Under the pieces are notes generated by a model. The model was given only the letters and a program-made list of their open reading frames with translations. It was not told the origin of the DNA and made no database searches. A program made the position numbers and the translations under genes. This document shows positions 1-36,519 of a stretch of DNA of 36,519 nucleotides, one piece after another (the first letter of the stretch is position 1; each line of letters begins with the position of its first letter). The DNA comes from a virus: the IMG/VR virus record IMGVR_UViG_3300003937_000097, positions 1 to 36,519 of that record; one strand, 5' to 3'.

Positions 1-20
1 CTTTTCTATATAAAACAAAA

Positions 21-209
21 ATGAACGAAAGGATACCGAGTATGCAAAAAAATCCCGGAGAAAATTTTACCACTGTGGAGGTCGATCCTGTCACAGGTGA
101 ATATGTAATTCAAGTGCCCGAGTGGATTATATCTGAGTATGGTTGGTATGAGGGTACACAGATCAATATGGAGGTTGATGGGCACAGTATCGTAATTACC
201 GAATGTTAG
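21..209 (+). CDS. AbrB/MazE-like small protein
   Basis: This encodes 62 residues. Residues about 20-62 follow the swapped-hairpin (SpoVT/AbrB/MazE) pattern: a short strand ending in 'VIQVPEWI', then 'GWYEGTQINMEV', then a terminal strand 'HSIVIT'. That matches the family layout of a Pro-containing loop, a helix, a Gly and an EG-turn. Proteins of this fold usually bind DNA as dimers, either as regulators or as antitoxins. No toxin partner lies next to it inside the window. The first 20 residues are polar and unlike the family. A sigma-70 type promoter starts three bases after the stop, so any regulatory role could concern the downstream genes; this is inference. It could instead be an unrelated small beta protein conserved in cyanophages. 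Confidence 0.6.
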   Translation: MNERIPSMQKNPGENFTTVEVDPVTGEYVIQVPEWIISEYGWYEGTQINMEVDGHSIVITEC

Positions 210-211
210 AG

Positions 212-240
212 TTGACTCACTCTTAGTAATAGAGTATAAT
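212..240 (+). promoter_or_regulatory. sigma-70 type promoter
   Basis: TTGACT at 212-217 and TATAAT at 235-240 are separated by exactly 17 bases, a near-perfect bacterial housekeeping promoter. The expected start site is near 247, about 32 bases ahead of the glycosyltransferase-like gene. A perfect 10-base palindrome, GAATCGATTC (248-257), lies at the predicted start. This suggests that the accessory cluster is read by host RNA polymerase early in infection, unlike the late genes downstream. Confidence 0.75.
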
Positions 241-278
241 TAATACTGAATCGATTCAAATTCAAACTTGACCTAATT

Positions 279-1034
279 ATGGCTAAAGGATTTACAGTAA
301 AGGCAAAATCACCAGTTGTACAGAAAGAACCTGAATGGGATTTTGCGAAAGCAAGAGAAATGGTTAAAGGGAAGACAGTAGTATTCTGTTTACCAGGTCG
401 CGGTGTATCATACACGTATCTGAAGAACTTTGTACAATTATGTTTTGATCTTGTACAGAACGGAGCAAGTATTCAGATCTCACAAGATTATAGTTCAATG
501 GTGAACTTCGCCCGTTGCAAGTGTTTGGGTGCTAATGTTCTTCGAGGACCTGATCAGAAACCTTGGGATGGTAAGTTACAGTATGATTATCAGTTATGGA
601 TTGATAGTGATATTGTGTTTAACACTGAGAAGTTCTATCAGTTAGTATTGATGGATAAGGATATTGCAAGTGGATGGTATTGTACTGAAGATGGTCAAAC
701 CACCTCGGTTGCACATTGGATGGATGAAGAAGATTTCCGTGGTAATGGTGGTGTTATGAACCACGAAACGCTTGAGAGTATTGCAAAGCGTCGTAAACCA
801 TTCACTGTAGACTATGCAGGTTTCGGTTGGTTGTTAATTAAGAATGGAGTCTTTGAACACGAAGGTCTTCCATATCCTTGGTTTGCACCGAAGATGCAAG
901 TCTTTGAATCTGGTGAAGTACAGGATATGTGTGGAGAAGATGTATCATTCTGTCTGGATGCAAAGGAAGCAGGATTTGAGATTTGGTGTGATCCTCGTAT
1001 CAGAGTTGGTCACGAAAAAACTCGCGTGATCTGA
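279..1034 (+). CDS. glycosyltransferase-like protein (GT-A fold)
   Basis: This is a 251-residue protein with the layout of small GT-A (GT2-like) glycosyltransferases. It has a beta strand 'KTVVFCLPGRG' near residue 32, a metal-binding DxD motif within 'WIDSDIVF' (D109, D111), an acidic 'GEDVSF' (E220, D221) that could supply the catalytic base, and a late His (H245 in 'VGHEKT') that often completes metal binding. The family transfers sugars from nucleotide-sugar donors; donor and acceptor cannot be read here. No membrane segment or signal peptide is visible, so it should act in the cytoplasm. It sits directly downstream of the sigma-70 promoter, which suggests early expression and possibly modification of a host or phage component; this is inference. 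The 61-residue frame inside it (844-1029) is a shadow. Confidence 0.68.
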   Translation: MAKGFTVKAKSPVVQKEPEWDFAKAREMVKGKTVVFCLPGRGVSYTYLKNFVQLCFDLVQNGASIQISQDYSSMVNFARCKCLGANVLRGPDQKPWDGKLQYDYQLWIDSDIVFNTEKFYQLVLMDKDIASGWYCTEDGQTTSVAHWMDEEDFRGNGGVMNHETLESIAKRRKPFTVDYAGFGWLLIKNGVFEHEGLPYPWFAPKMQVFESGEVQDMCGEDVSFCLDAKEAGFEIWCDPRIRVGHEKTRVI

Positions 1035-1035
1035 T

Positions 1036-1203
1036 ATGATCTCAGAATCGTATACAATTCTCCATAAGGGTAAAGTACTTTATGAGAACTTAACTCAGGA
1101 GAAGTATTTCGATACAATGGAGGATCTATCTCTCAAATTTTATGAGACGGGTTCTCCCAATCCTTCGGAACTTATAACACAAATTAATTCATTAGAGGAG
1201 TAA
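1036..1203 (+). CDS. small conserved hypothetical protein (55 aa)
   Basis: The ATG at 1036 lies two bases after the previous stop, and the frame runs for 55 codons to TAA at 1201-1203. The product starts 'MISESYTILHKGKVLYENLT' and then has an acidic segment with 'DTMEDLSLKFYETG'. It resembles the short 'YTILHKGKVLYENLT' proteins I recall from cyanomyoviruses, which have no assigned function. It has no membrane segment, Cys pair or nucleotide-binding motif. Coupling to the glycosyltransferase-like gene suggests co-transcription. Confidence 0.7.
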   Translation: MISESYTILHKGKVLYENLTQEKYFDTMEDLSLKFYETGSPNPSELITQINSLEE

Positions 1204-1205
1204 TT

Positions 1206-1352
1206 ATGGCTAAAGCAAAATCAGGTCTCGTGAAAGGTGATTATGTATCTGCCCCCGCGAAGAAGACTCGTCAAGGGAACGGAAAGAATACAAAATATAC
1301 CGCGACGTCTCGCAATGGGGCAAAGAAGGTATATCGCGGACAAGGTAAATAG
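1206..1352 (+). CDS. small basic hypothetical protein (48 aa)
   Basis: ATG at 1206 has a strong ribosome-binding site, GAGGAG at 1195-1200, five bases upstream and inside the end of the preceding gene. The 48-residue product is very basic (about 14 Lys/Arg) with the segments 'MAKAKSGLVKGDYV' and 'NGAKKVYRGQGK', and lacks acidic patches. Such composition suits nucleic-acid contact or an unfolded tail, but no family can be assigned. The strong RBS and the same-strand, 2-base spacing support a real gene. Confidence 0.68.
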   Translation: MAKAKSGLVKGDYVSAPAKKTRQGNGKNTKYTATSRNGAKKVYRGQGK

Positions 1353-1371
1353 GTAAAGTTGTGTATAGTTT

Positions 1372-2046
1372 ATGGCATGTTTGATTGCTAATCTTCCTTC
1401 ACAGGAAGTATGGGTCCGTAAAGAATATCTTACTGATCATCAATCTGGTCATGGTGAATTTGTAAAAGGCGTTTGGGTATCAGTTAAATCGATACCTGGG
1501 CGTGCTTTTTATTTTGAGACATATCTACCAGAATATGCTGCAATGTATGATAAGTTACCTATTAGCGCCTTTGTGGCAGATCCTGAAACTCCAACACCTG
1601 ATATGAGTTTACCTAACCTACAGTTCTGGAATTGTATGGATTATGGTGTAGTCAGTGTTGATAAGAAGTTCATTGGTTCAATGGACTTTGAATGTTATAC
1701 AAGAGATCACGGGAATGTAAAAGGAACTTATGTTTGTACTATAGATAATTATCATCATGATCCCGATTATGTTGATTGGGCAACAAGTGAAAATCCTGCA
1801 GAACATAAGTCTCATAACTTAATTGAACTTGAGAATGGTCAATATGCTTTATATCCTAATAATCGTCTTAGGATATTTGATAATAGTTTGACACCAGTTG
1901 AACCTAAGATGCCTGATTTTAAAGTCTCAACTCAGTACTATCAAGTTGAAAATGGTTATGACCGTTTAGGTATGGGTCGTGAAGATGAGTATCATTGGAA
2001 AACAGCAAAAGAACGTCAACAAGAGGAACAAGATGGAACCAATTAA
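1372..2046 (+). CDS. conserved cyanophage protein of unknown function (224 aa)
   Basis: This 224-residue soluble protein begins 'MACLIANLPSQEVWVRKEYL'. Aromatic-rich segments follow ('GRAFYFETYLPEYAAMYDKL', 'LQFWNCMDYGVV', 'TIDNYHHDPDYVDW'), and the tail is charged and Gln/Glu-rich ('KERQQEEQDG'). I recall close relatives as one of the strongly conserved hypotheticals of marine T4-like phages, often near baseplate genes, but know of no assigned role. It has no signal peptide or membrane segment and no recognisable catalytic motif, although the HH/D/D cluster near residue 127 could be checked for metal binding. Its 3' end overlaps the next small gene by 14 bases. Confidence 0.8.
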   Translation: MACLIANLPSQEVWVRKEYLTDHQSGHGEFVKGVWVSVKSIPGRAFYFETYLPEYAAMYDKLPISAFVADPETPTPDMSLPNLQFWNCMDYGVVSVDKKFIGSMDFECYTRDHGNVKGTYVCTIDNYHHDPDYVDWATSENPAEHKSHNLIELENGQYALYPNNRLRIFDNSLTPVEPKMPDFKVSTQYYQVENGYDRLGMGREDEYHWKTAKERQQEEQDGTN

Positions 2047-2158
2047 TGATTTTTTAGATAACCTTGCCGCAAAACAACACGAAAAACTAATTCGTGAAGT
2101 TGTTGGTGATAATAAAAACACGGATGAGGATGAAGGTCCACAAGATCTTTCTGAGTAA
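2033..2158 (+). CDS. small acidic hypothetical protein (41 aa)
   Basis: This starts inside the 3' end of the 224-aa gene (14-base overlap), with 'AAGAGG' just upstream acting as a ribosome-binding site. It encodes 41 residues: a helical N-terminus 'MEPINDFLDNLAAKQHEKLI' and a strongly acidic tail ('DEDEGPQDLSE'). Overlapping start codons of this kind are typical of translationally coupled phage genes. The function is unknown, and it is too short for family assignment. Confidence 0.6.
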   Translation: MEPINDFLDNLAAKQHEKLIREVVGDNKNTDEDEGPQDLSE

Positions 2159-2176
2159 CTACCAAAAAGAAAACTA

Positions 2177-2320
2177 ATGTCAAAATATCACGTAGATCGC
2201 GATGTTGAATATATGTACAAGATGTGGGGAACTACTAAATTGATTACAGATTATTGGTCCAAACCTAAAAAAACTAATGATCCTGAAGAAATAGTGGTTG
2301 AAAAGCAAAATCCTCAGTAA
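2177..2320 (+). CDS. small hypothetical protein (47 aa)
   Basis: ATG at 2177 opens a 47-codon frame that ends at 2320, immediately before the late promoter. The product begins 'MSKYHVDRDVEYMYKMWGTT' and is rich in aromatic and charged residues, with a loose C-terminal tail 'VVEKQNPQ'. I do not recognise a family. It is the last gene of the accessory cluster; the next gene, gp25, has its own late promoter. Confidence 0.58.
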   Translation: MSKYHVDRDVEYMYKMWGTTKLITDYWSKPKKTNDPEEIVVEKQNPQ

Positions 2321-2324
2321 GGGA

Positions 2325-2332
2325 TATAAATA
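2325..2332 (+). promoter_or_regulatory. T4-type late promoter ahead of gp25
   Basis: The sequence is an exact TATAAATA, the late-promoter core recognised in T4 by gp55-programmed RNA polymerase with the gp33/gp45 co-activators. It lies 24 bases before the gp25 ATG and after the stop of the last accessory gene, so transcription would begin about 12 bases upstream of the start codon. It probably drives the 25-6-giant operon. Confidence 0.85.
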
Positions 2333-2356
2333 AATTCAGGAAAATGTACCATAATA

Positions 2357-2758
2357 ATGTCAACTCGGAGGATTTCCAGAGCATTTAAAGATATCAGCCT
2401 TTCCTTTGATCCACATCCTGTGACAAAGGACCTACCTGTGCTGGTGAATGAACGTGCAATCATTAGATCTGTACGTAATATAGTCGAAACAATTCCGACT
2501 GAGCGATTTTTTAACGCAACCTTTGGTTCCGATATTCGTCGGAGCCTTTTTGGGTTTGTGGATATAGGTACTGCTCTTGTTATTGAAGAACAAATTTCAA
2601 ATTCAATTGGATTTTACGAACCTAGGATTGAAAATCTAAAGATTCAAGTTGATCCTCAACCAGATAATAATTCATTTAATTGTAATGTATTCTTCGATAT
2701 TGTTGGATTAGATATCCCAACCTCAAATTTTTCATTCATACTAGAGGCAACACGATAA
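2357..2758 (+). CDS. gp25: gp25-like baseplate wedge subunit
   Basis: This is a 133-residue protein of the T4 gp25 / P2 gpW family (T4 gp25 has 132 residues). It shows the family layout: an N-terminal 'FKDISLSFDPHPVTKDLPV', the helix 'NERAIIRSVRNIVET', the conserved turn 'RFFNATFGSDIRRSLFG', and the later 'IEEQISNSIGFYEPRI' helix followed by two beta strands. gp25 sits at the inner end of each baseplate wedge, beside gp6 and gp53, and helps start sheath assembly. It is the first gene after the late promoter and is followed 3 bases later by gp6. Confidence 0.95.
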   Translation: MSTRRISRAFKDISLSFDPHPVTKDLPVLVNERAIIRSVRNIVETIPTERFFNATFGSDIRRSLFGFVDIGTALVIEEQISNSIGFYEPRIENLKIQVDPQPDNNSFNCNVFFDIVGLDIPTSNFSFILEATR

Positions 2759-2761
2759 AAC

Positions 2762-4687
2762 ATGCCTTTTACACAGTTTACTAACTTAGATTTCGATCAG
2801 ATAAAAGCAGAAATCAAGTCATATCTCCGTTCTAATTCAAATTTTACGGATTTTGACTTTGAAGGATCGAATTTTTCCGTCCTAATCGATACTTTAGCGT
2901 ACAATACGTACATTAATGCATTCAATGCCAACCTGGCAGTGAATGAATCGTTCTTAGATGGAGCAACAGTCCGCGAAAACGTAGTTTCGTTGGCAAGGAA
3001 TATTGGATATGTACCAAGGTCAAAGAGTGCTGCAAAGGCACAAGTCACATTTTCGGTTCCAACTACCTCTACTAGTACTACTTTAACTCTCAATGCGGGT
3101 TTAGTTGCTGTTGGACCCTTTGATAATACATCATATCGTTTTTCAATACCTGAAAATATTACAACAACGATAAAAAATGGTGCTGCAACGTTTGGAACAG
3201 CAGATGCACCCATTGAGATCTTCCAAGGAACGTTATTAAGCAAACAATTCTTAGTTAATAATTCTGTTGATCAACGTTTTGTTCTTGATAATCCCAATAT
3301 TGATGCTTCTACAATTAGAACTTATGTCAAAGGAGTCAATGATACTGGTCTTGGAAGAGAATTTGCCAAGATTGATAACATTTTAAACATTGATAAGTCA
3401 TCTGAGATCTATTTGATTCAGGAAATTGCGGATGAGAGATATGAATTGCTATTTGGTGATGGATATTTTGGTAAAAAGTTAGAAAATAACTCTGTCATCA
3501 CGGTAAGATATATTATTACTGATGGTGAAGAAGGAAATGGTCCGAATACCTTCGATTTTCAAGGTAATTTGATCAATGAGAATGGTGTTAGAACCACTCC
3601 TACTGGTGCTATACCAATTACAGTCGTTCAGAGGGCGATAAATGGTGGTGAAATAGAGAATGTCTCTTCTATTAAGTACTTTGCCCCACGATTGTATTCC
3701 GCGCAGTACAGAGCGGTTACGTCAAGGGACTATGAAGCGATTATTTCTTCAATTTACTCCAATACTGAGTCGGTTGCAGTAGTTGGAGGTGAGGAATTGG
3801 TTCCACCACAGTTTGGAACGGTTCAAATTAGTATTAAACCCAAGAATGGGTCATATATTTCCGATTTTGATAAGCAAAACATCCTCAATAAACTTAAAAA
3901 GTATTCTATTGCGGGTATTAATCAAAAAATCATCGATCTTAAGGTTCTGCACGTTGAACTTGACTCTACAATTTACTATGATGTATCAAAAATTAGTAAT
4001 GCAAACGATTTAAAGACTAATATTACTGATACGTTATCAACATATTCAAAAGATGTTGATATGAATCGTTTTGGAGGTAGATTTAAGTACAGTAAAGTCC
4101 TTCAATTGATTGATAGAGTTGATAGTGCAATTACTTCTAATATAACAAAGGTTAGAATTAGAAGAGATATGAAATCATTACTTAATCAGTTCGCTCAATA
4201 CGAACTTTGCTTTGGTAATAGATTTCATATCAATCCTGCAGGATATAACATCAAGAGTACTGGTTTTACAATCACTGGATCAAGCGATATTGTTTATTTG
4301 ACTGACGTTCCAAATAAGGACGCATTAGGAAATCTTGATGGTAGTGGAAAAGGTGTTATATCTGCAATTAAAAAGACAAATACTGATCAATTACAAGTTG
4401 CTTTGAGAGGTGTTGGTACAGTTGATTATATTAAAGGTGAAATTCTTTTAAATACAATTAATATCACCTCAACCCAACAACAAAACGCCATTATTGAGGT
4501 TCAAGCATTCCCAGATTCTAATGATGTAATCGGGTTGAAAGATTTGTACCTCAGTTTAGACGTTTCAAGTAGTAGGATAAATACGATTAAAGATGTTATA
4601 GCATCTGGTGAAGACATTAGTGGTGTATCTTTTGCAAGAGAATACTATACTTCAAGTTACTCAAACGGAGACCTAGAGAGGAAATAA
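2762..4687 (+). CDS. gp6: gp6-like baseplate wedge subunit
   Basis: The 641-residue product is close to T4 gp6 (660). The N-terminus 'FTNLDFDQIKAEIKSYLRSN', followed by 'LIDTLAYNTYINAFNANLAV' and 'RENVVSLARNIGYVPRS', is the typical gp6 / baseplate-J-like core. The middle carries the strand-rich 'YELLFGDGYFGKKLENNSVI' region. gp6 forms the dimeric ring that ties the six wedges together and rearranges on contraction. The spacing is 3 bases after gp25 and 4 bases before the giant gene, so these are one operon. An opposite-strand frame at 2797-3243 is a shadow. Confidence 0.95.
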   Translation: MPFTQFTNLDFDQIKAEIKSYLRSNSNFTDFDFEGSNFSVLIDTLAYNTYINAFNANLAVNESFLDGATVRENVVSLARNIGYVPRSKSAAKAQVTFSVPTTSTSTTLTLNAGLVAVGPFDNTSYRFSIPENITTTIKNGAATFGTADAPIEIFQGTLLSKQFLVNNSVDQRFVLDNPNIDASTIRTYVKGVNDTGLGREFAKIDNILNIDKSSEIYLIQEIADERYELLFGDGYFGKKLENNSVITVRYIITDGEEGNGPNTFDFQGNLINENGVRTTPTGAIPITVVQRAINGGEIENVSSIKYFAPRLYSAQYRAVTSRDYEAIISSIYSNTESVAVVGGEELVPPQFGTVQISIKPKNGSYISDFDKQNILNKLKKYSIAGINQKIIDLKVLHVELDSTIYYDVSKISNANDLKTNITDTLSTYSKDVDMNRFGGRFKYSKVLQLIDRVDSAITSNITKVRIRRDMKSLLNQFAQYELCFGNRFHINPAGYNIKSTGFTITGSSDIVYLTDVPNKDALGNLDGSGKGVISAIKKTNTDQLQVALRGVGTVDYIKGEILLNTINITSTQQQNAIIEVQAFPDSNDVIGLKDLYLSLDVSSSRINTIKDVIASGEDISGVSFAREYYTSSYSNGDLERK

Positions 4688-4691
4688 AAAT

Positions 4692-7600
4692 ATGTCGAAT
4701 TTTGAGAAGAGAGTTCAACTCAATAAAATTATTGAGAGTCAACTTCCAGAATTTTTAGTTTCAGACTTCCCAAAAGCAGTTGATTTCTTTAAGCAATATT
4801 ATATTTCCCAAGAAAAGCAGGGAGGTAATATTGACCTTGTAGATAATCTTGATCGTTATCTTAGGGTAGATAATCTTGTTCCTGAAGTTGTTGTTGGTAA
4901 AACGGCATTATCCTCATCGATTTCTGCATCTGATACAACAATTGTAGTCACATCTACAAAAGGTTTTCCAGATGATTATGGTCTTCTGAAGATTGATAAT
5001 GAAATTATCACATACACTAGTAAAACTTCAACGACATTTACTGGATGTGTTCGTGGATTTACTGGTATTACTGGATATGATAGTGGTATATCAAATTTAA
5101 TTAATACTGTTAATAAGCAAAATGTTGTCTTTTCAGAAACTTCTGCAGAAGAACATTCAAACAATTCGACGGTTACTAACCTTAGTGCCCTCTTCTTACA
5201 AGAATTCTATAAAAAATTAAAGAGAACTTTCACACCAGGATTAGAAGAATATGAATTTGTTTCTGATCTTGATGTCGGTAACTTTATAAAGCATGCAAGA
5301 AACTTATACCAATCAAAAGGTATTGAAGAATCTATAAAAATTCTTTTTAAAGTTCTTTATGGTGTTGAAGCAAGTGTTATTGACCTTGAAGAAAGGCTTA
5401 TAAAACCATCTGCAGCAAATTATATTAGAAGAGAAACTATAGTTGTTGAGAGGATATCTGGAGATCCTTTTAAATTGGAAGGGCAAACTATCTTTAAATC
5501 TACAGATAGTGGAACAAGTGCATCTGTATCTGATGTAGAAATTTTTACAAGGAATAATGAGACTTTCTATAGACTTGGTCTCTTTATTGGATATAATGAT
5601 AGAGATTTAATTGAAGGGACATTTACAATTCCTGGATCTTCAAGAGTTCTTGAGAATGTTTCTGTTGGATCATCTGTTATCAATGTTGATTCTACGATTG
5701 GTTTTGGTCAAACTGGAACTGTTGTTGTAGGATCAAATGCAATTGATTACACTGCAAAGAGTATTAATCAATTTTATGGTTGTATCAATGTAGGTGCAGC
5801 GATCACAACGGGTACTAGAATCCGCTCTAATGAGTATGTTTATGGTTATGAGGACAATGACCTAACCAAGAGAGTAGACCTCCGTATAACGGGTGTACTG
5901 GCAGACTTCAATCCTCTCGGAAAACTCTCATTAATGGAAGTGGGAGAAGAAATAAAAGTAAGAAATGTTGGCGAAGTTATTACTAATCCAACAACTGACA
6001 GAACATATAAACAAATTTTTGCAAACTCTTGGATTTATAATACAAGTTCAAGTTACAATGTAGATACTATCAATGGTTCAATCTTTACATTATTAAGTGA
6101 TATTGATAAATCAAGTCTCAAAAGAGGTGATACTGTTGATATTGTAAATGGTTCTAATGTAGTTGGTTCTGGTGCAACTATTGTATCTGTTAGTGAACCT
6201 ACAAAAGAAGTTACTCTTGGTAATATTGTAGGTTTTGCCGCATCTACTGGTGTAAATTATAGTCTTCGTAGAAGAGTTGAGAAATCCGAAAGTGTTGGTG
6301 TAGCACTTTCTTTGGGCAATGATGTGTACATTGCAGACACTTTAAATGTGTATACTGATGAAAACGATGAGTTTGGATATATTACTTCAAACTCTTTACC
6401 ATCATATACAATCTATGATGATATTATTGAAAAAAATGCTGACAGTCTTGGTGAAAGAGACAATGTTTTCAACAACTATACTGTAGTAGTATTCCCAAGT
6501 GATGTCGATTTCTTAGATGGTGATGAAATTGTTTACACTGCAGAAACTCCAATTGCTGGTTTAGTTTCTAATGCATCATACTTCGTTAAAAAGTTTGTAG
6601 ATTCTACTGGAACAGTAATCAATAATAAAATTTACTTATATTCATCAAAAGCATTACTTAAAGGTAATGAATATATTAAACTTGATTATACTGTTTCTAG
6701 TGGTGGAGGATCCGGATCTCTTATAGGAACTCATACCTTCACTCTTAGAAGGCATGAAGATAGAGTTCTTTCCCCGAATCAAATTCTTAGAAAATTCTCT
6801 CTTAACACATCACTATCAGATGTAAAGAGTGAAAATAGAAAAATTGGTTCTATTGGACTTTTAGTTGATGGTACTCAGATTTCAAGTCCAGAATCTAGAG
6901 ATAAAATTTATTATGGACCAATCAGTGAGTTTGAAGTTTTAAATGGTGGAAAGGGATATGATGTTATTAATCCACCAAAAATTATTATTAGTAAACCCAT
7001 AGGACTTGGAAATACTAATGCACTTGTTGAACCTGTTATTGAAGGTATCGTCAATCAAATTTTAGTTGATCCTCAAGATTTTGACATTGAAAGTATTGAA
7101 GGTATATCTTTAATTGGTGGTAATGGTTCTGGGTGTCAACTTGAGCCTGTTATGGGGTCAAGATTTAGAGAACTTTCATTTGATAGTCGTGCTCTTTCTC
7201 TAGGAGGTGGAGTAGATATTGATAATGAAACTATTACTTTTAGTGACTTTCATAATCTTTTTGATGGTCAGCACTTGATCTATAATCAAAATGGACATAA
7301 TGCAATATCAATTGGTATAGCAAACGATCCTACACAATCTATTGAAGGAACTTTGGTGAGTGGTGATGAGTATGTTACAAAATTTGTAAATACCACCAGT
7401 ATCAAGTTATTCAAAACTGATGCTGATGCTTTAGCAGGAATTAATACTATTGGATTCTCTACAGCAACAACTGCTAGTGGTATTCATAAGTTCAGAACAT
7501 TATCAAGAAAAAATTTAAGAGAAGTTAAAGTTATTCAGTCTGGATCTGGATACACTTACAGAAAATTGAGAGTTTCTTCGTCAGGAATCTCTACAGAGTA

Positions 7601-10600
7601 TAATACAATTTACTTTAAAAATCATGGATTTAATACTGATGATATTGTTGACTATTCATATGAAGGAACTTCAATAGGTGGATTAACTGATACAAACAGA
7701 TATTCTATTCAAAAAGTTGATGCAGATAATTTCCGTGTTATAGATGTTGGTATTGGCGCTTCTATTACAACAGATCTTGTAAGATCTAAAGTAGTCGATA
7801 TTACGACAGTTGGAGTTGGAACACACATTTTCCAATATCCACCAATTAGTGTTGACATTAATGTTTCCTATGGATCAACTCTTGGAGGAACATTTGTTTT
7901 CACTCCAATCGTGACAGGAGAAATTATTGATACATATCTCTATGAACAAGGAACTGGATATGGATCAAATACCCTAAACCTCCATAAGAAACCCCTAATA
8001 TCGCTTCCACAGGGCAAGGACGCACAGTTATCACCAATCATCCTTAATGGTAGAATTGATGCCGTACAGATCCGTAACAGAGGGGCAGGATATAAATCAT
8101 TACCAATTATTGAAACTGAAGGTACCGGTACTGGAGCAGTTTTAAGACCGATTCTTGGTGGTATTAATGGAGAACAAATAATTGAGGTCAAAGTTATAAA
8201 TGGTGGAATTGGATATGATCAAAATCTTACTGATATTATTATCAAACCAAGGGGATCTGGAGCAAAGTTTGATTTAAGAGTTAGAGATCTTACAGTCAAC
8301 GATGCTGAAAGATTTGCATCTTATACTAAAAAAAGACAAGAAAAAATATACTCAAATCTTTCACCTAACGAAACTAGTGATCTTCTTGTATATTCAATGT
8401 ATGGATATTCAAGTGATCTTGCAATAAAATTCAATGATACTGCTAGTAATCATTCTCCAATTATTGGATGGGCATATGATGGTAATCCAATTTACGGACC
8501 ATATGGATATTCGACAATAGATGATGTTCAGTCTGGTGTTAGACTGTTAGAATCTGGATATATTATAAATTCAAATTCTATTATTGATCGCCCATTATTA
8601 TCAAATTATCCAGAAGGATTCTTTATTGAAGATTATCAGTTTACTGATGTCGGTGATCTTGATAAGCACAATGGAAGATTTTGTAAAACAACAGAATTTC
8701 CAAACGGAGTTTATGCATACTTTGCTAGTGTGAATGTAGATGGTAGTTCTTTAGAACCACAATATCCATATTTCATTGGAAATTCTTTCCGATCAAAGTT
8801 CATAAAGGAAAATGAAGTATTAGATCAAACATTTGATTTCAATAATTCAGATCTTGTTCGTAATACTTTTCCATACAAAGTAAACGATAAAGATGCAAAT
8901 TATGATTTTATAAACGAATCATATGAATCTTTTGCACAAATTGCAAGAATTGAATCTGTTAGCCAGGGAGATATTGATGAAGTAATAGTTGTTGATGGTG
9001 GAAGTGGATATCAAATTGGTGATGTAGTTAACTTTGATGAAACTGGAACCAAAGGAAGAGGTCTTAGAGCACAAGTTTCTGAACTTAAGGGTATTGAAGT
9101 TGATTCAGTTTCAACATCCTTAGAAACTTATGAGAATGTAGTATTTGAATGGGATACTGATAGAGTAGTTTCTGTATATTCTAGAGATGGATATTTAGAT
9201 TTTAATAATAATGACACTGTTTTAATAACTGGATTATCCACTGCAGTTACTTACTTAGCAGATTCTCATCATATTGGGTTTACTACAGAAACAGTAGGTT
9301 TGGCAAAAACCATGACTTCTTTCACTGGAGCAACTTCTGGTGTTGGTGTATTTGAAGATATTTTAGTTTCCAATGTTCCTGTAGTATCTGCAGGAAATAC
9401 AATTACCATTTTCTCTAGTTCCGGAACTGAAAGTGTTAGAGTTCTGAATAACTTTAATAATGGTGTACTAAGAGTTCAAAGATTTGGTGAAGCACCAAAT
9501 TATACGACTGGTGTTGCTCACACATTTGGTAGTGAGTTGAATGTTATAAGTGATAGAGTTAGATTGCCAGTTAAGACTAAAAAGTTTACTTCCAAACGTG
9601 ATGACTTAGTATATTTCAATCCTTTAGAAGCAGTTGGTGTTGGTTTAACTGATGGTTCTGCAATATCAAAAATTATTACCGTAGGTATTACTACATCTGA
9701 AATATCTATTCCGACTAGAACAATCTACCTCCCAAATCATCCATTTACTACTGGACAAAAAATAACCCTTTCTAAAGGTGCTGGGAATCCAAGTTCTTTC
9801 ACGGTCGGGATGAATAATTCAAATGTAAATACATTCTTTATTCCAGATCTATCAACAAAAGAAACAGATCTTTATGTAATTAACAAGGGAAGAAATTATA
9901 TTGGACTTGTTAGTGAGACTGTTGGTGCTGTAGGAGTTGGTACAACATCAGAAGGACTATTCTTCTATAATGTTGGAAATGCTGCAGATAGATCAGATTA
10001 TCTAATTAAGAGTAATAAAGATCAAGTTACTGGCAATTTAAGTAGAATTACAACGCTAGTAAGTTGTGCAGAAACTCATGGTCTTAGTCGAAATGACGTT
10101 ATTAAGTTAAACGTTCTTCCAAATACTATTGTTGGTGTCGGAACAACAGCAGCGTTAAGATTATCATTAGATTTGGACGAGAAAAAAATTCTTGTAAATT
10201 CAACTGATGTAGAATCAAGTGCAATTAACTTAAGTAATAATACATTTACTCTAACTTCCCACGGATATTCCACTGGTGATAAAATTTACTATAGTGGTGA
10301 TGCAACTGGAATTGTATCTGGAGATTATTTTATAATTAAGGATTCTCTCAATACGTTCAGACTTTCTGAAACTAAGTACGAATCAAATCCTGCGAGTCAA
10401 AAAGAGATTAATATTACTGCTACTGGATCTGGTCCTCATACTATATCATTAATTAATCCAAGACTTGATGTCGTAAGAAATTCTGATATTCAATTCATTT
10501 TGCAAGATCCATCTCTCTTTGGATATAATCTAAAAATATACAGAGAAAAAGAATTTGTAAATGAATTTGTTAGTGTTGCAAATAATAGTGAGTTTAATAT

Positions 10601-13600
10601 TATCAGTGCAGGATCAACTATTGGTCTTGGTACTTTAACCAATCCAACATTAACACTTAAGCACTCTAACAATATTCCAAGTCGGTTGTATTATACATTA
10701 GAAAAATCTGGATATATTAGTACTGCAGATACAAATGTAAATGATTATTCAGAAATTAATTATATTGATAGTGAATATAATGGTAGTCATAAAGTATTTG
10801 GTATAACGGGTGCAGGTAATACAACTACCTTTAAAATTTCTCCTGTTAAAATTCCATCAGTCCTCTCATATAATAAATCACAATGTGATAAACTTGAATA
10901 TTCTACAAAATCTGCATCAGCATTAAGCGGATCTATTGGTAAAGTAAGAATTATATCTAAAGGATTTAATTTTGAAAGATTGCCACAATTCACAGATGTA
11001 ACATCCGAAACAGGTATTAATGCAAATATTTTTGCAGAATCTACATCTATTGGTTCACCTAAAAAAGTAAGATTTAAAGATATTGGATATGATTATCCTT
11101 CAGATAAAACTTTAAGACCACAAACATTTGTTCCACCGGTAATAAATTTAGATAACTTAGACACAATTAAAGATTTTAATATTATTTCTCAAGGTAGCAG
11201 ATATCTCAGAGATCCTGACGTCATTCTTATTAATGATACGACTAAAGAAATTGTAGACAAAGATTCACTTTTGGCGAAAGCACCAAATGGTGCTATTGCA
11301 GAAATTGAAATTTTAGCACCATTATTTGGATTAGCATCAGAAACACATAAACTTGTGTTTGTTAATAATTCAAATGGTGTTGGTATTTCCACTATGACAG
11401 GTGATGGCATAAGTGGAGTTGCAACTTGTACTCTTGTGACACCTATTCTTGGATTTGTTCAACCTCAATTTGAAGTTGGTGATGAAATTTTTATTGAAGG
11501 TATTGATTTAGATTCAACAGGAACTGGATATAATTCTTCAGATTATAACTATCGTTTCTTCAAAGTTAAGAGTTATAATAATATTAGTCCTGCAACTCTA
11601 GAATTTGAAATTGTTGATGATGCTGGTGTTGGATTATCTACAAATGTTGGTTTAGCTAAAACAGTTCAATCTGGATATGCAACTATTATAAACAAAAAAT
11701 ATTACCCAGAAGTAACAGTTATTCAGGATAGATCAAAATTCTTTGCTAATGAACAACTTTATGTTAATACAACTGGGGCATCTTTTGTTGAAGAGGATAT
11801 ATTTGTATCTTTAATTAGAGATGACTACATTAAGGTTCAAGGTAACTATGATTTAAATATTGGAGATAAAATTAAGGGAGTTATAAGTGGTACTATTGCA
11901 GATGTTACTGGTGTAAGTAGAAATAAAGGATATTTTAATATTGATTATTCATCCAAACAAGAACTTGGGTGGAGAGATGATACTGGGAAAATTAGTGTTG
12001 ATCATCAGGTTATTCCTAATAATGATTATTATCAAAATCTTTCTTACTCTGTTAAGAGTCCAATTACTTGGGAAGAACAATCTTCACCTGTTAATAGCAT
12101 AATTCATCCTGCAGGATTAAAGAATTTTGCTGATGTGGGAGTTACCTCTACAGGATCTTCTACTGTAGGACTTGCAGGAACAACAACTAGTATTGCAATT
12201 CTTGATGTTGTAAATGAAAGAAGAGTTGATACTATTAATAATTTTGATAATGTAGTTGATTATGATATTAGACAAAATGCACTTTCCAATTTTGATCAAT
12301 CTAAGTTCTTAAAACTTCAAAATATAAAACTTGAGGACTATATTGAGTGTAGAACTAATAGAGTCTTGATTCACGATGACATTAGTAATAACTTCTCTAG
12401 TAGAGGATTTAAAGATATATTCATTGAATTAGATGAAATTGATTTTTCCGATAATTATGTTGGATATGTGATTCAAGTTATTGATGCAGATACTAAAGAT
12501 GTTCAACTTTCTGAATTAGTATATCAATCTACAACTTTGAATACATTCTTATTTGAAAAATATACGAACTTTACTAAAGAAAAACTTGGAGATTTTAGTA
12601 CTGATCTTGATTCTGCAGGAAGAAAAACCTTAATCTTTACACCTACAGATCCTTATGAAAGAGATCATGATATTAAGATCCTCAAGAGATCGTATCTATA
12701 CACAGCATTAGCTGGTGGTGGAACTCAAACTGGATCAACTACGTTTGGATCAATTGATCTTGTCGGATCATTTGTATCTGGTATTGGCAGTGTTGGAACA
12801 GCATCTAGTATTAAAACTCTAGTTGATTTCCCAGTTAACGATTTTAATGGGATGTATGCCAAAGTTGAAATTGTTGATAGATTTACCTCAGATCACAACT
12901 ATATTGAAGCTATTGTAGATTTTGATGGTACTGATACTTATTTGAGTGAGTATTATTTTGATACTCAATCATTATCTTATAGTTCATCACAAACTGGAAT
13001 ACTCTCAGCAATTTATGATGCCAATGCTGGTATTGTTTCTTTAACTGCACAGAATATTGGTATTTCTTCCTTAGTTGGTCTTTATGATGTTCGTTCTACT
13101 ATTGTTGGATTTGGAACAACAACCACTGGTATTGGAACATACAGGTATCTTGTAAATAATCAACCTGCAGGTACTGAGAAGAGTGTTAAGATTGAATCTA
13201 CTGTTGGATTTGGAACAACTGCAGTTAGAGTTGGAACTTTTGATCTCGGATCAGTTTCATCTTCAAATTCTGTTGTTCGTGTTTCTGCAGGAGAAACTTC
13301 TGCAATTCATCAGGTTTCAATTCTTTCAAATACTTTACAAACTACAGTAGTTCCTGGTCCATTTGCAGCAGTTAATAATGTTACTGGACTTGGGACATTT
13401 GGTGGGGAAATTGATGGATCAAGATATTATCTAAATTTCTATCCAGATACTCCATATGACGTAGAAGTTCAAGGATACAATGAAGTATTCTATACTGAGC
13501 AAGATTATGATAATACACCACTACCAAATACATATGGACCTACTATTGGTGAGGTTTTATATGATGCTTATGATGGAATCAATGGATTGAGAGCAAATAG

Positions 13601-16600
13601 AACTCAATTCAAACTTTCCCATGAAGGTGATCCAATCTATGTCAAGTCATTCGTTCCCACCGATACTGCACAAGTTAATTATGTAACTGGAGTTATTACA
13701 TTACGCAATCACTTCTTTAATACTGGAGAAGAACTTATTTACCGCCCATCATCAACATTTGCTGGCATTGGTTCTACCGCAATGGGGATTGGTTCCACCG
13801 AAGGTTATACTGGTATTGTTACTGACAAATTGCCAGATAGAGTATATCCTATTGCACTCACTCCTGATACATTCCAATTATCAACCAGACGTGAATATGC
13901 AAAAGCAGGTATATTTGTAACCTTTACTGATGCTGGTTTAGGTAATATCCACGAACTTGAGATAACTAAGAAACTTTCTAAAACTGTTATTGCTCTGGAT
14001 GGTATTGTTCAGCAACCAATTGCATTTACACCAATTAATCACAATTTAGATTTCAATAATGGTGGAATTACTGCTGGAATTTCAACTTTCAATCTCACAG
14101 GTATTAGTTCTGTTCAACCAAGAGATGTTCTTAAAATTGATGATGAATATATGAAGGTTGTTGAGGTTGGATTGAGTACCAATGTTAATGGAGCACTTCT
14201 TGGTCCTATTAATGGAATTATTGCCGCTGGTACCGCTGCAACTCACCCAACAGTTGCTGTTCAAAGAGGTTCATTAGGAACCAGAGCAGAGGCACACAGC
14301 GATGGCGCAGAAGCAAGGATTTATAGAGGGGCACTCAATATTGTTGGTAATAATGTCCACTTCATCGATCCACCAAAAGGTAATACAAGAGCGAGAAGAA
14401 ATGAATCCAATCTTCCTTATGTTAAGGCAGAATTTTCTGGAAGAACTTTCTTAAGATCAAATTATGAAAAGAATATGCTATTCGATGATATTTCGGATAG
14501 TTTTACTGGGGTTGGTAAAACTTACACTTTAACAACATCTGGTTTGAATACTACAGGTGTTGGTATTGGAAGTGGAATCTTATTCATCAATGGGGTATTC
14601 CAAACTCCATCTACACTCAATAATTCTGGAAATAATTATAATTTTGAACAAGATAATATTTCGGGAATATCTAGTGTAGTATTCACAGGCATTACATCAG
14701 TTGATGGATCTTACATCCAATCTGAATCGGATATTAACCAAAATCAGTTACCAAGAGGTGGTCAAATTGTATCATTAGGTTCAACACCTGGTCTCGGATA
14801 TGCACCTCTTGTTGGTGCTAAGTTCATTGCAGAAACAAATTCATCTGGTGCAATCACAGGTGTTGTAGGTGTAAACACCTTTATTAATCCAGTTTCAATT
14901 ACAACGGCACATTATAATAATATTAGTGGTATCCTTGAAATTGAAACATCAGATTCCCATTACTTAAAGGGTGCTGATAGAGTTAGACTTGTTGGTCTTG
15001 AGTTTACTTGCTCCAGTGTTTATTCTGGAGTAACTACAAGCATTTTCCCAGATCATAATAGATCTCTTGATATTGCAAATATTATAGATTCAACAAAACT
15101 GAACGTTCAAGTAGGTCCTAGTACTATTATTCACAACTATCTTAAAGATGGTCAGATTTATCAGCACTTTGATCTTAATATTGGATCCGGTTATAGACAT
15201 CCTATCGGAATTGCAGTTACCGATCTTGCATTCGTTCATAAATTTGTTCGTGCTATTACAAATAGCGTTACTGCTTCAAGTGGTGGACCATTCACTCCAA
15301 CAAAAGCAAACTATGATTCAAAAACTGGTGTTTTAAGACTTACTATTCCAAACCACGGATTATCTGTTAGTGATACCATTACAATTGCTGATGATGGATT
15401 AATCTTTACTTGTGATGAAGACCAACACTTTACTGAGCAACCATATCCAAGATCAACTGATCCAGCATCAGGGCAGAATCTTACAATCACTAATGTTACA
15501 ACAAATATTATTACAGTAAATGTTGGATCTGGTGGTGGTTCTGGAACTGGGGCTGCCATTGAAGCAGTTGTTGGTGCTGGTGGAACACTTGCATTAAATG
15601 TAACTTCTACTGGTTCCGGATATAAGAATCCAAGAATTGTAATTCCTGAACCAAATTATGAAAATATGGAAGTTACTGGTGTTTCTAGACTTGGTATCGG
15701 TGCAACATCATTGACAGGTAGAAATGTTCTGATGAATCTCACCATCGCACAAACTACTGAAAAAGCACTTGGTGATAGGTTCTTTGATGCAGCAAATCTA
15801 ATTGAGGATAATGCAGCATTTATTGCTGATATTGCTTATGGAAGAATGTTAGCGCAGTTCCCATCATATTCACCTCCTGCAGGCACTAATGGACAAGATT
15901 GTAAGGATGATATCGTTGATGTTCTTGAGTCTATCTCATACAATCTAAAATATGGTGGCAATGATTATACTGTAGATGCAGCAAATCTTTATATTACTGG
16001 GGCACACGTTTCAGGAGAAGAACAAGAAACTGCATATGCATTTGATCAGGCAAGAGATCTTGCAGTGCAGGCAATGAGAAATGAGGCAGTTACTATTGGT
16101 GGATATACTACTAAGACACAAGTATTTGATACATCAATCACTTATGATACTGTAAAATACACACCATCCAACGTTGCATACACTGCTTCTTCTGGGATTA
16201 CTACAGTAACAATTCCAAATCATCAGTTCTCAAATGGAGATCAAATTAAGATTAGAACTAATTCACTAATCTTTAAGTGTGATAAAGATAACTTTGCAAC
16301 TGAGCACAGATATCCTAGACCAACTGATCCTGCAGCAGATACCTTCTTAAGTATTACTAATGTAACCACAAATACTTTCAGAGTTAATGTTGGAGCATCA
16401 CCAGCTGGTGAACAATATAATCATATATTCACATTCTCAGAACTTGCTTCTATTGAGCGCAAGTTGACCGCTTCAACTACACCAGCACAATGTGCAAATG
16501 TTCAATCTGCAATTCATACATTAGTTGGTATCGTTACAACCGCTGTTGTATCTTCAAGTATTCCACCAAGAACTGTTGCACCTGGTGCTCAGTATTCTGT

Positions 16601-18419
16601 GGATACCTTTAAACTTACTAGAAATGGATATGATTTCCGCCCTGGTGATGTGTTTAAAGTTGTTGGTCTTGTAACGGCAAAAGACTTTGCACAACCATCT
16701 TCAGAGTTCCAAGTTGAAGTTACATCAACTTTCAATGATTTCTTTGCTGCGTGGTCTTTCGGTGAACTCGATTATATCGATAATATTGCTGGATTCCAAG
16801 ATGGAAGTAGAAAAAGATTCCCATTATTCTATGTTGGTGAACTATTGAGTTTTGCACTTGATACTCAATCCCCATTATCATCTGCAATCGATTTAGATGC
16901 TGTACTTGTAATTTTTGTAAATGGTGTGATACAAACTCCAGGAGCAGCATATACTTTTGAAGGTGGTGGTTCTTCATTCATATTTACAGAAGCTCCTCAA
17001 CCTCAAGATAAAGTAGACATATTCTTCTATATCGGTCAAGATAGCATTGATGTTACTAGAATTGAAGTTAAAGAAACAATCAAAAAAGGTGATGATCTAT
17101 TCGTAAATAGACATCCATTCTTCTCAAGCGCAGTTGATAACTTATATCAGCAACAAATACGCAGTAGAACGATTTCAGACATTATTGGTTCTGACATTGT
17201 TGAAACTGATATTTACACTGGACCTGGAATTAATGATATTGATTACAGACCATTTGATTGGACCAAGCAAAAGGTAGATAAGTTTATCAAAGGTGATCTT
17301 ATTTCAAAATCTAGAGATATTTTAGAAGCAAGAATCTTCCCAACGGCAAAAATTATTGGTGATGTTACTCCAACCTCATCGGAAATCTTTGTTGATAATA
17401 TTCAGTTCTTTAATTATGAGGAAGAGGTTTATACTCATCCATCATTTAGCAATCTCTTCGATTCTCTAGATGCTGTTATAATTGATGCAAATGATCCTAT
17501 TGGAGCAGGATTTACTGCTAATGTCTCTATAGCAGGAACTATTTCTGGAATCAACACTACAAACGTAGGTTCTGGATATAGTGGAACATCATTGGATATT
17601 AAATTCTCTGCACCAAAAGTTATTGGTGTTGGTATAGGAACTACGGCAACTGCCACAGCAACTATTTCTAATGGATCGATATCTTCAGTAAATATTACAA
17701 ATCCTGGTTTAGGATATACCAATACAAATCCACCACATTTAATTATTGAAACTCCTAGTTTAATTAAGGAGGAAATTAAGGAATCTACAAATATCCAAGG
17801 TTTCTCTGGCATTATAACTGGTATTTCTACAACAACTGGAACTGGTGGACATCCACTTGCCCTCAAGATTAACTTTAGAGCACTTAAAGATTACACTACA
17901 GGTGGAGAAGCACAACTTGCTTCTGATGCACTTGATTTGGTTGCTGGTTATCCAATTATGGTTTATGGAACTAAAGTTGGAACTGGCGCAACTTCAGTAT
18001 TCGATAGTAATGATGCTGTTGTTGCCATTGGAACCACATTCCTAGATAATGTATATGTTGTTAGTCAAAAAAGTTTTGAAAATGGACCTGATGCTGAGTT
18101 AATTCTGAACGTTCATAGTGATAGTCCTATTACAGGAATTTCAACTTCTGGAGGTTTTGAGGATAATCAAGCAGGTACAGCAACAACTGCACTTGGATAC
18201 CTATCTTGGGGTAGGATATATAATTATGCTGAACGCAGTGGTGGTGTTTCTATTGGTGTAACTGGTTTAACAGTTGATGCTGGATTATCCACATTCCCTG
18301 TTCTTCAAAGAAGAGGAAATGCTGGATTTGATAAGAGTGGTGCAATCAGATCTACTAAGTCTATTGTTAATTCTGCAAATATTACTGCAGATAATCAACT
18401 CCCATTCTACGGTGCTTAG
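4692..18419 (+). CDS. giant modular baseplate/virion structural protein in gene 7 position (4575 aa)
   Basis: A single uninterrupted frame of 4,575 codons follows AGAGAGGA nine bases upstream of the ATG. It lies between gp6 and gp8, where T4 has gene 7 (1,032 aa wedge protein) and where cyanophages carry very large VrlC-like proteins. Residues 1-60 ('EKRVQLNKIIESQLPEFLVS') and about 175-240 ('LYQSKGIEESIKILFKVLYG') are helical and probably anchor to the wedge. The rest is beta-rich and built from recurring modules. Type A is 'DTTIVV..GFP..IDNEIITYT' (residues about 74-134, 323-372 and 3120-3215). Type B is GxGY, with its Tyr at 756, 954, 1090, 1134, 1175, 1440, 3644, 4296 and 4342. Type C is 'NHGF..GD', with seven or more copies. 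A YHYH-family-like motif 'GWAYDGNPIYGPYGY' lies at 1259-1273, although the YHYH tetrad itself is absent. Two 'YPR.TDPA' domains flank a helical block at about 3690-3813. The gp7 role is inferred from position; a peripheral adhesin role is possible. Confidence 0.85.
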   Translation: MSNFEKRVQLNKIIESQLPEFLVSDFPKAVDFFKQYYISQEKQGGNIDLVDNLDRYLRVDNLVPEVVVGKTALSSSISASDTTIVVTSTKGFPDDYGLLKIDNEIITYTSKTSTTFTGCVRGFTGITGYDSGISNLINTVNKQNVVFSETSAEEHSNNSTVTNLSALFLQEFYKKLKRTFTPGLEEYEFVSDLDVGNFIKHARNLYQSKGIEESIKILFKVLYGVEASVIDLEERLIKPSAANYIRRETIVVERISGDPFKLEGQTIFKSTDSGTSASVSDVEIFTRNNETFYRLGLFIGYNDRDLIEGTFTIPGSSRVLENVSVGSSVINVDSTIGFGQTGTVVVGSNAIDYTAKSINQFYGCINVGAAITTGTRIRSNEYVYGYEDNDLTKRVDLRITGVLADFNPLGKLSLMEVGEEIKVRNVGEVITNPTTDRTYKQIFANSWIYNTSSSYNVDTINGSIFTLLSDIDKSSLKRGDTVDIVNGSNVVGSGATIVSVSEPTKEVTLGNIVGFAASTGVNYSLRRRVEKSESVGVALSLGNDVYIADTLNVYTDENDEFGYITSNSLPSYTIYDDIIEKNADSLGERDNVFNNYTVVVFPSDVDFLDGDEIVYTAETPIAGLVSNASYFVKKFVDSTGTVINNKIYLYSSKALLKGNEYIKLDYTVSSGGGSGSLIGTHTFTLRRHEDRVLSPNQILRKFSLNTSLSDVKSENRKIGSIGLLVDGTQISSPESRDKIYYGPISEFEVLNGGKGYDVINPPKIIISKPIGLGNTNALVEPVIEGIVNQILVDPQDFDIESIEGISLIGGNGSGCQLEPVMGSRFRELSFDSRALSLGGGVDIDNETITFSDFHNLFDGQHLIYNQNGHNAISIGIANDPTQSIEGTLVSGDEYVTKFVNTTSIKLFKTDADALAGINTIGFSTATTASGIHKFRTLSRKNLREVKVIQSGSGYTYRKLRVSSSGISTEYNTIYFKNHGFNTDDIVDYSYEGTSIGGLTDTNRYSIQKVDADNFRVIDVGIGASITTDLVRSKVVDITTVGVGTHIFQYPPISVDINVSYGSTLGGTFVFTPIVTGEIIDTYLYEQGTGYGSNTLNLHKKPLISLPQGKDAQLSPIILNGRIDAVQIRNRGAGYKSLPIIETEGTGTGAVLRPILGGINGEQIIEVKVINGGIGYDQNLTDIIIKPRGSGAKFDLRVRDLTVNDAERFASYTKKRQEKIYSNLSPNETSDLLVYSMYGYSSDLAIKFNDTASNHSPIIGWAYDGNPIYGPYGYSTIDDVQSGVRLLESGYIINSNSIIDRPLLSNYPEGFFIEDYQFTDVGDLDKHNGRFCKTTEFPNGVYAYFASVNVDGSSLEPQYPYFIGNSFRSKFIKENEVLDQTFDFNNSDLVRNTFPYKVNDKDANYDFINESYESFAQIARIESVSQGDIDEVIVVDGGSGYQIGDVVNFDETGTKGRGLRAQVSELKGIEVDSVSTSLETYENVVFEWDTDRVVSVYSRDGYLDFNNNDTVLITGLSTAVTYLADSHHIGFTTETVGLAKTMTSFTGATSGVGVFEDILVSNVPVVSAGNTITIFSSSGTESVRVLNNFNNGVLRVQRFGEAPNYTTGVAHTFGSELNVISDRVRLPVKTKKFTSKRDDLVYFNPLEAVGVGLTDGSAISKIITVGITTSEISIPTRTIYLPNHPFTTGQKITLSKGAGNPSSFTVGMNNSNVNTFFIPDLSTKETDLYVINKGRNYIGLVSETVGAVGVGTTSEGLFFYNVGNAADRSDYLIKSNKDQVTGNLSRITTLVSCAETHGLSRNDVIKLNVLPNTIVGVGTTAALRLSLDLDEKKILVNSTDVESSAINLSNNTFTLTSHGYSTGDKIYYSGDATGIVSGDYFIIKDSLNTFRLSETKYESNPASQKEINITATGSGPHTISLINPRLDVVRNSDIQFILQDPSLFGYNLKIYREKEFVNEFVSVANNSEFNIISAGSTIGLGTLTNPTLTLKHSNNIPSRLYYTLEKSGYISTADTNVNDYSEINYIDSEYNGSHKVFGITGAGNTTTFKISPVKIPSVLSYNKSQCDKLEYSTKSASALSGSIGKVRIISKGFNFERLPQFTDVTSETGINANIFAESTSIGSPKKVRFKDIGYDYPSDKTLRPQTFVPPVINLDNLDTIKDFNIISQGSRYLRDPDVILINDTTKEIVDKDSLLAKAPNGAIAEIEILAPLFGLASETHKLVFVNNSNGVGISTMTGDGISGVATCTLVTPILGFVQPQFEVGDEIFIEGIDLDSTGTGYNSSDYNYRFFKVKSYNNISPATLEFEIVDDAGVGLSTNVGLAKTVQSGYATIINKKYYPEVTVIQDRSKFFANEQLYVNTTGASFVEEDIFVSLIRDDYIKVQGNYDLNIGDKIKGVISGTIADVTGVSRNKGYFNIDYSSKQELGWRDDTGKISVDHQVIPNNDYYQNLSYSVKSPITWEEQSSPVNSIIHPAGLKNFADVGVTSTGSSTVGLAGTTTSIAILDVVNERRVDTINNFDNVVDYDIRQNALSNFDQSKFLKLQNIKLEDYIECRTNRVLIHDDISNNFSSRGFKDIFIELDEIDFSDNYVGYVIQVIDADTKDVQLSELVYQSTTLNTFLFEKYTNFTKEKLGDFSTDLDSAGRKTLIFTPTDPYERDHDIKILKRSYLYTALAGGGTQTGSTTFGSIDLVGSFVSGIGSVGTASSIKTLVDFPVNDFNGMYAKVEIVDRFTSDHNYIEAIVDFDGTDTYLSEYYFDTQSLSYSSSQTGILSAIYDANAGIVSLTAQNIGISSLVGLYDVRSTIVGFGTTTTGIGTYRYLVNNQPAGTEKSVKIESTVGFGTTAVRVGTFDLGSVSSSNSVVRVSAGETSAIHQVSILSNTLQTTVVPGPFAAVNNVTGLGTFGGEIDGSRYYLNFYPDTPYDVEVQGYNEVFYTEQDYDNTPLPNTYGPTIGEVLYDAYDGINGLRANRTQFKLSHEGDPIYVKSFVPTDTAQVNYVTGVITLRNHFFNTGEELIYRPSSTFAGIGSTAMGIGSTEGYTGIVTDKLPDRVYPIALTPDTFQLSTRREYAKAGIFVTFTDAGLGNIHELEITKKLSKTVIALDGIVQQPIAFTPINHNLDFNNGGITAGISTFNLTGISSVQPRDVLKIDDEYMKVVEVGLSTNVNGALLGPINGIIAAGTAATHPTVAVQRGSLGTRAEAHSDGAEARIYRGALNIVGNNVHFIDPPKGNTRARRNESNLPYVKAEFSGRTFLRSNYEKNMLFDDISDSFTGVGKTYTLTTSGLNTTGVGIGSGILFINGVFQTPSTLNNSGNNYNFEQDNISGISSVVFTGITSVDGSYIQSESDINQNQLPRGGQIVSLGSTPGLGYAPLVGAKFIAETNSSGAITGVVGVNTFINPVSITTAHYNNISGILEIETSDSHYLKGADRVRLVGLEFTCSSVYSGVTTSIFPDHNRSLDIANIIDSTKLNVQVGPSTIIHNYLKDGQIYQHFDLNIGSGYRHPIGIAVTDLAFVHKFVRAITNSVTASSGGPFTPTKANYDSKTGVLRLTIPNHGLSVSDTITIADDGLIFTCDEDQHFTEQPYPRSTDPASGQNLTITNVTTNIITVNVGSGGGSGTGAAIEAVVGAGGTLALNVTSTGSGYKNPRIVIPEPNYENMEVTGVSRLGIGATSLTGRNVLMNLTIAQTTEKALGDRFFDAANLIEDNAAFIADIAYGRMLAQFPSYSPPAGTNGQDCKDDIVDVLESISYNLKYGGNDYTVDAANLYITGAHVSGEEQETAYAFDQARDLAVQAMRNEAVTIGGYTTKTQVFDTSITYDTVKYTPSNVAYTASSGITTVTIPNHQFSNGDQIKIRTNSLIFKCDKDNFATEHRYPRPTDPAADTFLSITNVTTNTFRVNVGASPAGEQYNHIFTFSELASIERKLTASTTPAQCANVQSAIHTLVGIVTTAVVSSSIPPRTVAPGAQYSVDTFKLTRNGYDFRPGDVFKVVGLVTAKDFAQPSSEFQVEVTSTFNDFFAAWSFGELDYIDNIAGFQDGSRKRFPLFYVGELLSFALDTQSPLSSAIDLDAVLVIFVNGVIQTPGAAYTFEGGGSSFIFTEAPQPQDKVDIFFYIGQDSIDVTRIEVKETIKKGDDLFVNRHPFFSSAVDNLYQQQIRSRTISDIIGSDIVETDIYTGPGINDIDYRPFDWTKQKVDKFIKGDLISKSRDILEARIFPTAKIIGDVTPTSSEIFVDNIQFFNYEEEVYTHPSFSNLFDSLDAVIIDANDPIGAGFTANVSIAGTISGINTTNVGSGYSGTSLDIKFSAPKVIGVGIGTTATATATISNGSISSVNITNPGLGYTNTNPPHLIIETPSLIKEEIKESTNIQGFSGIITGISTTTGTGGHPLALKINFRALKDYTTGGEAQLASDALDLVAGYPIMVYGTKVGTGATSVFDSNDAVVAIGTTFLDNVYVVSQKSFENGPDAELILNVHSDSPITGISTSGGFEDNQAGTATTALGYLSWGRIYNYAERSGGVSIGVTGLTVDAGLSTFPVLQRRGNAGFDKSGAIRSTKSIVNSANITADNQLPFYGA
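7585..7755 (+). repeat. example of NHG-GD module (type C) in the giant gene
   Basis: This is one of at least seven related segments. Here 'YFKNHGFNTDDIVDY' is followed by a 'GGLTDTNRYSIQKVD' strand pair and 'NFRVID'. Others start near 7220 (degenerate), 9715 ('LPNHPFTTGQKITL'), 10220 ('TSHGYSTGDKIYYS'), 13680 ('LRNHFFNTGEELIYR'), 15340 ('IPNHGLSVSDTITI') and 16205 ('IPNHQFSNGDQIKI'). The constant part is a hydrophobic strand, [N/S]H, an aromatic or Leu, and a GD/SD turn before another strand. Confidence 0.7.
7940..8275 (+). repeat. tandem GxGY modules (type B), three in a row
   Basis: Three consecutive units place the GxGY Tyr at residues 1090, 1134 and 1175 of the giant protein, spacings of 44 and 41. 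Each unit has a strand, then '[EN]xG[TAI]GY', then a Pro/Ile strand, then a Gly-rich loop such as 'EGTGTGA' or 'RGSGAKF'. Equivalent units occur in gp8, in the DUF4815 giant and in gp14. Confidence 0.75.
13103..13219 (+). repeat. 18-base direct repeat inside the giant gene
   Basis: TGTTGGATTTGGAACAAC occurs at 13103-13120 and again at 13202-13219, in frame and exactly 33 codons apart. Both copies encode VGFGTT. This short identical repeat within a diverged protein repeat could be a recent duplication or a site for recombinational length change. Confidence 0.65.
15268..16425 (+). repeat. duplicated 'YPRxTDPA' domain flanking a helical block
   Basis: Copy 1 (about 15268-15535) and copy 2 (about 16150-16425) encode parallel strings: 'IPNHGL..LIFTCDED', 'YPRSTDPA', 'ITNVTTNIITVNVG' and 'IPNHQF..LIFKCDKD', 'YPRPTDPA', 'ITNVTTNTFRVNVG'. 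They are clearly paralogous and diverged. Between them, residues about 3690-3813 form a helical block with 'IADIAYGRMLAQFPSY' and 'DDIVDVLESISYNLKYGG', a segment I recall in other cyanophage structural proteins. Confidence 0.75.
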
Positions 18420-18437
18420 AAACCTTTAATTATAATC

Positions 18438-18445
18438 TATAAATA
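18438..18445 (+). promoter_or_regulatory. T4-type late promoter ahead of gp8
   Basis: An exact TATAAATA (in context CTATAAATA) lies in the 42-base gap between the giant gene and gp8, 16 bases before the gp8 ATG. This placement matches the 2325 promoter. It would restart transcription after the 13.7-kb gene, where read-through from 2325 would be slow to arrive. Confidence 0.85.
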
Positions 18446-18461
18446 CATAAAAAAGATAAAG

Positions 18462-20015
18462 ATGTCAGCTATTGTTACTGATCAATTTAGAATTCTGAAT
18501 GCCAGTAATTTTGTGGACTCCATTGAGTCCAATTCTTACTACATTACATTAGGATTAGCAAATCCAGTTGCTGCTGGATATGGTAGAACTAGTGATTGGA
18601 ATACCAATCCACCTTCACCGGTAGATAATCTTTCGTATGCTAGTCATATTGGAGATACTGTACTTTTTGGTAAGAAGATTACTTCTGCCAATGCACGAAG
18701 GATTGTTAGAAGAATTGATTGGAATTCGGGAACAAAATATGAAGTTTATAGAAATGACTATAGCGTCACAAATCCTGCACCCATAACAAATGCTGCTCGA
18801 CTATATGATGCAAATTACTATGTAATGAATGAAGATTATAGAGTTTATCTTTGTGTTGAGAATGGATCTAGTGGAACTAATCCCAAAGGAAATGTTTCTC
18901 AGGATCAACCAACATTCACTGATTTAGAACCATCTAGGGCAGGGGATAGTGGTGATGGATATATCTGGAAATATCTATTCACAATCAGTCCTAGTGACAT
19001 TATTAAATTTGATTCTACAGACTATATTACAGTTCCTAATAGTTGGTCAACTTCAACTGATTCTCAAATAAGAGCAATTAGAGAATCTGGAGATTCTAGT
19101 ATTAATGAAAACCAAATCAAAACGGTTTATATTGAAGATGCTGGATCAAATTATGCTAATGGTCTTGGTCAAGAGATGAACATCATTGGTGATGGCACTG
19201 GTGGTAAGGTTAGAGTTGATGTTGAAGGTGGTAAAATTACAAATACTGTAGTTACTTCTGGTGGAAAAGATTATAGTTATGCATTAGTTGATCTTGGATC
19301 TATAAATTCAAATACTAGTGGAACTTCTGCAAAGTTAGTTCCAATTATCCCACCATCTAAAGGTCATGGTTTTGATATCTATAAAGAACTTGGAACTGAT
19401 AAAGTTTTAGTCTACGCTAGATTTGATGATTCTACAAAAGATTTTCCAGTTGATACAAGTTTTGCTCAAGTGTCAATTGTGAAAGATCCAACTGCTATTG
19501 GAACTGCAAATACATTTACTGATAGTAATTTTACTGGATTATCTGCGTTTAAACTTGTATCAATTACAGGAACACCTAAAGTTGGTGAAAAAATTGAACA
19601 ATCCGTTCAAAACGGAACTTCAAAAGCATTTGGTTATGTTGCTTCGTTTGATACCGAAACTAAAGTTTTGAAGTATTTTACGGATAGATCTTTATTTTAT
19701 AATCAAACAACAAAAGATCAACAAGATTATACAGGCATTTCTACTAATGGTAGACCATATGCTTTTGAATCTTCATCAAATTTAATTAGTGGTCAAACTT
19801 CATCATTCACAGGATCAGTTGATACTGGATTCTCAGGAATTGCTACAAATCCAACAGGAATTAAGCAAATAAATCTGGGTTCTAGTTTCACAGCAGGTAT
19901 GTCAGTTCCTGAAATAAATAAAGGATCAGGGGAAGTTATCTACCTGGACAACAGAGCTAGCATTGCTAGAAATGCACGTCAAAAAGAAGACATCAAAGTT
20001 ATACTGGAATTCTAA
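18462..20015 (+). CDS. gp8: gp8-like baseplate wedge subunit
   Basis: The 517-residue product shows the gp8 signature: N-terminal 'TDQFRILNASNFVDSI', 'SYYITLGL', the 'PVDNLSYASHIGDTVLFGKK' region, the strand pattern 'VEVYRND'-like ('TKYEVYRNDYSV'), 'GDGYIWKYLFTISPSDIIKF', and a C-terminus 'NARQKEDIKVILEF'. T4 gp8 has 334 residues and forms a dimer in each wedge, joining gp6, gp7 and gp10. About 180 extra residues are present here. Part of the extra length is a pair of GxGY-like units with the Tyr at 231 and 271 ('DAGSNYANG', 'SGGKDYSYA'). It has its own late promoter, and its stop is 3 bases before the next gene. Confidence 0.93.
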   Translation: MSAIVTDQFRILNASNFVDSIESNSYYITLGLANPVAAGYGRTSDWNTNPPSPVDNLSYASHIGDTVLFGKKITSANARRIVRRIDWNSGTKYEVYRNDYSVTNPAPITNAARLYDANYYVMNEDYRVYLCVENGSSGTNPKGNVSQDQPTFTDLEPSRAGDSGDGYIWKYLFTISPSDIIKFDSTDYITVPNSWSTSTDSQIRAIRESGDSSINENQIKTVYIEDAGSNYANGLGQEMNIIGDGTGGKVRVDVEGGKITNTVVTSGGKDYSYALVDLGSINSNTSGTSAKLVPIIPPSKGHGFDIYKELGTDKVLVYARFDDSTKDFPVDTSFAQVSIVKDPTAIGTANTFTDSNFTGLSAFKLVSITGTPKVGEKIEQSVQNGTSKAFGYVASFDTETKVLKYFTDRSLFYNQTTKDQQDYTGISTNGRPYAFESSSNLISGQTSSFTGSVDTGFSGIATNPTGIKQINLGSSFTAGMSVPEINKGSGEVIYLDNRASIARNARQKEDIKVILEF

Positions 20016-20018
20016 ACA

Positions 20019-23000
20019 ATGTCACAGAAGACAAACTTAAATGTAAGCCCTTATTATGATGATTTTGATAAGGCTAATAATTTTTACAGAGTTCTTTTTA
20101 AACCTGGATTTCCCGTCCAGGCAAGAGAACTAACGGGTCTTCAGTCTATCTTACAAAATCAGGTAGAATCCTTTGGCAGTCATATGGTCAAAGAAGGTTC
20201 TATGGTGATTCCTGGTGGAGTCACTTGTGATGACCAATTTACAACTGTTAAGGTAAACCCAGACCATCTTGGCATTGATATTACAGTATATTTGTCATCG
20301 ATTGTTGCTTTAAACAATGGTAGAGGTGCCAAAGTAAAGGGAGAAACCTCCGGAGTAATTGGCACAATTAAAGGATTTCTACTACCTCCAGACGAAGGCG
20401 TAGAAGAAATAACATTATTCGTTAAATATCGCGATGGGGCAGATGATGGCGAAACGGTAGAGTTTTCTGATGGAGAAGTCTTAATTCTTGAAGAAAATGT
20501 TAGTTATGGTAATACAACTCTCAATATTGGAGATACCGTACTAACAACCCTCTCGGTAAATTCAACTGCTACAGGTTTTGCGGTTGGTGTTGCTGAAGGA
20601 GTCTACTTTATTAGAGGAACATTTGTTGATGTTTCGACAACTCAAATTGTCCTTGATCCATACACTAATGATGTTTCATTTAGAGTTGGTTTTGATATAT
20701 TAGAAGAAATTGTTAATGCAAATGAAGATGATAGTCTAAACGATAACGCAAAAGGTTTTACAAACTATGCAGCACCAGGTGCTGATAGATTAAAAATTAG
20801 TGTAAAACTTTCAAAGAAAGCACTTACCGATACCGAAGATACAAGTTTTGTAGAACTTGTTAGAGTTGATAACGGTGTAATTAAAAAGTTACAGAATAAG
20901 TCTAACTACAATCTTATTAGAGATTACTTTGCAAAAAGAACTTTTGACGAATCTGGAAATTATGCAGTTGAACCCTTCATAGTTGATTGTGCAAACACTT
21001 TAAACAATGAAATTGGTAATGGAGGTCTCTTCAGAGAAGATGATCTTACTGAAGATGGCAACAAACCATCAAATAACTTGATGGCATATAAAATATCCGA
21101 AGGAACTGCATACGTTAAGGGATATGATATTGATTTAGTTGGTTCTACCGTAAAAGATATTGATAAACCAAGAGATGTCAAAAAAGTTCAAGGAAGTAGA
21201 GTTCCATTTGGAATGGGAAGTCTGATTCGTGTTAATAATGTACACGGAATTCCATATATTAAAATTGGTGGAACTGCTGCTGGTGGTGATACCAGTGCCA
21301 ATGTCATTGGTTTGTACTCCGATAGAAGAAATGGCGAAGATAATAGTGGAGGTATCGATGGAACTGGTCAGGGCATTAAAATTGGAGAAGCAAGAGTATA
21401 TTGGTTTGGATTAACAGATGATCGCTATAAAAATGCAGGAACTGAATGGGACTTGTACTTATATGATACTCAAACATATACAAACTTAACTCTAGCAAAT
21501 ACTTTTTCAACAGGTGATGTTCCTAATGGATCACTTGTAAGAGGTATGTCTAGTGGTGCAACTGGGTTCATTGCCGATAGAAGTAGTAATACATTAAGTT
21601 TATCCCAAACTTCTGGAACTTTCCTTGAAGGTGAGCAAGTAATTATTAATGATATGCAGAAATTTAAATCTGCAATTAATACTACAGGTATTCAAGCATT
21701 TACAACTGAAGATATTAAGTCTGTATTCCAAGACTCTGACAGTCTTGATACTAATCTTAAGAAAAACTTCTTAGCGGACACAGTTCTTTATCCAAAACAA
21801 CTTGCAAATTTTGCAGTTACAGACCAACTGACAATTTCTGGTGGAAATCTTGGGAAAGTTCAAGGTAGATTCTTTAATGCCGTCAATGGAATAAAAGTTA
21901 ATGGTATTATTCGTTATTTCAAAGATGGTGAAATTGATCCAAGTTTTGCAAGGATTAGTGGAGTAAGAGATCATGAAATTGATCTAGCACCAACTACAAA
22001 TATTACAGATGTTTGTATAGGAGCGGTATCAAATCAAACATCGAACTTTGAGTTAATGGTACCAAGAATTCTGAATGTTGGTCAGAATGGTCTTTATAGT
22101 ATATTGCCAGAGCAAAATATATCATCAGTTGATTTTGCATCATCAGAACTTACAGTTAGTTATCAAATAACTGAGCAATCTACTGATGCAAATGGATCAT
22201 TAGAATTTACATCAGCAGATGTTATTGGAGCAAACGCAGGCATCAGCAGTGTATTCTTTGAAACTTTTGATGCTGAAAGATATTCTGTTGTATATAATGA
22301 TGGATCACCTGCACCATTAGATTCTGGACAAGTAATTTTAGATGAGAATGCTGGTAAAGTTACCATAACTAATCTTGAAGCATCTCAATCTAGTAATGTA
22401 ACTGTTCTTGCTACAATGAAAAAGCGAGGCATTACACATAAATCAAAGGACTATATTAGATCCACACAGGTGAATGTTGATAGATCATTTGATGGTTCAA
22501 GATTCTCTGTAGGTTTAACAACTAGTACATATTATGGAACTAGAGTTCAAGATGATGAAATATCTCTAAATTTCCCAGATGTTGCAAATGTTATTGCAGT
22601 TTATGAATCAACAAATTCTGCAGCACCAATTTTAGATAGATTGACATTTGCAACAGGTCTAGCATTAGACCAAAATGCAATTGTCGGTGAGAAAATTGTA
22701 GGTGAAGATAGTAGAGCAATTGGTCAAGTTGTTTCTGCAACAGCAAATACAATTGATTATGTTATTTTAAATACGGAAGATTATCAAGTTGGAGAAGTTG
22801 TTAAGTTTAAAGAATCTTCTATTTCTGCTGTCATTCAACAGGTAAGAGAAGGTAGTTATGTTAATAGAACTCCTAACTACAGATTGGATACTGGAAATCG
22901 CCACCAATTCTGCGATTATTCTAGAATTGTAAGGAGAAGAGGAACTACAGTACCTTCCCGTAAACTATTAATTATTTTTAACCACTACAGAGTTGCATCA

Positions 23001-26000
23001 GGTAACTCCGGTGATGTATTTACAGTGAACTCTTACACTGAAGATAGGTATTCTAGTGATATTCCAGTTCTTCCAAATGGTCTTCGTACAACTGATATTA
23101 TTGATTTTAGACCAAGAGTTAAACCCTGGACTGATGTTAGTGGTTATGAAACTAAATCACCATTCGATTTTGCAAGTAGAAGATATGAATCTGATTTCCA
23201 ATATGTTGTAAAACCAGATGAATCATCCTTCTTGGGATATGAATTCTATCTACCAAGAATTGATTTAGTTACAATTAATCGCATTGGTGAAGTTGAAGTT
23301 ATTCGTGGAGAATCTGCACAAAATCCACAACCACCAATTCTTGGTGATGATGCAATGGAAATTGCACAAATTAAACTTCCAGCATATCTCTACAATCCTA
23401 TTAGTGAACCAGAGATTCTTCTAAGAGATAATAGAAGATTTACGATGCGTGATATTGGAAAACTTGAAGATAGAATTGAAAATATTGAAGATATTACCAG
23501 TCTTACAATGTTGGAATTGAATGCAAAGACAACTGCAGTTACTGATGCAAATGGTCTTGATAGATTCAAATCTGGATTTATTGTAAGTGATTTTAGAGAT
23601 AAATCTCTAATGGATCCTAGGTATTCTACAATTGATATTTCAAAAGAAGGATCTCTCGCAATAGCACCTGTTGATCTATGGTCAATGAATGCACAATTGG
23701 CATTAGATCCAGGAATTGATCCATCAACTACTGATATGACTCAGAATCTTAAGTTGATGGATCCAAATATTCAAAAAACTGGCGATCTTCTAACCCTAAA
23801 ATATGAAGAAGTTGAATATTTAAATCAACCGCACGCAACTAATGTTGAAAATGTAAACCCATTTAATGTTATTGTATTTGTTGGTGGTGTTGTTCTTGAT
23901 CCCGCCTCAGATAACTGGGTAAGAACTATCTATATTAATGATCATAGAACTGAATCTACTGGTGCTAAATGGAAACAGCAGGCAAAAACTACTGTTGATG
24001 TTGATAAGAAAACTGTAATTGAAAAATATAAAAAAGGTGGTGGTAGAGGTGAAAGACTTAAAAAAGCAGTTACTACAACTAAGGTTACAACAACAACTAA
24101 GTTTAAACCTAAACTTAGAGGACCTGCAAGAGAATTTGATTATGTTGAAGATGTAAAAGTTTCTGGTGAAGCAGATCCTTGGATGCGTTCAAGAAATGTT
24201 TACTTTGCTGCGAACGGTTTAAGACCATATACAAAGCATTACAAGTATCTTGATGCACAACAAGTTGATATTGTTCCCAAACTTTGTGAAATTGAAATGA
24301 ATTCAGGTACATTTACCGTATTTGAAAATGCTGATATTTTCGATATTAGGGGTAGAAAAGTTGGATTCATAAGAGTTCAAAGACCTAATCATAAGTTTGG
24401 TGATACTACAAGACCTGATATTGGTGCTGGTTTAGGATCTCCTGCGGTTCTTGTTGAAGAATATCAAGTAGACCCTTATGACAGAGATAGACCTGGACCT
24501 GGAACTGCATATTCTCCAACATCAAAACTGATTAATTTTGGTGTAAGAGTTCTTTCTATTAGTGAAAAATTTTATGGATATGTAAGAAAAGGATTTAAAG
24601 TTGTTGGTAGAACATCTGGTGCAGTTGCGACAATAACAAGAGCCGAATTAGTCTCCGATAATTGGGGAGATATAATTGGAACGTTCTTCTTTAGAAATCC
24701 AAATTCTAATCCAGCACCAGCAATAAGAGTTAAGAGTGGAACAAAAACTGTAAAAGTTACTGCAGTTCCTCCTGGTGTAACTCCATTACCAGGATCTACT
24801 GTATTTGCATCGGAAGCAATTGGAACTTATAGTGGTTCCGGAAGTATTTTAACCCAAGAAACTTCTAGAGTTTCTGTTAGAAATCCACCCAAACCACGTA
24901 GAAAGAAAACTGAAATTGACATTAAGAAAACTGTTAAGGCAGTTCATAGAGACCCCCTTGCACAATCATTTACGGTTACAGAACCAGAAGGTATTTTCTT
25001 AACTTCTGTTGATCTATTCTTTGCAACTAAGGATCCTGGTGCAAAGATCTTTGTTGAACTTAGAACAGTTGAACTTGGAACACCAACAGGTCTTCTAGTT
25101 CAAGATTATGCTCAGGTTTCACTTAATCCTGCAGATATTAATGTTAATGAAGCAAATCCATTTGAACCAGTAGCAACAAATGTTAAATTTGAATCACCAA
25201 TTTATCTTGAAGGTAATGATACAGAATATGCTATTGTCATTCTCTCTCCAGCATCTGATGGATATGAAATGTGGACGGCAACAATGGGCAAAAAGACTGT
25301 TAGAACAACAAGTCTTCCTGATGTTCAAAATGTTGTTGTTACTAAACAGTATCTTGGTGGATCTCTGTTCAAATCTCAGAATGGAACAATCTGGACTCCT
25401 TCACAGTTCCAAGATCTAACATTCAGACTTAATAAAGCAAAATTTGTTAAATCTGGCACCGTTACTTGGTATAATGGAGATGTGTTACCTAAGGGTGATA
25501 ATTCTTCCATTTTGGAAGATAATCCAATTCAAGGATTACCAAGAAAGTTAAAACTGCCAGTAACTGGTGTTACTGCAAATGAACAATCTTTACTTTTAAC
25601 AGGTGTAAAAGTTGGACAAGGTGGAGTAAGCGTTACTCCTGCAACAGAAGGCACGACTGGATTTATTGAAGCAACTGGCGGACCTATTGCTGCAACGGGA
25701 ACTGGTAACGTTGCTATTGGAAATAGTGGTTCTGGGTATAAGGCAGGTTCTTATAATAGTGTTCCACTATTCCCAATCTCTGGTCAAGGATCTGGAGCAC
25801 AAGCAACTATTACAGTTGATGCTTCTGGTGGTGTAACTGGAGTAAACATTACTGCTGTTGGAACTGGATATCGTAGTGGAGAAGTTGTTGGTGTTACATC
25901 TGCAACTGGTGGTGGAGGTAGTGGTGCCAGAGTAACAATCAAGACTCATAATACCACTTTTGATACTCTGTATATGACTAATGTTTTGGGTGAAAACTAT

Positions 26001-27467
26001 ACTCAGGGTGAAGCATTAGTTTATTATACGGAACCAGATAATCATCTTTCTAGAACTGCATTAACTGCTGGTGCTAATGTTGGAACTAATGGATCTTCAA
26101 TTTACGATGAAAAGTATGTTGGAAACATTATGAGCATTAAGCAGCATAATCACGCACATCATGGTGGAAACAATAAAATTGAAATTGTTGATATTAAACC
26201 AGATAGTACTAAGACGGAACTTAGTGCAGCATTTGGATTAACTGACACTACAGTTTCTATTGCAAATACTTCATTATTTGGAGTTGCTGAAGGAATTTCT
26301 ACAAGTAGAGGATATGCAATCATAAACAGTGAAGTAGTTTCTTACAGTAATATTTCTGCAGGAAATGCTGGAGCAGGAACTCTTAGTATTGATGGAAGAG
26401 CAGTAAATGGAACTGTAAAAATTGCACATGAAACTGGAGCATCTATTCAACCATATGAAGTCAATGGTGTTTCTTTGATGAGAATTAACAAAACTCATAA
26501 TATTCCATCAACATTTTATAAAAATGAAAGTTCGGATCTTGATAGTTACTTCATAGAAGTTGACAGGTCAACACCATCAAGTAGGGTTTCTGGAGATGCT
26601 TTGTTGAATTTTGCATCTGAAAAAGGATTTGGTGGCACTGAAGTTGGTATTTCTCAAAACTACCAGTTCAGCACTATTGTTTCAGAATTTAATATTATTA
26701 CCCCTGGAAAGGGAACTTCAGCAAGAAGTTTCATTAGAACAATATCTGGAACAAGTGCAGGCGGAAGAGAAGTTTCATTCCAAGATCAAGGATATGAACC
26801 ACTTCCTCTCAACAAACCACTCAAGTTTAATACTCCTAGAATGGTTGCTTCCAGAGCAAATGAACTTGAAAGACTTACAACGTTACCACGTAATAAGTCA
26901 CTAACAATGAGAGTTGAGTTTGCAAGTGAAAATGAAAATGTCTCCCCCGTAATGGATGCACAAAATGCAACATTCATTCTTGGAAGAAATAAATCTAATG
27001 CTCCAGTCGGTGATTACATTACAGATTCTAGATCTAATTCCATAGATCAGGATCCACATGGTGCGGTATTTGTAACTAAGAGTATTTCTCTTGCACAACC
27101 AGCAACAAGTTTGAAAGTGTACATTGCTGCTAATGTACAAGAAGGTGCAGATTTTAGAGTCTTATATCAATTATATAAAGCAGATTCTACGGAAATTCCT
27201 CAGAAATTTGTACCTTTTCCAGGATATGATAATTTGAGAGATACTGATGGAGATGGTTTCGGTGATATGGTAATTAATTCAGACTTAAATAGTGGTAGAG
27301 CGGATGCATTTGTTTCTCCTAATGGAACCGAAGGGTTCTCGGAGTATCAATTTACTGCAAACAATCTTGATCAATTTACTGCCTTTGCATTAAAGGTTGT
27401 AATGTCATCCACAAATGAATCAACACCAGTTTCACTTACAGACTTTAGAGTAATAGCACTTGCATAA
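20019..27467 (+). CDS. DUF4815-type giant virion structural protein (2482 aa)
   Basis: The N-terminus 'YYDDFDKANNFYRVLFKPGF', followed by 'QARELTGLQSILQNQVESFG', is characteristic of the DUF4815 phage structural family. Position after gp8 corresponds to T4 genes 9/10, so it probably builds the baseplate periphery and carries fibres; this is inference from synteny. A Lys/Thr-rich basic stretch ('TTTKVTTTTKFKPKLRG') lies near residues 1345-1365 and a second basic stretch precedes 'DPLAQSFTV' near 1645. Two GxGY units have the Tyr at 1907 and 1951. A type A module ('DTTVSIANTSLFG..INSEVVSYS') spans about 2068-2150. Near the C-terminus, residues 2408-2416 (DTDGDGFGD) have the DxDxDGxxD spacing of thrombospondin-3/dockerin Ca2+ loops. 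The protein contains no signal peptide. Its function in fibre attachment remains inferred. Confidence 0.88.
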   Translation: MSQKTNLNVSPYYDDFDKANNFYRVLFKPGFPVQARELTGLQSILQNQVESFGSHMVKEGSMVIPGGVTCDDQFTTVKVNPDHLGIDITVYLSSIVALNNGRGAKVKGETSGVIGTIKGFLLPPDEGVEEITLFVKYRDGADDGETVEFSDGEVLILEENVSYGNTTLNIGDTVLTTLSVNSTATGFAVGVAEGVYFIRGTFVDVSTTQIVLDPYTNDVSFRVGFDILEEIVNANEDDSLNDNAKGFTNYAAPGADRLKISVKLSKKALTDTEDTSFVELVRVDNGVIKKLQNKSNYNLIRDYFAKRTFDESGNYAVEPFIVDCANTLNNEIGNGGLFREDDLTEDGNKPSNNLMAYKISEGTAYVKGYDIDLVGSTVKDIDKPRDVKKVQGSRVPFGMGSLIRVNNVHGIPYIKIGGTAAGGDTSANVIGLYSDRRNGEDNSGGIDGTGQGIKIGEARVYWFGLTDDRYKNAGTEWDLYLYDTQTYTNLTLANTFSTGDVPNGSLVRGMSSGATGFIADRSSNTLSLSQTSGTFLEGEQVIINDMQKFKSAINTTGIQAFTTEDIKSVFQDSDSLDTNLKKNFLADTVLYPKQLANFAVTDQLTISGGNLGKVQGRFFNAVNGIKVNGIIRYFKDGEIDPSFARISGVRDHEIDLAPTTNITDVCIGAVSNQTSNFELMVPRILNVGQNGLYSILPEQNISSVDFASSELTVSYQITEQSTDANGSLEFTSADVIGANAGISSVFFETFDAERYSVVYNDGSPAPLDSGQVILDENAGKVTITNLEASQSSNVTVLATMKKRGITHKSKDYIRSTQVNVDRSFDGSRFSVGLTTSTYYGTRVQDDEISLNFPDVANVIAVYESTNSAAPILDRLTFATGLALDQNAIVGEKIVGEDSRAIGQVVSATANTIDYVILNTEDYQVGEVVKFKESSISAVIQQVREGSYVNRTPNYRLDTGNRHQFCDYSRIVRRRGTTVPSRKLLIIFNHYRVASGNSGDVFTVNSYTEDRYSSDIPVLPNGLRTTDIIDFRPRVKPWTDVSGYETKSPFDFASRRYESDFQYVVKPDESSFLGYEFYLPRIDLVTINRIGEVEVIRGESAQNPQPPILGDDAMEIAQIKLPAYLYNPISEPEILLRDNRRFTMRDIGKLEDRIENIEDITSLTMLELNAKTTAVTDANGLDRFKSGFIVSDFRDKSLMDPRYSTIDISKEGSLAIAPVDLWSMNAQLALDPGIDPSTTDMTQNLKLMDPNIQKTGDLLTLKYEEVEYLNQPHATNVENVNPFNVIVFVGGVVLDPASDNWVRTIYINDHRTESTGAKWKQQAKTTVDVDKKTVIEKYKKGGGRGERLKKAVTTTKVTTTTKFKPKLRGPAREFDYVEDVKVSGEADPWMRSRNVYFAANGLRPYTKHYKYLDAQQVDIVPKLCEIEMNSGTFTVFENADIFDIRGRKVGFIRVQRPNHKFGDTTRPDIGAGLGSPAVLVEEYQVDPYDRDRPGPGTAYSPTSKLINFGVRVLSISEKFYGYVRKGFKVVGRTSGAVATITRAELVSDNWGDIIGTFFFRNPNSNPAPAIRVKSGTKTVKVTAVPPGVTPLPGSTVFASEAIGTYSGSGSILTQETSRVSVRNPPKPRRKKTEIDIKKTVKAVHRDPLAQSFTVTEPEGIFLTSVDLFFATKDPGAKIFVELRTVELGTPTGLLVQDYAQVSLNPADINVNEANPFEPVATNVKFESPIYLEGNDTEYAIVILSPASDGYEMWTATMGKKTVRTTSLPDVQNVVVTKQYLGGSLFKSQNGTIWTPSQFQDLTFRLNKAKFVKSGTVTWYNGDVLPKGDNSSILEDNPIQGLPRKLKLPVTGVTANEQSLLLTGVKVGQGGVSVTPATEGTTGFIEATGGPIAATGTGNVAIGNSGSGYKAGSYNSVPLFPISGQGSGAQATITVDASGGVTGVNITAVGTGYRSGEVVGVTSATGGGGSGARVTIKTHNTTFDTLYMTNVLGENYTQGEALVYYTEPDNHLSRTALTAGANVGTNGSSIYDEKYVGNIMSIKQHNHAHHGGNNKIEIVDIKPDSTKTELSAAFGLTDTTVSIANTSLFGVAEGISTSRGYAIINSEVVSYSNISAGNAGAGTLSIDGRAVNGTVKIAHETGASIQPYEVNGVSLMRINKTHNIPSTFYKNESSDLDSYFIEVDRSTPSSRVSGDALLNFASEKGFGGTEVGISQNYQFSTIVSEFNIITPGKGTSARSFIRTISGTSAGGREVSFQDQGYEPLPLNKPLKFNTPRMVASRANELERLTTLPRNKSLTMRVEFASENENVSPVMDAQNATFILGRNKSNAPVGDYITDSRSNSIDQDPHGAVFVTKSISLAQPATSLKVYIAANVQEGADFRVLYQLYKADSTEIPQKFVPFPGYDNLRDTDGDGFGDMVINSDLNSGRADAFVSPNGTEGFSEYQFTANNLDQFTAFALKVVMSSTNESTPVSLTDFRVIALA

Positions 27468-27468
27468 T

Positions 27469-27684
27469 ATGAATAGTGACAATTTAATTCCTGTTGAAGG
27501 TGAGCGTCATCTTTTTAGAGATAAAAATACTGGCGCTATTGTTAATACTGACTCATCAAGTTATGATCAATATATTAAAATGAAGAAGCGAAAGCAATCA
27601 GAGCGAGATGAGTTAGATTCACTTAAACAAGACATTGAAGAAATAAAATCCTTACTAAGGGAGATTACTAATGGACCCAGATGA
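27469..27684 (+). CDS. small coiled-coil protein (71 aa)
   Basis: The ATG at 27469 lies one base after the stop of the giant gene. A TTG nine bases earlier would overlap that stop and is less likely. The 71-residue product starts 'MNSDNLIPVEGERHLFRDKN' with 'TGAIVNTD' and then becomes a charged helix ('KMKKRKQSERDELDSLKQDI') with coiled-coil heptads to the C-terminus. I recall similar short proteins after the DUF4815 gene in cyanophages, with no known role. Its last 14 bases overlap the next gene, consistent with coupled translation and a joint function in virion assembly. Confidence 0.75.
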   Translation: MNSDNLIPVEGERHLFRDKNTGAIVNTDSSSYDQYIKMKKRKQSERDELDSLKQDIEEIKSLLREITNGPR

Positions 27685-27850
27685 AATTACGTTGGATAAA
27701 CTTTCCAAAAGTTTCGAGTATACAAAACTAGCAAGAGAAATTGATTCTTGTGATGATAGAGATATGCTAAAAAATATTGCAAAATCATATGTCAAGCTTT
27801 ATTTGAAGCAACAGGAAACTGTAATTAGATTAGGACTTCCAGGAATATAA
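27671..27850 (+). CDS. small helical protein (59 aa)
   Basis: ATG at 27671 lies inside the preceding gene, in the +1 frame relative to it. The 59-residue product is all-helical in appearance: 'DKLSKSFEYTKLAREIDSCD' and 'LKNIAKSYVKLYLKQQETVI'. This 'SFEY..L..EID.C.D...L.......YLKLYLKQQE'-like pattern recurs, as far as I recall, in many cyanomyoviruses next to tail genes; no function is assigned. Its stop codon (27848-27850) is embedded in a late promoter. Confidence 0.78.
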   Translation: MDPDEITLDKLSKSFEYTKLAREIDSCDDRDMLKNIAKSYVKLYLKQQETVIRLGLPGI

Positions 27851-27853
27851 ATA
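27846..27853 (+). promoter_or_regulatory. T4-type late promoter overlapping a stop codon
   Basis: An exact TATAAATA spans the TAA stop of the 59-aa gene and precedes the 75-aa fibre-like gene by 33 bases to its first codon (ATG at 27879). It probably drives the fibre, neck and packaging genes. A second, weaker match (TATAAATG, 27873-27880) runs into the start codon and is less likely to be used. Confidence 0.82.
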
Positions 27854-27878
27854 TATTTAAATCCTGAATTGTATATAA

Positions 27879-28106
27879 ATGGCTGAAATAAAGGTCAGAG
27901 TAGGTCAGCAACCCGCTGTAAAAGTAATATCTTCATTGGCGGGTGCCCAAGGTCTTTCTTTGGCAGAACTCAGTGATGTTAGTGCTTCTAACTTGCAGAA
28001 TGGTATGGTGCTTGTTTACAACAGCAGTATCCGAAAATGGGAGGCAACTTTAACCCTGACACCAGGTGCAACGCAGAATTTAGACATCAACGGAGGAAAT
28101 TTCTGA
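27879..28106 (+). CDS. short fibre-like structural protein (75 aa)
   Basis: The 75 residues contain a strand-rich N-terminus 'MAEIKVRVGQQPAVKVIS', then 'LAELSDVSASNLQNGMVLVY' with 'NSSIRKWEATL'. This 'LsDV..s.l..G.vLvY....kW' pattern is common in phage tail-fibre proteins. It ends 'LDINGGNF', similar to the end of the next protein ('LDGGTF'). It sits one base ahead of the 540-aa fibre-like gene and follows a late promoter. It may be a fibre adaptor or a small whisker-like piece; this is inference. Confidence 0.75.
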   Translation: MAEIKVRVGQQPAVKVISSLAGAQGLSLAELSDVSASNLQNGMVLVYNSSIRKWEATLTLTPGATQNLDINGGNF

Positions 28107-28107
28107 C

Positions 28108-29730
28108 ATGGCAAGTATTATTAGGATTAAGAGATCCTCAGGTACTAGCAAACCAGCCAGTTTACAATGGGGTGAACTTGGATACGTAACTGGTATTGGT
28201 AGTTACGGAGGAACAAATCAATATAAAGATAGGATTTTCCTAGGAGATGACGGCACAAACGCCAATCCTGTAGGTGGATTCTATTACACCTCAATGATGG
28301 AGCACGACCCAGGTGCTATCCAAGGTGTAACAAATACGAGAAATTCAGACAATGGTGTTGTTGCAGTTCTTGCACCAGCAAATAATACCGGTTTAGGTGG
28401 AGCATCTTCACTTAAGGTAGATCAATGGAATGTAGATAACTTAAGGTTAGATGCAAATACATTATCATCCACCGATACCGATGGAGATATAGTTCTCGAT
28501 CCAAATGGAACTGGAGAGGTTGTCATTCCTGATGACACTTTCTTAACGTTTGGCAATGATAAAGATTCAAAGATTGAATATGATGAAGATGGTGATAATA
28601 GTATTAAGGTAACAGGTGCTCCCTGGACTTATGAAACTGACGTCAATATAACAAATGGTCTTGAAGTTGGTAATATTGGTATTTCATCCAATGTTATCGC
28701 AACTAGAGCAGGTGGTGGTAATGAACTGTATATTGATCCATATCCCGATGGATTAAGTAATGAAGGTAAGGTCATCATCAAAGGTGATTTACAAGTTGAT
28801 GGTACTACAACAACTGTCAACTCCACATCTTCAACTTTAAATGATGCAATTTTACATCTTGGTGATGTAACTAGTACCAGAACAGTAATGGCAGAACATG
28901 CCAGTGGTACAAATACAATTACTTTAGACTCTGTAGTTGGTATTAATACTGGTGATATTATTGCTCACGCAAATATTCCTGGTGCAACATCAATTACTGC
29001 CTTTAACACAGGCACTAAAGTTGTTACGATGTCAGCAAATAGTACTGCTGGTATTACAACAACTTCTCAAGTAACACTTACTCACGCTTACGATAGTAAT
29101 ACTGATAGAGGTATATCTTTCAGTTACAACACAAGTAGTGGAACTTCAAATAATAAAGAAGGTTTCTTTGGTTTTGATGATAGTTCTATTGCAAATAGTG
29201 CTGCTGATGCCGATAACCACGGAACTCACGCAGATGACAGTAGAAGATGGACGTATGTTCCAGATGCAAGTATTGCAAGCAGTCTTGTCAGTGGAACCAA
29301 AGGTTTCTTAGATATTAAAGGTATCTACTACCAATCTGGTGATTACAATACTGGTGGTATAGTTTACTTTGATGACACTGGTCTTCAGAGATCCACAAAT
29401 GCCGTTGCATCGCCTGTAGTCACATCTAAACAGATGTTGACTGCTATCACTAAGAACACCCTTGCTCTTGGCAGTGCTGTTACTGCGTCTGCAGGAGATA
29501 TCATCAGACAGGATACTACTGGTGCTTATGGTGTTGTTGAAACTGCTGTTACTGGAGCAAATTCTGTTAATGTAATTGGTGTTGAGGGAACATTTAATAC
29601 ATCCGGCAATCTTAGGAGAGAAGGTGTTAATGGAGCAATTGCAAATCTTGCTTCAGTTCCCAATACTGTTAGTGTAATATATACTAACAAACCCCACTGG
29701 ACTTCAACACTTGACGGGGGAACTTTCTGA
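28108..29730 (+). CDS. tail-fibre-like structural protein (540 aa)
   Basis: The N-terminus 'MASIIRIKRSSGTSKPASLQ' with 'WGELGYVTGIGSYG' is the kind of conserved baseplate-attachment end seen in cyanophage fibre-like proteins. Residues 222-243 ('IIKGDLQVDGTTTTVNST') carry the 'GDLxVDGTTTTVNST' motif widely found in phage fibre and collar proteins. The remainder is Thr/Ser/Gly/Asn-rich and beta-prone ('DGDIVLDPNGTGEVVIPDD'), and the C-terminus is 'HWTSTLDGGTF'. It occupies the place of T4 genes 11/12/wac. It is likely a trimeric fibre or whisker component, but receptor-binding activity cannot be read from this sequence. The opposite-strand frame within it is a shadow. Confidence 0.82.
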   Translation: MASIIRIKRSSGTSKPASLQWGELGYVTGIGSYGGTNQYKDRIFLGDDGTNANPVGGFYYTSMMEHDPGAIQGVTNTRNSDNGVVAVLAPANNTGLGGASSLKVDQWNVDNLRLDANTLSSTDTDGDIVLDPNGTGEVVIPDDTFLTFGNDKDSKIEYDEDGDNSIKVTGAPWTYETDVNITNGLEVGNIGISSNVIATRAGGGNELYIDPYPDGLSNEGKVIIKGDLQVDGTTTTVNSTSSTLNDAILHLGDVTSTRTVMAEHASGTNTITLDSVVGINTGDIIAHANIPGATSITAFNTGTKVVTMSANSTAGITTTSQVTLTHAYDSNTDRGISFSYNTSSGTSNNKEGFFGFDDSSIANSAADADNHGTHADDSRRWTYVPDASIASSLVSGTKGFLDIKGIYYQSGDYNTGGIVYFDDTGLQRSTNAVASPVVTSKQMLTAITKNTLALGSAVTASAGDIIRQDTTGAYGVVETAVTGANSVNVIGVEGTFNTSGNLRREGVNGAIANLASVPNTVSVIYTNKPHWTSTLDGGTF

Positions 29731-29738
29731 GGTAATTA

Positions 29739-29924
29739 ATGGACAATCAAAGTGAAGTTGATGTTAACGTTCTCATAAAAATTTATAATTCAAAGTTAGC
29801 AGCGGTATCAAATCAAAATGTTCTTCTTGAGGCAAAGTTGGCAACTATGTCTCAAGATTTTAAAGAACAAGTAGAATCTCTACTTGAAGAGAACGCTGAT
29901 CTTAAAGCAAAATTAGAAGGTTAA
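29739..29924 (+). CDS. small coiled-coil protein (61 aa)
   Basis: ATG at 29739 follows a GAGGT ribosome-binding site. The 61-residue product is one continuous predicted helix with heptads: 'DVNVLIKIYNSKLAAVSNQN', 'VLLEAKLATMSQDFKEQVES' and 'LLEENADLKAKLEG'. It lies directly before gp13, with only one base between its stop and the gp13 ATG. It probably oligomerises and may assist fibre or neck assembly. I recall similar short coiled coils in this position in cyanophages, without an assigned function. Confidence 0.78.
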   Translation: MDNQSEVDVNVLIKIYNSKLAAVSNQNVLLEAKLATMSQDFKEQVESLLEENADLKAKLEG

Positions 29925-29925
29925 T

Positions 29926-30792
29926 ATGGCAAAACCATCATCTAGACAAGGACTCATAGACTACTGTTTACGTCAACTTGGTGCTCCAGTTCTTGAGATT
30001 AATGTAGACGACGATCAAATTGATGATCTAGTTGATGATGCCATTCAATATTTTAATGAGCGCCATTTTGATGGTGTGGAAAAAATGTATCTCAAGTATG
30101 AGATAACACAAGGTGATATTGATAGAGGTACTGCAGCAGAATCTTCAGGATCAAGTACAGTAGCACCAAAAACTGGAATAGGAGTAACAGTTACTACTGG
30201 CGAATCAACAATTGTAGGAACTGCAACAACTTTTAGTTTCTATGAGAATTCAAATTACATCCAAGTTCCAGAATCGGTTATTGGAGTAGAAAAGATATTT
30301 AAGTTTGATACTAGTTCCATTTCTGGTGGAATGTTTAGTATTAAATATCAATTATTTTTGAATGATATGTATTATTTCAACTCTGTAGAGTTGTTACAGT
30401 ATGCAATGACTAAGACTTATCTTGAGGATATTGATTTTTTACTTACTCCAGATAAACAAGTAAGATTTAATAAGAGGCAAGATAGATTATATCTAGATAT
30501 TGATTGGGGTTCGCAAAATGTAGGTGAGTTTATTATTTTAGAATGTTATAGAGCACTGGATCCGGTATCATTTACTCAAATTTACAATGATAGTTTTATA
30601 AAACCATTTTTGACTGCTCTGATCAAACGTCAATGGGGTAGAAACTTAAGTAAGTTTAGAGGAGTAAAACTTCCAGGCGGTCTTGAGATGAATGGTGATG
30701 GTATTTTGCAACAAGCAGAACAAGAATTGGCAGATATTAAATCACGTATGTCTTCAGAGTATGAACTTCCACCTCTCGACTTTATTGGATAA
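29926..30792 (+). CDS. gp13: gp13-like neck protein
   Basis: The 288 residues (T4 gp13: 309) begin 'SRQGLIDYCLRQLGAPVLEI' followed by 'NVDDDQIDDLVDDAIQYFNE', the hallmark of the gp13 neck family. The middle contains the receding 'ESVIGVEKIFKFD' strands and 'FSIKYQLFLNDMYYFNS'. The C-terminal helices include 'FLTALIKRQWGRNLSKFRG' and 'LQQAEQELADIKSRM'. gp13 binds the portal and, with gp14, forms the neck that seals the filled head and accepts the tail. The gene overlaps gp14 by one base (TAATG). A Ser/Thr/Gly-rich stretch around residues 68-102 may be a small insertion relative to T4. Confidence 0.94.
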   Translation: MAKPSSRQGLIDYCLRQLGAPVLEINVDDDQIDDLVDDAIQYFNERHFDGVEKMYLKYEITQGDIDRGTAAESSGSSTVAPKTGIGVTVTTGESTIVGTATTFSFYENSNYIQVPESVIGVEKIFKFDTSSISGGMFSIKYQLFLNDMYYFNSVELLQYAMTKTYLEDIDFLLTPDKQVRFNKRQDRLYLDIDWGSQNVGEFIILECYRALDPVSFTQIYNDSFIKPFLTALIKRQWGRNLSKFRGVKLPGGLEMNGDGILQQAEQELADIKSRMSSEYELPPLDFIG

Positions 30793-32231
30793 TGGCACTT
30801 AATCCATTCTTTTTACAAGGGACTGCATCTGAACAAAGATTGGTCCAAGATCTAATAAACGAGCACCTGTCAATGCATGGTGTTGAAGTTACATATATTC
30901 CAAGAAAATATGTAAATAAAAAGACTGTATTGGAAGAAGTTCAAACTTCAAAATTTGATGATAATTTTGCAATAGAAGCATATGTAAACACCTATGAAGG
31001 ATATGGTGGTGCTGGCGATATTATGACTAAATTTGGGGTCAGTATTCGTGATGAACTGATTCTAACAATTTCAAAAGAAAGATTTGAAGATTTCATTGCT
31101 CCATTTATGGCTGGTCAGGATGATGGAACTGATGATTCAATAATGCCAACTCCAACTCGCCCAAGGGAAGGAGATTTGATTTATTTCCCCTTAGGACAGA
31201 GATTATTTGAGGTAAAATTTGTTGAGCACGAGGATCCCTTTTACCAATTGGGAAAGAACTACGTTTATCAACTTAAATGTGAACTCTTTGAATATGAAGA
31301 TGAAATTATTGATACAACAATCGAAACTATCGATACTCAAGTTCAAGATGAAGGATTCATTACCCAACTTCAATTGATTGGTATTGGTAGAACAGCAACG
31401 GCATCTGCATCTATTGAGGGATCTGTTTCTAGTGGATATATTCAAGAGATATTCTTAAATAATGATGGAGGAAATTATACATCAGTACCAATTATTGGAT
31501 TTACATCTTCTCCAACAGGTCAGATTGGAGATACTGCAACCGCTGTTGGTTTCATGACAACAAGAGCAGGAGTTACTGGTCTTGAAAGAATTCTTCTTAC
31601 CAATGCTGGTGCAGGATATACTGTTACACCAACTATTACAATTACTGGTGGTGGCGGATCTGGTGCTGCTGCTACTTGTAGATTGGTCACCTCTGGTCAA
31701 GGCGTTGTCAAATTAGTAATTACTGATACTGGTGTTGGATATGGAACTGCACCAACAGTAACTATTGCTGGACCACCTGCAAGTGGTATTGCACATACTG
31801 CAGTAGGTATTGCATCTATTGGTCGTGATGGAACTTCAAATGTTGTCAAATCAATTTACGTTCAAAATGCTGGTAGAGGATATAGTTCTTCTCCACAAGT
31901 AACTATTGCAGATCCAGAAACTCTTGCTGGCATTGGAACTTATATATTCAATGAAATAATAATTGGATCAAGATCTCAAACACGAGCAAGAGTTAAAGGA
32001 TGGGATCAGGATACTAAAATCCTTAAGATTTCCAACGTTGGGATTGGAGAAACACAAACAAGATTCCAAAGGGGAGAAAATATTGTTGGACAAGAGTCTG
32101 GAGCTTACTACCCAGTCCAAGAATATAGACACGAAGACTTATACGATAAATATACTGAGAACGATGAGTTCCAAGTCCAAGCAGATAAAATATTGGACTT
32201 TACAGAAAGAAATCCATTTGGTACGTTTTAA
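30792..32231 (+). CDS. gp14: gp14-like neck protein with inserted GxGY repeats
   Basis: The N-terminus 'NPFFLQGTASEQRLVQDLIN' with 'HGVEVTYIPRKYVN' and 'RDELILTISKERFEDF' is typical of gp14. It is 479 residues long, against 256 in T4. The extra length is mostly a block at residues about 213-383 holding four repeat units with Tyr at 229, 276, 317 and 364 ('GGNYTSVP', 'GAGYTVTPT', 'GVGYGTAPT', 'GRGYSSSPQ'), spacings 47, 41 and 47. The gp14 core resumes with 'RARVKGWDQDTKILKISNVG' and a C-terminus 'QADKILDFTERNPFG'. gp14 joins gp13 in the neck below the portal. The inserted repeats would project from the neck. The stop overlaps the gp15 start by one base. Confidence 0.93.
   Translation: MALNPFFLQGTASEQRLVQDLINEHLSMHGVEVTYIPRKYVNKKTVLEEVQTSKFDDNFAIEAYVNTYEGYGGAGDIMTKFGVSIRDELILTISKERFEDFIAPFMAGQDDGTDDSIMPTPTRPREGDLIYFPLGQRLFEVKFVEHEDPFYQLGKNYVYQLKCELFEYEDEIIDTTIETIDTQVQDEGFITQLQLIGIGRTATASASIEGSVSSGYIQEIFLNNDGGNYTSVPIIGFTSSPTGQIGDTATAVGFMTTRAGVTGLERILLTNAGAGYTVTPTITITGGGGSGAAATCRLVTSGQGVVKLVITDTGVGYGTAPTVTIAGPPASGIAHTAVGIASIGRDGTSNVVKSIYVQNAGRGYSSSPQVTIADPETLAGIGTYIFNEIIIGSRSQTRARVKGWDQDTKILKISNVGIGETQTRFQRGENIVGQESGAYYPVQEYRHEDLYDKYTENDEFQVQADKILDFTERNPFGTF
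31441..31935 (+). repeat. four GxGY repeat units inserted in gp14
   Basis: Units are centred on Tyr codons near 31476, 31617, 31740 and 31881 and show a 41-47 residue period. Each has strand - G-x-G/N-Y - P-x-I strand - Gly-rich loop ('GGGGSGAA', 'PASGIAH'). The block is absent from the 256-residue T4 gp14 length and matches units in three other structural genes of this window. Confidence 0.82.
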
Positions 32232-33076
32232 TGTTAGGAACTTATTATTATCACGAAATTGTTAGAAAAACAATTATTGGTTTTGGAACATTATTCAACG
32301 ATATTCATGTTCGTCATACGGGAGAAAATGGTACAAATTTTAGTGAGATAGAAGTACCTCTTGCATATGGACCTAGTCAAAAATTTCTTGCAAGAATTAC
32401 ACAACAAGCAGATTTAAATAGAGCAGTTCAAATTACAATGCCAAGGATGTCATTTGAAATGACATCTATTAACTATGATGCAACCAGAAAATCAAGTTTA
32501 GTTCAGACATTTAAAACTTGTGATGACGGTAGTAAGGCAAAAAAAGTTTTTATGCCAGTTCCGTATAACATTGGATTTGAATTAAACATTCTTTCAAAGT
32601 TGAATGATGACTCATTACAGATATTAGAACAAATTCTGCCATACTTTCAACCACACTTCAATTTAACTATTGATTTAGTAGATTCTATTGGAGAAAAAAG
32701 AGATATTCCTATTATTTTAGAGAGTGTTGGATTCCAAGATGATTATGAAGGAAATTTTGATACAAGACGTGCATTGATACATACTTTACAGTTTACAGCA
32801 AAAACTTATCTGTTTGGTCCTGTTGCCGATAGTAGTGATGGACTTATCCGTAAGGTTCAGGTTGATATGTACACCAGTACAGATGTTAAGACTGCCAAAC
32901 GAGAAGTTCGTTATACAGTTACACCAACATCCAAAATTGATAAAAATGATGATGGTGTAATTGATGAATTAGACCATAAACTTTTAATGCCAGGTGATGA
33001 TTTTGGATTCTCGGAAACAACTGAATTCTTTGCAGATTCCAAGACATTCAGTCCAACCCGTAAAATTGATATCTAA
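32231..33076 (+). CDS. gp15: gp15-like tail terminator / sheath stabiliser
   Basis: The 281 residues (T4 gp15: 272) begin 'MLGTYYYHEIVRKTIIGFGT' and contain 'IHVRHTGENG', 'VPLAYGPSQKFLAR' and 'ITMPRMSFEMTSINYD', all typical of gp15. Later strands include 'PYFQPHFNLTIDLVDS'. gp15 forms the hexamer that caps the tail tube and sheath and docks to the neck. A feature I do not expect in T4 gp15 is a canonical EF-hand-type loop at residues 237-248 (DKNDDGVIDELD) with all Ca2+ ligand positions filled, just before the C-terminal 'GDDFGFSETTEFF' segment. The start codon overlaps the gp14 stop. Confidence 0.94.
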   Translation: MLGTYYYHEIVRKTIIGFGTLFNDIHVRHTGENGTNFSEIEVPLAYGPSQKFLARITQQADLNRAVQITMPRMSFEMTSINYDATRKSSLVQTFKTCDDGSKAKKVFMPVPYNIGFELNILSKLNDDSLQILEQILPYFQPHFNLTIDLVDSIGEKRDIPIILESVGFQDDYEGNFDTRRALIHTLQFTAKTYLFGPVADSSDGLIRKVQVDMYTSTDVKTAKREVRYTVTPTSKIDKNDDGVIDELDHKLLMPGDDFGFSETTEFFADSKTFSPTRKIDI

Positions 33077-33081
33077 TAACA

Positions 33082-33513
33082 ATGACTAATAGTTATGATT
33101 CTATTGATGAAGCACTCAATATTGAAAGTAGTATTGTTGAGTCAAAACCAGTAAAACCTGTTCCACTAAAAGTGGAAAAGAATGATATTAAAAAAGATTA
33201 TGAGTATACAAGAGCAAACTTATATTCTTTGATTGAAAAGGGTCAAGAAGCAATAAATGGTATTATGGAACTTGCAGGTGAAAGTGCAAGTCCTAGAGCA
33301 TATGAAGTTGCGGGTCAATTAATCAAATCTGTTGCAGATACTACAGATAAATTAGCAGATCTTCAGAAAAAGTTAAAAGATCTGGAAGAAGATAATGGTA
33401 GTAAGGGACCAAATAATGTAACAAATAACGCTTTATTTGTTGGGTCTACATCAGAACTTTCAAAGTTACTCAAACAAGGTTTTCTAAATAATAATGAATC
33501 TGATAGTAAGTGA
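33082..33513 (+). CDS. gp16: gp16-like small terminase subunit
   Basis: The 143 residues (T4 gp16: 164) show the T4-type small terminase pattern: a helical core 'YEYTRANLYSLIEKGQEAIN', 'IMELAGESASPRAYEVAGQL', then a coiled-coil 'DTTDKLADLQKKLKDLEED', and the C-terminal signature 'NNALFVGSTSELSKLLKQG'. Small terminase oligomers recognise concatemeric DNA and stimulate the gp17 ATPase/nuclease. The N-terminal 30 residues are less conserved. Its TGA overlaps the ATG of the next gene (TGATG), so the inserted gene is translationally coupled to the terminase. Confidence 0.93.
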   Translation: MTNSYDSIDEALNIESSIVESKPVKPVPLKVEKNDIKKDYEYTRANLYSLIEKGQEAINGIMELAGESASPRAYEVAGQLIKSVADTTDKLADLQKKLKDLEEDNGSKGPNNVTNNALFVGSTSELSKLLKQGFLNNNESDSK

Positions 33514-35405
33514 TGTCTAAGAAGTCCTGCAAAAAAGGATATTACTATTGCAACACTGATGAAAAGTGTAAAAAAATACCTCGTGGTTATATTCTTGGTA
33601 TAGGTGGATATCTTCGTAAGGAAAAAGGTGATGATTCTGATGAAGAAACAAAAAATAATGGTAATGGAGGAAATGGAAATGGAAATCACTCAAATGGCAA
33701 TGGCAACGGGGATGGCTCCTCTTCTGATGGAGGTGGTGAAGGCGGCGGAGGTGGCGTCTCTGAATCGTGGAGTGCAAAGTACAAAAAATCCATCGATTGC
33801 AATAATCCAAAAGGATTCTCTCAACGAGCACATTGTGGGAGTAGAGAAAAAGTAAGCGAATCGAAGAGTGGTGATTCTTCTTTGCGTGACTGGTTTAGTA
33901 AGAGTAAGTCTAGTGATGGCAAACCTGGTTGGGTCCAATTGGGTGGGAAATATGCTGGAAAACCTTGTGCAAAGCAACCAGGACAAAAGACCAAACCTAA
34001 GTGTGGGTCCAGCAAAATGGCTGCAAATTTAAATGATAAGGAAGAGAAAAAGGCATTTAATAGAAAGCAACGTCAAGATCCAAATCCAAATAGAAAAGGA
34101 AAGGCAATCAACGTGAAAACAGAATCTTATTCAAACTGGAGAGAAGAATCAAAATCTATTGATGAAGGTGCTGCAAATGTCATTCGTGCAGGTTTAGCAA
34201 TAGGTACAGGACTTGCTGGATTGAAACTTATGGACAAAGCAAGAGAAGTTGGTGAGAAGGTTAAATCTAGAAATCAAAAAATGCAAGATGCCATCAACAA
34301 GGCAAGAGGTGTTAAAGAGGAAGTTATTGCCGAACGCGATGCCTGGGGTACAGGTCCCAGAGATATGATTAAGATGGGTGGTAAGGGAGGTTTGAAGAGT
34401 CCACAGGATCTTGAAAGAGAAAGACTGCAGAGATTAAAGAATTTGAAACCAGGAGTTAAATTAGATAAAGCACATTATGAACCAGAAGGTGAAATGGTTG
34501 ATGAAGGTAAGAAAGATGCTTGCTATCATAAAGTCAAGTCTCGTTATTCTGTCTGGCCAAGTGCTTATGCATCAGGTGCTTTAGTTAAGTGCCGTAAAAA
34601 AGGTGCTAAGAACTGGGGTAACAAAACCAAAAAAGAAAGTTATGAGTTCTCCAATTGGAGAGATGATTTTCAGGCACTTGAATATGAATCTGTAGATATT
34701 ATCAAAACAGAACCACTACAACCAACTGAAGGAATTGGAAGTAAGATGCTTGATGAAAAGTGTTGGAAAGGATATAAGAAAAAGGGTATGAAGACAATGT
34801 TTGGAAAAAGATATCCAAATTGTGTCAAGGAAGAAGGGATTGAGCAAATTCAAGAAGTTTCTGCTGAAACGAAATCTGATATTAAAAGGAGGTTTGCTGA
34901 TAGAAAATCAAATAAAGAATTTAAAGCTGGTGGTGGATATGCTGCAATGGACCAAAAAGGTCAAACTGCGGATCAGGTAAGATCTCAGGGGCAGCGTAAT
35001 TTTGAACCTAGAAAGTTCCAAGCACCTAATGTTCATAACACTAAAACAAAAGATAAAATTACTTATGGTGGCAGTCCTTCAATGACTTTCTCCACGAAAA
35101 GTGAATCCATAAATCATTATGATTGGAGATCAGATTTTGACATGCAAGAAGATTGGCAGAAATCAAATCGCAAAGATGGTGTTGATGGTATGAGTCAAAA
35201 ATCTGTTAATGCATATAAGCGTGAGAATCCAGGTTCTAAACTGAAGACTGCTGTAACAGGCAATCCAAAGAAAGGAAGCAAAGATGCAAAGCGTCGTTCT
35301 TCTTATTGCAGTCGATCTAAAGGTCAGATGAAGATGCACAACATCGATTGCTCAAAAACCCCAGATAAGAAAATTTGTAAAGCACGTAGAAGGTGGAAGT
35401 GCTGA
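33513..35405 (+). CDS. Lys/Cys-rich modular protein between gp16 and gp17 (630 aa)
   Basis: The chosen ATG overlaps the gp16 stop; a GTG one codon earlier is possible but less likely. The protein is highly basic and assembled from short Cys-containing modules: residues 1-40 ('CKKGYYYCNTDEKCKK'; C6, C13, C19), an Asn/Gly linker (about 49-82), 'DCNNPKGFSQRAHCG' (about 94-108), 'GKYAGKPCAKQPGQ..PKC' (about 145-166), 'DACYHKVKSRYSVWPSAYAS' (about 336-365), 'EKCWKGYKKKGMKTMFGKRY' (about 413-435) and 'YCSRSKGQMKMHNIDC..C' at the C-terminus. Three similar 'ES..NWR' peptides follow modules, at residues 206-212, 377-386 and 536-542. I recall similar single modules in marine phage proteins but no function. 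The location between terminase subunits and the basic charge suggest a head-associated or DNA-binding role; this is inference. No T4 counterpart lies here. Confidence 0.8.
   Translation: MSKKSCKKGYYYCNTDEKCKKIPRGYILGIGGYLRKEKGDDSDEETKNNGNGGNGNGNHSNGNGNGDGSSSDGGGEGGGGGVSESWSAKYKKSIDCNNPKGFSQRAHCGSREKVSESKSGDSSLRDWFSKSKSSDGKPGWVQLGGKYAGKPCAKQPGQKTKPKCGSSKMAANLNDKEEKKAFNRKQRQDPNPNRKGKAINVKTESYSNWREESKSIDEGAANVIRAGLAIGTGLAGLKLMDKAREVGEKVKSRNQKMQDAINKARGVKEEVIAERDAWGTGPRDMIKMGGKGGLKSPQDLERERLQRLKNLKPGVKLDKAHYEPEGEMVDEGKKDACYHKVKSRYSVWPSAYASGALVKCRKKGAKNWGNKTKKESYEFSNWRDDFQALEYESVDIIKTEPLQPTEGIGSKMLDEKCWKGYKKKGMKTMFGKRYPNCVKEEGIEQIQEVSAETKSDIKRRFADRKSNKEFKAGGGYAAMDQKGQTADQVRSQGQRNFEPRKFQAPNVHNTKTKDKITYGGSPSMTFSTKSESINHYDWRSDFDMQEDWQKSNRKDGVDGMSQKSVNAYKRENPGSKLKTAVTGNPKKGSKDAKRRSSYCSRSKGQMKMHNIDCSKTPDKKICKARRRWKC
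33650..33770 (+). repeat. Asn/Gly-coding low-complexity tract
   Basis: Reiterated GGNAAT/GGAAAT units, e.g. GGAAATGGAAATGGAAAT, encode an Asn-Gly-rich linker at residues about 49-82 that ends in a run of Gly codons. The unit length is a multiple of 3, so copy changes would keep the frame and alter only linker length. Confidence 0.75.
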
Positions 35406-35701
35406 TGAAAACTTTTAAACAGTTTATCGAACAAACAGTTCCAAAAGGATTTCCACAAGGAGTCAATATTAATATTGTACCCGGTTCTGGTGATATTGAT
35501 AGAGGCAGACGTGCTTTCGGTTTGGGTAGAAGGAACACGACTCTCGATTTTCATAGAGAAAGGGATAGGGCAAGGGAGAGAGCAGGTGTACCTGCTCAGA
35601 ACACCAATCGTGGAGCTCCACAATTCAATTACCCATCTGTAACTCCGAGTACACAAAAAATTACTCCTTTAAGGAATCCTAAAGCACCAATGGATGTATA
35701 G
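35405..35701 (+). CDS. small basic protein with capsid-targeting-like N-terminus (98 aa)
   Basis: The start ATG overlaps the previous TGA (TGATG); a GTG at 35393 would only add four residues inside the upstream gene. The first ten residues, MKTFKQFIEQ, closely resemble the T4 internal-protein capsid-targeting sequence MKTYQEFIAE. The rest is Arg-rich and low in predicted structure: 'GDIDRGRRAFGLGRRNT', 'HRERDRARERAGV' and a Pro/Thr-rich tail 'YPSVTPSTQKITPLRNPKA'. Such a basic, probably disordered protein beside terminase genes would suit an internal head protein that binds DNA; this is inference from the N-terminus and charge. The strict T4 protease consensus (I/L-x-E) is not exact here, since E9 follows F7-I8. 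Its neighbour has nearly the same first ten residues. Confidence 0.75.
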   Translation: MKTFKQFIEQTVPKGFPQGVNINIVPGSGDIDRGRRAFGLGRRNTTLDFHRERDRARERAGVPAQNTNRGAPQFNYPSVTPSTQKITPLRNPKAPMDV

Positions 35702-35705
35702 ATGT

Positions 35706-35870
35706 ATGAAAACTTTTAAGCAATTTTTAGAACAAAAAGTAGACAGTGGAGCATATCGTTATCTACCTAGTAATGCATCTTGGGTAAATAATTATATTAT
35801 CAATGATGCTAAAAATAAAAAGACAAAAAACGATTCGTTTTTTTATAAATTTGATGTGAAGTCAAAATGA
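35706..35870 (+). CDS. small protein with capsid-targeting-like N-terminus (54 aa)
   Basis: ATG at 35706 follows the previous stop by 4 bases and the frame ends with TGA at 35868-35870. The 54 residues start MKTFKQFLEQ, identical at nine of ten positions to the preceding gene's start. They continue with unrelated sequence: 'KVDSGAYRYLPSNASWVNNY', 'IINDAKNKKTKNDSFFYKFD', ending 'VKSK'. The shared leader on otherwise different bodies matches a targeting or processing signal rather than gene duplication. The body is basic and polar; function is otherwise unknown. It is the last gene before gp17. Confidence 0.72.
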   Translation: MKTFKQFLEQKVDSGAYRYLPSNASWVNNYIINDAKNKKTKNDSFFYKFDVKSK

Positions 35871-35910
35871 AAAAGAAACAAATTTAGAAGTTAAAAGAAA
35901 TTGATTTGTT

Positions 35911-36519
35911 ATGAATGAACAGTACCTTGGTAATCCATTATTAAAAAAAGCAAATACACCCATCGAATTTACTCAAGATCAAGTTCTTGAGTTTATGCGG
36001 TGTAAAGAAGATCCCGTCTATTTTGCAAAAAACTATGTAAAAATTGTTTCTCTTGATGAAGGATTGACGCAGTTTGATCCTTATGACTTTCAAGAGAAAT
36101 TAATTCACAATTTTAATAATAACAGGTTTAATATCTGTAAGATGCCACGTCAGACTGGTAAGTCTACCACTGTGGTATCTTATCTTCTACATTATGCTGT
36201 TTTTAATGATAGTGTTAACATTGGCATCTTAGCAAACAAGGCGGCAACTGCTAGAGAACTTCTCAGTAGGTTACAAACTGCTTACGAAAACTTGCCTAAA
36301 TGGATGCAGCAGGGTATCATATCATGGAACAAAGGATCTTTAGAGTTAGAAAATGGCAGTAAGATATTGGCAGCTTCTACGTCTGCAAGTGCTGTCCGAG
36401 GCATGTCGTTCAATATCCTATTCCTCGACGAATTTGCATTCGTTCCAAACCATGTTGCAGACTCGTTCTTTGCATCTGTTTATCCTACTATTACTTCTGG
36501 TAAAAACACCAAAGTAATT
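35911..36519 (+). CDS. gp17: gp17-like large terminase, partial (5' end only)
   Basis: The first 203 codons of the large terminase are present; the gene runs off the window (T4 gp17: 610 residues). An upstream adenine-contact segment 'DPYDFQEKLI' (Q61) precedes the Walker A loop 'MPRQTGKST' (78-86, K84), and Walker B 'NILFLDEF' has D173 and E174 as the catalytic pair, all in the order and spacing of the gp17 ATPase domain. gp17 docks on the portal, translocates DNA with ATP and cuts the concatemer with its C-terminal nuclease, which lies outside this window. No intron or frameshift is visible in this part. Confidence 0.96.
   Translation, partial: MNEQYLGNPLLKKANTPIEFTQDQVLEFMRCKEDPVYFAKNYVKIVSLDEGLTQFDPYDFQEKLIHNFNNNRFNICKMPRQTGKSTTVVSYLLHYAVFNDSVNIGILANKAATARELLSRLQTAYENLPKWMQQGIISWNKGSLELENGSKILAASTSASAVRGMSFNILFLDEFAFVPNHVADSFFASVYPTITSGKNTKVI

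Follow-up and report, generated by a model that had tools for sequence, protein, structure and literature searches.

Two adjacent small genes at the right end of the virus fragment analysed here in its entirety (36,519 bases; the window) encode proteins that begin MKTFKQFIEQ and MKTFKQFLEQ. This start is very probably a capsid-targeting leader, which would carry the two products, here called orfA and orfB, into the phage head. That leaders of this type work like the capsid-targeting sequence (CTS) of T4 is strongly supported; that these two proteins use theirs as a T4-type CTS is probable. The evidence comprises the recurrence of the leader, its position and codon usage, cross-retrieval of the T4 internal proteins, a protease-site signature and overlap with published virion lists.

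The window derives from a T4-like cyanophage. At its right end, the DNA is ∼68–73% identical to that of the best-matching cyanophages, among them P-SSM2, S-SKS1 and S-SRM01, and the genes there run gp15, gp16, a 631-aa modular protein, orfA, orfB and gp17. The pair thus lies between the terminase subunits, as an earlier note on this DNA had it:

33082–33513, + strand: gp16, small terminase subunit, at the left edge of the locus (phrog_445, E 1.8e-56)
33510–35405, + strand: 631-aa modular protein (phrog_727, E 8.8e-104; C-terminal DUF6321, PF19846, E 4.7e-10, residues 558–629)
35405–35701, + strand: orfA, a basic protein of 98 aa, leader at the N-terminus; predicted to be an internal head protein (from reading frame, leader and pI)
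35405–35434, + strand: orfA leader MKTFKQFIEQ, EQ class, capsid-targeting-like (matrix score 28.6)
35706–35870, + strand: orfB, a basic protein of 54 aa, leader at the N-terminus; predicted to be an internal head protein (from reading frame, leader and pI)
35706–35735, + strand: orfB leader MKTFKQFLEQ, EQ class, capsid-targeting-like (matrix score 28.9)
35911–36519, + strand: gp17, terminase large subunit, truncated by the contig end (phrog_5989, E 1.6e-59)

The 631-aa protein has modules that are fused to the leader in other phages, and its C-terminus is homologous to S-CREM2 ORF137 (ending ...CKARRRWNC), a virion protein by mass spectrometry (MS). The nearest relative, the near-identical contig G006, has counterparts of orfA and orfB at an identical 301-base spacing. 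Its gene order continues from gp17 through gp18, gp19, gp20, gp21, gp22 and gp23, with the gp21 protease gene (18969–19619) and the gp22 scaffold gene (19666–20769) on the coding strand; in our fragment these fall outside the window, which ends in gp17. Elsewhere in the window, the baseplate region has two very large reading frames, at 4692–18419 (4575 aa) and 20019–27467 (2482 aa), whose positions match those of the gp7-type baseplate wedge and VrlC-like proteins of other cyanophages.

The start codon of orfA, ATG 35405, overlaps the upstream gene's stop codon as TGATG, and the 98-aa product begins MKTFKQFIEQTVPKG.... For orfB the start codon is ATG 35706 and the 54-aa product begins MKTFKQFLEQKVDSG...; an alternative in-frame ATG at 35694 would add MYRC. 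The reading frames, the basic bodies (computed pI 11.4 for orfA and 9.7 for orfB) and the dissimilarity of those bodies all agree with the earlier description, the 100 bases that follow the two leaders being identical at 28 positions, the background level. Homologues of orfA occur on five leader-pattern contigs (L008, L011, L020, L023 and L030) and of orfB on three (L005, L011 and L024). Homology to known proteins was rejected for lack of significant PHROG matches for either protein, of any Pfam match for orfA, and of more than chance-level tblastn matches of the two bodies against 50,697 phage records.

Two neighbouring genes with the same start could reflect a recent duplication or a gene-conversion patch with no function at the protein level. 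In hypervariable loci, short homologies are frequent sites of recombination, and the gp16–gp17 interval has been described as a cyanophage hot spot (PMC3037559). Against this, the leaders of orfA and orfB differ at 4 of 30 bases, with two silent changes in addition to ATC→TTA (I to L). Moreover, 87 other leader proteins use several codons at each position except Met1 while the residues stay fixed, which argues for selection on the peptide, as had been proposed, and the leader also occurs at distant loci on unrelated enzymes. Given the codon variation, a duplication or conversion patch is already disfavoured, and we regard it as highly improbable.

The leader recurs far beyond the window. A DNA pattern for MKTFK[Q/E]FxEQ matched 31 viral contigs. 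In nearly all of them the leader precedes small, basic, unrelated reading frames, and in several these come directly 3′ of a DUF6321-type gene, as in the window. Within 4 kb upstream of gp17 at 80 related loci, 27 leader reading frames lay on the coding strand against 0 on the reverse strand, which rules out a chance match. At least five unrelated bodies stand behind the leader at the gp16–gp17 locus. Among 87 distinct leader proteins other than cytidylyltransferases, position 4 is F or Y in 84 and position 7 is F in 85, and the median pI is 10.0. The strict DNA pattern gave no match in S-CREM2 or S-SM1 because the leaders there differ (MKNFSSFLTE and MKKFSAFLNE), so a protein matrix was needed.

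Such a matrix links the cyanophage leaders to T4. The likeness to MKTYQEFIAE that had first drawn attention to the two genes is accurate for IPII and IPIII, and IPI (MKTFKEF...) is closer still to the window leaders. In IPIII, residues 4 and 7 serve chiefly in targeting and residues 8 and 10 in processing, which an aspartate at residue 10 blocks without blocking targeting; the gp21 protease cleaves after L/I-x-E (PMC9026906). A matrix built from 23 cyanophage leaders only was run over 1441 frames in positions 1–150 kb of the 169-kb T4 genome, and its four best matches were gp61.1 (23.0), IPIII (16.1), IPII (16.1) and IPI (15.4), with the next frame at 7.2. The best T4 match, gene 61.1 (NC_000866, 18966–19130, minus strand), encodes a 54-aa hypothetical protein that starts MKTFKEFIKE and is, by its N-terminus, a new candidate for capsid targeting within T4, where it is not annotated as such.

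The end of the leader divides its bearers into classes. The leaders of 68 distinct cytidylyltransferases follow MK.[F/L]..F[L/I]xE↓A (arrow, expected cleavage position), with F7, L/I8 and E10 in 68 of 68, A11 in 67 of 68 and position 9 free; on sequence, this end is the T4 gp21-type signature L/I-x-E. Among the 87 other leader proteins, 35 have L/I/M/V-x-E, class frequencies being biased by the author-chosen patterns with which the searches were seeded. Two proteins, S-SM2_108 and one on contig L123, have a copy of the mature gp23 N-terminus right behind the leader, so that the junction falls precisely where the capsid protein is cleaved. L/I-x-E is missing as well from a third class, FQE[E/D/S]W....

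The window leaders belong to none of the forms with such a site. Position 10 is Q in both (ends IEQ and LEQ), and the full lengths of orfA and orfB contain no L/I-x-E; canonical cleavage by the prohead protease is therefore not predicted, and on this point the earlier note, which had expected the leader to be removed, is corrected. Nor does the class as a whole offer a site further on: L/I-x-E is missing from residues 8–40 in all 29 EQ-class proteins sampled, the window pair included, and downstream canonical cleavage was rejected on this ground. An altered protease specificity as the cause of Q10 is unsupported, as gp23 of the nearest relative retains its FLSE↓G cleavage site.

This absence in 29 of 29 proteins, unlike the processed class, could also mean that EQ-class leaders have lost targeting and play another role in the infected cell, e.g. 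in protein stability or DNA binding. We consider this very unlikely. Both orfA and orfB retain the targeting residues F4 and F7 and the hydrophobic residue 8, a T4 position-10 residue that blocks processing still permits targeting (PMC9026906), and the cassette site of the EQ-class genes is the one that in S-CREM2 holds ORF136, a virion protein. By T4 precedent, EQ-class products should instead be packaged and not canonically cleaved. With the targeting features present and the protease site absent, orfA and orfB are most aptly regarded as a variant form of T4-type internal protein.

Copies of the mature gp23 N-terminus (GGYTxxGxxVAGxD type) were also seen as a group on non-capsid proteins: S-SM2_108 (L036:20331), proteins on contigs L120, L123, L180 and L273, and S-CREM2 ORF160, the last a virion protein by MS. 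They are a possible second packaging signal by mimicry.

Published virion proteomes offer an independent test. From 26 leaders of phages other than S-CREM2 a matrix was built and run on the 219 S-CREM2 CDS, and the result was compared with the 52 proteins of the S-CREM2 virion MS list. The five top-scoring proteins (17.6 to 6.7; next 0.5) were all in that list: ORF154 (cytidylyltransferase), ORF6 (SAM hydrolase), ORF14 (kinase), ORF136 (from the gp16–gp17 locus) and ORF13. The hypergeometric p is 6.5e-4, and 5.4e-5 among non-structural proteins. A rank test on all S-CREM2 matrix scores against the same list was not significant (p 0.19), because most virion proteins are structural and lack the leader, so that only the high-scoring tail is informative; as a general predictor over all S-CREM2 proteins the matrix was rejected. 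ORF136 was represented by eight virion peptides, and its neighbour ORF137 was likewise detected.

Other phages add to this. The T4-GC190 cytidylyltransferase, to which a P-SSM2 orthologue links the family, was detected in purified S-SM1 virions (PMC3037559), and cytidylyltransferase/NMNAT relatives in virions of S-SZBM1 (PMC9146016), S-SCSM1 (PMC9602691) and S-CREM2 (PMC10665884). Of these four phages, we read the leader in the enzymes of S-SM1, S-SZBM1 and S-CREM2. The S-CRM01 kinase PKN8, which is reported to occur in the virions of that phage (cited in PMC10665884), starts MISFDQFLSE; in one virion kinase family the leaders are degenerate in some phages (S-N03 and MA01). Two leader proteins of the S-SZBM1 gp16–gp17 locus, gp191 and gp192, are absent from the 30-protein virion list; small proteins are easily missed, yet we count this as a real miss. 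The earlier note had held that the motif on clearly cytoplasmic enzymes would speak against a head signal. Enzymes do carry the leader, and the enzyme families with proteomics data are virion proteins, so that this objection was rejected.

Virion MS lists do not separate head from tail, and some leader proteins, such as P-SSM2_115 (MKSFKQFLEE), sit among tail genes; the leader might accordingly be an assembly signal for the neck, tail tube or baseplate rather than the head interior. Three observations make this improbable: the invariant L/I-x-E↓A at the leader end is expected only where the prohead protease is met, the matrix cross-retrieves the T4 internal head proteins, and the cargo consists of enzymes and small basic proteins, not tail components. 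Retrieval of the T4 proteins, the 68 cytidylyltransferase sites and the five S-CREM2 virion proteins together support the capsid-targeting reading that was originally put forward.

The cargo is broad. The cleavable-leader pattern matched at least 120 stretches, and 82 distinct reading frames were read among the matches listed. Pfam-supported cargo among those matches, beside the cytidylyltransferases, includes a GNAT acetyltransferase (L288), a DPBB lytic transglycosylase-type domain (L312), DUF5661, DUF6267 and DUF6321. ART-like, nuclease-like and HAD-like readings were made by eye or from weak PHROG matches, and Pfam searches of several cargo bodies left the ART-like, HAD-like and HNH-like readings unconfirmed. 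Whether one leader serves T4-type cyanophages as a general loading address for open-ended head cargo, with a cleavable class and non-cleavable classes (EQ and FQE) that keep the tag in the virion, we regard as evenly balanced. Its cargo would then comprise SAM hydrolase, kinase, NMNAT-like cytidylyltransferase and perhaps Cas9-like, acetyltransferase, ART-like and nuclease-like proteins.

Further sequence features were seen among these proteins. The motif [F/Y]S[N/D]WRx[D/E]LxE has 107 distinct occurrences, 68 of them with [LFIM]xE directly; it is found in the 631-aa protein of the window (33510–35405), in other phrog_727-type proteins, in proteins encoded after the cytidylyltransferase, and in S-CREM2 ORF155 and S-SZBM1_139, both virion-detected, and is possibly another signal for the head or for the protease. 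S-CREM2 ORF12 (L100, 7704–10313), a virion protein annotated as Cas9-like, has relatives in S-CRM01, S-N03, MA01 and S-B68. In this family the leader is delayed by ∼17–27 residues (..RFASFMAE↓A, ..GFSSFLKE↓A), and its gene cassette also holds a leader-bearing kinase and a small leader protein. A module GDGHGGWxD...VAxTxxGxLxF, which follows the leader in cytidylyltransferases (L047 and L044) and recurs in the S-CREM2 virion kinase ORF14 and in ORF12, is a shared cargo module.

We envisage the following course. While the prohead assembles, the short N-terminal leader, with F4 and F7 as its anchors, would bind the scaffold core, and this binding would draw orfA and orfB into the prohead as the T4 CTS does for the internal proteins. 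In most related cyanophage proteins, whose leaders end in L/I-x-E↓, a gp21-type prohead protease would be expected to remove the leader, and the basic or enzymatic cargo, now free, would be packed alongside the DNA; the EQ class of the window would be packaged with its leader in place. The bodies appear interchangeable, which would make the gp16–gp17 locus a cassette site for cargo. The likely purpose is that the cargo enters the host together with the DNA and helps the phage there against host functions; for orfA and orfB, the injection and anti-defence role that had been suggested is our inference from these parallels.

A literature search for cyanophage capsid-targeting leaders, in which subscription journals were thinly covered, found no description of one. 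The proteomics papers, in the parts accessible, place enzymes in cyanophage particles without a sequence rule for their entry. A ten-residue leader that picks out such proteins would make virion cargo predictable from sequence in abundant marine viruses, and it yields many candidate injected effectors tied to the well-studied T4 mechanism. Two predictions are concrete: gp61.1 in T4, and a division of the leaders into cleaved and uncleaved ones, which can be put to the test. On present evidence the leader probably marks what these viruses bring into the host cell.

Among known systems, the CTS of T4 IPI, IPII and IPIII is the closest: like the cyanophage leaders it is a ten-residue N-terminal stretch with aromatic residues at 4 and 7 and a hydrophobic residue at 8, it precedes small, basic, variable bodies, and the cyanophage matrix retrieves all three proteins. 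The window leaders differ in ending EQ without a gp21 site, although T4 IPI itself has no L/I-x-E at residue 10. The T4 genes lie in early-gene regions, whereas those of the window lie between gp16 and gp17, and cyanophage cargo with an IP-type leader, unlike the T4 internal proteins, includes large enzymes. For such enzymes there is a precedent in the T4 Alt ADP-ribosyltransferase, a head-carried, gp21-processed enzyme that is packaged and injected. Alt has a propeptide but a different leader (MELITELFDE), and the cyanophage enzymes use the IP-type one. The Dar antirestriction system of phage P1, with its capsid-localized DarB, likewise has a capsid-targeting sequence on proteins delivered with the DNA (PMC9024508); the phage and its components are unrelated, and we liken the two by description, not sequence. 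Nearest in host and habit are the cyanophage virion enzymes themselves (NMNAT/cytidylyltransferase, kinases, SAM hydrolase and Cas9-like proteins), found in virions by MS (PMC3037559, PMC9146016, PMC9602691, PMC10665884). The accessible parts of those papers report the proteins without naming a common N-terminal signal, and the leader described here is common to them.
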